From the IMG/VR virus record IMGVR_UViG_3300027704_000014, positions 1-64,000 of that record: DNA of 64,000 nt; one strand, 5' to 3'. The DNA comes from a virus. Numbering within the stretch: the first letter of the stretch is position 1; every line of letters starts with the position of its first letter. Positions 1 to 64,000 of this stretch are shown one piece after another. The translations under genes and the position numbers were made by a program. The notes beneath the pieces were generated by a model. That model worked only from the letters and a program-made list of their open reading frames with translations. It was not told the origin of the DNA and did no database searches.

Positions 1-2000
1 CACTAAATGAATTGGCGTCGGCACTAGGTGACGATGCAAACTTTAGTACAACAATAACAAATTCAATAGCCACTAAGGCGGCTATTAGTTCGCTATCCAC
101 AGTAGGAACAAGCGGACTATTTGCAGACTTATCAACTAGGCCTACTATCTCATTAAGCGGTAATGACTTAACTTACGATGGTACAACAATTGATTTAACA
201 AGCGTTGGCGCAACTGGACCAACAGGTGCCGCAGGTACTAACGGAACTAATGGTGTCGATGGCTCAAATGGATCAACTGGAGCCGCAGGTGCAACTGGAC
301 CAGCAGGAAAAAGCATCTCAAGTGGTGCCGTAAGTGCAGGAACATTAACACTCACAATGAGTGATTCTTCTAGTATAACTGTAAGTGGAAGCGTTGCAGG
401 CGAAGATGGTGCTGATAGCACAGTAGCAGGACCAACTGGTGCCACAGGCCCAGCAGGTGCAACTGGACCAGCAGGCGGAGATGGATCAAATGGATCAGCT
501 GGAGCCGCAGGTGTTGGCATTACAGCAGCAGCATTAGTAGGCGACAACTTATCATTAACATATTCGAATACTTCTGTACAAGACATAGGCAGTGTAAGAG
601 GACCAACAGGAACAACTGGATCCGCAGGTAACGATGGAACAAGCATTTCAAGTGCAGCAATTAGCGGACCAACATTAACATTAACATTGAGTGATTCTTC
701 TAGTGTAACTGTAAGTGGAAACGTTACAGGTGCAGCAGGTACTAACGGAACTAACGGTACTAACGGAACTAACGGTACTAACGGTACTGATGGTGCAGGA
801 CTAGGCGATGTTAGTGTAACAACAGCATCAGCAGGCACAGCCGCATTAGCATACAACAGTGGAACAGGTGTATTTACATTTACACCACCAGACCTAAGTT
901 CATACTTAACAAGCGAAACAGACAGTCAAACATTAAGTTTAGCAGGTAATACATTAAGTATTACAGGTGGCAATAATGTTGATTTAAGTTCAGTAGGTGG
1001 AGCAAGTGCATTTGGTGATTTATCAGATGTAAGCACATCGGGTGTAACTACTGGGCAAGTATTAAAATACAATGGTACTAGTTGGGCACCAGCAGCTGAC
1101 TCAACAGGTTCCGGTGGTATTGCTTCAGTTGCAGCAGACACTACACCTCAACTAGGTGGTGACTTAGATGTAAACGGACAAGACATTGTTACTTTAAGTA
1201 ATGGTGATATAGATTTAGATCCAAATGGATCAGGTGTTGTAGTATTCAAAGGTAATGCTACCAAAGGCTCAGGACAGTTTAAATTAAATTGTGAAGCCAA
1301 TACACACGGTATTACACTTAAAGGACCAGCTCATGCCGCGGGAGCAAACTATACTTTAACATTCCCAACAACAGACGGTGATGCAGATCAAGTATTAAAA
1401 ACCGATGGTACGGGTGGATTAGCATGGGTTAATCAATCAGGTGGCGGTGGTGGAAACGCATTCACAAACTTTGCAGTAGCAGGACAGAATATAATTGCTG
1501 CAGACAGCTCAACGGATACGCTAACTATTGCAGCAGGAAGTGGTGTTACACTTACAACCGATAGCGGCACTGATACTTTAACTATTGCAGCCTCAGGTGG
1601 CGGCGGTAGTGGTGCTACAGTTGAAAGATTTAAACTTAACTATGCATCTAATGGTAACCTAGATAATATATCAGATACATCAAGTGGTATTAGTGGTGTT
1701 ACTATCGATAGTACAACTAGTGGAGAATGTAGTATTACATTCACAGGCTATAACTATCCACCAGCTTCTGTTATGATGTACGGTTATGACTACTCTAATA
1801 ACAAATACTACATAAGCAACATTGAAACTACAATGGGAACCAGAGAAATAGCAGGTGGAGGTTCATCAGGATCACCAGTAGCATTTAACGGTTCTACAAC
1901 CCCAGTTATTAAAATTAAATTAAGAGAAGCAGAAACAGGTGCAAGTAGAAGTTTCGGTACTACTACTCATGCCTGGATACAAATGGTACTGCACGGATAA
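1..2000 (+). CDS. Collagen-like tail fibre protein, 5' partial
   Basis: Structural protein whose reading frame is open to the left edge of the window (codons begin at base 3 and read L-N-E-L-A), so the real start lies outside and the TTG at 12 is not the start. About residues 55-260 hold several blocks of collagen-type Gly-X-Y triplets (GPTGATGPAG, NGTNGTNGT) separated by short beta-rich spacers with the recurring motif SSSVTVSG. A Gly/Ser-rich C-terminal part follows. Collagen-like triplets are typical of trimeric phage tail fibres. It is followed by two more large repetitive genes on the same strand. The exact fibre and receptor cannot be told from sequence. Confidence 0.8.
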   Translation, partial: LNELASALGDDANFSTTITNSIATKAAISSLSTVGTSGLFADLSTRPTISLSGNDLTYDGTTIDLTSVGATGPTGAAGTNGTNGVDGSNGSTGAAGATGPAGKSISSGAVSAGTLTLTMSDSSSITVSGSVAGEDGADSTVAGPTGATGPAGATGPAGGDGSNGSAGAAGVGITAAALVGDNLSLTYSNTSVQDIGSVRGPTGTTGSAGNDGTSISSAAISGPTLTLTLSDSSSVTVSGNVTGAAGTNGTNGTNGTNGTNGTDGAGLGDVSVTTASAGTAALAYNSGTGVFTFTPPDLSSYLTSETDSQTLSLAGNTLSITGGNNVDLSSVGGASAFGDLSDVSTSGVTTGQVLKYNGTSWAPAADSTGSGGIASVAADTTPQLGGDLDVNGQDIVTLSNGDIDLDPNGSGVVVFKGNATKGSGQFKLNCEANTHGITLKGPAHAAGANYTLTFPTTDGDADQVLKTDGTGGLAWVNQSGGGGGNAFTNFAVAGQNIIAADSSTDTLTIAAGSGVTLTTDSGTDTLTIAASGGGGSGATVERFKLNYASNGNLDNISDTSSGISGVTIDSTTSGECSITFTGYNYPPASVMMYGYDYSNNKYYISNIETTMGTREIAGGGSSGSPVAFNGSTTPVIKIKLREAETGASRSFGTTTHAWIQMVLHG

Positions 2001-2014
2001 GGAAGTATAGCTAA

Positions 2015-4036
2015 ATGCCCGAATTGTCATACAGAAGTAATCAGATAAAATTAAATTATCCTAATAAAGTTCTCGCCGGATCTGTAACAGCACAGTCAGG
2101 CGAGTCTTATTGGGATCATGCTAATGGATCAAATGATCCATGGTATTCAGGATCTGCTACTAAGAAATATTATCGATGGACGGTAACATTAACTATTACC
2201 GAAATGAATCACGGTTCCCACTTAACAAGAGAAGAAAAGAAATACAACGGATTAGATATTGTTGTAGGTGATTGGATCGGTGGAGCAACAACAGGGCAAT
2301 GTGTTAAGATTATTAGTATTAGTTCTAAAGAAAGAGGCACAATTACATGTGTAGTAGAAGATATACTACGATACAATACTTTTGCTAGTGCAACCGGTAA
2401 CGGTATGTTTAGTAATGGTTCTTGTGTTGTGTTCTCACTTAACGAAGATGGGTTACCTTTATTAGATCCTCTGCCAGGTGTTGCTAGTATAACTTTCTAT
2501 CCTACTGTGATGAGCAGGTTCGGATACTTGAATCCCCAATTAAATTATATACTACATCAAACAGCACACGGTTTTACTATAGGTGATGTTGTGTCTGCGA
2601 CTTCTTCTGGATTTGTTAAAGCAAATGTAGAAACGATGAGCAAGATGATAGGTACTGTGATTGACTCAGGGCCTGGTCCTAACCAATTTATTATTTCACC
2701 TAACAATAGAATTATTGACTTTGATCCTAAAATACCTGGATCACAAGGCGACTACATATACATTCAAAACGATGGGTCATTAGGTACTGCCGATACAGGC
2801 AAAGCTGCATTCTTAAATATACAAAGTTCTATACCCACTGAACTAGATGGCACAATAGATAACCCAGAAGTTCCTGTTGGTCATGTAATAAAACTTAACA
2901 ATCAAACTGTAACATTTACAGGTAATAGTGCCAATTCAACCGTAAGTGAAATAGCAATTAATATTAATGGAAGTTCAGCAACTCACTTTATTACTGCAAG
3001 TACACCTACAACATCTACAACATCTACATCTGATACAAGTGCAGTAGCATACGGACTAATAGGCGGCTATGTACCATTTAGTGCATACATTGACAGTGGT
3101 AGTGGTAATACATTAGTAAACTTTACAACAGATACAGTAGGTCAAGCAACATACGGTATTGCTGTAGGTATTGCAGCAGATATGGTGACAGATATTACTG
3201 CAGCAGGCATTGCTAATTTAACTGCTACATTTGATGCTAGTAATAGACTTACTCTCACTGAGTCACAGGGTAATGCAATATCTATAGCCAATAATACAAA
3301 TGATGCAAACGGCAACCCATACGTAGGTACAGGCAACGTGTCAGGACTACCAGCAACTATAATTGCCCCAGGCACACAAAAATTAAAACTAACTCGTAGT
3401 GACGGTGGCGAAATTCTTATATTCGAAAGCACAGAATACTTTAGAGTAGGAACAGGCATCAGCAGCGGTCATACTGGTCAGTATCCGTTAGCAATGAATA
3501 TCGAACAAGGTCTAAGAACAGCAGGTACTACAGTAGTTGCTGACATATCAGCTCGTGATGCATTAACTGCTGAAGCAGGCGATGGTGCATACGTTCTTAA
3601 CAAAGGTGACGGCGAGTGGGGTTCATATATTTATAGCGGCAGTGCTTGGGTGATGACATCTAATGAAGACAGTGCTACAGTAGATGCTAAAACTATAACA
3701 ACTACATTCACTATGCCAGCAGGCGGATTTGGAACTGCTACAACACAATTGATGGGTAATGTTAGCCCAGGTAGACGTTTGTTAAATGTAAGTGTTGATG
3801 TTACCACAGCATTTGTTGGAGCAAGCTCTACACCGAATATTCAAGTAGGCACTTTAGTAGATCCAGATGCATACGTTCCAGCAAAATCAAATGCAATTGA
3901 TGAGTTAGGTGCATTTGAAGCAACTCCAAATTATCTTTACCCATCAACTGAAACTCAGGACTTAGAAGTACGAGCAAGATGTACTCATAACGGTGCTAGT
4001 TCTGGTATTGTTACAGTGAAGTTGACTTACGTCTAA
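2015..4036 (+). CDS. Putative virion structural protein, 673 aa
   Basis: Large protein between two fibre-like genes, 14 bases after the upstream stop, with an AAGGAAG ribosome site. It is rich in Thr, Ser, Gly and Ala. A low-complexity Thr/Ser run (TPTTSTTSTSDTS) lies near residue 335, and long beta-type alternating stretches suggest a fibrous or baseplate-attached protein. The C-terminal part contains SGSAWVMTSNEDSATVDAKT, a layout common in phage fibre proteins. No enzymatic motif is seen. Assignment as structural rests on composition and position only. Confidence 0.6.
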   Translation: MPELSYRSNQIKLNYPNKVLAGSVTAQSGESYWDHANGSNDPWYSGSATKKYYRWTVTLTITEMNHGSHLTREEKKYNGLDIVVGDWIGGATTGQCVKIISISSKERGTITCVVEDILRYNTFASATGNGMFSNGSCVVFSLNEDGLPLLDPLPGVASITFYPTVMSRFGYLNPQLNYILHQTAHGFTIGDVVSATSSGFVKANVETMSKMIGTVIDSGPGPNQFIISPNNRIIDFDPKIPGSQGDYIYIQNDGSLGTADTGKAAFLNIQSSIPTELDGTIDNPEVPVGHVIKLNNQTVTFTGNSANSTVSEIAININGSSATHFITASTPTTSTTSTSDTSAVAYGLIGGYVPFSAYIDSGSGNTLVNFTTDTVGQATYGIAVGIAADMVTDITAAGIANLTATFDASNRLTLTESQGNAISIANNTNDANGNPYVGTGNVSGLPATIIAPGTQKLKLTRSDGGEILIFESTEYFRVGTGISSGHTGQYPLAMNIEQGLRTAGTTVVADISARDALTAEAGDGAYVLNKGDGEWGSYIYSGSAWVMTSNEDSATVDAKTITTTFTMPAGGFGTATTQLMGNVSPGRRLLNVSVDVTTAFVGASSTPNIQVGTLVDPDAYVPAKSNAIDELGAFEATPNYLYPSTETQDLEVRARCTHNGASSGIVTVKLTYV

Positions 4037-4069
4037 CTGTATACTAAGTACATCACTTTACTCAAAAGT

Positions 4070-4077
4070 CATAAATA
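4070..4077 (+). promoter_or_regulatory. Putative T4-type late promoter (CATAAATA)
   Basis: CATAAATACTA lies about 59 bases before the 1520-aa structural gene. T4 late promoters use TATAAATA at -10 with no -35 box; marine T4-like phages use a degenerate first base. The same ATAAATAC core recurs before other genes in the window. Confidence 0.5.
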
Positions 4078-4084
4078 CTACTAT

Positions 4085-4105
4085 CAAATAAACTGAATTT
4101 ATTTG
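4085..4105. repeat. 8-bp inverted repeat upstream of fibre gene
   Basis: CAAATAAA and TTTATTTG flank a five-base loop. Flanking CTATC (4081-4085) and GATAG (4111-4115) could extend the hairpin with a bulge. It lies between the late-promoter motif and the start at 4136, so it would sit in the 5' leader. It may be a transcript-stabilising or weak terminator structure; there is no U-run after it. Confidence 0.35.
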
Positions 4106-4135
4106 TTATCGATAGCATAATTTAGGAGACATTAA

Positions 4136-7100
4136 ATGGCTGATATTAAAAACTTTGGTATCAAAGGTATCGCAGCTGATGTACAAATGGGTAAGAGCGG
4201 GGGACGCCTCAAATACGATTCCAGTAATGGACGTTTTGATCTTACACAATCCGACGGAACAACCTTAGAAGATATACGTCTAGGTAGTATTACGTCAGGT
4301 ACATGGACAGGCTCAGCAATAGGAACTGCATACGGTGGAACGGGAATTGACCTTTCATCAAGTACAGGTACTATAAAAGTTTCGGGTGGAACTGTAACTG
4401 CTGGTGCAATTGACATAAGCGATAGTAACTTTGTAACAGGCGCCTTAGGCGTAGCAAACGGCGGAACAGGTGCAGCAAGTGCATCCGGCGCTAGAACAAA
4501 TTTAGGACTAGGAACATTAGCCACACAGGCTAGTACAGCAGTAGACATTGATGGCGGAGCCATTGATGGAACAATTATTGGTGCCAATAGTGCAGCAGCA
4601 ATTACAGGTTCTGTTATAACAGCAAATACAAACTTTGTTGGTGCTTTAACAGGTGCCGTAACTGGTAACGTAACAGGTAACTTAACTGGTAACAGTGCAG
4701 GTGTACATACTGGCGCAGTAACAGGTGACGTAACTGGTGATTTAACCGGTGATGTAACTGGTGACTTAACTGGTAACAGTGCAGGTGTACATACAGGTAA
4801 TGTAACAGGTAACTTAACTGGTAACAGTGCAGGTGTACATACTGGTAACGTAACTGGAAACGTATCAGGTAACTTAACTGGTGATGTAACTGGTACAGCA
4901 AGTTTGGCAACAGACTTTACAAGTGCAGTTACAATAGCATTAGCAGGTGACTCTACAGGTACTGCAACATTTACAGGTGCTGGTGATACAGCAACAATAA
5001 CAAGTACATTAGCAACAGTTAACTCAAGCGTTGGATCTTATGGTTCAGCCGCAGCCGTTCCGGTTATTACAGTTAACGCTAAAGGTTTAGTTACAGCAGT
5101 AAGTACAGCAGCTATTGCAACAGGATTTAGTGTTGCAGCTGATAACGGTACTACTGATGCAGTAGCAGGTGGCGAAACGCTAACTGTTGTTGGTACAACT
5201 AACCAAATACAAACAACTGTAACAGATAACGGACTCGAAATTGGGTTTGCTACAGCACCAACTATTAATGACTTAACAGTAACAGGTACATTTACTTCCG
5301 ATGATATTACATCGGCTACAGTTAATGTTTCCGGTGACGCAGTTATTACAGGTAACTTAACAGTTCAAGGTACACAGACAACTGTTAATTCCTCAACTGT
5401 TAGTACTAACGATCCAATCATTCGTGTAAACAGTAATGGTACAGGTGGAACTGACGCAGGTCTTGAAGCTAATATCAGTGGTGTAATGAAGCAATTCATA
5501 TACGACGGTGCTTCTAGCAAGTGGACAGTTGGTGGCGAAACAATGGTTGCAGCTACTTTCGAAGGTGCTTTAACTGGTGACGTAACTGGTGATGTAACTG
5601 GTGATTTAACAGGTGACGTACTAGCAGGTGATACTTCCGTAATGGTTGATTCAAGTGCTAAAACTTTCACAGGTGATTTAACTGGTGATGTAACAGGTAC
5701 AGTTTCAAGTATTGCTAATCATAACACTAATGCATTAAGTGAAGGTTCAACTAACCTTTATCATACTGTAGCAAGAGTTCAAGCAGTAAGTATTAACGAC
5801 CTTGTTGAAGATACTACTCCACAATTAGGTGGAACATTAGACATGAACAGTCAACTCGTTCAAGGTTCTATTGTACCAAGTGCAAACGTAACATACGATT
5901 TAGGTTCTCCTACAGCAGCATTTAGAGACCTATATTTAAGTGGTTCTACTATTGACTTAGCTGGTGTTGAATTAAAAAATAGCTCCGGAACATTAAGAAT
6001 AACAGACGGGTCTGATGCTGTCGTATCAATTAGTTTAGACGCTAACGATACTGATGATTTAAGCGAAGGTTCAACTAACTTATACTATACAAATGCAAGA
6101 GTTGAAGCAAAGATAGATTCTTATGTAAGTGGCGGAAATGCAATTAGTATTGCAAGTGGTGTTGTATCATTAGATAACACAGCAGCAACTCCGGGCACAT
6201 ATGGTTCTGCAACGCAGATTCCAGCAATCACAGTTGACCAACAAGGACGTATCACGTCAGTAAGTCAAAGTGCATTATCAACAGCATGGACATTAAGTGC
6301 TGACAGTGGCTCACAAACAATCGACGGTGGCGACACAGTTGATATAGCAGGTGGTAATAACATTACTACAGCAGTTTCAGCAACTGATACAGCAACAGTA
6401 AGTCTAGATACTACTTTAACAAGTATGGTTGCAGGTACATTTAGTGGAGCGGTACAAGCCGGTTCATTAAAAGATAGTGCCTTAACAATCGCTTCTGGTT
6501 CTATAACTGGTGGTGTTGCGGCAACATTCAGTGGTGCAGTAGAAGGTGGTTCATTAACAGACGGTACTGCTACATTAAGTAGTGGTGCATTAAGTGGTGC
6601 AACTACTGGTACATTTAGTGGAGCAGTAAGTGGTGCAAGTTTTGCAGCAACTGGTGATGTCTCTGGTTCTACAGCAGACTTTAGTGGTCAAGTAGACTTT
6701 GGTTCATTAAGTGATGGTACAATAACTGCAACTGGTTTTGTCGATGAAGACAACATGAACAGTGACAGTGCTACATTAATACCTACACAGCAATCAGTTA
6801 AAGCATACGTTGATGCCTCAATTACAGGTAGTGATTTAGACTTCCAAGGTGATACAGGCGGCGCACTAAGCATTGATTTAGACAGTGAGTCTTTAACAAT
6901 CGCAGGTGGAACTAACTTAAACACAGCTGGCGCAGGCAATGGCGTAACTGTAAACCTAGATACTACATTAACAGGCTTAACAGCAGTAACTTCAAGTCAG
7001 TTTACAGGACCTTTAACAGGTGACGTAACTGGTGATGTAACTGGTGATGTAACAGGTAATGCAGGTACAGCAACAGCATTAGCAACTGCTAGAGCATTTA

Positions 7101-8698
7101 GTGCAACTGGTGACATAACTGCAACAGGCGTATCATTTGATGGTACTAACCCTGTAGCATTATCAACTACACTAGCAACAGTTAACAGCGACACTGGAAC
7201 ACATGGTAGTGCTACTGCTATTCCAGTTGTTACAGTTAATGCTAAAGGTTTAGTTACAGCAGTAACTACAGCATCAATTAGTACTGACCTAGACATTATA
7301 GGTGACAGTGGTACAGATACTGTAAACTTAGCAACAGATGCATTAACATTCGAAGGCACTGCTAACCAAATAGTAACCGCAGTTAGTAATAACAAAGTTA
7401 CAGTTGGGTTTGCTACAGCACCAACTATTAATGACTTAACAGTAACAGGTACATTTACTTCCGATGATATTACATCAGCAAGTATTGGTATTAACGGTGA
7501 TGCAATTATCTCTGGTAACTTAACAGTCCAGGGTACTCAAACTATTGTTAACAGTACTACTGTTGAAGCAGCAGATCCAATCTTCCGTGTAAACACCTCA
7601 GGTGCTAACACTGACAGTGGTTTTGAAGCTAACGCAAACGGTGTTATCAAACAGATCCTTTATACAGCGGCTGGTACAGAATGGGACTTCGGTTCTGAAA
7701 ATGTTAAAGCAACTTCTTTTGAAGGTTCATTAACTGGTAATGCAGATACAGCAACATTATTAGCAACTACAAGAGCAATTGGTATTAGTGGTGATGCAAC
7801 TTCAACTGTTAACTTTAACGGTTCACAGGATGTTACATTAGCAACTACACTAGCAACTGTTAACAGTGATGTTGGTAGTTACGGTAGTGTTACAGCAATT
7901 CCAGTTGTTACAGTTAACGCTAAAGGTTTAGTTACAGGCGTAACTACAGCAGCAATCAGCACAGCAATTACAGTTGCTGGTGATAGCGGTGGTAACCAAA
8001 CAGTTGAAAACGGTGATACTCTTAGCATAGTCGGTGGTACTAACATTAGTACTGCAGGTAGTGCAACTGATACAATTACTGTAAACTTAGATAGCTCAAT
8101 CAGCGGACTAACAAGTGTTAGCTCAACTACATTAACAGATGGAACTGCTTCTTTAAATGCAGGTTCATTAACTGGTGTCGTTGGCGTTACTGCTAGTGGA
8201 ACTGTACAGTTTGGTTCTTTAAGCGATGGCACAATTACTGCTACTGCTTTTCAATCTACAATCACTGATAGTGATACTGTAATTCCAACAAGTGGTGCAG
8301 TTGTTGATCATGTTAGAACTTCAGCAGATGGTCTTTTATTAAGAGACGCATTTACTGCAGACAGTTCAGCAAGTTCGTTTAACATCGGAACAATGCCAAA
8401 TGTAACAAGTAGAACTTACTTTGCTAATAAATTAGTAATTAAAGTATCTACTGCATTTAGTGGTGATAGTGTTAACGCAATCAAAGTTACTGAGAACGGC
8501 ACAGGTGGCTCAACTCTAGTAGCAATTGATGATGCAGATTGTACAACAATCGGTACTTACAATGTTGAATTAGATGGCGACATAGAACTAACAAAGAATG
8601 CAGCAATTACTGTAAGTTTTGTTAAAGCAGACGGTAGCACAGCAAGTGTTCCAACTGCAGGTGTTCTTAAGGCATCAGCACATTACAACTTCGTTTAA
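4136..8698 (+). CDS. Giant repetitive tail fibre protein, 1520 aa
   Basis: Preceded by TTTAGGAGACATTAA, a good ribosome site. Residues about 170-255 are short tandem repeats around GNVTGNLTG and NSAGVHTG. Later parts repeat longer modules with TVNAKGLVTAV, IGFATAPTINDLTVTG and LTVQGTQT, present twice about 721 residues apart. LSEGSTNLYYTNARV occurs near residue 540 and again near 645. Such proteins with DVTGNLTG-like repeats are found among marine phage tail fibres. The last 130 residues (from about LLLRDAFTADSS) differ and may be the receptor-binding or trimerising tip. No chaperone-type autoprotease motif was recognised. Confidence 0.8.
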   Translation: MADIKNFGIKGIAADVQMGKSGGRLKYDSSNGRFDLTQSDGTTLEDIRLGSITSGTWTGSAIGTAYGGTGIDLSSSTGTIKVSGGTVTAGAIDISDSNFVTGALGVANGGTGAASASGARTNLGLGTLATQASTAVDIDGGAIDGTIIGANSAAAITGSVITANTNFVGALTGAVTGNVTGNLTGNSAGVHTGAVTGDVTGDLTGDVTGDLTGNSAGVHTGNVTGNLTGNSAGVHTGNVTGNVSGNLTGDVTGTASLATDFTSAVTIALAGDSTGTATFTGAGDTATITSTLATVNSSVGSYGSAAAVPVITVNAKGLVTAVSTAAIATGFSVAADNGTTDAVAGGETLTVVGTTNQIQTTVTDNGLEIGFATAPTINDLTVTGTFTSDDITSATVNVSGDAVITGNLTVQGTQTTVNSSTVSTNDPIIRVNSNGTGGTDAGLEANISGVMKQFIYDGASSKWTVGGETMVAATFEGALTGDVTGDVTGDLTGDVLAGDTSVMVDSSAKTFTGDLTGDVTGTVSSIANHNTNALSEGSTNLYHTVARVQAVSINDLVEDTTPQLGGTLDMNSQLVQGSIVPSANVTYDLGSPTAAFRDLYLSGSTIDLAGVELKNSSGTLRITDGSDAVVSISLDANDTDDLSEGSTNLYYTNARVEAKIDSYVSGGNAISIASGVVSLDNTAATPGTYGSATQIPAITVDQQGRITSVSQSALSTAWTLSADSGSQTIDGGDTVDIAGGNNITTAVSATDTATVSLDTTLTSMVAGTFSGAVQAGSLKDSALTIASGSITGGVAATFSGAVEGGSLTDGTATLSSGALSGATTGTFSGAVSGASFAATGDVSGSTADFSGQVDFGSLSDGTITATGFVDEDNMNSDSATLIPTQQSVKAYVDASITGSDLDFQGDTGGALSIDLDSESLTIAGGTNLNTAGAGNGVTVNLDTTLTGLTAVTSSQFTGPLTGDVTGDVTGDVTGNAGTATALATARAFSATGDITATGVSFDGTNPVALSTTLATVNSDTGTHGSATAIPVVTVNAKGLVTAVTTASISTDLDIIGDSGTDTVNLATDALTFEGTANQIVTAVSNNKVTVGFATAPTINDLTVTGTFTSDDITSASIGINGDAIISGNLTVQGTQTIVNSTTVEAADPIFRVNTSGANTDSGFEANANGVIKQILYTAAGTEWDFGSENVKATSFEGSLTGNADTATLLATTRAIGISGDATSTVNFNGSQDVTLATTLATVNSDVGSYGSVTAIPVVTVNAKGLVTGVTTAAISTAITVAGDSGGNQTVENGDTLSIVGGTNISTAGSATDTITVNLDSSISGLTSVSSTTLTDGTASLNAGSLTGVVGVTASGTVQFGSLSDGTITATAFQSTITDSDTVIPTSGAVVDHVRTSADGLLLRDAFTADSSASSFNIGTMPNVTSRTYFANKLVIKVSTAFSGDSVNAIKVTENGTGGSTLVAIDDADCTTIGTYNVELDGDIELTKNAAITVSFVKADGSTASVPTAGVLKASAHYNFV

Positions 8699-8720
8699 CG
8701 TATAGGTAGGCGTGTAAGGT

Positions 8721-8751
8721 AAAAAGGGTCTCTTCGGAGGCCCTTTTTTTT
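8721..8751. terminator. Bidirectional rho-independent terminator with TTCG loop
   Basis: GGGTCTC, a TTCG tetraloop and GAGGCCC form a seven-pair stem (one G-T pair), with an A-run on the left and a T-run on the right. It therefore works for the structural operon on + and for the convergent gene on -. Confidence 0.9.
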
Positions 8752-8756
8752 GGTTA

Positions 8757-9356
8757 CTATTTCTGTGGAGGTCTACCGTCCCAGGGAACTGCGGCGGTAA
8801 ATGTGAATTGCATTAGTATAGTGTTTGCCATACTATTATTAGGAGTGAAACCAGTTTTCAGATGCGAGGGCCAAAATACATATTTGTACTTAGCAGGCTT
8901 AATGTAATGGTTGTAATCTATCAAGCCTAGTGGTGTTGAATATGTTTTGCCTTGTGGTGCTTCTGTGTATAAGTGGCTTCCTTTGTTTGTTGTTTGCAAC
9001 CAAACGCAACCTGAGTAATATCTGTTTCGTTCAAAGGTAGAAGGTACATTACACTTAGGATTTATACTTACTAAGTTTGGTCTTACTAATTCTATTTGAG
9101 TCTTAGTTGCTTCTAAGTAAGGTAAGTGTTTCTTAGCTTCAATAAAAAATGTATTCAGTAATACTTGTTGTAAGTTCTTCAGCTCACGGTTTAATGGTAC
9201 AAATTTGTTTGTACAAAAACCGTAGTTAGTTTCTTCTACGGATCCACTGTTTGCTTCGGTTAGTATAGCCGCATTTAGTTGAGATTCTATCTCAGTTGTT
9301 AAAGGTAAACTTCCTTCAAACACTATGTCTGGGAATATTGTATATGTCTTTGCCAT
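8757..9356 (-). CDS. Hypothetical protein, possible 2OG-Fe oxygenase-like fold
   Basis: A lone minus-strand gene of 199 aa between two plus-strand blocks, ending in the shared terminator. Its C-terminal half has a segment FWPSHLKTGFTPNN that resembles the distal part of phage Fe(II)/2-oxoglutarate oxygenases (FPSWL-H-x-V-x-PN). However, I do not find a clean HxD...H metal triad, so it may be a degenerate member with a structural or carbohydrate-binding role. Its position right after the fibre genes also allows a fibre-associated role. Function unassigned. Confidence 0.5.
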   Translation of the reverse strand: MAKTYTIFPDIVFEGSLPLTTEIESQLNAAILTEANSGSVEETNYGFCTNKFVPLNRELKNLQQVLLNTFFIEAKKHLPYLEATKTQIELVRPNLVSINPKCNVPSTFERNRYYSGCVWLQTTNKGSHLYTEAPQGKTYSTPLGLIDYNHYIKPAKYKYVFWPSHLKTGFTPNNSMANTILMQFTFTAAVPWDGRPPQK

Positions 9357-9414
9357 ACTACTATTTACACAAAAAGGGTGTTTAAGTCATTGTTAATACG
9401 GCAAAAAATAACAC

Positions 9415-9443
9415 TTGACATTTAGCACATGATCTTGTATAAT
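9415..9443 (+). promoter_or_regulatory. Sigma70-type promoter before HAD phosphatase
   Basis: TTGACA (9415-9420), 17-base spacer, TATAAT (9438-9443): a perfect consensus, 33 bases before the start at 9477. Probably an early promoter read by host RNA polymerase. Confidence 0.85.
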
Positions 9444-9476
9444 ATGTGTATAGATTAGAATAACAGAGCAGAAAAT

Positions 9477-10067
9477 ATGGATAAGAAATTAATTTTCACA
9501 GACGTTGATGGCGTCTTACTTAACTGGGAATATGCATTCAACGAGTGGATGGAGTTCCAAGGTCATACTCCAGTAGATGATCATAAGGACCATTACAATA
9601 TTGCAAAGCAATACAGTTTACCATCTAAAAACATAGGGCATAATCTTATAAGGCAATTCAATGCCAGTGCCGCTATAGGCTTTTTGCCACCCCTTAGAGA
9701 TGCCCAACAGTATGTTGAGAAATTAACAGCAGACGGATATAGGTTTGTAGTACTTACATCACTTAGCACAGACAAGTATGCTAAAGAGTTGAGAACAAGA
9801 AACTTAACTAAACTGTTTGGTGATTGTTTCGAAGAGATTATTTGTTTAGCAACTGGTGCTGATAAAGACAATGCATTAGTTAAACTAGCAAACAAATATG
9901 GTACAGGTTATTGGATAGAGGACAAACCGTCTAATGCTGATGCAGGTACCAAAGCAGGATTTAACACTATCCTAATTGAACACAGACATAACTTAGGTTA
10001 TGAAGGTGATGCAATAATTGCTCCATTGTGGGCAGACGTGTATAACATAATCACAAACAATTCGTAA
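9477..10067 (+). CDS. HAD-superfamily phosphatase / 5'-nucleotidase-like
   Basis: 196 aa. The N-terminal TDVDGVLLNW supplies the HAD nucleophile motif DxDG (Asp8, Asp10). The mid part FVVLTSLS provides motif II (T/S). Lys and Asp later (KDNALVKLANKYG, then WIEDKPSNADAG) fit motifs III and IV. HAD phosphatases of this size in phages act on nucleotides or sugar phosphates; the substrate is not visible here. First gene after a perfect sigma70 promoter, followed after 10 bases by the next gene. Confidence 0.75.
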   Translation: MDKKLIFTDVDGVLLNWEYAFNEWMEFQGHTPVDDHKDHYNIAKQYSLPSKNIGHNLIRQFNASAAIGFLPPLRDAQQYVEKLTADGYRFVVLTSLSTDKYAKELRTRNLTKLFGDCFEEIICLATGADKDNALVKLANKYGTGYWIEDKPSNADAGTKAGFNTILIEHRHNLGYEGDAIIAPLWADVYNIITNNS

Positions 10068-10077
10068 GGGGAAAAAT

Positions 10078-10725
10078 ATGAATAACTTTTTAGTGTCGGA
10101 CGTAATTGCCGTCAGCTGTGCCATCCAAAGACTTAATAAGGGATTTGTTAAGAAAGGTGAAGACCTCGGTGATCATCAAAAAAGTAATAGCTCGTTCCTA
10201 TATGAGCACTTTTGCGAAGGTAGTGTAGTAAGTGTTCTCGATGAGGACAAAGCACTAGGTAACGAAGTTATTGAGTATTTGCGAGGGTTAGGCTTTAAAG
10301 CATTAGAGCGTAACTTAACAGACTTTGAACGTAAAGTACTAAGCCTAGTTACTAGTGATACCGTAGATAAAACTACACTAGGTATTGCTGCAAGTTTACC
10401 AAATGTATATCTTAATAAGGTTAAGTCTGATGCATGGGATATCAGAGAATGTGAGTTAGGTAGGACTACAGACTATGTAGGGGTTGAAGCAACAAGATGC
10501 GAGTTTACTGTTAATGTAGAGTTTATGCGTTTCATTCCTAGTACAGGAAGCCACCTAGTTACATGCAGTGTTGATAACAAGAATATTGTTAAATTCTTTA
10601 TGCCCGAGGCTAAAACTAAAGTTGGTAACACCTATACCCTAGTTGGATATGTTAAACCGCATGCAGTAAATAAGCATACTGGCTTTAAAGAAACAATGAT
10701 CAACCGTATTAAATTTCAAGAGTAA
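10078..10725 (+). CDS. Conserved phage hypothetical protein, 215 aa
   Basis: Ribosome site AAGGGGAAAAAT just before ATG, ten bases after the HAD gene, so probably the same transcript. The C-terminal part (VNVEFMRFIP... to NRIKFQE) has alternating hydrophobic residues like a small beta-barrel (OB-like), and the N-terminal part is helical and charged. No catalytic motif recognised. A nucleic-acid-binding role is possible but unproven. Confidence 0.5.
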   Translation: MNNFLVSDVIAVSCAIQRLNKGFVKKGEDLGDHQKSNSSFLYEHFCEGSVVSVLDEDKALGNEVIEYLRGLGFKALERNLTDFERKVLSLVTSDTVDKTTLGIAASLPNVYLNKVKSDAWDIRECELGRTTDYVGVEATRCEFTVNVEFMRFIPSTGSHLVTCSVDNKNIVKFFMPEAKTKVGNTYTLVGYVKPHAVNKHTGFKETMINRIKFQE

Positions 10726-10728
10726 TGT

Positions 10729-10736
10729 GATAAATA
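10729..10736 (+). promoter_or_regulatory. Putative late promoter GATAAATA
   Basis: GATAAATACTACT starts four bases after the upstream stop and 33 bases before the next ATG (10762). It matches the T4 late -10 box except for the first base and is nearly the same as the motif at 4070. Confidence 0.6.
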
Positions 10737-10761
10737 CTACTACATAGGTAGGAGTAATCAC

Positions 10762-11091
10762 ATGACAGAAGAAGTAACTAAAACAACGACACACCATCCT
10801 GCCGATTCAAATGGAGATGGTAAAGTGTCTAAAGCAGAAGAAAAGATGTATCTAGAGTTTAAAAGAAAAGAATTAGAAGACGCAGACGCAATGAGAGATG
10901 CTCAACGTAAGATGACATGGTTTGCATTGTTTGGATTATTGTTATATCCATTTGCAGTAGTAATATCTAGTTTAGCAGGACTAAGTGAAGCTCAAGCAAC
11001 ACTAGGGTCAATGGCACCTACATACTTTGTAGCAGTTGCTGGCATCGTAGCCGCGTTCTTTGGCGCACAAGCATACAGTAAAGGTAAGTAA
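10762..11091 (+). CDS. Small membrane protein with EF-hand motif (holin candidate)
   Basis: 109 aa. The N-terminus has an EF-hand calcium loop DSNGDGKVSKAEE (about residues 15-27), then a charged helix, then two hydrophobic segments (about 50-72 and 83-102) ending in a short basic tail. Two membrane helices, small size and a late-promoter motif just upstream fit a holin or virion membrane protein. A calcium-binding loop on a phage membrane protein is unusual. The lysis role is inference; no endolysin is next to it. Confidence 0.55.
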   Translation: MTEEVTKTTTHHPADSNGDGKVSKAEEKMYLEFKRKELEDADAMRDAQRKMTWFALFGLLLYPFAVVISSLAGLSEAQATLGSMAPTYFVAVAGIVAAFFGAQAYSKGK

Positions 11092-11095
11092 TTAT

Positions 11096-11404
11096 ATGTT
11101 TAAAAAACACTTTGCACGAATAGTTTGCAGACAAGAATTAGAAAACGACGATGTCGAGCTCTTTTTTGATATCGTGCAGAGTGTGGTTGAAACAAAACTA
11201 ATAACCGCATACGATGAAGACAAAGAGGAAGTTGGCGTTGAAGTAATTTCATACGTTAGTGAAGACGATAACGGATTGTTATTTATATACGAAGTTATCC
11301 TTGCAGAAGAAATAGATCCCGAAGAAGGCAATGACATATCATATGCATTGTTCCAAGAATTCGATGAAACTACATTTACATTCGAAGCAAGTATAGAACT
11401 CTAG
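11096..11404 (+). CDS. Acidic hypothetical protein, 102 aa
   Basis: ATG at 11096, shortly after the membrane-protein gene; an upstream in-frame start at 11060 would overlap that gene and is not preferred. The product is strongly acidic (Asp/Glu-rich throughout), with ordered beta-like stretches. No known domain. It stops immediately before the next gene's ATG. Confidence 0.55.
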   Translation: MFKKHFARIVCRQELENDDVELFFDIVQSVVETKLITAYDEDKEEVGVEVISYVSEDDNGLLFIYEVILAEEIDPEEGNDISYALFQEFDETTFTFEASIEL

Positions 11405-11614
11405 ATGAAGGTTACTGTACTTTTACTAGACGACCAGTACTTAGTATTTGATGAACAAGGTGCTATGATTACTGATCGCAGTATATTAGAACAGATATCG
11501 TTTGAACCTTTTGTAGGTACTAGGTATGTTGATAACATACAGGTTGACAACAACACAGAAGATGCTATAATAACACCATTAGACATAAACATAAACTTAA
11601 ACACACAGAGGTAA
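11405..11614 (+). CDS. Small hypothetical protein, 69 aa
   Basis: Starts directly after the upstream stop codon, so translation is likely coupled. The N-terminus is beta-rich (VTVLLLDDQYLVFDEQG), the remainder acidic. No function recognised. Confidence 0.45.
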   Translation: MKVTVLLLDDQYLVFDEQGAMITDRSILEQISFEPFVGTRYVDNIQVDNNTEDAIITPLDININLNTQR

Positions 11615-11620
11615 AAAAAA

Positions 11621-11884
11621 ATGGCATTTAATAGAACATTTAACGGCGAAGAACAAGCACGTTTGAAACGTCTCATTGATGAAGGTATGCAAGTTACTTT
11701 CGAAATGGAAACTCTCAGAGAAGGTCTTAGAGACACTGTAAAAGCAATTGCAGAAGAGATGGACCTCAAACCAGGCATTATCAATAAAGCAATCAAAGTT
11801 GCACATAAAGCCAGCTTTCAAGATGAGTATGATAAGTTCGATGAACTTGAAACTATCCTAGAAACTGTTGGCAAAACACTTTAA
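11621..11884 (+). CDS. dsbA: DsbA-like double-stranded DNA-binding protein
   Basis: 87 aa, close to the 89 aa of T4 DsbA, the double-stranded DNA-binding protein that helps late transcription. The layout is similar: charged helical N-terminus, a central LRDTVKAIAEEMDLKPGII helix-turn-helix-like part, and an acidic tail DEYDKFDELETILETV. Position just upstream of DNA polymerase fits a DNA-metabolism gene. Similarity is judged by eye; another small helical regulator is possible. Confidence 0.6.
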   Translation: MAFNRTFNGEEQARLKRLIDEGMQVTFEMETLREGLRDTVKAIAEEMDLKPGIINKAIKVAHKASFQDEYDKFDELETILETVGKTL

Positions 11885-11892
11885 GGTTTAAT

Positions 11893-12435
11893 ATGGCACT
11901 AGGCGATAAGGTCACAGGATCCGTCTCCTCTATGTTTCTTGACCATTGTATCGCTAGGTACAATGAGGGCAAGGAAAATAAGGAGTTTACACGTGATGCT
12001 GTGACCATGTACAGTCACAAGTTTAGACGTGCCAAGGACTTATCTGTAGTTGACGATCCAATTATCCGTAGTACTATACAAACGTTAATGATGAGCCATA
12101 ACAATGCACATTATGAGTTTGACTTAAACGACGAGATAGAAATATACATAATGGAATACACTGAAGCAAGTGCAGGATATGTTGACTGGCACAATGACTT
12201 TGCAGCCAAACCATTATACGATCAAAAAATAGGCAAGCAAATTAAGTTATCCATGTCATTGATGTTGAATGACGATTTCACAGGCGGTGAACTTGAGTTT
12301 GACGAAGGACTGCAACAGTTAGGTAAAGGAGAATATTTAATTTTTCCTTCTATATGGAGACATAAAGTAAACCCTGTAGCAAGTGGGACAAGGATATCTG
12401 TGGTTGCTTGGAACTATGGGCCTAATTGGAAATAG
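11893..12435 (+). CDS. Fe(II)/2-oxoglutarate-dependent oxygenase (PiuC/prolyl-hydroxylase-like)
   Basis: 180 aa with the full 2OG-oxygenase signature: HxD in GYVDWHNDF (about residues 93-97), GGELEF before the second half, distal His in IFPSIWRHKV and the 2OG-binding Arg in ASGTRISVVAW. This is the double-stranded beta-helix fold typical of phage 2OG enzymes, which are frequent in marine T4-like phages. Eight bases after the DsbA-like gene. The substrate (protein, nucleic acid or small molecule) is unknown. Confidence 0.85.
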   Translation: MALGDKVTGSVSSMFLDHCIARYNEGKENKEFTRDAVTMYSHKFRRAKDLSVVDDPIIRSTIQTLMMSHNNAHYEFDLNDEIEIYIMEYTEASAGYVDWHNDFAAKPLYDQKIGKQIKLSMSLMLNDDFTGGELEFDEGLQQLGKGEYLIFPSIWRHKVNPVASGTRISVVAWNYGPNWK

Positions 12436-12489
12436 CCAGGAATTCGTGTCGTAAGACACCTATAGGTATATATATTAGTAGTTGGTATT

Positions 12490-12509
12490 GCGACAGCCGA
12501 AAGTGTTGC
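12490..12509 (+). promoter_or_regulatory. Hairpin in DNA polymerase leader, possible translational operator
   Basis: GCGACA and TGTTGC pair around the eight-base loop GCCGAAAG, ending about eight bases before the AGGAA ribosome site of the polymerase gene (ATG at 12529). In T4 and RB69, gp43 represses its own translation by binding a hairpin in this place. The analogy is by position and shape only. Confidence 0.4.
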
Positions 12510-12528
12510 TTGATATAGGAAAAGATAA

Positions 12529-15225
12529 ATGAGTTACGTTGACGCCTTCTTCGAGAAGAGCAAAGATATTATACATGTAGTTGAGCGTGTAGATGGTAAA
12601 AGAATTATTCAACAATTAAAGCCAGAGTATAACTTTTATGTGCTTGACCCTAAAGGTAAGCAACAAAGTATATACGGAGATACAGTTTCAGAAGTACGTT
12701 GCAATAGCGATAAAGACTTTAAAAAGAACATTGCAATGAACACCCACAACAAGACATTTGAAAGTGACATCAAGCCACTAAACAAAACACTTGCAAAGCA
12801 TTACACAAATGCAGAGCCACCTAAACTACACACAGCCTTCTTTGATATTGAAGTTGACTTTGACCCACTGAGAGGTTACAGTTCGCCGGATGATTCGTTT
12901 ACCCCTATAACAGCTATTGCAATATATTTACAGTGGATGGATGCTATGGTATGTTTAGCAGTTCCACCTAAAACATTAAGTTGGGGACAAGCCCAAGCAA
13001 TAGCGGCAAAAATGCCCGAAGTTATATTGTTTCGTACAGAGGGAGAACTACTTAAAACATTCCTAGAAGTAATCGAAGACGCTGATATACTAAGTGGTTG
13101 GAACAGTGAGGGTTATGATATTCCTTACACATACAATCGTATTGTGCGTACAATCGGCAAAGCAGAAACTCGTAAGTTATGTTTGTTTGGTAAGACTCCA
13201 ATGAAGAAAACCTATGAGGCATTTGGTGCAGAGCGTACTACATATGACTTAATAGGGCGTGTACACTTAGACTATATGCAACTGTATAGAAAGTACAACT
13301 ATGAGGAACGTCATAGTTACAGACTAGACTACATTGGCGAGATGGAAATAGGTGAGAAGAAAGTAGCATACGAAGGCTCACTAGATAAACTTTACAATCA
13401 TGACTTTGAAAAGTTCTTAGAATACAACATTCAAGATACATTGTTATTGCATAAACTAGATGTGAAGTTACAGTTTATTGACTTAGCAAATACTATTGCA
13501 CATGACAACACTGTATTACTGCCGGTAACAATGGGTGCTGTGGCTACAACAGAACAAGCAATCATAAACGAATCACACAGACGTGGTCTTGTTGTTCCTG
13601 ATAGAATTAAAAGCAGAGACGATAACACACAAGCGGCAGGTGCGTATGTTGCGTTTCCTAAGAAAGGATTCCATGAATGGGTAGGCTCAATGGATTTAAA
13701 CAGTCTATACCCTAGTGTATTCCGTGCGTTGAATATGGGTAACGAAACTATCGTTGCACAAGTTAGACCCGAGTACACTGACGAAGAGATCTACAATTCA
13801 GTTACATTAGAGAAGAAGTCGTTTGCTGATGCTTGGTTAGGTAAGTTTGGATCAAACGAATACGAACTAGTTATGGCTAAGGATATTGACCGCCCACTGA
13901 AGTTAGACATGATAAACGGTGAGACTGTAGATTGCACAGGTGCAGACATATACAATCTAGTATTCAACAGTGATCAACCATGGAATATCAGTGCCAACGG
14001 TACTATATTTAAAACAGATGTACTAGGTATTGTGCCAGGATTACTAGAGCGTTGGTATTCGGAACGACAAGTGTTGCAGGCTAAGAAGAAACAAGTAACT
14101 ACAGATGCTGAGAAGATGTTTTATGACAAGCGACAGTTAGTTAAGAAGATTAACTTGAACAGTTTGTATGGTGCGATACTTAATCCACATTGTAGATTCT
14201 TTGACAAACGCATTGGACAGAGTACTACACTCACAGGCAGAGCTATTACTAGACACATGGGTGCTGAAACTAATCGCATGCTAACAGGCGAGTATGATCA
14301 TACAGGAGACTGTATGATATACGGTGATACTGACTCTGTTTACTTTAGTGCTGTACCGGCCTTACCGGAAGGACAAACATTAGATATGGATAGTGCAATT
14401 AAATTGTATGATCATATCTCTGACACAGTTAGTGATACATTCCCACAGTGGCTCAATGATCAATTCAATGTGCCACTAGCAGCAGGCGCAGTTATGGTAG
14501 CTGGACGCGAAGTAGTTGGGCGATCCGGGCTGTTTATTACTAAGAAGCGTTATGCTATTAAGGTATTAGACTTAGAGGGTTGGCAACCAGAGGGTGGCAA
14601 ACTAAAAGTAATGGGACTAGACTTGAAGCGTAGTGATACGCCAGAGTTTATACAAGACTTCTTAGAAGAGATATTAACTGATTGTCTTGATGGCTTAACA
14701 GAGGAAAGCGTCATTGATAAAGTACGCGACTACAAGAAGTACTTTAAAGGATTACCTAATTGGAATAAAGGTATGCCTAAACGTGTAAACAATCTAACCA
14801 CATACGCCGCTAAGATTGCAGAGAAGGCAAGAGTTAATGCGCCGGACAACTATAGGCTACAACGACTTGACGCAATTAAAGATGAAGGCAAAAAGAAAGG
14901 TGGGGCAATACCAGGACATGTTAGAGCAAGTATTAATTGGAACAACTTTAAACAAGCAGTCGGCGATAACTACAGCATGACTATTACAGATGGCATGAAA
15001 GTTATTGTGTGCAGACTTAAAAGTAATGCAATGGGCTATGACAGCATAGCATATCCTACTGATGAACTACAGTTACCTCAATGGTTTAAAGAGTTGCCGT
15101 TTGACGAGGAAGCAATGGAGATGGCAGTACTGGATAAGAAAGTAACCAATGTCATTGGTGCTATGGGATTTGACTTGACTCGTATACATGAAAGCGAGAC
15201 TATGCAACAGTTTTTTGAATTTTAA
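12529..15225 (+). CDS. 43: Family-B replicative DNA polymerase (T4 gp43-like)
   Basis: 898 aa, matching T4 gp43 in length (898). 3'-5' exonuclease motif I is FFDIEVDF (Asp106, Glu108), and the exonuclease domain continues with SGWNSEGYDIPY. Polymerase motifs are MDLNSLYPSV (motif A), KKINLNSLYGAI (motif B) and MIYGDTDSVYF (motif C, the catalytic YGDTDS). It ends in MQQFFEF, a short tail like the clamp-binding C-terminus of gp43-type enzymes. It copies the phage genome with the clamp encoded just downstream. The ribosome site AGGAAAAG lies seven bases before ATG, below a leader hairpin. Confidence 0.97.
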   Translation: MSYVDAFFEKSKDIIHVVERVDGKRIIQQLKPEYNFYVLDPKGKQQSIYGDTVSEVRCNSDKDFKKNIAMNTHNKTFESDIKPLNKTLAKHYTNAEPPKLHTAFFDIEVDFDPLRGYSSPDDSFTPITAIAIYLQWMDAMVCLAVPPKTLSWGQAQAIAAKMPEVILFRTEGELLKTFLEVIEDADILSGWNSEGYDIPYTYNRIVRTIGKAETRKLCLFGKTPMKKTYEAFGAERTTYDLIGRVHLDYMQLYRKYNYEERHSYRLDYIGEMEIGEKKVAYEGSLDKLYNHDFEKFLEYNIQDTLLLHKLDVKLQFIDLANTIAHDNTVLLPVTMGAVATTEQAIINESHRRGLVVPDRIKSRDDNTQAAGAYVAFPKKGFHEWVGSMDLNSLYPSVFRALNMGNETIVAQVRPEYTDEEIYNSVTLEKKSFADAWLGKFGSNEYELVMAKDIDRPLKLDMINGETVDCTGADIYNLVFNSDQPWNISANGTIFKTDVLGIVPGLLERWYSERQVLQAKKKQVTTDAEKMFYDKRQLVKKINLNSLYGAILNPHCRFFDKRIGQSTTLTGRAITRHMGAETNRMLTGEYDHTGDCMIYGDTDSVYFSAVPALPEGQTLDMDSAIKLYDHISDTVSDTFPQWLNDQFNVPLAAGAVMVAGREVVGRSGLFITKKRYAIKVLDLEGWQPEGGKLKVMGLDLKRSDTPEFIQDFLEEILTDCLDGLTEESVIDKVRDYKKYFKGLPNWNKGMPKRVNNLTTYAAKIAEKARVNAPDNYRLQRLDAIKDEGKKKGGAIPGHVRASINWNNFKQAVGDNYSMTITDGMKVIVCRLKSNAMGYDSIAYPTDELQLPQWFKELPFDEEAMEMAVLDKKVTNVIGAMGFDLTRIHESETMQQFFEF

Positions 15226-16019
15226 TGATAGCAGATAATACCTTACTAACAGCAGCCAGGGCAATAGGATTTGGCAATCCTAACAGACGTCTAGAGCAAT
15301 TCGATGACTTTACTAATCAGTTTCATGTATGGGTGCATTCAAGTAAGCAAGAAGTAGCAGGCTTACCTAACAAACGTAATCCTAATATTGTTAGTGGTGT
15401 TACTGATGCGTTCAACCAACTATACGGAATGTATGACAAGATAGGAATACACGATGGCGAGTATGGATATCATAATTTGTGTGTTGAGGACAGAACCACA
15501 TACAACCTAAGCGAAGCAGACTGTATAGTTATCAGTCATCCGTTTAGTGCAGACGGTAAATGTTCGCATGCAAAAATACAAGAAGCAGATAAACTAAACA
15601 TACCAATCTTTATTGATTGTGCGTTCTTTGGTATTTGCACAGACATAGACTTTAATTTTAAGAAATATAAAAATGTACAAAGTGTATGCTTTTCACTAAG
15701 CAAAGCATTCGGTACAGGTTTAACCAGAGTAGGGCTATTGTACACAAAGGATAAATTTCCTTGTACAATCTACAACGAATGGCAGTATCCGTTGATCGCG
15801 AGTGCAGAATACCATTACAGTAATATAAAAACTATAGGGCCTGATGATCTGCCCATACAGTATATGCAATCTCAGATTAAGATATGCGAGGAACTAGGAC
15901 TTGAACCAAGTCCAACCATTATATTTGGTTTGGACTATACCGATAAGTACAGTGATTTCAAACGTGGACCAGTGAATAGAGTATGCATTACAAGGAGACT
16001 AGAACTTGACAAAGGATAA
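15225..16019 (+). CDS. PLP-dependent aminotransferase-like protein, 264 aa
   Basis: Fold-type I PLP enzyme features: IPIFIDCAFFG supplies the Asp that holds the pyridine nitrogen, and VCFSLSKAFGTGLTRVG supplies the Schiff-base Lys context (S-L-S-K). At 264 aa it is clearly shorter than a normal 350-400 aa aminotransferase, so the small C-terminal domain is reduced. Starts on the last base of the polymerase stop codon. The substrate is unknown; it might be a catalytically active mini-enzyme or a sensor-like derivative. Confidence 0.6.
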   Translation: MIADNTLLTAARAIGFGNPNRRLEQFDDFTNQFHVWVHSSKQEVAGLPNKRNPNIVSGVTDAFNQLYGMYDKIGIHDGEYGYHNLCVEDRTTYNLSEADCIVISHPFSADGKCSHAKIQEADKLNIPIFIDCAFFGICTDIDFNFKKYKNVQSVCFSLSKAFGTGLTRVGLLYTKDKFPCTIYNEWQYPLIASAEYHYSNIKTIGPDDLPIQYMQSQIKICEELGLEPSPTIIFGLDYTDKYSDFKRGPVNRVCITRRLELDKG

Positions 16020-16269
16020 AAAAGCCGCACTGAAAGAGGCGACTACGGATACATTACTAGCAACAGTAATAAACTTTCCACTTAACATGCTATTGTTATT
16101 CGTAGCTAATAGAACATTTCTATCATGGATGGAAACAGAAACAGAACAAATATTTTGGACGTCAGTATATTTAACAATAGTATTTTCTGCCGTTGCTATA
16201 ACTAGAAAGACGTATGTTAGACTATATTTTAACAAAAAGAATCTAAAAAAACAGGCTAAAAAAACTTGA
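16006..16269 (+). CDS. Small two-helix membrane protein
   Basis: 87 aa, TTG start at 16006 with AAGGAG eight bases before it, overlapping the upstream gene by 14 bases. Two hydrophobic segments (about residues 18-35 and 48-66) and a strongly basic C-terminal tail (KKNLKKQAKK). Similar small inner-membrane proteins are found in many marine phages. Function unknown. Confidence 0.55.
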   Translation: MTKDKKAALKEATTDTLLATVINFPLNMLLLFVANRTFLSWMETETEQIFWTSVYLTIVFSAVAITRKTYVRLYFNKKNLKKQAKKT

Positions 16270-16294
16270 CTTACCTAAATAACAAGTGTATAAT
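16266..16294 (+). promoter_or_regulatory. Sigma70-type promoter before clamp/dpdA operon
   Basis: TTGACT, 17-base spacer, TATAAT; 34 bases before the clamp ATG. It overlaps the end of the upstream membrane-protein gene. Confidence 0.8.
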
Positions 16295-16327
16295 AACACA
16301 CAACAACACTCAACACGGAGAATAGAG

Positions 16328-17083
16328 ATGGCTGATAATCATATCAAGAACATATTAAAGGATGTACTAAAGCATACACATGGCTTAGGTATATTCGAAA
16401 TGGTAAAGATCACAGGTGACTTGGAGAAAACAGAAATACAAACTGTTGATCCAGAGAAGACTGTAATCTTTAAAGGCAACACAGTAACACCGGTGCCAGA
16501 ATTTGCAGACGCAACATTAGGCCTAAGCAGAATGGGTGTACTACAAGGTTACTTACAATATCCAGGATTTGATAGCGAAGATGCTACAGTTAAGATTGAG
16601 ACGCAAGTAAGAAACGAAGTTGAAGTACCTGTTGAAGTAGCATTTAAAAGCACAGACGGTAACGATGCAAACTATCGCTTTATGTTAGCAGATGTTGTTA
16701 ACCAGCAAATGAAAGATATTACATTTAAAGGTGCTGACTTTGAAGTGAACATTGTTCCTACTGCAAAGAACTTAAAAGACTTAGGATACTTTAATGGCAT
16801 CCTTGGTGCTTATGAGGCAACGTTCTCACCCAAGACTGACGGCACTGACTTAACATTCCACATCGGTGATGGTGTTAGTGATAGAGCTAAAGTACATATC
16901 AATGGTAATATTGATGGTGGAATCAAACGTGAATGGAAATGGCCACTAGACATTGTGTTGAAGATCCTAAGACTTAGCGATAGTGCAAACTGTGTTTTGA
17001 GTATTAATGACTCAGGCTTAATGCAGATTAAAGTACTAAGCGGTCTAGGCGAATACACTTACTTACTACCTGCAAAGGGTTAA
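16328..17083 (+). CDS. 45: Sliding-clamp-like processivity factor (T4 gp45-like)
   Basis: 251 aa from the ATG at 16328 behind CACGGAG; an in-frame ATG at 16286 lies in the promoter and is rejected. T4 gp45 is 228 aa. The N-terminus NHIKNILKDVLKHTHGLGIFEMVKI, and the C-terminal SVNDSGLMQIKV-like stretch ending in GEYTYLLPAKG, fit the last strand and tail of T4-type clamps. It would ring DNA, tether the polymerase and, in T4, also activate late transcription. Near polymerase and dpdA, with its own promoter. Identification by pattern, not by search. Confidence 0.75.
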   Translation: MADNHIKNILKDVLKHTHGLGIFEMVKITGDLEKTEIQTVDPEKTVIFKGNTVTPVPEFADATLGLSRMGVLQGYLQYPGFDSEDATVKIETQVRNEVEVPVEVAFKSTDGNDANYRFMLADVVNQQMKDITFKGADFEVNIVPTAKNLKDLGYFNGILGAYEATFSPKTDGTDLTFHIGDGVSDRAKVHINGNIDGGIKREWKWPLDIVLKILRLSDSANCVLSINDSGLMQIKVLSGLGEYTYLLPAKG

Positions 17084-17086
17084 TGA

Positions 17087-18649
17087 ATGAGAGACTTAGG
17101 TAAAACACAGAAAGACTATGCGGTATACTTACCGGCTATTAGTAGTTTCTATACAAAACAACTAGATAAGATTGTTAGTAAAGTACCTAACGAAAGCAGA
17201 GTGCCAGCAGGCTTTGAACACGGAAACGAAGGTTTAGATTTCCTCAAAGACAAAGACACTTATTTTCATTACCCATATGGGCTATACTCGGCGGGGCATG
17301 CACATTTAGATATTGCAAAAAGCCACGCCGATGAGCCTATGATTCAAGACCGAGATAGAAATGTTGTTAAGGTTATGTTGGGCGACTCCGGTGGTTTCCA
17401 GATAGCAACTGGTGTTATGAAAATGGATTGGGCTAATGCTAAAGATCCTAATGACCCAGCAAGAACAGCAACATGTGAAAAGATATTGCGTTGGTTAGAG
17501 CATACAGCAGAATGGAGCATGACGTTAGACATTCCAGCGTTTGCCGCTGTTGAACCTCTAAGCAGTAAAACAGGACTTACGGAGTTCTCAGACACATTAG
17601 ATATCAGTCTACTAAACTTACATTACTTCACAGCAAATAGAGTACCGGGTGCTACTAAGTTCCTTAACGTGTTGAGTGGAACGGATGAAGCAACGAGTAA
17701 AGAATGGTATGATGCTGTTAAGAGTTTCTCCGATCCTAAGTTTGTAGGTGAAGCATATGGTGATGCATCACGCACACTAGAAGGTTATGCATTTGCAGGT
17801 ATCAATATGAAAGACATGCACTGTGTCTTAAACCGCTTGTTAGACTTACGAGAGGACGGGCTGCTTGAGGGCAAGGACTGGATACACTTCCTAGGTACAG
17901 GTAAATTACAATGGGCATGTTTCTTAACAGCAATACAACGCCAGTTAAGGAAGTATGACAATCCTAACATCACACTATCATTTGATGCGGCAAGTCCTTT
18001 TGTTAATACAGCATACGGACAAACATACGCACACAATTTCTTTGAACCAGGTAAGTTTGGTTACTTCATGGACAGAGCATTCGATCAACAAGATCTAGTA
18101 GGTAGTACATTACCTGCACCGTTTGGACATAGTCCTGTAATGAGTAGACTTACAATGGGCGACCTTTGTACTATGAATGCAGGCGATGCAGACAAGAACG
18201 GTAACTTTAAGTTTAGCGAAGGACAACCACTCACAGACAAGCACGGTGAGCCTAAGTTAGACACAGAAGGCAACCAGTTATATGCAGAACGTGATAGCAC
18301 AACGTGGGACACTCAGACATATTTGTATTATATGGGTCATAGTGTGTTCAATCACATTGATGCAGTACAAGAAGCAAACAGACTGGCAGATGTTGAACGT
18401 TTCAGAGAAAACTTTGATTACAAAGGCTGGCGTAAGGCCAAGAAGAGTAGTAAGGCAGGCGAACTTAGTCCTTACGTTCCTGCTAACATTTTGATGTTTC
18501 AGAAGTTTGCAGAGGATTTCTTTAATCCTGCTAACCCTAACCCAAGACAAATGCTCACAGACTATAAAGAGTTTATAACGCATGTTAGTTTTGCAGGTGA
18601 AAGTGATACGTCTACAGAAGAAGTAATGAACGAGTTTTTTGAGTTTTAA
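17087..18649 (+). CDS. dpdA: DpdA-like DNA 7-deazaguanine transglycosylase
   Basis: 520 aa relative of tRNA-guanine transglycosylase. LGDSGGFQIATG (Asp100) matches the TGT signature DSGGFQ with its general base. MTLDIPAF (Asp148) fits the substrate-binding Asp. LSFDAASPFVNTAYG (Asp300) lines up with the nucleophile motif FDxxxPTRxxRxG. No CxCxxC zinc site is seen, as expected for phage DpdA rather than tRNA enzymes. DpdA enzymes swap guanine in DNA for preQ0 or a related 7-deazaguanine and shield phage DNA from restriction. FolE (24062) and QueE (26855) in the same window can supply the base. It starts four bases after the clamp gene. Confidence 0.85.
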   Translation: MRDLGKTQKDYAVYLPAISSFYTKQLDKIVSKVPNESRVPAGFEHGNEGLDFLKDKDTYFHYPYGLYSAGHAHLDIAKSHADEPMIQDRDRNVVKVMLGDSGGFQIATGVMKMDWANAKDPNDPARTATCEKILRWLEHTAEWSMTLDIPAFAAVEPLSSKTGLTEFSDTLDISLLNLHYFTANRVPGATKFLNVLSGTDEATSKEWYDAVKSFSDPKFVGEAYGDASRTLEGYAFAGINMKDMHCVLNRLLDLREDGLLEGKDWIHFLGTGKLQWACFLTAIQRQLRKYDNPNITLSFDAASPFVNTAYGQTYAHNFFEPGKFGYFMDRAFDQQDLVGSTLPAPFGHSPVMSRLTMGDLCTMNAGDADKNGNFKFSEGQPLTDKHGEPKLDTEGNQLYAERDSTTWDTQTYLYYMGHSVFNHIDAVQEANRLADVERFRENFDYKGWRKAKKSSKAGELSPYVPANILMFQKFAEDFFNPANPNPRQMLTDYKEFITHVSFAGESDTSTEEVMNEFFEF

Positions 18650-18650
18650 T

Positions 18651-18851
18651 ATGAGTGAAATAGATCGCAGTATAGAAGGTGTATTTGTTAATGAAGGATA
18701 CGAAGTTTCAGTCCTAATAAAGGATTCAGCGTTAGTAGAGTTCACATACATGCATAACGGTAAGCCCATGACAAGTACACGGGTTGAACACAATACTGCG
18801 GCAACACTTGTTGATAATTTAATAGCAGAAGGTTATATTAGATATGGATAG
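18651..18851 (+). CDS. Small hypothetical protein, 66 aa
   Basis: ATG at 18651, one base after the dpdA stop codon; an in-frame upstream start at 18639 would overlap dpdA. The product has mixed beta strands (YEVSVLIKDSALVEFTYMHNG). It overlaps the next gene by eight bases. No known domain. Confidence 0.5.
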   Translation: MSEIDRSIEGVFVNEGYEVSVLIKDSALVEFTYMHNGKPMTSTRVEHNTAATLVDNLIAEGYIRYG

Positions 18852-19353
18852 AGAAGGTTATACAGACGACACTAAGTTCTTTATAGGAACAGAAGTAGAA
18901 CGTAGCCCAGCATACGGACAACGAACATTATTTGTCATAGGCTTACAGAATCCTAAGGAGATACTTGCTAGGGCGTTGAATAACAACTGTCCTCATATCT
19001 ATCTCGGTGCTAATATGAGTTTCGATCCTCAAGATCATACAGATTGGAAGGATTGGGACTTTATGTTAATAGAACTACTAAAGAGTGATATATGGGTAAC
19101 ACTGGACTATGATGTCCGGCACCATGAAAATGTACTCGAAGGTGGTATGACAGAGTATGACACTTTTATCCCAATGATTAGTATTAAGTTACCTTATATT
19201 AGCCAGTTAAATTATAATGCGTGTATTAAGATAGATGACAAAGACTTTAAAGCAACCAATCCAGGTGTTTGGGTTCACAGTGTACACGACATGCTAGACC
19301 GAGAAGTATTTACTGATTGGTCTAAATACACCAAAGATGAAATAATAGACTAA
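18844..19353 (+). CDS. Hypothetical protein downstream of dpdA, 169 aa
   Basis: Overlaps the upstream small gene, so co-translated with the dpdA operon. Soluble protein with alternating beta/alpha segments (TLFVIGLQNPKEILARAL, HIYLGANMSF, IWVTLDYDVRHHENV, NYNACIKIDDKDF). I recall similar proteins in marine T4-like phages without assigned function. Adjacency to dpdA suggests a role tied to DNA modification or replication; this is inference. Confidence 0.5.
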   Translation: MDREGYTDDTKFFIGTEVERSPAYGQRTLFVIGLQNPKEILARALNNNCPHIYLGANMSFDPQDHTDWKDWDFMLIELLKSDIWVTLDYDVRHHENVLEGGMTEYDTFIPMISIKLPYISQLNYNACIKIDDKDFKATNPGVWVHSVHDMLDREVFTDWSKYTKDEIID

Positions 19354-19523
19354 TGGACGGTGTAATTTTAGCGGCAGTAATAGTATGTATGATAGTAAGT
19401 TTATATGCTATCCTTAGTTTAATATTTGGTGCCGGTGGTACTAAAGGTATTACTAGTGAGTACAAAAGTAAGGACGGTGTAACCCGCACTGCCAAAAAAG
19501 AAAGAGAGAACCACATAGTATGA
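19353..19523 (+). CDS. Small single-helix membrane protein, 56 aa
   Basis: Starts on the last base of the upstream stop. An N-terminal hydrophobic segment (about residues 4-27, VILAAVIVCMIVSLYAILSL) is followed by a Gly-rich turn and a basic, hydrophilic tail. Typical phage small membrane protein; function unknown. Confidence 0.45.
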   Translation: MDGVILAAVIVCMIVSLYAILSLIFGAGGTKGITSEYKSKDGVTRTAKKERENHIV

Positions 19524-19528
19524 AAAGG

Positions 19529-19557
19529 TTGACTAGCAATGGTTTTTGTAGTATACT
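19529..19557 (+). promoter_or_regulatory. Sigma70-type promoter before tiny-gene run
   Basis: TTGACT, 17-base spacer, TATACT; 34 bases before the GTG at 19591. Confidence 0.7.
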
Positions 19558-19590
19558 AGCTACTAAAGATGTATTTAAGGACGTAAAAGC

Positions 19591-19722
19591 GTGAAAATAA
19601 AAATAGAATTAGAAATTGACACCAGAGAAGATCTCAATGAGATACAGGATCTAGTTGACTTAGTTACAGAATTTAAAGAAAAGCTAGTAGCAATGAGTGA
19701 AAGCGAATACTACAATGATTGA
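19591..19722 (+). CDS. Small acidic hypothetical protein, 43 aa
   Basis: GTG start behind AAGGACG, then Lys/Glu-rich coding sequence (KIKIELEIDTREDLNEIQDL) and a stop that overlaps the next start. Looks like a short helical peptide. The reading is supported by codon use and ATGA-type overlap only. Confidence 0.4.
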   Translation: MKIKIELEIDTREDLNEIQDLVDLVTEFKEKLVAMSESEYYND

Positions 19723-19915
19723 TATCCTTTACTTCATAGTTGGATTAATCATATGCGTAATAGGTATGATGATTGTGTGGGAGAGCAGTGTAATGCTAAC
19801 CGAGCGTAATAAACTGCGAAAGATCACAGGCCAATACTATGACTTTGATATTGATGAAAAGTTGAAAGAAATGGGATTAACTAGAGAACAAGCATTGAAG
19901 CATTTTAATGATTGA
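19715..19915 (+). CDS. Small membrane protein, 66 aa
   Basis: ATG at 19715 overlaps the upstream stop; a GTG at 19697 is possible but gives a longer overlap. One strong hydrophobic segment (residues about 3-27, DILYFIVGLIICVIGMMIVW), then a charged cytoplasmic part with LKEMGLTREQALKHF. Function unknown. Confidence 0.5.
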   Translation: MIDILYFIVGLIICVIGMMIVWESSVMLTERNKLRKITGQYYDFDIDEKLKEMGLTREQALKHFND

Positions 19916-20012
19916 ATTATTAGTATGGTTTATCTTCACGTTTGCATGGGCGGCATATGGTACGCATGTAATAAGAGAGTTTATAAAGCATAATCGGAAC
20001 GTATTAAAATGA
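19908..20012 (+). CDS. Tiny membrane peptide, 34 aa
   Basis: Overlaps the upstream gene by eight bases and the downstream gene by four (ATGA). One aromatic hydrophobic helix (LLVWFIFTFAWAAYG) and a basic end. The consistent overlap chain on both sides supports it. Confidence 0.4.
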   Translation: MIELLVWFIFTFAWAAYGTHVIREFIKHNRNVLK

Positions 20013-20107
20013 ACAAACAAGATAAAAATTTATTAATTAACTATTCGCCGTTGCTAATTGTAGCGGTGATTATGATATCCTTGCTGTGGGCACAACAAGC
20101 AGGATGA
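20009..20107 (+). CDS. Tiny membrane peptide, 32 aa
   Basis: ATGA overlap with both neighbours. A charged N-terminus (MNKQDKNLLI) precedes one hydrophobic helix (LLIVAVIMISLLWAQQ). Function unknown. Confidence 0.4.
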   Translation: MNKQDKNLLINYSPLLIVAVIMISLLWAQQAG

Positions 20108-20196
20108 AAGAACATAGTCCATATGGGCATGTAGTTTTGAAGGAAGTACCTTTAGAATTTAACAACGAAGGTAAGACTTCAAAAAGAGGAAGATAG
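20104..20196 (+). CDS. Tiny hypothetical peptide, 30 aa
   Basis: ATGA overlap with the upstream gene, one base before the cold-shock gene. Basic C-terminus (TSKRGR). Its last codons (GAGGAAGATAG) also provide the ribosome site for the next gene, so it may act mainly in coupling translation. Confidence 0.3.
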   Translation: MKEHSPYGHVVLKEVPLEFNNEGKTSKRGR

Positions 20197-20197
20197 A

Positions 20198-20395
20198 ATG
20201 GCAACAGGAAAAGTAAAATGGTTTGATTCAACCAAAGGGTTTGGATTTATAGCACCGACTGACGGAACAGCAGATGTGTTTGCACATCACACAGCAATCC
20301 AAGGTGATGGTTACAAATCGTTAGCTGAAAACCAAGAAGTTACATATGATGTAATTCAAGGCGATAAAGGCTTACAAGCAACTAATATTGTTTAA
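20198..20395 (+). CDS. cspA: Cold-shock-domain protein (CspA family)
   Basis: 65 aa, a full single CSD. MATGKVKWFDSTKGFGFI contains RNP1 (KGFGFI) and DVFAHHTAI contains RNP2; the rest (GYKSLAENQEVTYDV...GLQATNIV) matches the family closely. It binds single-stranded RNA or DNA and unwinds mRNA structure. Csp genes occur in marine T4-like phages, where they may aid translation or transcription antitermination. It follows a run of tiny membrane genes. Confidence 0.95.
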   Translation: MATGKVKWFDSTKGFGFIAPTDGTADVFAHHTAIQGDGYKSLAENQEVTYDVIQGDKGLQATNIV

Positions 20396-20403
20396 GGAAT
20401 AGT

Positions 20404-20787
20404 ATGAGAAGTATCTGGGTAACATTTAGTAAAGAAGGTATACATAAGTATCCTGCGGCATTAACTGATCCTAACTTGGCGACTGGCGACGAGTACGACG
20501 TCAGTTTCCTAGGCTATCCGCATAGACACACATTCCACTTTAAAGTGTGGATTGAAGTGTTCCATGATGATAGAGATATAGAGTTCATACAATTTAAAAG
20601 ATGGTTGGAGAAACTGTATGGAAATGCAGAACTCCAACTAGATTATAAATCTTGCGAGATGATCGCAGAGGACTTAGCGAAAGAGATTAACGAACGTTAT
20701 CCTAATCGCTGGGTAAGGATTTCAGTAGCCGAAGATAATGAAAACGGCTGTGAAATGGAATGGGAATTTGGTCGTATTAACGGCTAA
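20404..20787 (+). CDS. Conserved phage protein, possible PTPS/QueD-like T-fold
   Basis: 127 aa. GYPHRHTFHFKVWIEVF resembles the HxH zinc site on the first strands of 6-pyruvoyltetrahydropterin synthase/QueD (His40, His42, with His13 about 27 residues upstream). RDIEFIQFKRWLEKLY resembles GMVxDFxxLK, and SCEMIAEDLAKEI resembles the PTAENLA helix. The catalytic Cys before HxH is missing, though Cys74 is present. If QueD-like, it would fill the gap between FolE and QueE. I also recall close relatives in cyanophages listed only as hypothetical. The assignment is tentative. Confidence 0.4.
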   Translation: MRSIWVTFSKEGIHKYPAALTDPNLATGDEYDVSFLGYPHRHTFHFKVWIEVFHDDRDIEFIQFKRWLEKLYGNAELQLDYKSCEMIAEDLAKEINERYPNRWVRISVAEDNENGCEMEWEFGRING

Positions 20788-20814
20788 ACCCTATAACAAC
20801 AACAGGAGAATAAA

Positions 20815-20994
20815 ATGACAGAAACTCATTTACAAATAAAAGCGGCATTAGAAACATACCTTGCTGAGAACGATAAGTTCGAAAACAATGGTGTTAAAGC
20901 ATCAGCCGCAAGAGCACGTGGTGCATTGATGGACTTAACTAAACTTGCTAAAGCAAGACGTGGTGAAATCCAAGACAAAAAGAACGCAATGTAA
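20815..20994 (+). CDS. Histone H1-like DNA-binding protein, 59 aa
   Basis: ATG behind AACAGGAG. The sequence FENNGVKASAARARGALMDLTKLAKARRGEIQ is typical of small bacterial/phage H1-like (Hc1-type) proteins: helical, Lys/Arg/Ala-rich, with an A-R-A-R-x-A-L core. It probably binds DNA without sequence preference during replication or packaging. Bacterial H1-like proteins of this type occur in marine phages. Confidence 0.7.
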   Translation: MTETHLQIKAALETYLAENDKFENNGVKASAARARGALMDLTKLAKARRGEIQDKKNAM

Positions 20995-21041
20995 TTTGTG
21001 TTCTTTGAGAGCAGAACGACCAATTTATTAACGAGACAACT

Positions 21042-21197
21042 ATGCCTAGCAAAAAATCGAAAAAATCAGTAGTAAATGATAAAAAACTTCTAAATACTGA
21101 TGCTGGAGGTTTATCAGACAAAGTAACGCAAGTTGTTGATTATGGTGAAATCCCTAGCAATACTCCACCAACACCGGAGAAGGAAACAAAGAAATGA
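21042..21197 (+). CDS. Small basic hypothetical protein, 51 aa
   Basis: Starts with PSKKSKKSVV and ends with Pro-rich NTPPTPEKETKK; the stop overlaps the ATG of the glycosyltransferase (ATGA). Probably disordered. Supported by overlap and codon use only. Confidence 0.4.
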   Translation: MPSKKSKKSVVNDKKLLNTDAGGLSDKVTQVVDYGEIPSNTPPTPEKETKK

Positions 21198-22390
21198 GAA
21201 AACTATTTTATATGGGTTTAGAGAGTTACGAGGCTCGCTACACTTTACAACTACAAGATTGGAACGAAAGAGTATTCAATCACCGCGGACTTGACTATGA
21301 AGTCATTGTCGGTGACGAGTTAGATAACAGTAAAGCTATTGTAACAGGTAGTGTGTTAGATGCTCATGGACGTTCATATTATAGTTTATCACAGACTATG
21401 GACCTTGTTCAAAAGATGAAGAATGGAGAGCTTACTAGTGATGATGTTATCTTTTATGAAGATATGTTTACACCAGGACTAGAGTGTTTACCGTACATCA
21501 TGGATCAATCCCCACCAGAATATAGACCCAAAGTGTTTGTTAGATTCTTAGCACAAACAACTGACCCAGACGACTTCTTAATTAGAGAAGGTATGTTTGA
21601 ATGGATGCGTAAGTACGAACAGATGCTAGATAAATTTGTATCTGGTATTTGCGTAGCCTCTGAAGAGTTTGTTGCACATCTAAGGATTGCAGGATTCAAG
21701 GCACCAATCTATGTTACAGGTTTACCATATGGTAAAGAAGAAGTACAAGAACGTGTACCAGAACTTAAAACTCTCATTACTAGAACTAGACGTGTTGGCT
21801 TTGCCGCTCGTTGGGATGATGAGAAGCAACCTCACTTTTATATGGACTTAGCAGAATCGTATTATAAAGTAGACCCTAGTGTAGAGTTTGCTATATTTTG
21901 CGGCCACCCAGAACTAAAGAGTAATGACCAAGCGTATGTAGATCGTGCCATGGCATTACAAGAGGGTAATACAGCAAACTTTAAAGTTTATACAGGACTT
22001 AAGAAGAATGATTATTACAACTACTTAGCAGATAGCCAGGTGTTGTTTAATTGTGCTTTACAGGACTGGGTAAGCAATACAGTAAGCGAAGCAGACACCA
22101 TGGGTACTTTAACACTATATCCAGCATATAGAAGTTTCCCAGAAGTATTTGCTAACAACGGTAACCATTTATATGTACCATGGAGTATCGATGACGCACA
22201 GGAAAAGTTGACTAAGATGTTTAATTCAATTGACAACAACGACCTATTAGCGTATAATATCGGTAAGATAAGTGATTACCAAAATGGAACTATTGACCGT
22301 ACAATAGATGTATTAGAAGGCAATGGTGAACAATGGGCGAGAAACGATTGGGGTTTCCGTAAACATGTAGCAAAGGCAAAATATGAATAA
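21194..22390 (+). CDS. Glycosyltransferase-like protein (GT-B type), 398 aa
   Basis: C-terminal half has GT-B features: RRVGFAARWDDEKQPHFYMDLAES (nucleotide-sugar-binding strand and helix), then AIFCGHPEL, NFKVYTGLKKNDYYNYLADSQVLFN and a TVSEADTMGTLTLYPAY region resembling the E-x7-E/SEA..G part of GT4 enzymes. N-terminal part VFVRFLAQTTDP. It would transfer a sugar from a nucleotide sugar, with GalE directly downstream (eight-base overlap) as supplier. Target may be DNA, virion or host surface glycan; unknown. Confidence 0.65.
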   Translation: MRKLFYMGLESYEARYTLQLQDWNERVFNHRGLDYEVIVGDELDNSKAIVTGSVLDAHGRSYYSLSQTMDLVQKMKNGELTSDDVIFYEDMFTPGLECLPYIMDQSPPEYRPKVFVRFLAQTTDPDDFLIREGMFEWMRKYEQMLDKFVSGICVASEEFVAHLRIAGFKAPIYVTGLPYGKEEVQERVPELKTLITRTRRVGFAARWDDEKQPHFYMDLAESYYKVDPSVEFAIFCGHPELKSNDQAYVDRAMALQEGNTANFKVYTGLKKNDYYNYLADSQVLFNCALQDWVSNTVSEADTMGTLTLYPAYRSFPEVFANNGNHLYVPWSIDDAQEKLTKMFNSIDNNDLLAYNIGKISDYQNGTIDRTIDVLEGNGEQWARNDWGFRKHVAKAKYE

Positions 22391-23357
22391 AAGTAACGCA
22401 GAAGCGAAAACAGTATTAGTAACAGGTGGTAGTGGATACATAGGTGGCATGGTATGTCGCTTACTTGTAGCCGCAGGACACAATGTTATAAATGTAGACC
22501 GGGTCAAGAAGGAAATACCCGGAGTAACACAATACCCATTTGATTTAAACAATCATCAAATGAAAGGTGTTATTAATCTAACAAAACCTGATTCAATTAT
22601 GCACTTTGCAGCTGACCATGAGGTTGGACGCAGTGTAACAGACCCAGGTGTATTTTACGGCAACAACGTAGCAAACACAATTAACTTGATTAATAATGCA
22701 GTTGAAGCTGGCGTTAAGAAATTTATATTTAGTAGTTCAAGTTCAGTGTATGGAGACATACAAAACTTTCCTACTACTGAAGACACTGCAACCAATCCTA
22801 TAAGTGCATACGGACTTACTAAGAAGATGGTTGAGGATATGCTACCTGACTATGATAGAGCATACGGAATGAAGTTTGTGAACTTACGATACTTTAATGC
22901 CGCAGGTGCAGCACCAGATAATACACACGGGTATGTACAAAACCCAGCAAGTCATTTAGTGCCTATTATTGCTAGAGCAATTATTAAACAGGAACCAATC
23001 CAAGTGTTTGGTAACGACTACGACACCGATGACGGTACTTGTGAAAGAGACTATACTCATGTGTTTGACATTGCTACAGCACATTTAGCCGCACTTAACT
23101 ATTTAGATGACAAAGGTACTAGTAATACATTTAACTTAGGGCAGTCTAGTCCTAATAGTGTAATGCAAGTAATTGAAGCATTCGAACGTGTAACAGGTGA
23201 GAAGGTAAACTACGAAGTAGTTGATAGACGTGCAGGTGATCCACCTAAGACGTATGCTGACATCACTAAGGCTAGAGATGAACTAGGCTGGAGTCCAATC
23301 TACGGATTAGATGAGATAGTCGCACATTCATTCGAGTGGGAGAAGAAGCAGAAGTGA
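22383..23357 (+). CDS. galE: UDP-glucose 4-epimerase-like SDR
   Basis: 324 aa, full-length extended SDR. Rossmann motif VTGGSGYIGG (residues 14-22), catalytic SSSSSVYGD and YGLTKKM (YxxxK). The middle (LRYFNAAGAAPDNTHGYVQNPASHLVPII) and the C-terminal NLGQSSPNSVMQVI and GDPPKTYADITKARDELGW are classic GalE. It interconverts UDP-glucose and UDP-galactose (or N-acetyl forms). It overlaps the preceding glycosyltransferase, which supports a shared sugar pathway. Confidence 0.93.
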   Translation: MNKSNAEAKTVLVTGGSGYIGGMVCRLLVAAGHNVINVDRVKKEIPGVTQYPFDLNNHQMKGVINLTKPDSIMHFAADHEVGRSVTDPGVFYGNNVANTINLINNAVEAGVKKFIFSSSSSVYGDIQNFPTTEDTATNPISAYGLTKKMVEDMLPDYDRAYGMKFVNLRYFNAAGAAPDNTHGYVQNPASHLVPIIARAIIKQEPIQVFGNDYDTDDGTCERDYTHVFDIATAHLAALNYLDDKGTSNTFNLGQSSPNSVMQVIEAFERVTGEKVNYEVVDRRAGDPPKTYADITKARDELGWSPIYGLDEIVAHSFEWEKKQK

Positions 23358-23839
23358 AGTTATTTTATGACTACGAAACACTAACTGGTGACTTACAACA
23401 TATTGTTAGAGATATGTCCGTTGCACAGTACAAGCCAGATGTTATAATTGGACCTGGCAGAGGTGCATACTTCCCAGGCGTTATGCTTAGTCATTACTTT
23501 GATGTACCATTTGAAGGATTCAGGTGGCAATTAAGAGATGGCGAGTTACAAGACGAAAGCACATTGCGACACATCTTAGACAAGCACCAACATGATAAGA
23601 TACTGTTAGTTGACGACATAAACGACACAGGTGCAACACTGTTAGGTATTGACGACTTTATATTTACATGGGCTGCACAGGAAATGGTAGACATTCAACT
23701 AAAATATGCTACACTACTTAGTAAGTCCACAAGCAGTTTTGAACAAGTAGATTTTTACGCAAGGGAACTAACTCCGGATTACGATCCATGGGTAGTTTTT
23801 CCTTACGAACAATGGTGGAACTTTAAGGAAACAAAATGA
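23354..23839 (+). CDS. Phosphoribosyltransferase, purine-salvage type
   Basis: 161 aa using the GTG that overlaps the galE stop (GTGA). The PRPP motif is ILLVDDINDTGATL, preceded by PDVIIGPGRGAYFPGVML, which fits the type I PRT fold of xanthine-guanine/hypoxanthine enzymes. The C-terminal PDYDPWVVFPYEQW is like Gpt-type ends. It would join a free purine base with PRPP. In this genome it might recycle guanine that DpdA releases from DNA; this is inference. A longer form from GTG 23336 is less likely. Confidence 0.85.
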   Translation: MKLFYDYETLTGDLQHIVRDMSVAQYKPDVIIGPGRGAYFPGVMLSHYFDVPFEGFRWQLRDGELQDESTLRHILDKHQHDKILLVDDINDTGATLLGIDDFIFTWAAQEMVDIQLKYATLLSKSTSSFEQVDFYARELTPDYDPWVVFPYEQWWNFKETK

Positions 23840-24048
23840 ATACAAAAAAGACAGCAAAAATTCGTAAAACAGTATATGCTGGCAACGGTAGTGGTGGACC
23901 AGATATGGTATATGTGGTAGACCTTTTTCAAGGAAACAAACTAATGGAAAGTAGAACATTACTAGGCAAAAGTATTCACTATGCTGAAGATGTTGCTGAA
24001 AATTGGGAAACAGGAATAATTAAACTAAACAAGACATCCTCGTCTTAA
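23836..24048 (+). CDS. Small hypothetical protein, 70 aa
   Basis: ATGA overlap with the phosphoribosyltransferase gene. Basic N-terminus, beta-rich centre (MVYVVDLFQGNKLMESRTLLG), short helix and Ser-rich tail. No known domain. Confidence 0.5.
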   Translation: MNTKKTAKIRKTVYAGNGSGGPDMVYVVDLFQGNKLMESRTLLGKSIHYAEDVAENWETGIIKLNKTSSS

Positions 24049-24061
24049 ACTCGGAGAAGAA

Positions 24062-24751
24062 ATGAAAAAGCATGAAGAAGTAATCAAACGATTACAAGAT
24101 AGTAACACTCGTTACTGGGCAGGAGATAACATCTCAGAACACCTCAAAGAAGGTGATCAAGAATTACTAATTGACGAAGCAACCGAAGCATTCGAAGGTG
24201 TACTAGATGCACTAGTTATTGATAGATTCAATGATCCGAATAGTCACGGAACAGCAAGACGGTTAGCAAAGATGTACTACAAGGAAATTATGGAAGGGCG
24301 TTATGTTGGTATGCCTAATGCAACAGCATTTCCTAATCATCTAGATGATGGTTATAAAGGCATGCTGGTTGTGCGTAGTGAACTTAAAAGTATGTGTTCA
24401 CATCACCATCAACCAGTGACTGGTGTAGCATACATCGGTATCATTGCCGCGGAGAAACTAATTGGCCTAAGCAAGTACACAAGAATAGCACAATGGTGTG
24501 CTAGGCGTGGTACATTACAAGAAGAACTATGTAATGATATTACTAGGGAGATACAGAGGGCTACTGGTTCAGAGAATGTAGGTGTTTATATTCAAGCAAC
24601 GCATGGTTGTTGTGAGAATAGAGGCATTATGGCTACTAGTAGTTTAACACAAACAACTGTACTAGAAGGGTTCTTTAAAACAGATCCTGGTACCAAGAAG
24701 GAATTTATGGATAACATTCATTTACAACAACAACATGCGTGTGGTAAGTAA
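24062..24751 (+). CDS. folE: GTP cyclohydrolase I
   Basis: 229 aa. Zinc ligands are seen as MCSHHHQPV (Cys112, His114/115) and ATHGCCENRG (Cys183/184). The signature IGLSKYTRIAQWCARRGTLQEEL matches GLSKxxRxVxxxaRRxQxQE. The enzyme converts GTP to 7,8-dihydroneopterin triphosphate, the first step of both folate and 7-deazaguanine synthesis. With QueE and DpdA in the same window, the 7-deazaguanine role is the more likely one. Clear AACTCGGAGAAGA ribosome site. Confidence 0.93.
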   Translation: MKKHEEVIKRLQDSNTRYWAGDNISEHLKEGDQELLIDEATEAFEGVLDALVIDRFNDPNSHGTARRLAKMYYKEIMEGRYVGMPNATAFPNHLDDGYKGMLVVRSELKSMCSHHHQPVTGVAYIGIIAAEKLIGLSKYTRIAQWCARRGTLQEELCNDITREIQRATGSENVGVYIQATHGCCENRGIMATSSLTQTTVLEGFFKTDPGTKKEFMDNIHLQQQHACGK

Positions 24752-25254
24752 TGGGAATAGAAACTAGAGGTAATGATAACTTATTAGTTATTGCAGGCTC
24801 GGCAGTATTAGTCGACGATGTTGGTGATGCAGTTTTAGACAGACAAAACTTAGACTGGATCTGTAAAAGATTTCCAATAACAGTAGACGAAGTATTCCAG
24901 TGTGTTGAAGTACTAGCGGATTCTAACACCCAATACAAAGACGGTATTACTCTAATCAATAGAGGCGATGATAAAGACATCCTACTTGAAACCATTAGCG
25001 TTAACGAAACACTTTTCTTTGGGCTACTAGATTACGGACACAGTATTAAACCGGGCTGTTTAGACTTTGATATAATTTACAATACAGGACTCGTAAAGGT
25101 TATCGAAGACATATACTTTGATCTTAAGGCTGATGCAAATCACTATGAAGTAAGCGAATTACATGAATGTGTGTATCAAGCTATACGACAAGAGATAGGC
25201 GACATTGAACCAGATGTAATATTAAATTCAATTAACAATGGCGGAATGGATTAA
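24751..25254 (+). CDS. Hypothetical protein between folE and mazG, 167 aa
   Basis: Starts on the last base of the folE stop and ends one base into the mazG start, so tightly coupled. Acidic, mixed alpha/beta (NLLVIAGSAVLVDDVGDAVLD at the start, VSELHECVYQAIRQEIGDIEPD near the end). No catalytic motif recognised. The position is where a QueD might be expected, but the HxH and Cys features of QueD are absent. Confidence 0.5.
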   Translation: MGIETRGNDNLLVIAGSAVLVDDVGDAVLDRQNLDWICKRFPITVDEVFQCVEVLADSNTQYKDGITLINRGDDKDILLETISVNETLFFGLLDYGHSIKPGCLDFDIIYNTGLVKVIEDIYFDLKADANHYEVSELHECVYQAIRQEIGDIEPDVILNSINNGGMD

Positions 25255-25577
25255 TGGCAAACACAGAAACACAATTAATGATCGAACGCACTCACGATAT
25301 TAGACAATGGCACAGAGACCGTAATCTAATTGATGGTGCAACAGACAAAGATCAACTAGCAAAACTTATCCAAGAGATGGGTGAACTAAGTGATAACATC
25401 TGTAAGCAACGTGATGTCAAAGATGATATTGGAGATATGATTGTTGTACTAATAAACATTGCAGAACGCAATAATGTTAGTATTACAGAATGCCTGGACC
25501 AAGCATACAACGATATCAAAGACCGTAAAGGTAAAATGATAGACGGTGTGTTTGTAAAAGAAAGTGATAATGTCTAA
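25254..25577 (+). CDS. mazG: MazG-like nucleotide pyrophosphohydrolase
   Basis: 107 aa all-alpha NTP-PPase. The Mg-binding acidic pattern is clear: KLIQEMGELSDNI (ExxE part) and VKDDIGDMIVVLINIAE (ExxD/DxxD part). These enzymes hydrolyse NTPs or dNTPs to monophosphates; phage MazG proteins have been linked to nucleotide pool control and to alarmone levels during infection. It overlaps the next gene. Confidence 0.85.
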   Translation: MANTETQLMIERTHDIRQWHRDRNLIDGATDKDQLAKLIQEMGELSDNICKQRDVKDDIGDMIVVLINIAERNNVSITECLDQAYNDIKDRKGKMIDGVFVKESDNV

Positions 25578-25947
25578 TGAACTGCTGGTGATCAACCTAC
25601 TTACTTGCTTAATGGCTAAGCATATTATTGCTGATTACTTTATGCAATACAGTTGGATGATGAAGGACAAAGCCATATATGGCGGTCCAGGTGGTGTAGC
25701 TCATGCTGGTTACCACGGTACACTAACTTTTGTAGTATTAGAGTTATTCAGTACAGGATGGCCAATATCGCTGGCACTAGCAATAGCAGATGCAGTTTTA
25801 CATTATCATATAGATTATGTTAAAAGTAATGTATGGAAGAGCAGAGGGTACGGTCCACAGGATCAAATGTATTGGGTAACACATGGCGTCGACCAGTTTG
25901 CTCATTTTTTAACTTACATAGGAATTGTATTATGGATAATGTTATAA
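25570..25947 (+). CDS. DUF3307-type integral membrane protein
   Basis: 125 aa from ATG 25570 (a GTG at 25564 is in frame). Membrane segments with polar motifs: LMAKHIIADYFMQYSWMM, AHAGYHGTLTFVVLEL, ADAVLHYHIDYVKS and HGVDQFAHFLTYIGIVLWI. The regularly placed His and Asp residues (H-x3-DY, H-x-H-x-DY, H-x2-DQ) are typical of DUF3307 proteins. Function is unknown; the conserved His/Asp suggest metal binding in the membrane. Confidence 0.7.
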   Translation: MSNELLVINLLTCLMAKHIIADYFMQYSWMMKDKAIYGGPGGVAHAGYHGTLTFVVLELFSTGWPISLALAIADAVLHYHIDYVKSNVWKSRGYGPQDQMYWVTHGVDQFAHFLTYIGIVLWIML

Positions 25948-26096
25948 GTATGAAAGAAGCACAAATGGAAAAGTTTGTACGCAGGCTACTAGACCCTGAA
26001 GGGTTTGGTCACGCAGTAACAGCAGAAGTCCGAGATGAAGCAAGAGTGCTATTAGGAATGAAGAAAGTGGAGACGGTAAAAATACAATGCTTGTAG
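25932..26096 (+). CDS. Small hypothetical protein, 54 aa
   Basis: ATG at 25932 inside the end of the upstream gene; earlier in-frame starts are deep in that gene and rejected. Helical, charged product (KEAQMEKFVRRLLDPEGFGHAV, then VRDEARVLLGMKKVE). It overlaps the reductase start by ten bases. Confidence 0.45.
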   Translation: MDNVISMKEAQMEKFVRRLLDPEGFGHAVTAEVRDEARVLLGMKKVETVKIQCL

Positions 26097-26803
26097 AAAA
26101 AGTAATAAGTGTAACACACTACAGTGATAGGTTGTTTAGTTTTAAAACAACTCGTGATAAAAGTTTCCGTTTCAAGAACGGTGAGTTTGCTATGATTGGA
26201 TTGGATGTAGAGCCAAAGCCTATTTGGAGAGCATACAGCATTGTGAGTACTAACTACGATGACCATATTGAGTTTCTAAGTATTAAAGTAGAAGACGGTC
26301 CACTCACTAGTAAGTTACAGCTCATTGAAGTTGGTAGTGAAGTACTAATTAAGCCTAAGTGTACAGGTAGTTTGGTAATTGATTACCTTAAACCAACTAA
26401 GAACTTGGTAATGCTTTCAACAGGCACAGGCATTGCTCCTTTTATGAGCATTTGCAGAGACTTTGAAACATACGAAAAGTACGATAACATATTTTTGTTC
26501 CACACAGTTAGGAACAAGAACGAACTAGCATACAGACCAGAATTAGCACTACTAGAAACAGACCTACCATTCCTATACATAGACAGTGTTACCAGAGAAG
26601 ACTATCCACGCAAGGGCAGGTTTTGGGACCACATCGATGAGTTCATAGAAGGTGGACTTACACTAGGTCGAGATTCTGTTATGGTGTGTGGGTCAACAGA
26701 CCTAAATAAACAATGCAGAGCTATGTTTAAAGAACAAGGCTGGATTGAAGGCAATGTTGGCGAATCAGGCGACTTTATGCTTGAAAGAGCATTTGTAGAT
26801 TGA
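26087..26803 (+). CDS. fpr: Ferredoxin/flavodoxin-NADP+ reductase
   Basis: 238 aa, close to bacterial Fpr. FAD-binding motif WRAYSIVST (RxYS), NADP-binding LSTGTGIAPFMS, CGSTDLNKQC, and a C-terminal FMLERAFVD like the end of bacterial Fpr enzymes. It moves electrons between NADPH and ferredoxin or flavodoxin. In bacteria this pair reduces radical SAM clusters. The gene right after it is QueE, a radical SAM enzyme, and the window encodes at least six more, so an electron-supply role is plausible. Confidence 0.92.
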   Translation: MLVEKVISVTHYSDRLFSFKTTRDKSFRFKNGEFAMIGLDVEPKPIWRAYSIVSTNYDDHIEFLSIKVEDGPLTSKLQLIEVGSEVLIKPKCTGSLVIDYLKPTKNLVMLSTGTGIAPFMSICRDFETYEKYDNIFLFHTVRNKNELAYRPELALLETDLPFLYIDSVTREDYPRKGRFWDHIDEFIEGGLTLGRDSVMVCGSTDLNKQCRAMFKEQGWIEGNVGESGDFMLERAFVD

Positions 26804-26828
26804 CACGAGTATGAACATACTGTATAAT
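26800..26828 (+). promoter_or_regulatory. Sigma70-type promoter before queE
   Basis: TTGACA, 17-base spacer, TATAAT, starting within the last codons of fpr and 26 bases before the queE ATG. Perfect consensus. Confidence 0.85.
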
Positions 26829-26854
26829 ACATACATTATTAAAGGCGAATATAC

Positions 26855-27775
26855 ATGAATTTAAAATATAGTGAAACATTCTATAGTCCACAAGGCGAAG
26901 GTGCGTATGTGGGCATTCCTAGTTTGTGGATACGTTTTTTCTTGTGTAACTTACAGTGTAACGGCTTTGGACAAGATGAGCCTACTAAGCCTGACACATG
27001 GGAACTGCCTTACGAGACTATAGACATCTCTGAGATTAAGGTAGTAGAAGAACTTCCTGTATTTGACAAAGGATGTGACAGTTCATATACATGGGCTAAG
27101 AAGTATAAGCATCTCATAACAGATCGTACTGTAGAGGAGGCTGTAGACGAGCTTACAGCGTTATTACCCACAAGTACATTCAAGCATGCTAGGACAGGAC
27201 AAAGTGCTGACATGGTGTTTACAGGCGGCGAGCCAATGCTTAAACAAGCACAACTAAGTATGGTTGCCATTATGCGTGAGTTTGCAAAGCGTGGTGATTG
27301 CCCTGCTAGAGTTACAGTAGAGACAAACGGAACTAAAGCTATACAAGCAGACTTAGTCGATCTAATAGACGACATGCACATTAGTTCAGAGTATGGTGGA
27401 ATTATACCTGATGAGAAATCCAATGATATTGAATGGTATTGGAGTGTTTCACCTAAACTGTGGACCACTGCCGGTGAGGTAAGTAAACGTGCAATAAGAC
27501 CTGAAATAGTCGCAGACTATGCTAAGGCAAGCAATAAAGGACAATTAAAATTCGTAGTAAACGGCTCCAGCGAGAGTTGGGACGAAGTAGAAGAACATAT
27601 ACTAGCATTTAGAGAAGCTGGTGTTACTTGGCCTGTATGGATTATGGGTGTTGGTGGTACTGTCGAGGGACTTAAGATGACAGAAGCTATTATTGCAGAT
27701 GAAGCTATACAACGTGGCTACTATTATACTAGTCGTGTCCATGCTCATATTTACGGAAATGCAATAGGAAAATAA
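26855..27775 (+). CDS. queE: 7-carboxy-7-deazaguanine synthase (QueE) with split cysteine motif
   Basis: 306 aa. N-terminal YSETFYSPQGEGAYVGIPSLWIR is the standard QueE opening. The cluster cysteines are unusual: Cys31 and Cys35 (LCNLQCNGFG) keep the CxxxC spacing, but the third position holds Phe. The third Cys seems to be Cys74 in GCDSSYTW, the CDTxYSW motif of the family, after a 38-residue insert. MVFTGGEPML and VTVETNGT follow. The enzyme turns carboxytetrahydropterin into CDG, a precursor of preQ0. It has its own consensus promoter. No QueC is seen in this window. Confidence 0.9.
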   Translation: MNLKYSETFYSPQGEGAYVGIPSLWIRFFLCNLQCNGFGQDEPTKPDTWELPYETIDISEIKVVEELPVFDKGCDSSYTWAKKYKHLITDRTVEEAVDELTALLPTSTFKHARTGQSADMVFTGGEPMLKQAQLSMVAIMREFAKRGDCPARVTVETNGTKAIQADLVDLIDDMHISSEYGGIIPDEKSNDIEWYWSVSPKLWTTAGEVSKRAIRPEIVADYAKASNKGQLKFVVNGSSESWDEVEEHILAFREAGVTWPVWIMGVGGTVEGLKMTEAIIADEAIQRGYYYTSRVHAHIYGNAIGK

Positions 27776-27776
27776 T

Positions 27777-27926
27777 ATGTATCCATGTAATATATGCGGA
27801 AAGAAACTACACGGTACAGATATAAAGTATCACACAGCCGATCAAACTAAAGTATTTTGCGGCGCTGAATGCAGTTTAAAATACTACACACATTTAAGAG
27901 AGGAAAAGAATGAAGAAGAAAACTAA
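27777..27926 (+). CDS. Small zinc-ribbon protein, 49 aa
   Basis: ATG one base after the queE stop. Four cysteines in two pairs, YPCNICGKKL and FCGAECSLKYY, form a compact zinc finger of TRASH/MYM-like spacing (CxxC...CxxxC), followed by a Glu/Lys tail. Small zinc fingers like this may bind nucleic acid or protein. It overlaps the next gene by 17 bases. Confidence 0.6.
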   Translation: MYPCNICGKKLHGTDIKYHTADQTKVFCGAECSLKYYTHLREEKNEEEN

Positions 27927-28434
27927 AATACCGTTTGGTATGATACCAGCAAGTTGGGGTCTCAAAGGTAAGTCTAGGCTTATAGCAGAGGCTGAATATT
28001 ATTACGAAGGTTCCGACTTAGAAAAGCAATTAGCCTTAATTGATGTTGACAATGAAGTCGACGGACAGGTTGCTGAGTTAGAGATCGATCTTAAAAATGA
28101 GAAGATTGGCAAGGTTGAGTTTGAAAAGAAGGTTGCTAATCTAAAAGAAGAACCTTGGGTAAATGTATTAGAGTTAGGTGTAAATCCTGAGAACGCCCAA
28201 GCAGGCTATATTGAACTAGACTGGAACGATCACTTTATTGAGATGTTACATAACAACGGTTATACTGCTGCAAACGATGAAGAGATTGTGAACAAATGGT
28301 TTAATGACGTATGCAGAACTGTACTAGTACAAGAAAATGCAGACTTAGACTTTGGGTTACAAGAAACAGATCCAGCTGGTACAGGAGCAACTGATGTCGT
28401 CGTTAGAGCAGACAGCAAAGACCAAACTGATTAA
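27910..28434 (+). CDS. Conserved phage hypothetical protein, 174 aa
   Basis: ATG behind AGAGAGGAAAAGA. The N-terminus IPFGMIPASWGLKGKSRLIAEAEYYY is followed by a charged coiled-coil-like region (about 45-85, with VDGQVAELEIDLKNEKIGKVEFEKKV) and an acidic tail. Looks like a structural or scaffolding-type helical protein. No known domain. Confidence 0.5.
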   Translation: MKKKTKIPFGMIPASWGLKGKSRLIAEAEYYYEGSDLEKQLALIDVDNEVDGQVAELEIDLKNEKIGKVEFEKKVANLKEEPWVNVLELGVNPENAQAGYIELDWNDHFIEMLHNNGYTAANDEEIVNKWFNDVCRTVLVQENADLDFGLQETDPAGTGATDVVVRADSKDQTD

Positions 28435-28615
28435 GTTAGTAAAGGCAATTGAGCCAGTTGTAGAACAACAGCTCGCTGAATTTACTACAGGTGAAGTAAC
28501 GTATGTACTAGAACACTTTAAACAGCACTTGTCATACGACCTAGCTAGAGACTTTGAAACAATTAGAGAAGCAGAGCTAAAAGAATCACCATTCGATGAC
28601 TTATTAAATGATTGA
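28394..28615 (+). CDS. Small helical hypothetical protein, 73 aa
   Basis: ATG at 28394, overlapping the upstream gene by 41 bases; an in-frame ATG at 28352 would overlap more. All-helical and charged (KLIKLVKAIEPVVEQQLAEF, HFKQHLSYDLARDFETIREAEL). Ends inside the start of the RNase H-like gene. Function unknown. Confidence 0.45.
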   Translation: MSSLEQTAKTKLIKLVKAIEPVVEQQLAEFTTGEVTYVLEHFKQHLSYDLARDFETIREAELKESPFDDLLND

Positions 28616-29678
28616 CATTGGCCTACAACCTATGTTAAACTTAGACACTAAACAAACAACTACGGTAAACAATAACATGCAAAAACAAACATTCATAATA
28701 GTAGACAGCATGAATATGTTCTTTAGAGCAAAACACGTTGCTCGCGGTAATGACATGGACATGAAGATCGGTATGGCTATGCACATTATGTTTAACAGTG
28801 TTAAGAAAGCATGGCGTGACTTTAACGGTACTCACGTTATATTTTGCTTGGAAGGTCGTTCGTGGCGTAAAGACTTCTACACACCGTACAAAGCAAATCG
28901 TAAAGTGATTGCAGACAAACGTTCACCTAGAGAACAAGAGGACGACGAGTTGTTCTTTGAAGCATATAATGACATGTTAGCATTCTTAGATGAGAAGACT
29001 AACAGCAGTGTTGTTAGACAGGGCAATGCAGAAGCAGATGACATGATTGCTACTTGGATACAACAACACCCAGACGACAATCATATTATTGTTAGTAGTG
29101 ACACAGACTTTCATCAGTTGATTGCACCTAACGTATCGCAGTACGATGGGGTACAGGATAAAATTGTTGCTATTACAGGCATTACTAGTGGCAAGACAGG
29201 TGAGGCTCTTATTAACAAGAAGACCAAGTTACCACTTGAAGCACCAGATCCTGAATGGATACTGTTTGAAAAGTGTGTGCGTGGTGATACTAGTGACAAT
29301 GTCTTTAGTGCCTACCCAGGTGCTAGAACTAAAGGTAGCAAGAATAAGACAGGCATACGCGAAGCATTTGAAGACCGTAACACAGGCGGCTTTAACTTTA
29401 ATAACTTTATGCTACAACGTTGGGTTGATCACGAAGAGCAAGAGCACAGAGTTAGAGACGACTTTGAACGTAACAAGATACTCATTGACTTAACACTACA
29501 GCCTGATGAAATTAAAACAGAGTGCATTGCTAGAATCGAAGAAGCAAAGACCAAGGCACCAATTGGACAAGTTGGTATACATTTTATGAAGTTTTGTGCT
29601 AGGCACAATTTAATGAGAATGAGTGAGAACCCAGGCGATTACTCGGAGTTTTTAAATGGACGATATGAGCAAGGCTGA
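28608..29678 (+). CDS. rnh: T4 RNase H-type 5'-3' nuclease (FEN/PIN family)
   Basis: 356 aa. Acidic metal-binding residues appear in the order known for the family: IIVDSMNMFFRA (Asp33), FCLEGRSWRKDFYTPYKANR, NAEADDMIATW and IVSSDTDFHQL, then KCVRGDTSDNV, the helix-3-turn/H2TH-like part. In T4 it removes RNA primers and flaps from lagging strands together with gp32 and the clamp. An internal ATG at 28677 would drop a 23-residue N-terminal extension and is also possible. Confidence 0.88.
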   Translation: MIDIGLQPMLNLDTKQTTTVNNNMQKQTFIIVDSMNMFFRAKHVARGNDMDMKIGMAMHIMFNSVKKAWRDFNGTHVIFCLEGRSWRKDFYTPYKANRKVIADKRSPREQEDDELFFEAYNDMLAFLDEKTNSSVVRQGNAEADDMIATWIQQHPDDNHIIVSSDTDFHQLIAPNVSQYDGVQDKIVAITGITSGKTGEALINKKTKLPLEAPDPEWILFEKCVRGDTSDNVFSAYPGARTKGSKNKTGIREAFEDRNTGGFNFNNFMLQRWVDHEEQEHRVRDDFERNKILIDLTLQPDEIKTECIARIEEAKTKAPIGQVGIHFMKFCARHNLMRMSENPGDYSEFLNGRYEQG

Positions 29679-29871
29679 GAAAATATTAGCAGGCACATGG
29701 CCTATGAAAGATCCTAAGTGGATTTACGAGTCGCCCGATAAAGGAGAAACACTATACCGCAGATTATTTGGCGGTAAGTACAAACAACTGTTTAACAAGG
29801 ACGACGACATGTCCAAGTTAGATGAAGAATATTTTGCAATACATTTTAATGGAGAAACAAATGGCAGATAG
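29656..29871 (+). CDS. Small hypothetical protein, 71 aa
   Basis: Starts inside the end of the nuclease gene (23-base overlap). Charged with aromatic residues (KILAGTWPMKDPKWIYESPDKG, LYRRLFGGKYKQLF). Overlaps the next gene by 11 bases. No known domain. Confidence 0.45.
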   Translation: MDDMSKAEKILAGTWPMKDPKWIYESPDKGETLYRRLFGGKYKQLFNKDDDMSKLDEEYFAIHFNGETNGR

Positions 29872-30541
29872 TAATTTACCGCACCTAGTGTTAGATTGGA
29901 GTTTTAATATACCAACACAAGAGCTAACCGTTAGCATTAATGACGAGTTATCATACAGTGCGATCAATGGTGGAAGAGATGGATTCACAAAAACGTTTAA
30001 AGGTGAGGATACTACAGTAACTTTAGAAGAATGGGATAATATTGAAAAATATTGGATCAGTGAGAACTACAGTGACTTGGTAGGTACATTCCAACCAGAC
30101 GGTGATAGAATTATTCCACACCCAACGCTAGACAGAGATGACCATGCACCGATGGGAGTAGGACCAGATGGATTCTATTTAGATCACATGCAAAGACGTC
30201 AGTGTGTGCTTGACGGACATGACCAGGCAGTAATTGGATATGGCAAAGAAGGCACATTATATACAACAACAGACCAAGGCGCAACTATTTTTAAACGTGT
30301 TGCACATAGAAATGTATTATACGGTGAGTTGGAAGACCCAGCGTTTGATGACTTTAAATGGGTAGACCATTCACAGCCTTGTTTACAACAACCGTGGGCT
30401 GAAGGTGTAAAACTAAGCTCACACAAAGAAATGCTAAAGGACGGAGTTAGTCCAGTAGATGTTGAAAAATGTGTAGAAGGAAAATGGCCTAAAGCACTTA
30501 GACCAGAATTACAAGAATTATACATTTACCCAACAGACTAG
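29861..30541 (+). CDS. Conserved hypothetical protein, 226 aa
   Basis: ATG at 29861 within a chain of overlapping genes. Soluble, acidic; contains several Asp/His-rich stretches (IIPHPTLDRDDHAPMG, VLDGHDQAVIGYG, KWVDHSQPCLQQPW) and Thr-rich beta part. No catalytic signature I can name. Confidence 0.5.
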   Translation: MADSNLPHLVLDWSFNIPTQELTVSINDELSYSAINGGRDGFTKTFKGEDTTVTLEEWDNIEKYWISENYSDLVGTFQPDGDRIIPHPTLDRDDHAPMGVGPDGFYLDHMQRRQCVLDGHDQAVIGYGKEGTLYTTTDQGATIFKRVAHRNVLYGELEDPAFDDFKWVDHSQPCLQQPWAEGVKLSSHKEMLKDGVSPVDVEKCVEGKWPKALRPELQELYIYPTD

Positions 30542-30560
30542 AACAAAAAGAGGAACACAC

Positions 30561-31073
30561 ATGATTGATATGAAAACAAAATTACAACAAATTAGTAGCG
30601 AAGCATGGATAGTGCAAAAGGGAGACAAGCGTATTGGTATTCTAAATAAGAATATACAAGATCGGTTTACTTTTATCTCGGGCAAGTCTATTGAAGTATA
30701 TGACACTGAAGAAGAAGTAAGTGAACACTTTGGTAACATTACACTGTTTGAAGATCAAATCGAAAAGCCAACAATGACCCGAGATGAGTTTTACATCAAA
30801 GGACATGCTATAGATTATGCAAACCCTATCCCAATTGAACCAGGTAATGAAAACTATAGAGATGATGTACCGTTGTATTTAAAATCCGAAGGCAGTGAAG
30901 TGTTTTATGCAGCCGGTTGGTATTGCATTAACTTTGATAAGGGCTGGAAACAAGGCCACGGACCTAAGTTAACTACACTACTTGAATATGGTTTTAGAGG
31001 GCCTTATAAGACTAAGATCGAATGTAAGCAACATATGAAACAATTGAATAAACTTCGCAAGCAAGAGCTGTGA
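30561..31073 (+). CDS. Hypothetical protein, 170 aa
   Basis: ATG at 30561 behind AAAGAGGAACACAC; a second in-frame ATG follows two codons later. The N-terminal half looks like a short sheet-helix unit (AWIVQKGDKRIGILNKNIQDRF), and the C-terminal half is basic with a repeat of Lys/Gln helices (IECKQHMKQLNKLRKQ). Function unknown. Confidence 0.5.
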   Translation: MIDMKTKLQQISSEAWIVQKGDKRIGILNKNIQDRFTFISGKSIEVYDTEEEVSEHFGNITLFEDQIEKPTMTRDEFYIKGHAIDYANPIPIEPGNENYRDDVPLYLKSEGSEVFYAAGWYCINFDKGWKQGHGPKLTTLLEYGFRGPYKTKIECKQHMKQLNKLRKQEL

Positions 31074-31264
31074 ATGAGTTTCAAAAGTTAGTAGCTCACG
31101 TTAGGAACTTAAAAAAAGAAAACATATCACAAGCAACATTTGATGTGAATTACTTAAACACTGTATTAGATACAGTTGCTCCGTCTGCTGATGCAGTAAA
31201 GGCGCAACGTAAACTAAACAACACAGCAATTGTCGGCGATGGCGGCAAGTTTACAGAAGAATGA
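31070..31264 (+). CDS. Small hypothetical protein, 64 aa
   Basis: GTG start overlapping the upstream stop (GTGA), ending in an ATGA overlap with the next gene. Helical with conserved-looking FQKLVAHVRNLKKENISQATFDVNYL. Function unknown. Confidence 0.5.
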   Translation: MNEFQKLVAHVRNLKKENISQATFDVNYLNTVLDTVAPSADAVKAQRKLNNTAIVGDGGKFTEE

Positions 31265-31503
31265 TAGAAGGCGAGTATAACGTTCATTACGATTATACTT
31301 GGAAGACTTCGGTAGCATCGTTACCAATGACCATAGTTACTTGGTTGGAGAGTGTAGTAGAAGATGAATGGGGTTGGTATTTTATACCACATGAGAATAT
31401 GGACTACGATAGAGCGGATTGGCATAAGGATCAAACAATGTGTTTAACGTTTAAAAGTAAGCAAGATCTAATTATGTGTAAACTGTCAGTAGTATTAAAC
31501 TAA
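31261..31503 (+). CDS. Small hypothetical protein, 80 aa
   Basis: ATGA overlap with the upstream gene. Unusually rich in aromatic residues (YNVHYDYTWKT, WGWYFIPHENMDY). No known domain; may bind a ligand or protein. Confidence 0.45.
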   Translation: MIEGEYNVHYDYTWKTSVASLPMTIVTWLESVVEDEWGWYFIPHENMDYDRADWHKDQTMCLTFKSKQDLIMCKLSVVLN

Positions 31504-31519
31504 TAATAAGAGAGGAAAA

Positions 31520-31759
31520 ATGAAAGTAGTAATTTATAGCAAACCACAATGTCCATACTGCGACATGGCAAAACGACTAGCAGAACAGAAAGGATACGAC
31601 CTAGAAGTATACATGCTAGGTGAGGATTTTGAACGTGAGCAACTAATGGAAACATTCCCAGGTGCTAGAACATTTCCTCAAATTATAGTAGACGGTGAGA
31701 AGATCGGCGGATATGATAACTTTAAAGCACTAGTAATGCGTGAGGGATTAGGCAAATGA
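31520..31759 (+). CDS. grxC: Dithiol glutaredoxin (CPYC)
   Basis: 79 aa, standard size. Active site CPYC (Cys11, Cys14), the cis-Pro motif RTFPQIIVDGEKIGGYDN and C-terminal helix are all present. It reduces disulfides with glutathione, for example in ribonucleotide reductase. Clear AGAGGAAAAA ribosome site. The downstream gene is a second, monothiol glutaredoxin in ATGA overlap. Confidence 0.95.
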   Translation: MKVVIYSKPQCPYCDMAKRLAEQKGYDLEVYMLGEDFEREQLMETFPGARTFPQIIVDGEKIGGYDNFKALVMREGLGK

Positions 31760-32061
31760 GCGAAATAGAAAAGAACATTAAAGAAATGATTGCATCTAAT
31801 GATGTGGTATTGTTTATGAAAGGTAACCCAAACCAACCACAGTGTGGGTTTAGTGCTAAAGTAGTGCAATGTTTAAAAGAAGTAGGTAAGCCATTTGGAT
31901 ACGTTGATGTATTATCAGACCCTGAAGTTAGAGCAACATTGCCTAGTATTAGTGATTGGCCTACATTCCCACAACTGTTTGTTAAAGGTGAACTTGCAGG
32001 CGGATGTGATATTATTACCGAAATGCATGCCAATGGTGAGTTAAAAGAACTACTGAATTAA
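31756..32061 (+). CDS. grxD: Monothiol CGFS glutaredoxin (Grx4/GrxD type)
   Basis: 101 aa with the hallmark PQCGFSAKVV (Cys30), WPTFPQLFVKGELAGGCDII and a C-terminal helix. CGFS glutaredoxins bind a [2Fe-2S] cluster with glutathione and pass it to Fe-S proteins. They are rarer in phages than dithiol forms. In a genome with about seven radical SAM genes, an Fe-S carrier makes functional sense. The two neighbouring grx genes form one operon. Confidence 0.95.
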   Translation: MSEIEKNIKEMIASNDVVLFMKGNPNQPQCGFSAKVVQCLKEVGKPFGYVDVLSDPEVRATLPSISDWPTFPQLFVKGELAGGCDIITEMHANGELKELLN

Positions 32062-32085
32062 AGCATATTATAATGGATGAAAATT

Positions 32086-32093
32086 GATAAATA
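32086..32093 (+). promoter_or_regulatory. Putative late promoter GATAAATA
   Basis: GATAAATATG, 31 bases before the ATG at 32117; same core as the motifs at 10729 and 47101. Confidence 0.55.
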
Positions 32094-32116
32094 TGTGTAT
32101 ACAGGAGACACATACA

Positions 32117-32422
32117 ATGAGTAGACCAAAACCAAAGATTTTACTAGAATCCGTTAACAAGCACACATACAAGTCCGAACAAGTACTAAGTGCTGATGCA
32201 ATATACAGCGTATTCTACGAACAAAAGCCTATTAACTTACGAATTTTAAATACACTTGTGAGTTACCCAGGCCCAAAATATAAAAAGGTTTCATTTAGTA
32301 ACCCAGGACATGCTTTTAACTTAGCAGAGAGATTGAATAAGATATTTCAATCAGACGATTTCAAGGTTGTTAAATTAGACATAGGCACAGAGGTTACTGA
32401 GGATGAAATTAAACAGCAGTAA
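32117..32422 (+). CDS. Hypothetical protein, 101 aa
   Basis: ATG at 32117 behind ACAGGAGACACATACA; an upstream in-frame ATG at 32084 overlaps the late-promoter motif and is rejected. Small alpha/beta protein (KILLESVNKHTYKSEQVL, FNLAERLNKIFQSDDFKVVKL). Function unknown; it may be late-expressed given the motif upstream. Confidence 0.5.
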   Translation: MSRPKPKILLESVNKHTYKSEQVLSADAIYSVFYEQKPINLRILNTLVSYPGPKYKKVSFSNPGHAFNLAERLNKIFQSDDFKVVKLDIGTEVTEDEIKQQ

Positions 32423-32786
32423 ACCTGTTCAATATCAGATAGCGGAATTTATCTCTAAGAATTTAACTCGTACTATCGAAAATTTTACTGATCAGTCTCC
32501 CGAAGCACAATGTTATGCATTGTTTAAAAACTTTAGATTAGTAGATAACGAACCAACAGGATTACGCCTAACATCAATAGGACATAAACTAATGAGTAGG
32601 CACTTTACTGCAACAGAATTTTATCTAGAGCAACCTATTACAGGAATAGTTCTGGTAAATTTAGACCAAGCAATGAAAAGACCCTACTACTTGAGCAAGA
32701 AAAAAGTTGCGTTCTATGATGAAAATGACGCGGCTTGGTTCAGACTAGGTGGCGAGGATTTAAAATACTTCTCAGGAAATTTATGA
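32403..32786 (+). CDS. Hypothetical protein, 127 aa
   Basis: Overlaps the upstream gene by 20 bases. Basic N-terminal helix (QIAEFISKNLTRTIENF), then GLRLTSIGHKLMSRHF, a winged-helix-like stretch, and a C-terminal YYLSKKKVAFYDENDAAWF. A DNA-binding or virion role is possible. It overlaps the FabZ-like gene by four bases (ATGA). Confidence 0.45.
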   Translation: MKLNSSKPVQYQIAEFISKNLTRTIENFTDQSPEAQCYALFKNFRLVDNEPTGLRLTSIGHKLMSRHFTATEFYLEQPITGIVLVNLDQAMKRPYYLSKKKVAFYDENDAAWFRLGGEDLKYFSGNL

Positions 32787-33196
32787 AACTGCCCCATTTA
32801 GACCCTATACTGTTTATAGACAGTCATTCAATAGTAGACGATACCGACATTACTGCAAAGTACACTGTACCATACGACCACCCTGTGTTGAAAGGACACT
32901 TTCCACATTTCCCCATATGGCCTGGGATACATCTAATAGAAGGATGTAACCAAACAGCCGGCCTACACGCTATGCACAGCGTCTCTACTGACATTGACGA
33001 AAACTTTGTTGCAATGGTCGCATCTATAGACAAGGTGAAGTTTAGAAGGCCCGTTTTACCTGGAGCAAAGTTACAGTATACTGCTACATTGGATAAGAAA
33101 AAAGGCTCGTATATGTACTATGATTGTGTAGTGTATGACAAAGGTACTAGAGTTGCTCAAGCATATATAGGACTTACAGCAACAAAACGACTATAA
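32783..33196 (+). CDS. FabZ-like hotdog-fold dehydratase
   Basis: 137 aa. KGHFPHFPIWPGIHLIEGCNQTAG is the FabZ/FabA active-site region, with the catalytic His39 and Glu53 spaced 14 residues apart as in FabZ (HFPGxPxMPGVLxxE). The gene ends with MYYDCVVYDKGTRVAQAYI, a typical hotdog last strand. FabZ dehydrates 3-hydroxyacyl-ACP. A phage copy could alter host lipids or act on a thioester intermediate; together with the YciA-like protein at 39250 it makes two hotdog enzymes. Confidence 0.8.
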   Translation: MKLPHLDPILFIDSHSIVDDTDITAKYTVPYDHPVLKGHFPHFPIWPGIHLIEGCNQTAGLHAMHSVSTDIDENFVAMVASIDKVKFRRPVLPGAKLQYTATLDKKKGSYMYYDCVVYDKGTRVAQAYIGLTATKRL

Positions 33197-33224
33197 GTAA
33201 CTGTTTTACATACAATTTTAACCA

Positions 33225-33252
33225 TTGACAATACAGTAAAACAGTGTATAAT
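33225..33252 (+). promoter_or_regulatory. Sigma70-type promoter before secreted protein
   Basis: TTGACA, 16-base spacer, TATAAT; 34 bases before the ATG at 33287. Confidence 0.8.
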
Positions 33253-33286
33253 ATATTAGTAACTTAAACAAAAAGGGAAGAAAGAT

Positions 33287-33796
33287 ATGAAAAAATTAGC
33301 ATTAGCAGTAGGTATTTTAGCAATAAGCACGTCAGCACTAGCAGAAACAGCAAGAGTTATAGACGTTGAGCCTATATTTGGCAACGTAGTAAAGACTGAG
33401 ACTGTGCCTGTTATAAAATCTGTGTGTACAGACGCAGGTCGCAGGAATAGCAAAGGATTAATTGAACGAGGCGTTAACGGTGGCTTCGGTAGTCAGGAAG
33501 GCTTACTTGGTACTGTTATTGGATACGGCATTGGTAACGAAATCGGTGGCGGATCAGGCAATGAAATAGCTAAAGTACTTGGCGCAGTTGTTGGTAATAA
33601 GATTGGTAACAGCAGAGCGGCTACAAAGAATAGCCAGTGTGAAATGGTCGAAACTGTAGAAACTCACAGATATTATGCTAGAGACATAGTATCATACAAC
33701 GTAGACGTGGAACTCGGTGACGAAATTTACACTGTTAGGCGTAAGCAAGAGCCAATGTTAGGTGATTACATTAGAGTATCAGTTAACGTTAAGTAA
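33287..33796 (+). CDS. Secreted glycine-zipper protein
   Basis: 169 aa with an obvious signal peptide: KK, hydrophobic core LALAVGILAIS and a TSALAETA cleavage site near residue 20. The middle has a glycine-zipper part, LLGTVIGYGIGNEIGGGSGNEIAKVLGAVVGNKIG, like the 17 kDa surface-antigen/OmpA-type glycine-zipper proteins. No lipobox Cys. It probably goes to the periplasm or outer membrane of a Gram-negative host, where it could act in superinfection exclusion or envelope change. A monocistronic unit with its own promoter and terminator. Confidence 0.75.
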   Translation: MKKLALAVGILAISTSALAETARVIDVEPIFGNVVKTETVPVIKSVCTDAGRRNSKGLIERGVNGGFGSQEGLLGTVIGYGIGNEIGGGSGNEIAKVLGAVVGNKIGNSRAATKNSQCEMVETVETHRYYARDIVSYNVDVELGDEIYTVRRKQEPMLGDYIRVSVNVK

Positions 33797-33813
33797 CAGC
33801 AATTTACGTTAGG

Positions 33814-33835
33814 AAAGGGCATTATGCCCTTTTCT
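33814..33835 (+). terminator. Rho-independent terminator
   Basis: AAAGGGCA, loop TTA, TGCCCTTT and a short T-rich tail, 17 bases after the stop of the secreted protein gene. Confidence 0.8.
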
Positions 33836-33873
33836 TGTGACTAAGTCATTGAAAACTAAAGTAATTATTCTAC

Positions 33874-33902
33874 TTGACATACCCCATCTAAAATAGTATA
33901 AT
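33874..33902 (+). promoter_or_regulatory. Sigma70-type promoter
   Basis: TTGACA, 17-base spacer, TATAAT; 32 bases before the ATG at 33935. Perfect consensus. Confidence 0.85.
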
Positions 33903-33934
33903 ATATACATAACAAAGACAGAAGGGGTAACGAT

Positions 33935-34129
33935 ATGTCAGATTTTCAATTCACTTATAAGCCAGGGGTTTCGCATCGTCAAAACTTTGTAGAATGGAGA
34001 ACACTTAATGCAGAAGAGCGTTCAGCATACAATGAAGTACAAATGACGCAGGAAGAAGCTGAAGCATCTTTCTTTAAAATGTACGGTGTAGGCGATATCA
34101 AAACGGTTGACATACACGACGTCCTATAG
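33935..34129 (+). CDS. Small hypothetical protein, 64 aa
   Basis: Good AGAAGGGG ribosome site. Charged, probably helical (WRTLNAEERSAYNEVQMTQEEAEASFF). It has its own consensus promoter, and its 3' end contains the -35 box and spacer of the next promoter. Function unknown; strong early expression is expected. Confidence 0.55.
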   Translation: MSDFQFTYKPGVSHRQNFVEWRTLNAEERSAYNEVQMTQEEAEASFFKMYGVGDIKTVDIHDVL

Positions 34130-34135
34130 TATAAT
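34107..34135 (+). promoter_or_regulatory. Sigma70-type promoter before MoxR gene
   Basis: TTGACA lies inside the last codons of the 64-aa gene, then a 17-base spacer and TATAAT right after its stop; 38 bases before the ATG at 34173. Confidence 0.85.
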
Positions 34136-34172
34136 ACTTACATAGGTTAAACATAAAAGGTAGGAGTTTTAT

Positions 34173-35279
34173 ATGAATGAAGTAACAGCAAGAGCATCAG
34201 TGGTAACACCGATTGTTGAAAGAGCAATGGCAGCTAACAGGCCCATCTTCCTTTGGGGAGCACCAGGTATTGGTAAGTCTGAATTAGTTGCAAAAATAAC
34301 GGAAAATCTTCCAGGTAACAATCTTATGATTGATATTCGTTTGGCACTAATGGAGCCAACGGATCTACGAGGATATCCTTTCCGTAACCCAGATACAAAT
34401 CAAATGGAATGGTCTCCACCAGTTGACCTTCCTAGCATGGAGCTCGCAGAACAATACGACACAATTGTAATGTTCTTAGACGAGTTGAACTCAGCACCTC
34501 CAAGTGTGCAAGCAGCTTCGTACCAGTTGATCCTTAACGGTAAGATTGGTCAATACCAAATGCCAAGCAATGTAAGAATTGTAGCGGCTGGTAACAGAGA
34601 GACTGATAGAGGTGTTACCTTTAGAATGCCGGCTCCGTTAGCAAACAGGTTCCGTCATATTAATATGGAAGTGAACTTTGAAGATTGGCAGCAATGGGCA
34701 GTGAACAATAACATCCACAGTGAAGTTGTTGGTTACTTATCATATGCCAAGCAAGACTTATTTGACTTTGATCCAAAGACTAGCTCACAAGCGTTTGCTA
34801 CTCCACGTTCATGGTCTTATGTAAGTGAAATCCTTAACGTACCGGGCTTTGCAGATGCAGATCGTAAAGAGCAACTTGTAGAACTTGCAGGTGCTATTGG
34901 TGAGGGGATGGCTATTAAGTTTAACGAGCATCGTAAGATTGCTTCGGACTTGCCTAACCCAACTGATATCCTTAACGGTAAGGTAAAGGAGTTGAACTCC
35001 AAAGTAGCAAAAGAAATATCAGCCAAGTATAGTTTGGTGGTAGGACTTGCATACGAAATTAACGAAGCATATAAAGAAGCAGGTAGTGTCGACAAAGACA
35101 TGGGCGTAATGCTTAACCATATGATTCGTTTTGCCTTCAATAACTTTGAGCCTGAGATGGTTATCTTTTCATTGAAGACACTAATGAAAGATTACAAGAT
35201 CGTGTTTAACTTCCGTAAGGTGTTAGACAAAGATGTGCAATCTACCTTTAACGACAAGTACTTAAAGTACATCGTTTAG
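34173..35279 (+). CDS. MoxR-family AAA+ ATPase
   Basis: 368 aa. Walker A is GAPGIGKSEL (Lys35), Walker B is IVMFLDELNSAPP (Asp103, Glu104), sensor 1 is RIVAAGNRETD, and FATPRSW is near the C-terminal lid. MoxR ATPases work with VWA-domain partners to insert metals or remodel protein complexes. The next gene encodes a VWA protein with a peptidase-like HExxH, so the pair forms a MoxR-VWA module. It has its own promoter and is followed by a strong terminator. Confidence 0.93.
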   Translation: MNEVTARASVVTPIVERAMAANRPIFLWGAPGIGKSELVAKITENLPGNNLMIDIRLALMEPTDLRGYPFRNPDTNQMEWSPPVDLPSMELAEQYDTIVMFLDELNSAPPSVQAASYQLILNGKIGQYQMPSNVRIVAAGNRETDRGVTFRMPAPLANRFRHINMEVNFEDWQQWAVNNNIHSEVVGYLSYAKQDLFDFDPKTSSQAFATPRSWSYVSEILNVPGFADADRKEQLVELAGAIGEGMAIKFNEHRKIASDLPNPTDILNGKVKELNSKVAKEISAKYSLVVGLAYEINEAYKEAGSVDKDMGVMLNHMIRFAFNNFEPEMVIFSLKTLMKDYKIVFNFRKVLDKDVQSTFNDKYLKYIV

Positions 35280-35287
35280 GACAGTTT

Positions 35288-35338
35288 AAAATCCTTATAC
35301 GCCTACCTATGTTACTCCCTACCTAGTATAAGGATTTT
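35288..35338 (+). repeat. 13-bp perfect inverted repeat after MoxR gene
   Basis: AAAATCCTTATAC (35288-35300) and GTATAAGGATTTT (35326-35338) flank a 25-base loop that contains CTACCTA twice. No T-run directly follows, and the real terminator comes next. It may stabilise the 3' end, bind a protein, or work as a first terminator. Confidence 0.7.
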
Positions 35339-35339
35339 G

Positions 35340-35364
35340 GCCCTCGGAAACGGGGGCTTTTTAT
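35340..35364 (+). terminator. Rho-independent terminator with GAAA loop
   Basis: GCCCTCG, GAAA tetraloop, CGGGGGC, then TTTTTATTT. Ends the MoxR transcript before the next promoter. Confidence 0.9.
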
Positions 35365-35409
35365 TTGTAAGTTGTTGTTTTAGTAGGGTAAAAAGTACAT
35401 ATATAACAC

Positions 35410-35437
35410 TTGACTTAGCACATAATCACTGTATAAT
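35410..35437 (+). promoter_or_regulatory. Sigma70-type promoter before VWA gene
   Basis: TTGACT, 16-base spacer, TATAAT; 31 bases before the ATG at 35469. Confidence 0.8.
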
Positions 35438-35468
35438 ATACAGTATAAGAACAAACAAGGTAGGACTT

Positions 35469-36782
35469 ATGACATATTCTTTCGCAAAACAGGACACAAC
35501 GGACGCACCTAAGCCGGCTATTAATGTCCCTGACACTGACAAAACATCTGCAGAAATCGAAGACATTCTAATTAAAGCTAGAGTTGATATGCTAATGAAC
35601 GCACCGTTCTTTGGCAACTTAGCAACTAGGCTAGTGTTAATTGATGCTACTGATTGGTGCCCAACTGCCGCTACAGACGGCAAACATTTTTATTACAACA
35701 GACACTTTACTGCCGCACTAACTGAAGACGAGTGCATTTGGTTAATGGGGCATGAGATACTGCATTGTGTTTACGATCATATGGATCCAAACAGACGAGG
35801 TGATCGTATACACCAACTATGGAATGTAGCAAACGACTATGTTATTAACTTAGAACTTGAAATTGCTAAACTAGGTCGTAGAATTCGTAAAGAGATCATT
35901 GAAGTATGCTTTGATCACAAGTACAACGACATGATGAGTGAAGATGTATATGACAAACTTTACCAAGAAGCAGACGAGCAAGGTCGCATTAAGCAAGTAA
36001 GTTTTGATATGCACATGGAACACGAAGAAGGCGATGACGATGGCTCTGGTGGTGTTGGACAAGAAGCTAATGTACAAGATGGTACTAAAGGCCCAGTCCC
36101 AATGACTGCTGATGAGAAGGAAAAGATTAAGCAAGAATTTAAGAGTGCTACAATGCAAGCCGCTAAGGCTGCAGGTGATGCTGGTAATTTACCTAACGGT
36201 GTTAAACGCATGTTGGACCAGTTGGTTAACCCGCAACTCGATTGGAGAACATTACTTGCTATGCAAATCCAAAGTGTTATCAAAAGTGACTACACTTTTA
36301 GCAGATCAAGTCGTAAAGGAATGGACAGTGGCTTCTTCCTTCCTGCTATGGACTATGAGCAATCAATAGATGTTGCTATTGGATTAGATATGTCAGGTAG
36401 TATTGATGACATTATGTCACGCGACTTTCTAAGTGAAGTTAAAGGCATCTTCGATCAGTACACAGGCTTTAAGATACATTTGTTTTGCTTCGACACAGAA
36501 GTACATAACCCACAACAATTCGATGATATGAACATGGGTGAGTTTATGGACTACGAACTTGTAGGCGGCGGCGGTACAGAGTTTGATTGCTGTTACGACT
36601 ACATGAAAGAAGCAGGTATCGAGCCTAAGAAGTTTATTATGTTCACAGACGGATACCCATGGGGTAGCTGGGGTGATGAACATTATTGTGATAGTTTATT
36701 TATAGTACACGGCACCGGGTACGGCGGCCAACCACCAACCTCACCGTTTGGAATAACGGTACCATACTCAAGGGAAGACTAA
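35469..36782 (+). CDS. Metallopeptidase-like / VWA-domain protein (MoxR partner)
   Basis: 437 aa from ATG 35469 behind AAGGTAGGA; an in-frame start further upstream lies inside the terminator and is rejected. N-terminal domain carries a zinc-peptidase motif GHEILHCVYDHM (HExxH, His95-His99). The C-terminal VWA-like domain has the MIDAS motif GLDMSGSID (DxSxS, Asp307-Ser311), then GGGGTEFD and FTDGYPWG. A charged, Gly-rich linker (about 183-210) joins them. This matches DUF2201-type proteins, which pair with MoxR ATPases. Role in infection unknown; protein remodelling or processing is likely. Confidence 0.9.
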   Translation: MTYSFAKQDTTDAPKPAINVPDTDKTSAEIEDILIKARVDMLMNAPFFGNLATRLVLIDATDWCPTAATDGKHFYYNRHFTAALTEDECIWLMGHEILHCVYDHMDPNRRGDRIHQLWNVANDYVINLELEIAKLGRRIRKEIIEVCFDHKYNDMMSEDVYDKLYQEADEQGRIKQVSFDMHMEHEEGDDDGSGGVGQEANVQDGTKGPVPMTADEKEKIKQEFKSATMQAAKAAGDAGNLPNGVKRMLDQLVNPQLDWRTLLAMQIQSVIKSDYTFSRSSRKGMDSGFFLPAMDYEQSIDVAIGLDMSGSIDDIMSRDFLSEVKGIFDQYTGFKIHLFCFDTEVHNPQQFDDMNMGEFMDYELVGGGGTEFDCCYDYMKEAGIEPKKFIMFTDGYPWGSWGDEHYCDSLFIVHGTGYGGQPPTSPFGITVPYSRED

Positions 36783-37102
36783 TGACATTCAGTAGTGCTA
36801 GAAGTATACAACCTATATATAGAAACGAACTTTCCGAATGGGAGTTTGATAAGTTATGCCAATGCCGCGGTAGCTTAGCCGAAACAATGTTATTACAACG
36901 AGCAAGAGTTGCAAACACTAAACCCAGTTATGTCGAAGACGGTGTAGTTGAGGCAGGTTTGTTAGAGTATATAGGCATTAATGCTAGAGGACTGTATTAT
37001 ATCCAACGAGGCTACTGTAATTTTACAGCATATTTTGAAATATTAAATGATCAAATTGACTTTCTTAATATGGTAGAAAAACACGCCACAAATTACCAGT
37101 AA
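36782..37102 (+). CDS. Hypothetical protein, 106 aa
   Basis: Starts on the last base of the VWA stop, so likely co-translated with it. Helical first half (EWEFDKLCQCRGSLAETMLLQRARV) and mixed second half. No known domain. It may be a third part of the MoxR-VWA module. Confidence 0.5.
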   Translation: MTFSSARSIQPIYRNELSEWEFDKLCQCRGSLAETMLLQRARVANTKPSYVEDGVVEAGLLEYIGINARGLYYIQRGYCNFTAYFEILNDQIDFLNMVEKHATNYQ

Positions 37103-37116
37103 CAGTTAAAACATCT

Positions 37117-37124
37117 GTTAAATA
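37117..37124 (+). promoter_or_regulatory. Possible late promoter GTTAAATA
   Basis: GTTAAATACTAAAC, one base off GATAAATA, 30 bases before the ATG at 37154. Flanked by AACAG...CTGTT, a short inverted repeat. Confidence 0.4.
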
Positions 37125-37153
37125 CTAAACATAAACTATTAGGAGTTATTTAA

Positions 37154-37441
37154 ATGACAAAAGAAACATCAAACATTGAAGCAGAAATGCCAGATGTCCC
37201 AGAAGCTGAAGCAGGTGCTGAAGCAGGAATTCCAGAAAGTATTAATCTTTCTGACTTAGGAACACTATTACAGATTGTTGATCTATCAACACAACGTGGT
37301 GCTTTCCGAGGTGCTGAACTTACCCAAGTAGGTGCAGTATTTGACAAACTAAACACGTTCTTATCATACGTTCAACAGCAACAAGCTGAACGCGAAGAAG
37401 AGCAAACAGACGCTCCAGAAGAAGCAGCGTCAGAGGAATAA
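37154..37441 (+). CDS. Acidic protein, possible virion/scaffold component, 95 aa
   Basis: Clear TAGGAGTTATTTAA ribosome site. Very acidic and Ala-rich ends (EAEMPDVPEAEAGAEAG; REEEQTDAPEEAASEE) surround a hydrophobic core (INLSDLGTLLQIVDLSTQRGAFRG). I recall similar proteins in marine T4-like phages. Late-type motif upstream suggests virion or assembly function; unproven. Confidence 0.5.
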   Translation: MTKETSNIEAEMPDVPEAEAGAEAGIPESINLSDLGTLLQIVDLSTQRGAFRGAELTQVGAVFDKLNTFLSYVQQQQAEREEEQTDAPEEAASEE

Positions 37442-37444
37442 ATT

Positions 37445-38107
37445 ATGGCTACTCCAATGAAACATGTAGGTAAAGTCGGCGAAAAGCCTTGTGTAGTTCT
37501 CTATAGAGAAGTACCAGGTGAATCAGATTTTGCATTAATTGTACAAACAACTAACTTACCAGATGCACAACACGATGCATTAATGAATATTGTCCAAAGT
37601 GCAGAAGCACAAGAAGCAAATGAAATTGCTGATGTATTAGATAGACGTCAGTTTAGTGATGGCAGTAACATGCTACAACAATTACATTTTGACAAACGAA
37701 TTGAAAAGGTATCAGTAAACTTGGTAAATTTAACGCCAACGCCAGCTGATAGTATTTCTCTCGCTGAAGTTAATGCTGAGATAAGAAAGATTGGAAACAA
37801 TTCTAATCCACCTCTAAAGACAGACGCAATTCAACAAATGGATAACCTTGATAACCAACCTGTAACTGCTAACCCAGTTGTTGCCGAAAGCGACCCAACA
37901 TTAGCAGCAGCTAATGCACCAGTCATGGAAGGCGATGTTAACGAGTCACAAATTGCTCTTAACTTACTACAACAAGCAACTATCTTAGAAGACGATGCAC
38001 ATGCTATTATGAATGATGCAGAAGCTAAAAGACAAGAAGCTTACCGCTTAAATCCAGACCTCGAGCCGAGGAAAGGACCAGGTAGACCAAAAAAAATCAT
38101 TAGTTAG
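37445..38107 (+). CDS. Putative DNA-binding/virion protein with AT-hook tail, 220 aa
   Basis: Three bases after the acidic gene. N-terminal beta-like domain (KPCVVLYREVPGESDFALIVQTT), a long Ala/Asn/Gln-rich middle with low complexity, a helix rich in Glu/Ala, and a C-terminal RKGPGRPKKI, which is the AT-hook core (GRPKK). An AT-hook suggests binding to AT-rich DNA, possibly phage DNA in the capsid or during packaging. Confidence 0.55.
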   Translation: MATPMKHVGKVGEKPCVVLYREVPGESDFALIVQTTNLPDAQHDALMNIVQSAEAQEANEIADVLDRRQFSDGSNMLQQLHFDKRIEKVSVNLVNLTPTPADSISLAEVNAEIRKIGNNSNPPLKTDAIQQMDNLDNQPVTANPVVAESDPTLAAANAPVMEGDVNESQIALNLLQQATILEDDAHAIMNDAEAKRQEAYRLNPDLEPRKGPGRPKKIIS

Positions 38108-38139
38108 TTAACAGGCGTACAAACGTCAAGGGAGGCGGT

Positions 38140-38475
38140 ATGGCAGGGCAGGGTGAAGCAGCTCGAATCGTTCTTGTTGGTAAATCGAAGAACAAGGGCA
38201 AATTTAAGGATAAAAGTTTTTTGTCGGATATCAACCCTACTGAGATCCCTAAAAGATTTATTGTTAAGATAACAGTAACATTTGAAACCGGCGACAAAGT
38301 TGATTTCGATACGAGCAATATTGCAGAAACATTTACTATAGACGAAATGCAAGATTGGTTAAAGAAGATAGATACTAAGCATGCTATTATAAAGGTTGAG
38401 ATTATGTTAGACTTGGATCTAATATATTCAACAGTAAAAGAAGATGCTGACACTATCTTTAGTAAGTACTTCTAA
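38140..38475 (+). CDS. Conserved hypothetical protein, 111 aa
   Basis: ATG behind AAGGGAGGCGGT. Basic N-terminus (GKSKNKGKFKDKSF), then a beta-rich core (RFIVKITVTFETGDKVDFDTSN) and helix (TIDEMQDWLKKI). Last gene of the plus-strand block before the terminator at 38496. Function unknown. Confidence 0.5.
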   Translation: MAGQGEAARIVLVGKSKNKGKFKDKSFLSDINPTEIPKRFIVKITVTFETGDKVDFDTSNIAETFTIDEMQDWLKKIDTKHAIIKVEIMLDLDLIYSTVKEDADTIFSKYF

Positions 38476-38495
38476 AGAAGAACTTCTATAAGTTT

Positions 38496-38519
38496 AAGCC
38501 TCCGGAAGGGGGCTTTTTT
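38496..38519 (+). terminator. Rho-independent terminator between convergent blocks
   Basis: AAGCCTCC, GGAA loop, GGGGGCTT and six T bases. It closes the plus-strand block; the minus-strand island ends at 38518 from the other side. Confidence 0.85.
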
Positions 38520-38739
38520 ATGAGTGTGTTTTTGGTGCGTTGTATAAGTTGATTGGTGGAAGTTCTAGTTCAGGCCAGTCTATACATTGCTTCTTGAGTA
38601 ACTTGGTATTTTTCTTTGCAAACTTCTTACACATCTTTTTTGACATAGGACACTTTAAACACTTTCCGCATTTGGAGCCTATAAGATGATATCGATCTGT
38701 GTCACCGTCTACTACGGCGTGGCATATACACTTGTACAC
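38518..38739 (-). CDS. BFD-like [2Fe-2S] mini-ferredoxin
   Basis: 73 aa. MYKCICHAV (Cys4, Cys6) plus IGSKCGKCLKC (Cys24, Cys27) follow the CxC...CxxC ligand pattern of bacterioferritin-associated ferredoxin-type [2Fe-2S] domains, with a shorter spacer. Two more cysteines (Cys30, Cys37) and a Lys-rich region follow. It could carry electrons or hold iron. It is the last gene of the left minus-strand operon, adjacent to the P-loop NTPase. A zinc-binding alternative cannot be excluded. Confidence 0.55.
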   Translation of the reverse strand: MYKCICHAVVDGDTDRYHLIGSKCGKCLKCPMSKKMCKKFAKKNTKLLKKQCIDWPELELPPINLYNAPKTHS

Positions 38740-39257
38740 TACAACCCTTTAAGTATGGTATCAACGGTGTTTTCCGTAACGTGTAACGCATTGTAAGGGC
38801 AGCTGTTAGCGTTTAGCACAGCTACTATGTCTTTGTCTATCTGTTGACTGTGTGCTTTGTCCTGTGCTCTACCAACGTCATCGAACTGGTCTCTGCGTTT
38901 AAGTACTACGTTGATGTTGTCATATAAGTTATAACATTCTAATGCTAGTTTATCCATAACGTCTGTGTACATAGGACCGTCGTATACATTACGATACACA
39001 ATACTAAGCAACACAGGGCTGTCTGTAATAATGTAATCTACTTTGTCTTTGAGTCTTACTAGTTTGCGGTGTTGATGTGCTAGTACCCATAGTTGGTCTT
39101 TGAGCATAGGTACATTACCTTCCCAAACACATTCCTTAGCAAATTCAGTTACTAGTTCAACACTATAACCTTGTGCTTTCATTTTGTAAAACAAGCCTGA
39201 TGCTTGAGTGCTCTTGCCTGAGCCAGGACCGCCATAAAAGTTTATTACTTTAGTCAC
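38739..39257 (-). CDS. P-loop NTPase / kinase-like protein
   Basis: 172 aa. Walker A GGPGSGKSTQ (residues 9-18), IITDSPVLL as the Walker B/second acidic motif, and a lid part RRDQFDDVGRAQDKAHSQQID. This resembles NadR/AAA_28-type small-molecule kinases of phages, which phosphorylate nucleosides or nicotinamide riboside. The substrate is not evident. It overlaps the thioesterase gene by eight bases. Confidence 0.75.
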   Translation of the reverse strand: MTKVINFYGGPGSGKSTQASGLFYKMKAQGYSVELVTEFAKECVWEGNVPMLKDQLWVLAHQHRKLVRLKDKVDYIITDSPVLLSIVYRNVYDGPMYTDVMDKLALECYNLYDNINVVLKRRDQFDDVGRAQDKAHSQQIDKDIVAVLNANSCPYNALHVTENTVDTILKGL

Positions 39258-39669
39258 TTAATGTTCTTCCTCTGTTATGTTCGTAGGGTGTAGAATCAAC
39301 TAGTAAGGCATCCATGCTCTTGTGATGAGGTGCTGGCTTTCCATCATTACCTAAGTTAACAAATACTAATTTATTAATTGTGGTAATAATCTGCTTAGTT
39401 TTTTTATTACGCACTATGCAATTAATTGTTATACTTGTTCTTCCCATAGCAATAGTATCCATCCCAATCTCAACTATGTCGCCTCTAACAGCCGTAGAAA
39501 CAAATTGAATGTCAGTCATACTAGCAGTAACAATACGATCATTGCCTAACTGACAAGTACAATATATGTATGCTTCTTCATCTATCCAATCAAGTACTCT
39601 GCCTCCAAATAATGTTGCATTAGAGTTTAAGTCTTTGTGCGTAACCATCTTCCTTGTAAAGTATTTCAT
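39250..39669 (-). CDS. YciA-like acyl-CoA thioesterase (hotdog fold)
   Basis: 139 aa. The N-terminal MVTHKDLNSNATLFGGRVLDWIDEEAYIYC is the classical acyl-CoA thioesterase opening (N-x-x-G-xx-fGG-xx-m-x-WiD-x-A), with the catalytic Asp in WIDE. RTSITINCIVRN and INKLVFVNLG complete the hotdog. It would hydrolyse acyl-CoA. Why a phage carries it within a decoration island is unclear; it could free or trim an acyl thioester. Confidence 0.8.
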   Translation of the reverse strand: MKYFTRKMVTHKDLNSNATLFGGRVLDWIDEEAYIYCTCQLGNDRIVTASMTDIQFVSTAVRGDIVEIGMDTIAMGRTSITINCIVRNKKTKQIITTINKLVFVNLGNDGKPAPHHKSMDALLVDSTPYEHNRGRTLSD

Positions 39670-40331
39670 TTATATCCTATCTGCATAAATCTACTGTACA
39701 CTGGTATCTTTAGTTCTCCGGCATACAAAGTTCTTTTTAAAGGATAGCGTTCTTGCATATCCTCGACACTAGAGCAAGTGTTTATATGATCGTCGTACTC
39801 GTCTGAGTTATTAGTTTGCATAATAATTAATTGATCATTACCCACACTGTCAAACCAGTCGTTGTTCATATGTTCACAGCTCGTGTTTATTATAGCATAA
39901 GGTTTTACAGAAATCAACTCCCCTTCTGTGATAAATTCCATATTCTGGCAATTAAGTTCATTTACATCAGCAACTATACCTTTGAACTTCCAGCCCGGTA
40001 AGTATTGCCTGTTAAGATATTCAGCTAGTTCAATACTTTTAGGGTCCATGTCAAAACCATAGATTCTATCTATAGGTATAGCTCTGTGTAATAGAGGAAC
40101 TAATGCTCCTACCCAGCAACCTAGTATAGCCCATGTTTGGTAAGACTGTATACTAGTATTAGCAAGTGTGTGCAATAGCCATGCTTTGCTTACTAGTTGC
40201 CCTATGCTGAATGCATCCTTAGGGTACTTGTTCGTGTTTACTTCGTGTATAAGTGTAGGCGGAATATTAACACCACAGTCATCTAACCAGTGGTGTACGC
40301 TATCCCAATCACTAAGTGTTATCTTGTTCAT
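39666..40331 (-). CDS. Class I SAM-dependent methyltransferase-like protein
   Basis: 221 aa. AILGCWVGALVPLL is motif I (glycine-rich strand-loop) and RIYGFDMDPKSIELAEYL is the acidic loop that binds the SAM ribose; GIVADVNEL and AIINTSCEHM follow as later strands. Substrate unknown. It overlaps the large repeat protein gene by 20 bases and the thioesterase gene by four, within one operon. Confidence 0.7.
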   Translation of the reverse strand: MNKITLSDWDSVHHWLDDCGVNIPPTLIHEVNTNKYPKDAFSIGQLVSKAWLLHTLANTSIQSYQTWAILGCWVGALVPLLHRAIPIDRIYGFDMDPKSIELAEYLNRQYLPGWKFKGIVADVNELNCQNMEFITEGELISVKPYAIINTSCEHMNNDWFDSVGNDQLIIMQTNNSDEYDDHINTCSSVEDMQERYPLKRTLYAGELKIPVYSRFMQIGYK

Positions 40332-43300
40332 ATTGTATTTTTAGCCAATCAAAGTTATTAATGTTTAATAGCACTTCCGCATTATCCTTGTTCTCTTTTG
40401 CAAACGCCACCGCTTGTTCTGCACCTGCTTTTGCGTCATCTTTAAAGTCTGCATCTGGGTTAGGGTTTAGCCATGCATCTAAACGCTCTTTGCTTTCTAT
40501 ATCATCGTTGAGTGATAGTTTAACGCACTCCCTAAACGCACTACGCCACGCACTGTAAGCGTCTGTGTTGAATCTTGTGTAGCAACTAAGCTCAGGTATA
40601 GCCTTAAATCTACTACTTAGTCCTGTTGTAAAGTCTAGTCCCCATGTAGTTGCATCTCTAACCATTTGCGTTGGGAATAGTTTAACACCGCCGTAACCGT
40701 ATTCAAGTCCGTTAATTAAGTTCATACTGTTCCATACATGAACTACTTCTTCGTCATATACATCTGGCATGTATGAAAAGTCAAAACTGTCTAATACATC
40801 AGCATCGCCATCAACTACCCAAAACATATTACTAGTAACACGGTTACTAGCATGCTGGTGAGCATTAAATATGCCGTCTATATCTTTAATCCATATTAGG
40901 TTAGGTTTACGTTTGGATACTGTAGCAAGTTCACTTACCCGTTGCTGTAACTTCTCAAAACGTTCTGCTGCTTTAGGTTCATTGTAACTTAAAAATATAA
41001 TGTCAAACATTTCTGTGATACTTCCTTGTTCACGAACGTACTGTACGTTCTTAATTTTGTTTAATTGTAAATCTGCTGTGGTTAACTTACTATAGTCTCC
41101 GTTAGTAGGCCATAGTCTAAGTCCACCATATCCGTGTGTTTGACCTGTTAAATCATTTACTTTCTGCCAGCAATGTATCTTGTTTATGTCTGCTACTTTA
41201 GGTGAGAATCCTAGTTTAGTAGGCGTTGCTTGTACGTCTGTATCTGTGTTTGGATTCACACTCCACACAAACGGCACTGGTTCGCCTGTTTCATACCCGT
41301 CTCTATAACTTTCTAGTTCGTCTAAGAAGTCGTCTCTATTGTAACTGTCTAGTCTAATGATTGGCCACTTAGGACGTAAACTTGCTTCCACAGTCATTAG
41401 TTTTAAGTTGCCTAAACTGTTGTTTAGTATCTGGTCATCAGTAAATTCCCACTCATCAAATAGGTTTTTAGGCACTAATCTAATGTTCTTATGTTCGCCA
41501 TCTTCGTTTAAAAAGACATGCATAAAGCCTGTATCGTACTGTGTAGGATAGTAATCGAAGTTAAAATCTGGCGATACTTGGGTATGTAAGTCAACAACCC
41601 AGAACATACTGGTGTCTGTAGTTGCACACAAGCGTCTGTAAGCGGCGTCTAGTGTTCCGGTGTAATCTTGTGGGTCTAAAGTATAAACAGGGTACTGTTG
41701 CTGTTTACAAGCAGGCTCGCGGATGAATTTAGGGCGACCTTTTGCGTTAGGTACCTTAGGACATAGTGCAACACCAGCATAATCGTATTGTCTGCCTGTA
41801 AGAGGATTAAGTTTTTGCCATACATGCTTCTTGCCTTTATCCCATACCGGAGGAACGTATGAGAAATCAAACTCTTCTAATACATCTACTTCTGAGTCTA
41901 TTACCCAGAACCAGTCTTTGGTTGTGTTTGCTCTGCCTTCTTCTTCAGTGCTATAATGATCAAACACAGGTTTAGTAAAGGGCGATTCTTCATGTATCTT
42001 AGTTTCTGCTTCTTCCCAATTTAACGGTAGCCAGCGAACTCCACCCATTGCTTCTGGATACTTATGTTCAAGTTGCCCGTCTACATGAAATGTGTGTATA
42101 AAATTTTTCTCAAAATTACTAGGTAACCATTCAATTTCTTCGTCAAGTTGATACTCGCTATCAATTAACCAGCACTGTCCATTTGACTGTGTATAGTCAT
42201 TAGGGTCAGTAACAAAGTACATAGGGTAGCGTTTTGCCTTGACAGGAATGTCTGCATGTATTACAACATCCTCATTTCTGTCTACTGGAACCCAGCGAAC
42301 TCCACCCATTGCTTCTGGATATTTGTGCTTTAACTGATCAGGAACATGAAATGTGTGTACGTTCTTCATTTCAAATACACTTGGACTCCAATCTATGTCA
42401 TCATCAATTTGATATTCTTTGTCTATGATCCAGCAGTCTTGTGTAACAATACTATAGTCGGTTACATCATCAACAAACAGGATAGGATATTCTTTCTTGT
42501 GTTGTTGCATGGAACCTTTATACTTTGTAGATGTGTTTTCGTTGTGAGTTTTAGGCACAAGGTATATGCCGCCTTCTTGCTCAGGATACTTATGCTGTAA
42601 CTGATCATCTACTTTAAAATTAAGTAAATATTTTTGCTCATCTTTAGTAGGTACATATTTAAATACGTTACTAATAGTGTGTTCTGCATCAACAACCCAG
42701 CACATCTTTGTTCTGCTTTTCTTAATACATGCATCAAAGTTACTCGGCTCTGCTATGTAAAACACATCAAAACGCACAGGTACAGTACTTGCTTGATACT
42801 TATGCTTAGTCATATCAAAGTTTTTGTTCATTAACCGCACACCGCCACAACGATTATCCCAAGCGTCTGTGTAGTCTGCTGGGTAACGTTCTTCTAAGTG
42901 TCCTGGTATTTTAAATACGTGAATATACTCTTGTTCGTGTAATGCAGGAACATATAGCAGTTTACCATTAAACTGGAACTCTCTGTCTACTATCCAAAAC
43001 CATTCAGACTTACTACGCTCTGCATACTCGCTGTACGTTTCGGCATTGAAGTCATCGCTATCGATGTAAAATACATCATACGCTTCATCCTCAATTGGAC
43101 AATCAGGATGTATTTTAGTTTCTGCTTTTTTATAGTTTTTAGGTACTAGTCTAATACCGCCCATTGCTTGTGGATATTTGTCTTGCAACTGATATGGCAT
43201 TCTAAATACATGTAGCATATCATCTTCAAACGGACTAGGTACCCAGTCGACAGTAGAAAAATTTACTGCATGTTGTGCATCTATCATCCATACATAATCT

Positions 43301-43923
43301 TCCCTAAATGTATTACGTTGAGCATAGTTCTCAACATCTTTAGTATACAGTATAGGATATGTTATATTAGCACCCAAGAATCCATGGAACTTAGTTTTAG
43401 CAGTTTTCCAATTCTTAGGATATAACTTGATGCCACCTTCTTCGGCAGGATATTTGTGTTCTAGTTGTCCACGTAAATGGAATGAATGTATAAAGTTAGG
43501 CTCGAAGTTACTAGGAGCCCAATCAATATCACTGCTTAGTTTATAATCTTTATCTACACACCATACGTGAGTTGCATATTTGTTCTTTTCAAAGTACTTA
43601 GCAGGTGTCTTAGTATTAAGTATATCAAACTTCTTTTTACATACAACTTTATTTACTTCCTTAATACCATTACTTATATCTGCAGGTAACAAACGTAAAC
43701 CACCGTAGTTAGTATTATCCCATTTCCACACATGTTCGTAATGCTCGTCATGCACATCTGGTCTATAGTCTAATACATCAAAATCATTAAGTTCGATGTT
43801 TGGCTCTACAAGCCAATACATCTTTGTATTAGAATTTATACTAGTAGTAGAATCTACTTGTTTTGCAAAAGGTAGGTTATCTTTTACTTGTTGGTTTTCA
43901 CCAATATAGAATATATCAAACAT
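40312..43923 (-). CDS. 1203-aa tandem-module protein, possible glycosyltransferase-like repeats
   Basis: About eleven related modules of 85-130 aa. Each has [FY]D/P-[IV]-x-[FY] at the start, a strand W-[VI]-[VI]-D (for example MFWVVDGDAD, WCWLIDSEYQ-like), then W/Y-x-P, D/E-x-H-x-[FW], often KYPEAMGGVRW or YGYGGVKLFP. The last module is fullest (FDIIFLSYNEP... MFWVVDGDADV), resembling a GT-A fold with a DxD-like motif. Some middle modules lack the DxD and may only bind sugar. Such tandem array could be a modular sugar-binding or transferase protein. It follows the carbamoyltransferase gene by two bases. No relative recognised by name. Confidence 0.6.
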   Translation of the reverse strand: MFDIFYIGENQQVKDNLPFAKQVDSTTSINSNTKMYWLVEPNIELNDFDVLDYRPDVHDEHYEHVWKWDNTNYGGLRLLPADISNGIKEVNKVVCKKKFDILNTKTPAKYFEKNKYATHVWCVDKDYKLSSDIDWAPSNFEPNFIHSFHLRGQLEHKYPAEEGGIKLYPKNWKTAKTKFHGFLGANITYPILYTKDVENYAQRNTFREDYVWMIDAQHAVNFSTVDWVPSPFEDDMLHVFRMPYQLQDKYPQAMGGIRLVPKNYKKAETKIHPDCPIEDEAYDVFYIDSDDFNAETYSEYAERSKSEWFWIVDREFQFNGKLLYVPALHEQEYIHVFKIPGHLEERYPADYTDAWDNRCGGVRLMNKNFDMTKHKYQASTVPVRFDVFYIAEPSNFDACIKKSRTKMCWVVDAEHTISNVFKYVPTKDEQKYLLNFKVDDQLQHKYPEQEGGIYLVPKTHNENTSTKYKGSMQQHKKEYPILFVDDVTDYSIVTQDCWIIDKEYQIDDDIDWSPSVFEMKNVHTFHVPDQLKHKYPEAMGGVRWVPVDRNEDVVIHADIPVKAKRYPMYFVTDPNDYTQSNGQCWLIDSEYQLDEEIEWLPSNFEKNFIHTFHVDGQLEHKYPEAMGGVRWLPLNWEEAETKIHEESPFTKPVFDHYSTEEEGRANTTKDWFWVIDSEVDVLEEFDFSYVPPVWDKGKKHVWQKLNPLTGRQYDYAGVALCPKVPNAKGRPKFIREPACKQQQYPVYTLDPQDYTGTLDAAYRRLCATTDTSMFWVVDLHTQVSPDFNFDYYPTQYDTGFMHVFLNEDGEHKNIRLVPKNLFDEWEFTDDQILNNSLGNLKLMTVEASLRPKWPIIRLDSYNRDDFLDELESYRDGYETGEPVPFVWSVNPNTDTDVQATPTKLGFSPKVADINKIHCWQKVNDLTGQTHGYGGLRLWPTNGDYSKLTTADLQLNKIKNVQYVREQGSITEMFDIIFLSYNEPKAAERFEKLQQRVSELATVSKRKPNLIWIKDIDGIFNAHQHASNRVTSNMFWVVDGDADVLDSFDFSYMPDVYDEEVVHVWNSMNLINGLEYGYGGVKLFPTQMVRDATTWGLDFTTGLSSRFKAIPELSCYTRFNTDAYSAWRSAFRECVKLSLNDDIESKERLDAWLNPNPDADFKDDAKAGAEQAVAFAKENKDNAEVLLNINNFDWLKIQYEQDNT

Positions 43924-43925
43924 TA

Positions 43926-45437
43926 CTAATCACTCGTATGGACCGGTACGCCATAATGGAAGGCAAACATCGCGGCGTCCTCCATGTCGTTAACTATGGG
44001 CTGGCCTTTAATATTCAAACTAGTGTTCACCATCATAGGACACCCTGTTGCTTTATAAAACTCTCTGAGTAATGTGTATAAGCCAGGATGTTGATTTAGT
44101 GAGACAGTTTGTACTCTGCTTGTTCCGTCTTTGTGTACAATAGCAGGGTACTCGTCTGGGAATTTGCATCTAGCAACGAACTGCATGTACGGACTAGTTT
44201 CAACCGGCATGTCAAAATACTCGTGTGCGAATTCTTCAAGTATAACAGGAGCAAACGGTCTGAACTCTTGTCTCTTTTTAATTTGATTCATTTGATCTTT
44301 TACGTTTGGTCCCCTAGGGTCAGCACATAATGTTCTGTTGCCTAACGCTCTTGGACCAAACTCTGCTTTACCGTTAGCAATACCAAATAGTTCTCCTGCT
44401 AGTAAACTTTTTAATGCGGCTTTAACAGGATAAGTACCAGGAATGTTTTTACCTAAGTAAGGACCTTCCCATTTAATTTTTTTACCTGTTTGATTGTAAT
44501 ACTCTAAAGCTGCGGCACCTAAACTACTTCCAGCATCACCTGGGTTAGGCATTATGTGTACGTTATCGTATCCAACTTCTTTTAATCTACTGTTAGCAAC
44601 ACAGTTAAGAGCAACACCGCCCATGAATACTATGTTGCTACTGTTTGTTAATTCTTTAGCATATTGTGCATACGCAAGTATACGTTCTTCTACTTGCATT
44701 TGTGCAGCCATTGCAATGTCAAAGTCATCTACACCTTTGTACATTTTAGGGTCCATGCCTTTTTGCAAATTCTTCTTCATCTTAATAGCTTGTGATGGCT
44801 TAGTGTATGCCCAAGTATGCTTGAAAAAGTCTTTGCCCATTTGTCTGCTTAATTTAGATGCTATAATTGGATTACCGTATGCAGCCATTCCCATGAGTAT
44901 GTATTCATCTTCGTTTGGTTTTAAACCTACACGATGAGTAACAGCACTATAGAATAATCCTAAACTACTAGGAAACCTTGTACTGTGTAACTTAGTTAAC
45001 TTCTTGTTTTTCCAACCCCAAATAGTTGCACAATCAAATTCGCCAATTGCATCAATAACCATGATAGCACTTTCTTGGAAGTTGCTAGTTAGTATACCGG
45101 CGGCCGCATGCGTCTCGTGGTGCCAGTAACTTTTAATCGGAATGCCGGCTAGTTGTGGATAAAACTCTTTGATCCAATCTTCTTGTGATAGTTCATTGAA
45201 ACTATTAAAGTCACCACTCAGTAATGCTCTAAATTTCTTTGCTTTACTATTCTCATGTAGTACGATTATATCTGGTGTGCCGTGTTCTAGTGCGGCATCA
45301 ATTAGCTCGTGATTTAAAAATGGATCATTCTTTTGTTTACTGTAACGTTCAGCATGAGCGGCGAATCTTATTTTGCCTGCTCTAACAACTGTTACAGCCG
45401 CATCGTGGAAGCCCGAGCTTATTCCTAAAATATTCAT
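43926..45437 (-). CDS. NodU/CmcH-family O-carbamoyltransferase
   Basis: 503 aa. N-terminal Kae1-like domain with GISSGFHDAAVTVV, the iron-binding YWHHETHAAAG (His pair) and VIDAIGEFDCATIW. C-terminal domain with FGPRALGNRTLCADPR and EFRPFAPVIL. These enzymes move a carbamoyl group from carbamoyl phosphate, through carbamoyl-adenylate, onto a hydroxyl of a sugar or antibiotic. Relatives acting on 5-hydroxymethylcytosine in DNA have been described in metagenomes. Target here may be a glycan, a small molecule or DNA; context favours a sugar pathway. Confidence 0.93.
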   Translation of the reverse strand: MNILGISSGFHDAAVTVVRAGKIRFAAHAERYSKQKNDPFLNHELIDAALEHGTPDIIVLHENSKAKKFRALLSGDFNSFNELSQEDWIKEFYPQLAGIPIKSYWHHETHAAAGILTSNFQESAIMVIDAIGEFDCATIWGWKNKKLTKLHSTRFPSSLGLFYSAVTHRVGLKPNEDEYILMGMAAYGNPIIASKLSRQMGKDFFKHTWAYTKPSQAIKMKKNLQKGMDPKMYKGVDDFDIAMAAQMQVEERILAYAQYAKELTNSSNIVFMGGVALNCVANSRLKEVGYDNVHIMPNPGDAGSSLGAAALEYYNQTGKKIKWEGPYLGKNIPGTYPVKAALKSLLAGELFGIANGKAEFGPRALGNRTLCADPRGPNVKDQMNQIKKRQEFRPFAPVILEEFAHEYFDMPVETSPYMQFVARCKFPDEYPAIVHKDGTSRVQTVSLNQHPGLYTLLREFYKATGCPMMVNTSLNIKGQPIVNDMEDAAMFAFHYGVPVHTSD

Positions 45438-45601
45438 TTGTGTTTAGTCTCTATCTGTCTGTGTTCTAATTCATGCATTATGTGTATTCTGCGTTCTGTT
45501 GTTAAGTTTGCCCACGCAACGATTTCGTCTAGCGATCGTTTACACCCTTTGCAGAAATTGTTCTCATTTATCCTGCACAGGTTTACACACGGTGATTCCA
45601 T
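45434..45601 (-). CDS. DUF1289-type small Cys protein, 55 aa
   Basis: MESPCVNLCRINENNFCKGCKRSLDEIVAW shows the DUF1289 pattern SPCxxxC...CxGCxRTxxEIxxW with four cysteines, likely binding a metal or Fe-S cluster. Its stop overlaps the carbamoyltransferase start (ATGA), so it is translationally coupled to it. Cellular function of DUF1289 is unknown. Confidence 0.7.
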   Translation of the reverse strand: MESPCVNLCRINENNFCKGCKRSLDEIVAWANLTTERRIHIMHELEHRQIETKHK

Positions 45602-45766
45602 TTATCTGTAAATGAAAGGATCTCGTCTGCGTAACTCTTCGATGCGTTTCTTTAACTGTGCTTCTTGTTCTGCTTTTACTCTAGCAATTTTTTCATCTGA
45701 GGTCTCAGTGCCTGCTGGAGGATTGCGGTCAGTACCTAGCGAGCCTTCGTGATCGTTGTTTTCCAT
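45602..45766 (-). CDS. Small hypothetical protein, 54 aa
   Basis: ATG behind AAAGGAGATACA, an excellent ribosome site. Disordered acidic start (ENNDHEGSLGTDRNPPAGTE), then a basic helix (KIARVKAEQEAQLKKRIEELRRR) and end PFIYR. It ends directly before the DUF1289 start. An AATAAATAC motif lies upstream at 45793-45786. Confidence 0.55.
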   Translation of the reverse strand: MENNDHEGSLGTDRNPPAGTETSDEKIARVKAEQEAQLKKRIEELRRRDPFIYR

Positions 45767-45785
45767 TGTATCTCCTTTGTATGTG

Positions 45786-45793
45786 TATTTATT
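45786..45793 (-). promoter_or_regulatory. Possible late promoter AATAAATA
   Basis: On the minus strand AATAAATAC lies 20 bases before the 54-aa gene, overlapping the end of the upstream gene. Same core as the other late-type motifs. Confidence 0.35.
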
Positions 45794-47081
45794 TGAGCTT
45801 ACCCATAATCTGCTGTAAGTATGGATGACGTCTAACGATATCCATTATAACACCATTGCCGCCATCTCTATCTACAAATGTTTTCCATGAGCCAGTCATG
45901 GGATTAACTAAAGGACTATGTGCTGCTTGTTGCGATATTACTTTTTCGTTATTTCCTAAATCTTTAACTATCTGAGGAATATACGGATCATGGAAACACA
46001 ATTCTAAATAGTTTTTTAAGTTATGTTCTATTTTACTTTTACACAGTCGTCGTGTAACATCTAGATTTAAATCTAAGTCATTTAAGCGTTTTAATTCGGC
46101 TGCTAATGCTTCTGTTCGCTTCCTAGGACTTGCAATTGAATCAAACGAGTAATCAATTACTTCATCATATAACTCAAATCCATACTTTTTTAAATTTTGG
46201 TTTATGTATCGTGGACCGTGTATCATAAACAATTTTTGATACACAATAGGCCATACACATTTTTCTGTGCGAAAATGTGTTGTTAGCGAAGTTTCTGAGA
46301 CAACATCAATAAGACAATTAATATATCCTTTCGGTGGTCCAGAGTATATATCCCCTTGTAGCTCTTCTTCACTATCGTATATATGTCTACCGTGACTGTA
46401 TGTTGTTGCTCCAATCTCTTCCATTATTTTGTCGCATTCCGCATGCGGGTCTATCAATGTAAATCTATTTTGATCATTATCAATTAAACCTCTTTTTTGT
46501 ATTTCATCAAGTAGTAATAGTCTATGGTGTTTTGCAACACGGTTCTTGAGGAAAAATAAGGCGTCTAGTCTGTGTTTACTAAAGTTGGATATGCCCTCTA
46601 AGGCAGGAGCTGCTACTTTTGTACCATTCCACACTAAAAAATAAGTTGGCCATATCTGAACATTGTCAAAAAAGTGCTGTTGTAGTAACACTGAATACGG
46701 GCCACGTGTATATGTTGGTTGAGGAGGTAGTTCGCCACAAAGCTCGGCCAACCGGCGAGCTTCCTTGTAAGTTTCTACCTGCTTTAGACCATCCAACGTT
46801 ATATCAATCTGTGATGTTTCTTCTGGAATTAACTTGTAATTGCCAGTAATAATGTCTACCCTGTTACCGTTTTGTTCATTGTGTGCGATTGCTTCGTTCA
46901 TTACACGTTCAAATTCAGCAGGATCTTGCCAAAGTTCTACTTCTGTCATCGATGCTTCTTTTGATGCATCAACAATAATATGTGTGTTAGCGTTTTGCAT
47001 ACATATACTAAATAATTTAGATACACTGAGAGCATGATTCCATAAATCTAAAACTTTGTATTTGTTATACCTTTTTGTCAT
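45789..47081 (-). CDS. Glycosyltransferase-like protein, divergent paralogue 1
   Basis: 430 aa, first gene of the left operon. Its C-terminal VSETSLTTHFRTEKCVWPIVYQKLFMI...LKKYGFELYDEVIDYSFDS aligns by eye with the C-terminal parts of the proteins at 49422, 55286 and 57672 (SE-x-iF...SEK-i...HPF...GyKTF...DESYD). That pattern resembles the nucleotide-sugar site of fucosyltransferase/exostosin-type GT-B enzymes. This copy is the most divergent (TEK in place of SEK; no HPF). Ribosome site AAGGA lies ten bases before ATG. Confidence 0.55.
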   Translation of the reverse strand: MTKRYNKYKVLDLWNHALSVSKLFSICMQNANTHIIVDASKEASMTEVELWQDPAEFERVMNEAIAHNEQNGNRVDIITGNYKLIPEETSQIDITLDGLKQVETYKEARRLAELCGELPPQPTYTRGPYSVLLQQHFFDNVQIWPTYFLVWNGTKVAAPALEGISNFSKHRLDALFFLKNRVAKHHRLLLLDEIQKRGLIDNDQNRFTLIDPHAECDKIMEEIGATTYSHGRHIYDSEEELQGDIYSGPPKGYINCLIDVVSETSLTTHFRTEKCVWPIVYQKLFMIHGPRYINQNLKKYGFELYDEVIDYSFDSIASPRKRTEALAAELKRLNDLDLNLDVTRRLCKSKIEHNLKNYLELCFHDPYIPQIVKDLGNNEKVISQQAAHSPLVNPMTGSWKTFVDRDGGNGVIMDIVRRHPYLQQIMGKLK

Positions 47082-47100
47082 CGATCGAAAATCCTTATGA

Positions 47101-47125
47101 GATAAATACTGTTTTAATATTTATC
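47101..47125. promoter_or_regulatory. Palindromic back-to-back late promoter pair
   Basis: GATAAATA (47101-47108, +) and TATTTATC (47118-47125, which reads GATAAATA on -) face each other over nine bases. Each motif points to its own gene: the plus one at 47140 (39 bases) and the minus one at 47081 (37 bases). Leaders would be about 25-30 bases in both directions. Confidence 0.65.
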
Positions 47126-47139
47126 AAAGGAAATACGCA

Positions 47140-47745
47140 TTGAGCTTTAAAACTGTAAGAGAATTCGAAACAGCAATAGCACAGTTTTATGATGCCCCAT
47201 ATGCTGTGGCAGTAGATTGCTGCACTCATGCGGTCGAACTTTGCTTACGTTATACTAAGCCAGAAGTCAACATAGGCATACCAACTAATACATATATTAG
47301 CATTCCGTTTACATGTCAAAAACTAGGGCTAAAGTGGCACTGGGTTGAGAACGAATGGGAAGAGTATTATCACATAGATGGCACTGATATAATAGATGCA
47401 GCAGTATATCTTAAACGTGATGGTTATATTCCACTAAGTTTTATGTGTTTAAGTTTTCAATTTAAAAAGCCATTGAGCTTAGGCCGTGGCGGTGCTATAC
47501 TGTGTTATAACGAAAGTGACTACATAGCATTAAAGAAGATGGCATACGATGGACGAGTAGACGATATCGCATGGGCCGAACAAGCAATAGACACAATAGG
47601 TTATCATTATTACATGACACCTGAAACTGCACAAATGGGGTTGGACAAACTGCCAGAGGTTGCAAATAAAGAATGGCGCAAGTGGAGTTACAAGGACTAT
47701 CCGTTTTTACCGGATGTACCTGTATTCAACACCGGCCATCATTAA
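47140..47745 (+). CDS. Very short DegT/DnrJ/EryC1-like aminotransferase, 201 aa
   Basis: TTG start behind AAAGGA. Recognisable DegT pieces: YDAPYAVAVDCCTHAVELCLR (cofactor-binding start), VNIGIPTNTYISIPFTCQKLG, TDIIDAA (Asp), SFQFKKPLSLGRGGAIL with the likely Schiff-base Lys, and an IGYHYYMTPETAQMGLDKLP end. Normal family members are about 370 aa, so the C-terminal domain is cut short. In sugar pathways DegT enzymes aminate keto-sugars or keto-cyclitols. It lies alone on + with the SGNH gene, inside the minus-strand island. Confidence 0.75.
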   Translation: MSFKTVREFETAIAQFYDAPYAVAVDCCTHAVELCLRYTKPEVNIGIPTNTYISIPFTCQKLGLKWHWVENEWEEYYHIDGTDIIDAAVYLKRDGYIPLSFMCLSFQFKKPLSLGRGGAILCYNESDYIALKKMAYDGRVDDIAWAEQAIDTIGYHYYMTPETAQMGLDKLPEVANKEWRKWSYKDYPFLPDVPVFNTGHH

Positions 47746-47757
47746 AAAGAGACATAT

Positions 47758-48705
47758 ATGAGAAGAATTTTTACGTTCGGGTGTAGCATGACCGAATACC
47801 AATGGCCTACGTGGGCTGATATGTTATGCTACCATTATAATCAAGAGGAAGGTGCTGAAACATACAATTATGCTAATTGTGGCATGGGCAACGAACATGT
47901 TGTGCAAGCATTAACAGCAGCTGATCTAAAGCATACATTCACAGATGACGATATTATATGTGTACTGTGGAGTAGTTGGCTAAGAGAAGATCGACTTTGG
48001 CAAGATAAACGTTGGGGCAAAAATGGAAGTATTCTTAACACTCCAACTACTCAGCCATTTGGTGAGTTTGCTAATAATTATTTTAGTTTAGAAAACTATA
48101 TAATGAAAAATATTACTAATATACATACTGCTAATAAAGCATTCAAGATTACTTATCAGGATCACATCTTCCAATGTGAGGAACCATTAATGTCTGAGGA
48201 GGCTGATAAGTTGTTGCACAGTTTTTACTTTGATATGCCAGGTGGTGCTGCGTTTACTAAAGAAGACGTAGCAGAGTATATTAAAGGTAACGGTGGTGTA
48301 GACGGGCAGTCAATAATCAGAGAGGTAGATGGCCATCCTAGTCCAGCTGAACATTTATTATACTTAGAGAATAAAGTATTACCTGCACTAGGCATCTCAC
48401 AATTAAATACTAAAGCAGCAGAATGGGTAGATATTTGGGACAAACGAATAACACTTGCGAATAAGCAGATAATAGCAGCGTCGGGTCATCCAGTGGATGA
48501 TGCTGTATTTAATGCAAGAGGAACATGGTCAGAGATGATAACAAATGAAACTAGCACTTGGATGGATAGATGGGAAGACTTGTGGGACACGCAATTTTTA
48601 CATAGCGTTGGGTCTGAAGAAGGTGTTTACAAAATGTTACAACTCTACCAGGATAAGTATGGAAACGGCCAAAAGTCTAACTTTGATTACCATCCAAATG
48701 AATAA
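47758..48705 (+). CDS. SGNH-hydrolase-like protein, paralogue A
   Basis: 315 aa. Begins RIFTFGCSMTEYQWPTWADML; the Ser10 context (GCSxT) fits block I of SGNH esterases, and VDGHPSPAEHLLYLE fits block V (DxxH), so the Ser and Asp/His of the triad are present. Nearly the same opening is used by the minus-strand protein at 56872 (FGCSFTNYYWPTWAD). Such proteins hydrolyse or transfer acyl groups on glycans. It ends convergently, overlapping the next minus gene by 29 bases. Confidence 0.65.
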   Translation: MRRIFTFGCSMTEYQWPTWADMLCYHYNQEEGAETYNYANCGMGNEHVVQALTAADLKHTFTDDDIICVLWSSWLREDRLWQDKRWGKNGSILNTPTTQPFGEFANNYFSLENYIMKNITNIHTANKAFKITYQDHIFQCEEPLMSEEADKLLHSFYFDMPGGAAFTKEDVAEYIKGNGGVDGQSIIREVDGHPSPAEHLLYLENKVLPALGISQLNTKAAEWVDIWDKRITLANKQIIAASGHPVDDAVFNARGTWSEMITNETSTWMDRWEDLWDTQFLHSVGSEEGVYKMLQLYQDKYGNGQKSNFDYHPNE

Positions 48706-49429
48706 ACTCAAATAACTTTTTTGCATGAAGTCTATGAGGCTCTTCGTTGTGGTGCCAGTACTTTGCTTTAGGATTTTCATATCCTGCATTTCTATAATGC
48801 CAAAAGAAGGCGGCATCATTGTCTAGCATATCCATATACTTACTTTGATCTACTAGGTCAATATAAAACTGTAAGTGTGTGTTTTCAGATGAGAACATTT
48901 CCATAGTATTAGTCATAACATAGTCAATGCCTTTACTGTTAAAGAAGTACTGCATTTGTAGCACTGTGTTAATACATTCTAACTCACACATAAACTCGTG
49001 CCTTGCCTGATACTCGTGCCAGTAAGGTATAACATCTTTTTCGTAATCGTTACCTCCAGCCCAGCCTGCATTAATTTGTAGGAAGTATTCGTTAATTTTA
49101 GTGTAATAGTCTGCGGCAGTATTAGCTGGAGCATAGCCTATCGCATGCGGGTTAGGTAAATCAATGCGTGTAGTTTCTGTCCAACCTATTAGTACTTTTA
49201 CGTCCATAGTGTCAGCATTGTATTCTTTATCAAACCAATTTAGTACACTTCGTGCAATAGCTCTATTACTCATTGCAACCATTGCTATGTTTATAGGCTT
49301 CCTGTCCAGCTTTACTGCTAGTATGCCACCAAAACTGTTTTTACGATTATACTCGCTGTCTTCACTGCCATCAATTTCACTTCCGCCAGTGTGGCTACAA
49401 CCTGCTATTAATAATATTCTTTTAATCAT
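48677..49429 (-). CDS. SGNH-hydrolase-like protein, paralogue B
   Basis: 250 aa. LLIAGCSHTGGSEID carries the block I Ser12 (GCSxT), MSNRAIARSVL a block with Asn/Arg, and the end KYWHHNEEPHRLHAKKLFEF provides His residues in the block V position. The last 29 bases overlap the 3' end of the opposite-strand gene. Last gene of the right minus-strand operon. Hydrolase activity is inferred from the motif; the family is less clear than for the other two copies. Confidence 0.55.
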   Translation of the reverse strand: MIKRILLIAGCSHTGGSEIDGSEDSEYNRKNSFGGILAVKLDRKPINIAMVAMSNRAIARSVLNWFDKEYNADTMDVKVLIGWTETTRIDLPNPHAIGYAPANTAADYYTKINEYFLQINAGWAGGNDYEKDVIPYWHEYQARHEFMCELECINTVLQMQYFFNSKGIDYVMTNTMEMFSSENTHLQFYIDLVDQSKYMDMLDNDAAFFWHYRNAGYENPKAKYWHHNEEPHRLHAKKLFEFIHLDGNQS

Positions 49430-50846
49430 TGTTAAATTCCGTATTTGCCCATTCTGACTGCCACTGCATGTGTATTAACGAGTTGTCTGATTCGGTTATA
49501 GTACCTGTTTGCGTATTATCTATTGCTTTTCTGAAATTATACTCTAGTGTATTTCTCATATCAGTATACATTACAAATAACTCGTCATATGATAAAGTTT
49601 CAATCCAATCAATAATTTCTACAATCTTTTTAAGTCTTAGTACATGATTTTCTTCTTCATCATAACTTTCGTCCCACCACTTGTTAAATGTTTTGTAACC
49701 TGCTTCTCTCATACTCTTTAATGTGTAAGGCGGTGCGAGCAGTATGAACGGAGTTTTATATACTACCGATTGTATTGCTTTTTCACTATAGTTGCCTGTT
49801 GGTTGTGCAAATCTACTCTCAACATGCACACTAACAAATGTTTCTCTATAATATTTTTCTAGTCTATGTTGTTTTTCGTTATATGCTACAGGATTCATAC
49901 CATCGTTAACTTGCTTGTCATCTAGATCCGCTGGGTAATTATGAGCAGCATGCTCGCGAATAAATGTCGAACCGGATGCTTTAAAATCTAATTCATATGG
50001 CGCAATTCTATTCATTTTTATTGTACTTGCCTGAAATCTTTCGTTAAAGCCTGGAAAGTATTTATTCATTTCTTCTTTATTTGCCCATGGTGATTGCTCA
50101 CATATATTTGGAGATACAGCAAAGTACCAGGATAAATGCGAATCACATTCTGCCATCACTGTAGATATTAAGTACCTAGCAGTTGTGTATCTCCACATAG
50201 GACAAACAAATTTCTTTGTAATTTTTACTTTAGGTTCTTGACTCATGCCATCGTATATCCGTAAGTCTCTTAAAAATAAATCGTCGTATATTAACGTCAT
50301 ATGATCTTTATATAACGGATAATACTTGTCAGCATCATAATCACAAGTTGCTACAGTAACATTAGTCAATGCATGTTTCCTTACAAAATTCCAAATACTG
50401 TCTAACTCTTTTGCTCTAAACTCTCTTGTGTTACCGTCGTTATAAAATTCACTATAAAAGCCAAAGTTAAAGTTATGGAATAGTGTATGAGCGTAACGAT
50501 CGTTTACCATATGCGAGCACAATGGCTCTGTTAGAAATATCTTGAGACCATGCTTGTTTAAGAATTTACGAGTTTCTAAAGATAATTCTGTAGCATCTAG
50601 TGAAATCATGGGACCATTAGAATAATATACTATAACTGCTGTCAATGGGTCATCTAAGGATAGTGTTCCTAGCCTACTGTAGTCGCTGAAGGTGGCCTTT
50701 AAAAATTCATTTGTCTCTACCTTAGGTATGTGATCTAGCTCACCAGGGAAATTATGCGTGTATAAACTTGACTCAGTTTGAATCATATCTGTGCCGTTTT
50801 GCTCATCGTCAGATATATGTACTGTTGTTTTTTTCTCTCTAGCCAT
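49422..50846 (-). CDS. Glycosyltransferase-like protein, paralogue 2
   Basis: 474 aa. C-terminal part VESRFAQPTGNYSEKAIQSVVYKTPFILLAPPYTLKSMREAGYKTFNKWWDESYD shows the same signature as the proteins at 55286 and 57672. The SEK-x7-8-K-x-PF element is like the sugar-nucleotide loop of FucT/exostosin-like transferases. The N-terminal half differs, which suggests a different acceptor. It overlaps the oxygenase gene by eight bases and the SGNH gene by eight. Confidence 0.6.
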   Translation of the reverse strand: MAREKKTTVHISDDEQNGTDMIQTESSLYTHNFPGELDHIPKVETNEFLKATFSDYSRLGTLSLDDPLTAVIVYYSNGPMISLDATELSLETRKFLNKHGLKIFLTEPLCSHMVNDRYAHTLFHNFNFGFYSEFYNDGNTREFRAKELDSIWNFVRKHALTNVTVATCDYDADKYYPLYKDHMTLIYDDLFLRDLRIYDGMSQEPKVKITKKFVCPMWRYTTARYLISTVMAECDSHLSWYFAVSPNICEQSPWANKEEMNKYFPGFNERFQASTIKMNRIAPYELDFKASGSTFIREHAAHNYPADLDDKQVNDGMNPVAYNEKQHRLEKYYRETFVSVHVESRFAQPTGNYSEKAIQSVVYKTPFILLAPPYTLKSMREAGYKTFNKWWDESYDEEENHVLRLKKIVEIIDWIETLSYDELFVMYTDMRNTLEYNFRKAIDNTQTGTITESDNSLIHMQWQSEWANTEFNND

Positions 50847-51345
50847 TAACTATTGTTCCTGTTATTTGTAATGCGTATCGATCTTTTGTTCCAATATTTG
50901 CACTTGCATGGTCTACGTCTGCATGCCATAGCACAAAGTCTCCTGCTTTCCAAGAAGTTAGTGCGTTATGGTCTACTTCTAAATATTGTCCTGGTGCCCA
51001 ATCTTCTAAAAATAATAATGCTCTGTATACATCACTTCTATTTACTTCGAATACTTTGCAGTATGTTTCAAAGTGATCTATATGGTTAGGCATTATGTCT
51101 AATGTTGTTAGTTTATAAAATACAAATCCTGCGTTTGTTAAACCCATTTGCTCTGCTACTGTATCTGTCCATGCTGGCATAGGATTGCGACTGTCGTACA
51201 TGCCGCCTGAGAAACTCTCATGGTAATAACCAAGTGAGCGCCAGTTCTCCATTTCTTCTTCTTTGAGTGGCTGCTTAGTATATTCGTAGTCTTTAAATGC
51301 GTCTTGCCAAACTACAGCTACTTTGCCGTATGTTACGTTATCCAT
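50839..51345 (-). CDS. Fe(II)/2OG-type oxygenase-like protein, 168 aa
   Basis: Small jelly-roll protein with a metal triad pattern: NHIDHFETY (HxD) and later LWHADVDHASANIGTKDRYALQIT (distal His and 2OG-type Arg). GQYLEVDHNALTSWKAGDFVLWHAD is a cupin/2OG core. It would hydroxylate a small molecule or a peptide. Lies between the cysteine hydrolase and a glycosyltransferase-like gene in an overlapping chain. Confidence 0.65.
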   Translation of the reverse strand: MDNVTYGKVAVVWQDAFKDYEYTKQPLKEEEMENWRSLGYYHESFSGGMYDSRNPMPAWTDTVAEQMGLTNAGFVFYKLTTLDIMPNHIDHFETYCKVFEVNRSDVYRALLFLEDWAPGQYLEVDHNALTSWKAGDFVLWHADVDHASANIGTKDRYALQITGTIVNG

Positions 51346-51922
51346 ATATGTTAAATTCCACTGGTATTATGTTATGGTATCCCCAGTAATATGTCTTTAG
51401 TGGGTCATGTGTTCCGTCATCTAGTTGTGCTGTTGTATGAGAATAATTGACTCCTTCGTTAGTTATACTAGGAAACGGTAGAGATAGATTTATAAGTACT
51501 CCTACGTTTAACGGATTACTCGATGGATTAAGATATGCAAAATCTTTTAAATCTTTGGCTGCTTTACTAATACATCTACCTAAATGTACACCACATAAAA
51601 ATATGTTATCGTATGTTGGGTATTCAGTATTAAATATATTAGTTACATTATTATGTAAAGATCGTATATGCTGTAACTCAGGTACTGTTTCGTTAACATC
51701 ATGCACGAAGTCAGCACCGAGATGTGGTTTAGTATGTGTTGGCGTATTTACATAAACATCAGTTCCGTGATTTACTGACTCCCACCGTGTAACTCGAGAA
51801 ATAAATTTAGATAATTCCTTTACATCGGTCAACATGTGAGCATGATATTCAGCATCTGCTGGCATTAAAGAATGCCACATATCAATTATAACAATTGCTG
51901 ATTTGCCGGATGGTCTATTCAC
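51338..51922 (-). CDS. Isochorismatase-like cysteine hydrolase
   Basis: 194 aa, GTG start overlapping the amidinotransferase stop. AIVIIDMWHSL supplies the N-terminal Asp, and NIFLCGVHLGRCISKAAKDL matches the Gxxxx-C-V/I-x-x-TA block with the nucleophilic Cys. The central Lys of the triad is not certain. Family members cleave amides or vinyl ethers (nicotinamidase, N-carbamoyl amidohydrolase, isochorismatase). Next to an amidinotransferase, an amidase or ureido-hydrolase role is attractive. Confidence 0.65.
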   Translation of the reverse strand: MNRPSGKSAIVIIDMWHSLMPADAEYHAHMLTDVKELSKFISRVTRWESVNHGTDVYVNTPTHTKPHLGADFVHDVNETVPELQHIRSLHNNVTNIFNTEYPTYDNIFLCGVHLGRCISKAAKDLKDFAYLNPSSNPLNVGVLINLSLPFPSITNEGVNYSHTTAQLDDGTHDPLKTYYWGYHNIIPVEFNIYG

Positions 51923-52892
51923 GTTCTAGGTCCAATGTAACACAATGAAAGCCGCCGCCTAGTGTACGCTGGTGCCTAATAGGTAGCATTGCACTTTCTA
52001 TGCCATACTTTTCTAGCTCTTTTGCTAACGGTGTTTGATGTTCTTCTAATACTACTAAGTTAGGATTTACACTTAACAAATTCATATTAATCCACACACT
52101 AGCATTATTGTAATGACTATGGTAGCCAATGTCTACTGGCTCAGGACACATAATGTAGTCCCAACTTCTAAACGGTTCGGGCAATACATTTACATCTTTT
52201 ATTCTACTAGGGTTAAGTAGCATTAAACCCTCTCGTAGAAACGCTACAGTGCTGTCTATGTGCATGTAACTGTACACACCCTCTAATGTGTGTACTTTAG
52301 CAGTATCGCCTAGTAGATCCTGTAACAGCATTGCTCCTTGCTTATTACCACTATTGCTTACTAGATATAATATATCCTCGTTAGCACGAATAGTGTTAGC
52401 GGCATCGAACAATGGAGTTAGTTCGTTTAGTGCAAGTGTATCAGGATCACCACAACAATCTAAATTGTAATTGTAATCTCCTCTGTCAGCAGCTAATACA
52501 ACCATAGGCTCATCAAAAGCGTGATTAATATTTTTCCAATTAGTTGCTCTAGGGCGTATAGGGTTAGGTGTAGCCAATGCTAGTTTATTATGTACAAACC
52601 CAATATCTCTTGGGCAGTAATCGTAGTATTGTGTTTTCTCTACAGGCTGTGGGCGTATTACTTCTGCACCTTCACCTTCTAAAAATTTACTTAGAGTATC
52701 TAAGTCTTCGTTTGATTCGTCTATGACTTGCTGTGGATAGTCGCCACTAGTAATAGTGCTTTCGTCAGCAACATCTGCATAGTTTACTGTGCGTACACTT
52801 ATGTCTATGGGAGGTACAGTAGCACCAGTTGCAGTGCCTACTATTACTTTTTTTAGTGTGTCCCATTCATTGGTCGCGTATTTCTTAGTCAT
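51915..52892 (-). CDS. Amidinotransferase (GATM/StrB1-like)
   Basis: 325 aa from ATG 52892 (a GTG nine bases upstream is in frame). Catalytic elements: YCPRDIGFV (Asp), YSYMHIDSTVAFL (His) and the near-C-terminal RTLGGGFHCVTLD with nucleophile Cys317. This is the arginine:glycine / inosamine-phosphate amidinotransferase layout. It would move the amidino group of Arg to an amine, giving a guanidino product, for example on an amino-cyclitol or amino-sugar. An arginine-deiminase-like hydrolase is the alternative. Overlaps the B12 radical SAM gene by eight bases. Confidence 0.88.
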   Translation of the reverse strand: MTKKYATNEWDTLKKVIVGTATGATVPPIDISVRTVNYADVADESTITSGDYPQQVIDESNEDLDTLSKFLEGEGAEVIRPQPVEKTQYYDYCPRDIGFVHNKLALATPNPIRPRATNWKNINHAFDEPMVVLAADRGDYNYNLDCCGDPDTLALNELTPLFDAANTIRANEDILYLVSNSGNKQGAMLLQDLLGDTAKVHTLEGVYSYMHIDSTVAFLREGLMLLNPSRIKDVNVLPEPFRSWDYIMCPEPVDIGYHSHYNNASVWINMNLLSVNPNLVVLEEHQTPLAKELEKYGIESAMLPIRHQRTLGGGFHCVTLDLERE

Positions 52893-55242
52893 CCTCACCA
52901 CTACTAGTGCTAGTAAAGGGCATGTTAGCCATATCGCCTACAAGTTGTACAACCTGTGTTTGATTAGGGTTTAAGTCTTCTACTGATTGTGCATCAGTAG
53001 AGGCACGATATGCTGCCAAATCATTTAAGTGTTCGTTATCATCATTCACACCGGGTGAAATCTCAGCAGCAACTTCAACATCATGCGAACCACGATCCCA
53101 TTTACCTGTTCCGATATAGTTGTAGTCAAAGGTAAAGTCAATGTTATCATTAAGGAATTTTTCTTCTTCAAGCAAATCATTAAAGTCTATGTCTCCGCGA
53201 CCTGCTAATTTATCCCAATCTGGTTTTGCTAGTGCTCTTGCTCGCAGTGCAGGGTTACTTTGCATACGACTATAGTCTTGTGCAAAGAATGGGCCTTTTC
53301 TGCCTACTGGCGGTGCTTCTCTCATATCATATGGGTTGTCAATTTGCTTATAATCATATGTAAATTTAGCTGTCCAGCTGCCGGATGCACTAATTCTAAA
53401 TTTGTACACTGCTGTAAACATGCCTGGTCCAAACTGATTGCCAAACTCTTTTAAATCAATCTCTGGATTGAAATGTATTTGGGCTGTGTAACCACCTCTG
53501 GTTCTCCACAACATTCTCAAGAAAGGCCATATCTCATTTACTAAGTTATCAGCAAACGGTGAGATGTCTGGCTTAATGATCTTGTAATCAAAATTCTCAT
53601 ATTCTATTTCGTGCTGAGCACCCGGATCATCTAATGTTATTTCATAATGTTCTTTAACTAAGTTACGTCTAATTGGATAACCATACGGTACGTCAGTACA
53701 CCCTGCAATAAGATCTAAGTACATGTGGAAGAACTTAACACGATGCATAACGTGTGTTCCTGCAATAGTAAAGTCATTTGCAATCCAATGATTCATATAC
53801 TTGTGATACGAAACATTATACTTATGAGGATTCTGCCCTACAATAGTTTCTGGTCCTACAGCCATTCCAACACCGGCACCAACGTTGTTGATGTTCATGT
53901 TTCTGTTACGCCATAAGAACTGCATACTTTGTGCAAAGTCGTCGTGCTTCTCTGTTGGGAAGCCTACGATCCAGTTAGTGGCCGCCATTACGCCGTACTT
54001 CTTGCCCCACTTAAAGTTATCTTCCATTTCCTTAATTGTGACACCCTTAGCCATGTCGTCTAGTACACGTTGACTACCAGATTCGATACCGTAGTTAAAC
54101 ATAATGCAACCACCGTCGCCGGAGATGTCTCTGAAAAATTCTTCGTCCATTCTACCATCGCAACGAGCATAACCTGTCCAACGCATAGGAATTTTCTTTG
54201 CTCTTAGTGCAAGTGAAAACGCCCTTAGTTCATTGGGTACGCCATTTACAAGACTGTCAATGAACCACATGATGTCTGCACCTTTCTCATAGTACAAATA
54301 TTCTGCTTCTGTGATAACATCAACTGCCTGACGCTGTCTATATTTCCAAAAGTGTGTTTCTTCGCAGAACGTACACTTAGCTGTGCAACCACGTGAGAAC
54401 TCTGAGGTTACTCCGTTAGGTACTTTATATTCATTAAAGTCTAGGCCAGTGTAGTCTGGCATAGGCATACCGTTGATGTTTATACGTTCAGTATTAGATT
54501 GTTTTAGAACTTGTGGCTCATCATGTGTAATGCCCTCTTCGAGTTCTTTTAAAATTTGTAGTATAGCATGTTCGCCTTCGCCTGTTACAACATAGTCGTA
54601 TAAGCCTTTGCTGTCGAACCAATCCTTGTGTACGTTACTGCCGCCGACCATTTGTTTAATGTGAGGCGCACGTCTACGCAATTCTGCAGACATCCAGTTA
54701 GTAGGCTCTTCAGAGATGTAATACTGACTGAATCCTACAATAGTGGGGTTTGCTTCTATGATTTGATCAATGCCTTTTATAAGCAATGGTTCCAACAACG
54801 GATGGATATCTGTTAAGTAGGTATCGCCTAGCCAATGCCAACTAGCACTCGGATCCCACAACATAAAAGGTATTTTATTATTAGGTAGCCAGTCGTCTCT
54901 GAACAGATTATACGCTTTTACATTAAGATCGATAATAGTAGTTTCGTAGCCAGTGCTTTTTAATACACCACTTAGTCTTGCTAAGTTAAAAGGTGGAAAC
55001 TCTGGTGCCCACTCAGGACACATAACAAGCATTACAGATGACTCTCTGGTTTTATATTCTGTATATACAGTTGTCATCTTCTTCTGCTGGACTTTCTTTG
55101 CAAATGGAGCAATAACTTCCATCATGGTTTGATGTCTAGCATCTTCGATACTTAGATCTGGCTTAGCGTATGAGTTCACTTTTTCTGTTGCCAGATTATC
55201 TAAGTTGAAATCAATTACTGGCTTTTTTGAGTCGTCTGACAT
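52885..55242 (-). CDS. B12-binding-type radical SAM protein, 785 aa
   Basis: N-terminal Rossmann-like domain (about 65-240: VMLVMCPEWAPEFPPFNLARL, TTIIDLNVKAYNLF, IVGFSQYYISEEP, VVTGEGEHAIL) resembles B12-binding domains, though the DxHxxG His motif is absent, so cobalamin may bind base-off differently or not at all. Radical SAM core has RGCTAKCTFCEE (Cys286, Cys290, Cys293), FIDSLVNG and NYGIESGSQRVLDDMAKG. A long C-terminal part (about 530-785) is unassigned. Family members do methylations, ring contractions or C-C chemistry. Confidence 0.85.
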   Translation of the reverse strand: MSDDSKKPVIDFNLDNLATEKVNSYAKPDLSIEDARHQTMMEVIAPFAKKVQQKKMTTVYTEYKTRESSVMLVMCPEWAPEFPPFNLARLSGVLKSTGYETTIIDLNVKAYNLFRDDWLPNNKIPFMLWDPSASWHWLGDTYLTDIHPLLEPLLIKGIDQIIEANPTIVGFSQYYISEEPTNWMSAELRRRAPHIKQMVGGSNVHKDWFDSKGLYDYVVTGEGEHAILQILKELEEGITHDEPQVLKQSNTERININGMPMPDYTGLDFNEYKVPNGVTSEFSRGCTAKCTFCEETHFWKYRQRQAVDVITEAEYLYYEKGADIMWFIDSLVNGVPNELRAFSLALRAKKIPMRWTGYARCDGRMDEEFFRDISGDGGCIMFNYGIESGSQRVLDDMAKGVTIKEMEDNFKWGKKYGVMAATNWIVGFPTEKHDDFAQSMQFLWRNRNMNINNVGAGVGMAVGPETIVGQNPHKYNVSYHKYMNHWIANDFTIAGTHVMHRVKFFHMYLDLIAGCTDVPYGYPIRRNLVKEHYEITLDDPGAQHEIEYENFDYKIIKPDISPFADNLVNEIWPFLRMLWRTRGGYTAQIHFNPEIDLKEFGNQFGPGMFTAVYKFRISASGSWTAKFTYDYKQIDNPYDMREAPPVGRKGPFFAQDYSRMQSNPALRARALAKPDWDKLAGRGDIDFNDLLEEEKFLNDNIDFTFDYNYIGTGKWDRGSHDVEVAAEISPGVNDDNEHLNDLAAYRASTDAQSVEDLNPNQTQVVQLVGDMANMPFTSTSSGEDD

Positions 55243-55269
55243 AATTTCTTCTGTTCCTATTGATGCAGC

Positions 55270-55277
55270 TATTTACC
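55270..55277 (-). promoter_or_regulatory. Possible late promoter GGTAAATA
   Basis: On the minus strand GGTAAATAG lies 28 bases before the B12-type radical SAM start (55242), one base off GATAAATA. It sits in the only gap of note in the right operon. Confidence 0.35.
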
Positions 55278-55285
55278 GCTTTTTG

Positions 55286-56875
55286 CTAGTATGCAGTATT
55301 GTTCATGAGCAACCGAGAGAAGTTCATTGGTGCTGCTATTAGCTCTTTATTTCTACTAAGTACATCAAAATTATGCTGTAGGGTAGGCACCATTTCTTCT
55401 ATCATTTGTTGCCACTCGTCATGTGATAAGTTTATTAAACGTTTAGCTTCTTCCATTACCATATCCATTCGTTTATCACAGTCCGGTTCTAAATCGTAAC
55501 TCTCATCTATCCATCTGCTGAACGTTTTATACCCGAACTTGCGTAGGTTTTCTAATGTTCTATCTACCCCTACTACTACAAACGGATGCTTCATACATAA
55601 TGGTTTATATATTTTTTCACTTAAAAATACACTGTTTGTTGGCTGAATATCTACAAGATGGTTGTACTTGTATGTGTCTTTATAAAATAATGTTTCGTTT
55701 ACAATACTAAAATACGAAGTATCAAAATGTGATATATCGTCACTTTGCAAGTCTGCTGGATTCCAGCGTTCTTCTGTTTTGTTTAAGTTATAATCTAATT
55801 CAGGCACAACGTTTTCAAAGAAATAATGCATAGTATCTTCCCAGTGCCCTATGTCGCCCGGTAAACGAATACCTTTCCATCTATCAAGGTGGCCATCTGT
55901 ATTATAAAAACTAACGTGTCCTTGCTCTATTAAGCCTGCACTGTGTAATTCTGTTATAACTTTTACACGATGTAATCTAGGCATACGGTTATAACATAAG
56001 TATTTCTTTTCACGTTTGCCTGTGTATACTTCTCTGTTTATTTCAGAATAATGACCTACTAGTCCTTGTTCAAACATCATGCCTTTTGCTACTGCTTCAA
56101 ACCTTGCACAAGGTACTATAGCTAATTCTTCTTCAAACCCGTGTTGTTTACACCAGTTACTATATATTTGTTGACCGTTTAGTGCTCCGGTGAGAAACAA
56201 AAATCTATTATCAAAGCCTGGTATGTGCTTTCTTACACGTCTAATAATACTATGACATGTATACAACCTTGTCCAATACATTGCTTCGTCTTTGTCATCG
56301 AAGGCAAAGTACTCTATACCGTTATATATTTTTTTCTTAATAAAATCTACTAAATCTAATACCGCTAATTGGTCAATAGCATGTTCACGTATAGGTCCTG
56401 CATATATTGGAAATAGTCTGCCTGACTCAAAGTATGGTAGCAGTGGAGAAAAACTAGATCGAAGTACTACGTCATAATTGCCTGAATTTCTACTGTTTGA
56501 TTCGCCTAAATCTGATATGCTCAATTCATTATTTACACGTTGAATAAAATCTGAGCCGTTCCATACCCACTTATCGTTCGAAGTTAGATGTTGCATATCT
56601 GCCTGATTGTATGCAGTAGTTTCTTCATCATCTATTATAAGCAGTGTTTTATTGTAATAATTTTGAAAGTACTCTCGATTCAAACCAACTACTATGGATA
56701 CATCATATCTAGCAAAGTCTTCCTTTTCGCCGATGCCTGTATGTACTAATGACTGTATTCCTATGCTCTTTAGTTCTTGTACTAAGTCATCCATCTCTAA
56801 GGCTATACAGTCTGTGATGATTTCAATTTGATCACCAAACTTTTTTGCTTGTTGTGCAATTAAATGTGTATTCAT
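55286..56875 (-). CDS. Glycosyltransferase-like protein, paralogue 3
   Basis: 529 aa. N-terminal part DIEIITDCIALEMDDLVQELKSIG, middle KKYLCYNRMPRLHRVKVITELHSAGL (a conserved N-R-R/P-R-x-HR element shared with the 57672 copy), C-terminal VNETLFYKDTYKYNH...FLSEKIYKPLCMKHPFVVVG...NLRKFGYKTFSRWIDESYD. The FLSEKI-x-KP-x3-HPF signature resembles a GT-B nucleotide-sugar site. ATGA overlap with the SGNH gene at 56872, its likely partner. Confidence 0.62.
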   Translation of the reverse strand: MNTHLIAQQAKKFGDQIEIITDCIALEMDDLVQELKSIGIQSLVHTGIGEKEDFARYDVSIVVGLNREYFQNYYNKTLLIIDDEETTAYNQADMQHLTSNDKWVWNGSDFIQRVNNELSISDLGESNSRNSGNYDVVLRSSFSPLLPYFESGRLFPIYAGPIREHAIDQLAVLDLVDFIKKKIYNGIEYFAFDDKDEAMYWTRLYTCHSIIRRVRKHIPGFDNRFLFLTGALNGQQIYSNWCKQHGFEEELAIVPCARFEAVAKGMMFEQGLVGHYSEINREVYTGKREKKYLCYNRMPRLHRVKVITELHSAGLIEQGHVSFYNTDGHLDRWKGIRLPGDIGHWEDTMHYFFENVVPELDYNLNKTEERWNPADLQSDDISHFDTSYFSIVNETLFYKDTYKYNHLVDIQPTNSVFLSEKIYKPLCMKHPFVVVGVDRTLENLRKFGYKTFSRWIDESYDLEPDCDKRMDMVMEEAKRLINLSHDEWQQMIEEMVPTLQHNFDVLSRNKELIAAPMNFSRLLMNNTAY

Positions 56876-57675
56876 GTAAGATCAAACCACGCATGTAATA
56901 GTTGTTCTGGTCGTTCTTCTATTGCTTCAGTATGGGTATCACACGAGCTTGCCCATTCTCCTGTTTCACTAGATAAGTTAAAACCTATTTTGTTTAAGTA
57001 GTCGTAATATGTTTTTGTTTTAGGATGATAATCTACGCTAGGATTTCCTTCGTGGTCGTTGAATGCAAATGTTTCTGCCCACGATCCTCCGCAACCTCTA
57101 TTTAGAAGATCCGGAAGTATCTGGTTCCTAAGATCATTGTAAAATATATTTAAATCAGTATAGTCATTTGATAGATCCGGAGTCTGGCTTAACCCATAGT
57201 AATCTTGCATATCAGGATCTACTCCCCACATCGAAATACTATCAAACGATTGCGACTCGAGCATTTTCATTGCTGTGTCTACAATAGCATAGTCCCTTAC
57301 AGCAAACCCTTTAGTATCAGATAGATACTTGTTTACAATCTCTAACGGAATATCACTCTGCGAATATATGTTGCCGGGTGTTTTCCAGTCATTATCTTTA
57401 AAACTGTCTTGTCTATAGAACGTTGTCCACATAATAGTAACTAAGTCATCTTCGCCAATGTTATAGTATCGCATTGCTTGACTTAACTTAGAAAGTATGT
57501 AAGTGTTTCCTGCTCCAGGTTTACCAGTGTTTACATAGCCTGCATCTGGCATTTCGTGTGTAATTACGTCAGCCCATGTAGGCCAATAGTAGTTAGTAAA
57601 ACTGCAACCAAATGCAAAATGTCTTTTATATTTTTTTAGATCTAAATCTTTAATGTTTTGTGTATTGTATATCAT
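56872..57675 (-). CDS. SGNH-hydrolase-like protein, paralogue C
   Basis: 267 aa. HFAFGCSFTNYYWPTWADVI (Ser25) and EGNPSVDYHPKTKTYYDYL (Asp/His block V) match the plus-strand protein at 47758. GAGNTYILSKL gives a block II/III Gly/Asn region. Overlaps both neighbouring glycosyltransferase-like genes by four bases, giving the fixed order GT-SGNH-GT, which suggests a joint acceptor. Possible acyl esterase or transferase. Confidence 0.65.
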   Translation of the reverse strand: MIYNTQNIKDLDLKKYKRHFAFGCSFTNYYWPTWADVITHEMPDAGYVNTGKPGAGNTYILSKLSQAMRYYNIGEDDLVTIMWTTFYRQDSFKDNDWKTPGNIYSQSDIPLEIVNKYLSDTKGFAVRDYAIVDTAMKMLESQSFDSISMWGVDPDMQDYYGLSQTPDLSNDYTDLNIFYNDLRNQILPDLLNRGCGGSWAETFAFNDHEGNPSVDYHPKTKTYYDYLNKIGFNLSSETGEWASSCDTHTEAIEERPEQLLHAWFDLT

Positions 57676-59000
57676 GTGTGTTTATATATGAACTCTTTTT
57701 TATGTGTTAGTACAGTAAAGTTATGCTCTGCAATTTCTCTACAAAATTTCAAGTAATCTTCTAATGCTTCGCCTTCTAATTTGCATAGTCTGTCTACTTC
57801 CTTGAGTATAGCAATAAGCCTAAGCCAGTTATCTTCAATGCTATCATAACTCTCGTCTATTACTGGTGAATATGTTTTATACCCTAGCCCTCGTAAATAC
57901 TTTAATGTATGCGGTGTTGCACATAGTACAAAAGGATGTCTAAATAAAATTGCTTTAAATATCTTTTCACTGAGGAAACAACTATCTTCCCAATCTCTAT
58001 ATTCTGTAAAGAATATAGTTTCACTTACTAAACTAAAGTAAGTATCTTCGTACAGTTTATCTATGTGATCAGATGTTTCTAGTTGTGCTTGGTTTATGCT
58101 TAGATCAGGCTTGTCTAATGTTAGTTCACCTATATTAGAAATCCTTTCTCTGTTAGCAACTAGCACACGGTGTATGCCTTCATGAAAAAGAAATGACTCT
58201 TGTATTATGTAGTCTAATTCCGTTGTCCATGTTCTATTGTCATCTGATTTTGCTAAACTAACATGCCCTAACTTTAATAAGTCTGAACTTTCTAATAGTG
58301 CTGTCATTAAAGGTCTATGCAAACGCCACCGCCTATTAAAGTTTAAAAACTTCTTAGGATACTCTTTACTTTGTAATACATTAGGCATCTTGGCTTTGCC
58401 ATTTGCTACCTGGGTTGCTAGACCTGCGTCTCCATTAATCGGCACCAGGTGGCCGCCCCCTGCTGGAACCTCATGTGAGTGGCTGTCTGATGGAAGAGTC
58501 ATAGTATGTATTCCATATTTGTCTGCTATCATTCCGAACCAGTCAGATTGTACAGCAAATTCAAATTCTAACATACTGTGATATTGAAAAGGCCTTCTAC
58601 CGTATAGTTTTACATATTCATCAAATTTTTGTTGCAAATCTAATGCACCTGAGAACAGTATTAATTTCTGTGGTGGTATTTCATATCTGTCAATAACCCA
58701 TTCGTATATTTCACCAATAAGATTACTAAAGCCTTCGTGGAAGTTTTCAAGTATTATATAACATTCATCATTAGGATCTTTAATCCTAGACATTAAATCA
58801 GGTCCAACGTCTTTTGATATGTTGGCGAGATTAAGACTTACTACTGATTTAAATTCTATTAAATAGTAATCAATAGGATCGGCATCCCAATCTTTAATTC
58901 TAGTAACCATAGATACTGCACGGTGCTCTCTAATGAATATTTCGTTTCGACTGCCCTGTGTATCGTAGTACCAGTATCCGTCTGAATTAAGAAGCGGCAT
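57672..59000 (-). CDS. Glycosyltransferase-like protein, paralogue 4
   Basis: 442 aa from ATG 59000; an upstream TTG at 59051 is in frame but overlaps the radical SAM gene by 65 bases. KKFLNFNRRWRLHRPLMTALLES and the C-terminal LVSETIFFTEYRD...CFLSEKIFKAILFRHPFVLCA...LRGLGYKTYSPVIDESYD match the 55286 copy closely. The same GT-B-like signature argues for a sugar transferase. Conserved HR-rich middle may bind the acceptor or phosphate. Confidence 0.62.
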   Translation of the reverse strand: MPLLNSDGYWYYDTQGSRNEIFIREHRAVSMVTRIKDWDADPIDYYLIEFKSVVSLNLANISKDVGPDLMSRIKDPNDECYIILENFHEGFSNLIGEIYEWVIDRYEIPPQKLILFSGALDLQQKFDEYVKLYGRRPFQYHSMLEFEFAVQSDWFGMIADKYGIHTMTLPSDSHSHEVPAGGGHLVPINGDAGLATQVANGKAKMPNVLQSKEYPKKFLNFNRRWRLHRPLMTALLESSDLLKLGHVSLAKSDDNRTWTTELDYIIQESFLFHEGIHRVLVANRERISNIGELTLDKPDLSINQAQLETSDHIDKLYEDTYFSLVSETIFFTEYRDWEDSCFLSEKIFKAILFRHPFVLCATPHTLKYLRGLGYKTYSPVIDESYDSIEDNWLRLIAILKEVDRLCKLEGEALEDYLKFCREIAEHNFTVLTHKKEFIYKHT

Positions 59001-60081
59001 CTGACTTGTTGCCCCAATCAGCGTCTGTCTTATCAAATCCTTCACCAGCAATAGTTGCTTCTACATCAATTGCTTCTGCGGCTTCTCTGTTTTCTATAGT
59101 CTTTTCATCCAGTTCTGAAAGTTCTCTTTTAGGAATAATAATATCTGTACCACAATGACAATGCATCTTGTCACATATAACAGTTCTAGGTTCTACATAA
59201 CGAATGTCTTTCATTATGTGTCCTACTTCGCCACTTACACCACAACTTGCTAATGTAATTTGTCCTGTTGGACTAATAAAGATACTGTCTCCTATACGGC
59301 ATTCCCAACCTGTAAAAAAGTTTTGTCTGCGTACAATAACATCATTACTGTTACAAGGCTCAGTTGATCCGTCTGCATACAAGTTAAAACTTTGTGCTTT
59401 ACTTTCTTTATATGGCTTAGGAATTGTAAACTCCATTTCGCAACTGTGTGATTCAATAAACTTTGTTTTATCATCGTCGTCATACTTCCATGGACCTGCG
59501 TTAACAGTCATTTCGTCATATAGTGGTGTCCATTCAATGAAGTAGTTAGGCATTGCTTTTTTAAGCTCTTCGCCATATTCTACGACTTCCCAAAATCTTT
59601 CATCATGTAATAACAGTTTAGTAGCAAGGTAGTTTACTTTGTCACATAGGAACATATTCTTTTCTTTATAACTAGCCTTGTCAGCAAACTCTACGTGAAA
59701 ACTTGCAACAATGTCATCAAACAAATGTACATGTTTCTGCCACCATGCTAGTGGTCTACTTAGGTTTGTGTTTACAGCAATAGTTGCGTCTGGCAACTTA
59801 GCTCTTAGATATTCTACAATCGGAATAAAGTGTTTCCATGCAGTTGGCTCTCCGCCACTAAAGAAAAACTTATAATGCTTGTAGCCATCTTTCTTGTAAT
59901 TTGCAATTATTGTATCTAAATTGTCTAGGTAAATTTGTAAGTCGCCCTCATTACGAAAGTCTCCTAACCAGTTACCAGGATTACAATAACTGCAACTATA
60001 GTTACAGAAGTTGTTTACCTGCCAGGTAATACTGAGATATTTCTCAGGTGCTTCAACCGCAATTAATTTTGTTCTATCCAT
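58987..60081 (-). CDS. Radical SAM enzyme with C-terminal auxiliary cysteines
   Basis: 364 aa. Core motif NNFCNYSCSYCNP (Cys26, Cys30, Cys33), then FFFSGGEPTAW and VNTNLSR. The C-terminal half has a run of cysteines (GWECRIGD, LASCGVSGEVG, VICDKMHCHCGTD) that fits a SPASM/twitch-type auxiliary cluster. A disordered acidic tail (after about 330) follows. SPASM enzymes often act on peptides or sugars. Fifth radical SAM protein of the right operon. Confidence 0.88.
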   Translation of the reverse strand: MDRTKLIAVEAPEKYLSITWQVNNFCNYSCSYCNPGNWLGDFRNEGDLQIYLDNLDTIIANYKKDGYKHYKFFFSGGEPTAWKHFIPIVEYLRAKLPDATIAVNTNLSRPLAWWQKHVHLFDDIVASFHVEFADKASYKEKNMFLCDKVNYLATKLLLHDERFWEVVEYGEELKKAMPNYFIEWTPLYDEMTVNAGPWKYDDDDKTKFIESHSCEMEFTIPKPYKESKAQSFNLYADGSTEPCNSNDVIVRRQNFFTGWECRIGDSIFISPTGQITLASCGVSGEVGHIMKDIRYVEPRTVICDKMHCHCGTDIIIPKRELSELDEKTIENREAAEAIDVEATIAGEGFDKTDADWGNKSDAAS

Positions 60082-61391
60082 TGTCTAACCTCTAATAATC
60101 TGGGTGAGATCTCTGCAAGTTCTTCACCACGCATTTTGTCCATTACATCGTTTTCTTTAAAAAATTCTTCTAGCTTATCCCTGTTCTCTTCGCCATTACG
60201 CAACGTCATCATAATCATTTTAAATGTATCATTCATGTTGCTGTCTTCTGGTTTAGGAAATTTCTCATAGTACAGTCTAAACTCTCGCATCAGATCAAGT
60301 CTAAACTTCTCAGGTAATATAGATATGTTTGCCCAATCTGGAGCAGTAAGCATATTTAGCCTTGGGGGATTAGTTATTGACGTAAATCCGTTCTCAAACA
60401 TCCAGTCAAACATTTCACTGTAATGCCAAATGTTCCATAGGCTAATTGTAGGTGTTAATCCTAATCTAATCTGTGGCGCACGTTCTCTAATAGCAAACAT
60501 ATTTTTCTTAATACGTTCCCATTTAAATCCTTTACGAATTATGTCGCCTGCTTCTCCAACTGCATCAATACTTGCCCACATTTCAATATCTGGGAAATGT
60601 TGCCATAGCTCAAACAAGTCTCGCTCGCCTTTAACTTTATCTTGGTATTTGATTTTACTCATGTTAGTAGTATAGTTTAGCCTAATGTCTTTGGCCATGC
60701 CGTTCTCAATCCAATAATCTAAGCATTCATAATGCTCAGGGTGGACTAGAATCTCGCCGCCTGCAAAGTAAACTTCTTGTACATCATTTAAGTGTGGCTT
60801 TAGTGCCTCCATGAACGAGCCGTCTGCATTTACACTCAGTAGTGTTTCTCTGCCTTTACGGTTAATCCATGTAGTCTCATCTACTAGTTTTAATTTTTCG
60901 TCGCCCCATAAGTTAGAGCATCCAGGCCCACAACTACGACATTTAAAATTACAAAGATTACTAAATCGTATATCCATGTATTTCATTTTAAAGTCTTCAA
61001 TACCACCATCTTCTTGCGTATCAAGTAGCATTGTAATATTTTCTCTAGTGTTCTCGGGCTTTTTGGTTGTAAATTGTTGTGTGTTTTGACTAATACGCAA
61101 ACTCCATGTGCCTACTTTCTCTAGGTCATAGCATCGTTGGCAACGAGCGTCCGGCTCATCTGCTAACATCTTCTTACGCATTACTTTGTATTCGTCACTG
61201 TTCATTACATCAATAATAGTATCACCAGCTTTGTATTCAGCAACTGGTTCAGCACTATCAGCAATACAGCAAGGCATAATTCTATCATCAGGCCAAGCAT
61301 GCATGTGAATCCACGGTAATACACAAAAGTGCTTACTGTCTTCTACAGCCTTAATTAAATTAGGCTCTTCAGCTATGTTATAGTCTGACAT
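60063..61391 (-). CDS. Radical SAM protein with N-terminal SPASM-like domain, paralogue 1
   Basis: 442 aa. N-terminal auxiliary motif FCVLPWIHMH...RIMPCC...ARCQRCYDLE (Cys23, Cys41, Cys42, Cys84, Cys87) reads like a SPASM/twitch domain placed in front. The radical SAM core follows: FSNLCNFKCRSCGPG (Cys147, Cys151, Cys154), YFAGGEILVHPEHY and NYTTNMSK, then VEMWASIDAVGE-like strand. Overlaps the 364-aa gene by 19 bases and ends a chain of at least four paralogues. Substrate unknown. Confidence 0.9.
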   Translation of the reverse strand: MSDYNIAEEPNLIKAVEDSKHFCVLPWIHMHAWPDDRIMPCCIADSAEPVAEYKAGDTIIDVMNSDEYKVMRKKMLADEPDARCQRCYDLEKVGTWSLRISQNTQQFTTKKPENTRENITMLLDTQEDGGIEDFKMKYMDIRFSNLCNFKCRSCGPGCSNLWGDEKLKLVDETTWINRKGRETLLSVNADGSFMEALKPHLNDVQEVYFAGGEILVHPEHYECLDYWIENGMAKDIRLNYTTNMSKIKYQDKVKGERDLFELWQHFPDIEMWASIDAVGEAGDIIRKGFKWERIKKNMFAIRERAPQIRLGLTPTISLWNIWHYSEMFDWMFENGFTSITNPPRLNMLTAPDWANISILPEKFRLDLMREFRLYYEKFPKPEDSNMNDTFKMIMMTLRNGEENRDKLEEFFKENDVMDKMRGEELAEISPRLLEVRQWIEQN

Positions 61392-62642
61392 TTACTCCAT
61401 ATCCTGTAATGGTTTTAGTTCTGGGAAGGCATCAAAGAAGTTCTCTCCCCTAAGTTTATTTAACCGATAAGTCATATGAAAGAAGTCTTTCTTGACTTCT
61501 TCCCATGTATCTTTTTGAGCAGCAAAGCCAGTGCCGCTTTTTATTAGTCCGTCTATTGCTCTTTCGCCTTGATACATACCCATAAGTTTTGCTTTTGCAG
61601 TCTCTTTCATACTTTTTGGCAATGCCTGAGCACAATAATGCTTAGGATTTGCCGCCAAGTACAAACTGTTATAAAAGTCTTTATCATAATCTAATAGTCC
61701 TGCTCCACTCATATATTCAAAGAACTCGTATAATGTATAATAGTTCATTATACTTAATACAGTATTCATTTGGAAACTAATATGTTCTGTGGCTCTGAAC
61801 TTTTTAAGGTTTGTCTCTACTCTGCCCCAATCAGTACCGTGTCGCATACATTCTGCTCTTTCGCCAAAGTGATCTATACTGCAACTCACTTCCACCTTAT
61901 CGAAGTGTTTCCACAGTGCAAAAATATCTTTGTCTTTGTACGACACTGTACTGGCATTAGTGTTATATCGCAACACTGTGTCTGTTTTGCCTTTACGGAT
62001 TAACTCCTCTAGTATAATATAATGTTCCGGAGTAATTAACGGTTCTCCTCCAGCAAAGTATGCAATATCAATATGATCAACCTGATCTAATATCTCTTCT
62101 AATACTCCGCCTTCTTCATTATCAACATGGATAATAACCGGACCGTCTGGCTTCCAAGACTTTTTATCCTCTAGTGCCCACTGGCTACTAAATTCACTAC
62201 CACAACTACGACACTTGAAATTACAGATGTTGCTAAAACGGATATCAAAATATCGCATCTTCATTTCATCTACATGCCCATCTTCGTGTGTCATTTCTAA
62301 ACTTTCATCAAAGTACTTACCGAAGTGCTCTATGCTGTACTTTCTGAAACTGTGTGGGCCTGCTTCTTCATGCGAATAACAAAAATCACATATCTTGTGA
62401 TGTTTCTCATTCAACATATCCATACGCAAGTTCTTCATGAACTCGCCATTGAATGCTTCTTTAAGAGATACGTCTGCTGTATTAGCTATAGGCATTGTGT
62501 AGTCGTTGCTACAGCACGGAAATATGTTACCCAAGGGTGTTGCATTCAAATGCGTCCATGGATACATACAAAAGGTTTTAGACTCGTTTAACAAGTAATC
62601 TTTGTCTAACTCTTTGAGTTTTAAATACTCTGACGTACTCAT
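61392..62642 (-). CDS. Radical SAM protein with N-terminal SPASM-like domain, paralogue 2
   Basis: 416 aa. FCMYPWTHLN...NIFPCC...KICDFCYSHE (Cys25, Cys43, Cys44, Cys85, Cys88), then the core RFSNICNFKCRSCGSE (Cys140, Cys144, Cys147), YFAGGEPLITPEHY and RYNTNAST, EVSCSIDHFGERAE. Same order as its neighbours, adjacent to paralogue 1 with no gap. It ends FFDAFPELKPLQDME, which resembles the ends of the other copies. Confidence 0.9.
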   Translation of the reverse strand: MSTSEYLKLKELDKDYLLNESKTFCMYPWTHLNATPLGNIFPCCSNDYTMPIANTADVSLKEAFNGEFMKNLRMDMLNEKHHKICDFCYSHEEAGPHSFRKYSIEHFGKYFDESLEMTHEDGHVDEMKMRYFDIRFSNICNFKCRSCGSEFSSQWALEDKKSWKPDGPVIIHVDNEEGGVLEEILDQVDHIDIAYFAGGEPLITPEHYIILEELIRKGKTDTVLRYNTNASTVSYKDKDIFALWKHFDKVEVSCSIDHFGERAECMRHGTDWGRVETNLKKFRATEHISFQMNTVLSIMNYYTLYEFFEYMSGAGLLDYDKDFYNSLYLAANPKHYCAQALPKSMKETAKAKLMGMYQGERAIDGLIKSGTGFAAQKDTWEEVKKDFFHMTYRLNKLRGENFFDAFPELKPLQDME

Positions 62643-63955
62643 TCTATCAGTAACCTTGCTAATTTTGGGAACACTTTTTTAAAGTCTTCGCCTCTACGAG
62701 CATCTATTTTTCTAACTTCATTCCTAAACACGTCTTGTAGTTGGTCCCACTTATCAGCACTTCTTGCTAATTCATGCATTGATTCTATTGCTGACATCAG
62801 CCGTGTTACCTGTCCATACATAATTTTGGCACGACCGGGTCGACCGTCCCCTTCATAAAGATCATCTGGTGCTAAGGCTTTTAACTTTTCAAAGTATTTT
62901 AAATGTTCCGCTGCAATAGACTCTTTGAGATCTGTTGGCATGCACTGAAATGAGAATTCTTCTGGACTGTATATAGGATTAATTTGCCAAGCACCGCCAT
63001 TAGGTTCAATCCACGGTGGTATATTTTGATCTATTAAGTAATCAAAGAAACTTGTGAGTGACCCATAGTTGAAAATGCTAACAGACGTTGTAATACTTAA
63101 CTCTACTATTGGTGATCCTAGCAATGTTCTATAGTTTTTCATTACTTCGTCCCACTTAGTACCTGCTCGTATATATTCTGCTTGGTCGCCAAAGTGATCT
63201 AAACTACCGTACACCTGTACTCTATTATCAAACTTACTCCATAAGTTAAGTAAATCTTTATCTTTAAACTTTAACTTACTGAGGTTTGTATTGTAACTAA
63301 GTAATATATCTGTGCGTCCTACACGAATCATTTCTTCTAACAATTCGTAATGATCTTCTGTTATAAGAGGTTCGCCACCTGCAAAGTATGCTCGTTGTAA
63401 GTTAGGTATTTGTGCATATAAATCTTGTTGTATTTTAGAAACATCTACAGTATTTGTAGGAATATTATAATGTTGCCCGTCTTTAGCATCTTCTATTTCC
63501 CATTGGCTACTATACCCGCTACCACAAGTCCGACACTTCATATTACATAAGTTACTAAAACGTATGTCTAAGTAACGCATTTTAAAATCGTTTAGTGTAC
63601 CATCCTCATTTGTATCATCGAATGCAGATGGCAAGAAATGACCGTATTCACGCAAAGTTGTTTTTCTAAAACTTTCCATACTTTGTTCTTGCTTGTAACA
63701 AGTGTTACATGCATTAGGTTTTATACCGTTAAGCATATCTAGCCGCATTTTATTCATTGCCGGGCTGTTCATCCAATCGTCTATGCCGTCTTCCTGCTTA
63801 CCAACAATATCTAGTGTATTTTCTGTATTAGTAATACAGCAAGGCATAATATTATGATCAGGTGTTAAGTGTATATGCATCCAAGGTAAGGCGCATAGCG
63901 ATTCTTTTTTTGCCTTTTCTATATCTATGTTTGTTAAATCAATTTTCTTCTTCAT
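62639..63955 (-). CDS. Radical SAM protein with N-terminal SPASM-like domain, paralogue 3
   Basis: 438 aa. LCALPWMHIH...NIMPCC...NACNTCYKQE (Cys21, Cys39, Cys40, Cys83, Cys86), core RFSNLCNMKCRTCGSG (Cys137, Cys141, Cys144), YFAGGEPLITEDHY, SYNTNLSKL and VYGSLDHFGDQAE. Four-base overlap with paralogue 2; overlaps the next gene upstream by 17 bases. Closest by eye to paralogue 2 (shared DHFG and AGGEPLIT). Confidence 0.9.
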   Translation of the reverse strand: MKKKIDLTNIDIEKAKKESLCALPWMHIHLTPDHNIMPCCITNTENTLDIVGKQEDGIDDWMNSPAMNKMRLDMLNGIKPNACNTCYKQEQSMESFRKTTLREYGHFLPSAFDDTNEDGTLNDFKMRYLDIRFSNLCNMKCRTCGSGYSSQWEIEDAKDGQHYNIPTNTVDVSKIQQDLYAQIPNLQRAYFAGGEPLITEDHYELLEEMIRVGRTDILLSYNTNLSKLKFKDKDLLNLWSKFDNRVQVYGSLDHFGDQAEYIRAGTKWDEVMKNYRTLLGSPIVELSITTSVSIFNYGSLTSFFDYLIDQNIPPWIEPNGGAWQINPIYSPEEFSFQCMPTDLKESIAAEHLKYFEKLKALAPDDLYEGDGRPGRAKIMYGQVTRLMSAIESMHELARSADKWDQLQDVFRNEVRKIDARRGEDFKKVFPKLARLLIE

Positions 63956-64000
63956 GGGTACTCTTACATAAGTTCCAGAAATCTTCCATCTCTGGGAATG
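63939..64000 (-). CDS. C-terminal end of a fourth radical SAM paralogue (partial)
   Basis: A minus-strand reading frame enters from the right edge and ends at 63939 with FPEMEDFWNLCKSTHEEEN. The start FPEMEDF matches the family ending FPELKPL / FPKLARL of the adjacent copies. It overlaps the next gene by 17 bases. Only about 20 residues are visible, so the call rests on the C-terminal match and on gene order. Confidence 0.55.
   Translation of the reverse strand, partial: FPEMEDFWNLCKSTHEEEN

Follow-up and report, generated by a model that had tools for sequence, protein, structure and literature searches.

An uncultivated T4-like virus (record IMGVR_UViG_3300027704_000014) carries, adjoining its tail-fibre-like genes, five consecutive radical SAM genes (rA to rE) in one overlapping or abutting block, and the first four of them (rA to rD) encode an auxiliary SPASM/twitch-type domain that precedes the radical SAM core. 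What is new here is that this N-twitch array is an order-conserved viral cassette of position-specific paralogues. The N-twitch domain order itself (NCBIfam NF033640) was already known, as were T4-like viruses rich in radical SAM genes, which are described in parts of two published accounts (PMC5332604, PMC7029224). By its sequence, the array is far beyond chance because the same gene order recurs in other contigs.

The junctions from rE to rA are overlaps of 19, 0, 4 and 17 bases, and the B12-type radical SAM gene comes three genes after the block (Table 1). A preliminary description of the window (the whole analysed stretch of 64,000 nucleotides, positions 1 to 64,000 of the record) had reported three complete genes at 60063, 61392 and 62639 and a further one entering from the edge. 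The three are present on the minus strand with the front and core cysteines that it described. The edge gene is also an N-twitch paralogue, but its motif has diverged (C-x3-KW ... SCY ... CxxC) and only its last ~20 codons lie in the window, too few to show that motif. The 364-aa gene and the B12-type gene do encode radical SAM proteins and the proposed count of six such genes was correct, although the 11 kb given for them applies to the part of the span inside the window (11.1 kb), the whole being 12.5 kb (52885-65345). All of these pass the Pfam Radical_SAM cut-off (rA, rB, rC, rE and the B12-type protein) except rD, which is 0.4-2.6 bits short. In NCBIfam the B12-type gene comes closest to RiPP C-methyltransferase and P-methyltransferase families, with scores under the cut-off.

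Table 1. Genes of the radical SAM array and its surroundings (positions in the window unless noted)
Feature	Position	Strand	Basis or remark
rA, N-twitch radical SAM, 468 aa	63939-65345 of record; 3' end 63939..64000 in window	-	Aligns with front and core cysteines
rB, N-twitch radical SAM, 438 aa	62639..63955	-	NF033640 E 2e-105; fast-changing, expandable slot (posM)
rC, N-twitch radical SAM, 416 aa	61392..62642	-	NF033640 E 1e-107; Pfam SPASM 25-88 (E 4.6e-8), Radical_SAM 135-285
rD, N-twitch radical SAM, 442 aa	60063..61391	-	NF033640 E 2e-106; posD one group, support 100
rE, radical SAM whose C-terminal tail is Cys-rich (twitch-like), 364 aa	58987..60081	-	Pfam Radical_SAM E 4e-9
GT1, probable GT-B-fold glycosyltransferase	57672..59051	-	AlphaFold model and Foldseek
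SGNH-like protein (SGNH1), GCSFT motif	56872..57675	-	75 loci; invariant G-C-S-F and D-x-H-P
GT2, GT1 paralogue	55286..56875	-	BLAST to GT1, shared alignment
B12-binding radical SAM, probable methylase	52885..55242	-	Pfam B12-binding and Radical_SAM
Amidinotransferase, StrB1-like	51915..52901	-	Profile search
Isochorismatase/cysteine-hydrolase-like protein, weak	51338..51922	-	By eye; no family match
2OG-oxygenase-like protein, weak	50839..51345	-	By eye; 13 loci; no family match
GT3, GT1-type protein	49422..50846	-	BLAST of GT1/GT2 orthologues
Second SGNH-like protein	48677..49429	-	Motif; 38 loci
Short DegT/StrS-type aminotransferase ORF, 201 aa, partial domain	47140..47745	+	Pfam DegT_DnrJ_EryC1 E 3e-14
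GT4, GT1-like protein	45789..47081	-	Shared motifs; 49 loci; no Pfam match
Carbamoyltransferase (NodU/TobZ type)	43926..45437	-	Pfam Carbam_trans_N and _C; phrog_1601 E 8e-101
1203-aa protein with GT8b-like domain	40312..43923	-	BLAST of GT8b orthologue E 3e-18; 43 loci

Against the NF033640 profile (N_Twi_rSAM; curated cut-off 170 bits), rB, rC and rD scored 353-361 bits over nearly its whole length (E 1e-105 to 1e-107); rA orthologues from other viral records also exceed the cut-off, and rA itself was placed by family alignment. A Pfam SPASM match lies at residues ~21-88, ahead of the radical SAM core, over the Pfam cut-off in rB and rC and under it in rD, and was found in 42 of 43 relatives (E <= 0.01). 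Four front and three core cysteines (C25, C43, C85 and C88, and C140, C144 and C147 in rC) are invariant among 502 sequences (156 rA, 17 rB, 229 rC and 100 rD), and the CxxxCxxC and GGE motifs are invariant across all copies. The best and sole PDB match of the front-domain family profile is a weak one (E 2e-4) to the C-terminal twitch domain of BtrN, with the four cysteines in register. These sequence-profile matches agree with the auxiliary-type domain proposed earlier and support the front domain as a SPASM/twitch relative with a putative cluster site. An AlphaFold model of rC from 12 sequences (pLDDT 76, very low at residues 137-177) gave Foldseek matches to the radical SAM fold only and is too poor for cluster geometry. 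rE is outside the N_Twi_rSAM family, scoring 38 bits against the cut-off of 170, over the core only. Among 99 viral rE orthologues, tail cysteines C261, C303 and C308 are invariant and C280 and C310 are found in 95; relatives of rE are encoded in 329 viral stretches.

When the tandem order was sought in viral contigs, at least three N-twitch genes were found in 124 of 143 distinct contigs, and the contrary outcome named earlier, single copies lacking the neighbours, was not seen. The recurring order across the 143 contigs is rA, zero to three variable copies, rC, rD and rE, as overlapping genes; it is common to more than 100 other uncultivated virus contigs, with 2-8 N-twitch paralogues per operon. 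In a FastTree tree, positions A and D each form one group, and rows labelled A, M, C, D or bacterial require 6 label changes versus 70 when shuffled, bacterial branches being long and deep joins therefore unsure. By their placement in this tree, the rA to rD copies are old, position-specific paralogues, which agrees with the differing paralogues of the preliminary description; recent tandem duplication of N-twitch genes was ruled out by the same tree, subject to its unsure deep joins. GT298, GTgly and GT8b lie directly upstream of the cassette in ~90 contigs, and relatives of the fibre-like genes are present in viral loci carrying it. Among 50,697 phage records searched with tblastn, rE and GT8b had no match, and rA and rB had weak matches only, to Vibrio jumbo phages (~23% identity) and one marine single-cell fragment.

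On one side the cassette is bordered by tail-fibre-like genes, which have no Pfam support, and on the other by glycosyltransferase genes. In Foldseek, the AlphaFold model of GT1 (pLDDT 87) matched trehalose-6-phosphate synthases best, with VldE further down, at E 8e-5 to 2e-3 and TM no higher than 0.4; GT1 has no Pfam family and is probably a GT-B-fold glycosyltransferase, the fold scores being modest. Pfam support for GT8b is marginal, and profile searches of PDB with the GT1, GT8b and SGNH families gave nothing useful. The motif of SGNH1 suggests an SGNH-like function; the protein has no Pfam or PDB relative. The amidinotransferase matches StrB1 (1bwd, E 3e-100), human AGAT (2e-65) and SxtG (4e-63) over its whole length, with H214 and C320 invariant and D166 at least 90% conserved, which we take to be the catalytic Asp-His-Cys triad of AGAT/StrB1. 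Further sugar genes near the cassette encode UDP/GDP-sugar dehydrogenases and a glycogenin-like glycosyltransferase (E 3e-5).

The multi-step radical pathway of unspecified product proposed in the preliminary description is partly supported, and its product can be narrowed because most of the genes around the array concern sugars and glycans, with tail-fibre-like genes alongside. We tentatively favour, as quite possible, a wholly cytoplasmic phage pathway in which the array is the oxidising or rearranging core and an unusual sugar or short glycan is attached, most probably to tail-fibre or virion proteins; the sugar substrate, the reaction order and the acceptor are all what we infer. Uronic and amino sugars would be supplied by nucleotide-sugar dehydrogenases, an epimerase and an aminotransferase, and a chain would be built by the glycosyltransferases. 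By cleaving SAM, each of rA to rD would abstract a hydrogen from a carbon of the sugar; its [4Fe-4S] cluster at the front (four cysteines, BtrN type) might serve as electron acceptor, and successive positions would be dehydrogenated or inverted. An extra radical step and a methyl might come from rE and the B12 enzyme, and the amidino- and carbamoyltransferases would finish the groups. Old position-specific paralogues, as the tree suggests these to be, are as expected for different steps.

BtrN, the butirosin 2-deoxy-scyllo-inosamine dehydrogenase, is a twitch radical SAM enzyme. It has been described as an aminocyclitol dehydrogenase with an auxiliary cluster bound by four cysteines (PMC9012708), and it shares with the N-twitch family a twitch domain and, at the sequence level, a four-cysteine pattern in register. 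However, its twitch domain follows the core whereas that of the N-twitch enzymes precedes it, and overall similarity is weak. StrB1, an inosamine-phosphate amidinotransferase, is the best PDB match of a neighbouring gene, but no inositol pathway genes were seen here. NF033640 is matched in full length and likewise has the twitch domain before the core, but the entry names an architecture only, whereas here the paralogues form an ordered viral operon.

The weak BtrN match, the marginal GT8b support, the modest GT1 scores and the fibre-like genes without Pfam support all count against the sugar pathway, and so does the action of many SPASM enzymes on peptides. The substrate might also be a peptide or protein, since the rA homologue in Bdellovibrionota adjoins genes for PqqD, a peptide chaperone, and for a stand-alone protein of the S74 type, a tail-fibre chaperone; among 12 genomes, a PqqD gene lies within 1 kb in 7 and within 20 kb in 10 (0.27 expected). 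The array would then act directly on a RiPP-like peptide or a fibre protein, in keeping with the fibre-like genes beside it, and the glycosyltransferases would be separate or act on the same protein. PqqE/PqqD maturation is similar in its SPASM-family enzyme and, in Bdellovibrionota, the PqqD neighbour, but the viral cassette differs: neither PqqD, in ten viral records, nor a stand-alone S74 protein was found, no precursor is visible in the cassette, as noted earlier, and a motif scan of the viral loci found no S74 motif. Small ORFs do recur (before GT298 in 86 loci, and as 52 sequences between GTgly and GT8b) but were rejected as precursors, having no leader/core look, and we consider direct action on a peptide or protein unlikely. 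It seems improbable that the N-twitch enzymes are an attachment-fibre modification system common to large T4-like phages and predatory Bdellovibrionota, one that alters fibre proteins, a peptide freed from a stand-alone S74 protein or the sugars they carry, and with them the binding of the fibre.

A glycosyltransferase-rich cluster could equally feed the host's LPS machinery, which speaks against a virion glycan. With the same sugar chemistry, the phage would give activated sugars and transferases to the host's lipid-linked assembly and export, and the product would join the host surface polysaccharide (O-chain) and block competing phages. Parts of one account propose such a role for glycosyltransferase genes in pelagimyophage host-recognition regions, also with radical SAM cassettes (PMC7029224), and bacterial rA homologues adjoin genes that by sequence encode ABC-2 type polysaccharide exporters (L193, L197, L200, L204, L217, L187). 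Against this, a simple hydropathy scan found no transmembrane segments in the cluster genes (38.7 to 68 kb of the virus), hence no multi-pass protein that could be a flippase, polymerase or ABC or other exporter, and ORFs with at least three such segments in only 4 viral loci; we regard this host-surface route as rather doubtful. Hypermodification of phage DNA bases by the array is very improbable: FolE and a QueE-like gene in the same record could start 7-deazaguanine synthesis, but they lie ~25-38 kb from the cassette, on the opposite strand in the replication region, and the cassette, next to fibre-like genes, lacks any recognised partner for nucleotide modification.

The array would constitute an oxygen-sensitive multi-step radical pathway that many uncultivated phages retain in a set order and that was not found among the isolates searched; if fibres or host surfaces are decorated, it would bear on host recognition or rival exclusion by such viruses. 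The paralogues also offer a natural set for asking what a twitch cluster placed before the core does. Published T4-like genomes carry multiple radical SAM genes as well, some of which lie in host-recognition regions: parts of the two accounts report 12 in the marine viral genome TARA_ERS488813_N000010 (PMC5332604) and, in pelagimyophage cassettes, radical SAM genes with glycosyltransferases in that region (PMC7029224), and in those parts domain order, paralogue positions and a conserved operon are not described. In the virus studied here, the rA orthologue of the close contig L009 is 95% identical, and identities to L009 and L010 are 93-95% and 81-86% for rA, rC and rD versus 71% and 62% for rB. 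Across three close contigs, rB, GT1, GT2 and SGNH1 are the most variable (47-71%), with rA, rC, rD, rE and the B12-type protein at 79-95%, a pattern of sequence identity that reads as a constant core with variable decoration.

The viral record totals 84,915 bases (the window is bases 1-64000). The DNA polymerases closest to its own come from large T4-like phages, e.g. Sinorhizobium phage Phosso (46.5%) and Agrobacterium phage Atu_ph07, so it probably represents one piece of a large T4-like myovirus. The tandem array of four radical SAM paralogues (rA to rD) proposed in the preliminary description was confirmed: rA, only an edge fragment in the window, is complete beyond it, and its front motif has diverged. 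Adjacent radical SAM genes either abut or share 4-19 bases.

Locations of array genes and of other features observed
Feature	Location	Strand	Remark
rA, rB, rC, rD	within genome 65345 down to 51915	minus	radical SAM, twitch in front
rE	after rD, genome 65345 down to 51915	minus	radical SAM, Cys-rich tail
GT1, SGNH-like gene, GT2	in that order after rE, genome 65345 down to 51915	minus	
B12-type radical SAM, then amidinotransferase	end of run at genome 51915	minus	
520-aa protein	window 17087-18649		DpdA/TGT-like by eye; no Pfam match
Group 1 glycosyltransferase and GalE-like epimerase	window 21194-23357	plus	replication region
GTP cyclohydrolase I	window 24062-24751		
QueE-like gene	window 26855-27775		
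Small protein ahead of GT298	L007:12034-12393		this record, beyond the window
~115-aa family, example	L128:3522-3878		
rA-like, PqqD and S74 unit	L187:933-3142		Halobacteriovorax

The cysteine pattern ahead of the radical SAM core had been likened to SPASM domains, and at the sequence level the likeness held. Residues 25-88 of rC match Pfam SPASM (E 4.6e-8), as do 42 of 43 relatives (E <= 0.01), and the best match of the family profile among PDB sequences is the C-terminal twitch of the butirosin dehydrogenase BtrN (E 2.4e-4), where the C-x12-G-x4-C ... C-x2-C pattern lines up. SPASM/twitch domains are presented as C-terminal extensions, and a twitch domain has one cluster, with four cysteine ligands in BtrN and three in MoaA (PMC9012708). 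The twitch of BtrN is C-terminal, whereas that of the array enzymes precedes the core, an order already catalogued as NF033640 and no discovery in itself. The four front cysteines are invariant and point to a domain of the BtrN kind, from which we infer a role of the front cluster in electron acceptance, not substrate binding.

The tandem order, which the preliminary description proposed to seek in viral contigs, recurs across IMG/VR contigs. The conservation set combined the best 80 loci from each of two IMG/VR scans, one using the family profile and the other rE, and the two first relatives, giving 143 distinct contigs after removal of duplicates. Among the matches listed, genes with the twitch in front (N-twitch) numbered one in 2 loci, two in 17, three in 38, four in 53, five in 21, six in 9, seven in 2 and eight in 1, these counts being lower bounds biased towards relatives. 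The most frequent runs among these matches were rA-rC-rC-rD-rE (33) and rA-rC-rD-rE (25), and 342 of 417 gaps were zero or negative. Two close contigs retained the whole order from sugar dehydrogenase to amidinotransferase. A tree of 118 proteins placed the position A sequences in one group and those of position D in another, and all position labels plus bacteria required 6 changes versus a shuffled mean of 70, which indicates that the paralogues separated before these viruses did. The changeable slot lies between rA and rC (rB here), ranging from absent to threefold; identity between rB and its counterparts in the closest contigs is 62-71%, versus 81-95% for rA, rC and rD.

The operon is real, strongly conserved, virus-borne and of an existing enzyme family; relative to the open-licence literature, beside which other papers may describe more, its gene order, paralogy and setting are new. 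Among 50,697 phage records, rA and rB had weak matches only, and rE and the glycosyltransferase-like GT8b had none. In earlier work, one environmental genome of T4-like type is reported to hold 12 radical SAM genes (PMC5332604). Pelagimyophages are reported to have glycosyltransferase-rich host-recognition regions distinguished by their radical SAM cassettes, which that paper interprets as O-chain modification (PMC7029224).

A sugar or glycan setting is well supported. The glycosyltransferase-like genes GT298, GTgly and GT8b, preceded by fibre-like genes, sit upstream of rA in about 90 contigs among the matches listed. Two fibre-like genes of this record (670 aa and 323 aa) have relatives in these loci; neither has Pfam support. 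GTgly resembles glycogenin (E 3e-5), and the confident GT1 model (pLDDT 87) has GT-B enzymes such as trehalose-6-phosphate synthase as top matches, at modest TM scores near 0.38. The amidinotransferase is closest to StrB1 of streptomycin synthesis, and a carbamoyltransferase, sugar dehydrogenases and one short ORF of DegT type are also present. Of 52 viral sequences of a conserved ~115-aa family (EFRLYYDE.G.V.CYT...), 51 occupy the slot between GTgly and GT8b, and a ~105-120-aa protein, perhaps a fibre assembly factor, lies immediately ahead of GT298 by the fibre-like genes here and in 86 viral loci; neither matched among phage isolates.

A simple hydropathy scan predicted no TM segment in any cassette protein, and an ORF with three or more in only four viral loci. 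The cluster thus does not encode a complete export route, which favours a cytoplasmic acceptor, e.g. a virion protein, or completion of the remaining steps by host machinery. A peptide or fibre-protein substrate may also be in play, given the bacterial relatives. N-twitch proteins are common in Bdellovibrionota (rA homologue matched in 55 of 192 genomes), with more than 12 genes inside about 33 kb of one 56-kb Bdellovibrionia MAG contig (L184-L185), where an amidinotransferase-like gene and rE-like pieces were also seen. In twelve genomes near the top of the rA match list, with 0-3 PqqD genes each, PqqD lay within 1 kb of rA in 7 and within 20 kb in 10 (0.27 expected), a descriptive figure because some linkages had been noticed before the test. 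A stand-alone S74 protein (142-180 aa) was on the same contig in 9 of the 12, and prey recognition in Bdellovibrio involves phage-like S74 fibres (PMC10769870). Neither PqqD nor the stand-alone S74 protein was found in the viral records searched, so the bacterial linkage is not simply transferable to viruses. The rA-like radical SAM, PqqD and stand-alone S74 genes form a unit in L187, L192, L193 and L203 and among the Bdellovibrionota genomes above; S74 self-cleavage at SDxRxK would release a ~40-aa peptide ending ...NDSIYLDVFAG, a candidate RiPP-like precursor.

Elsewhere in the window, GTP cyclohydrolase I, the QueE-like gene and the DpdA/TGT-like protein may together represent 7-deazaguanine DNA modification, and the replication region carries a second sugar pair.
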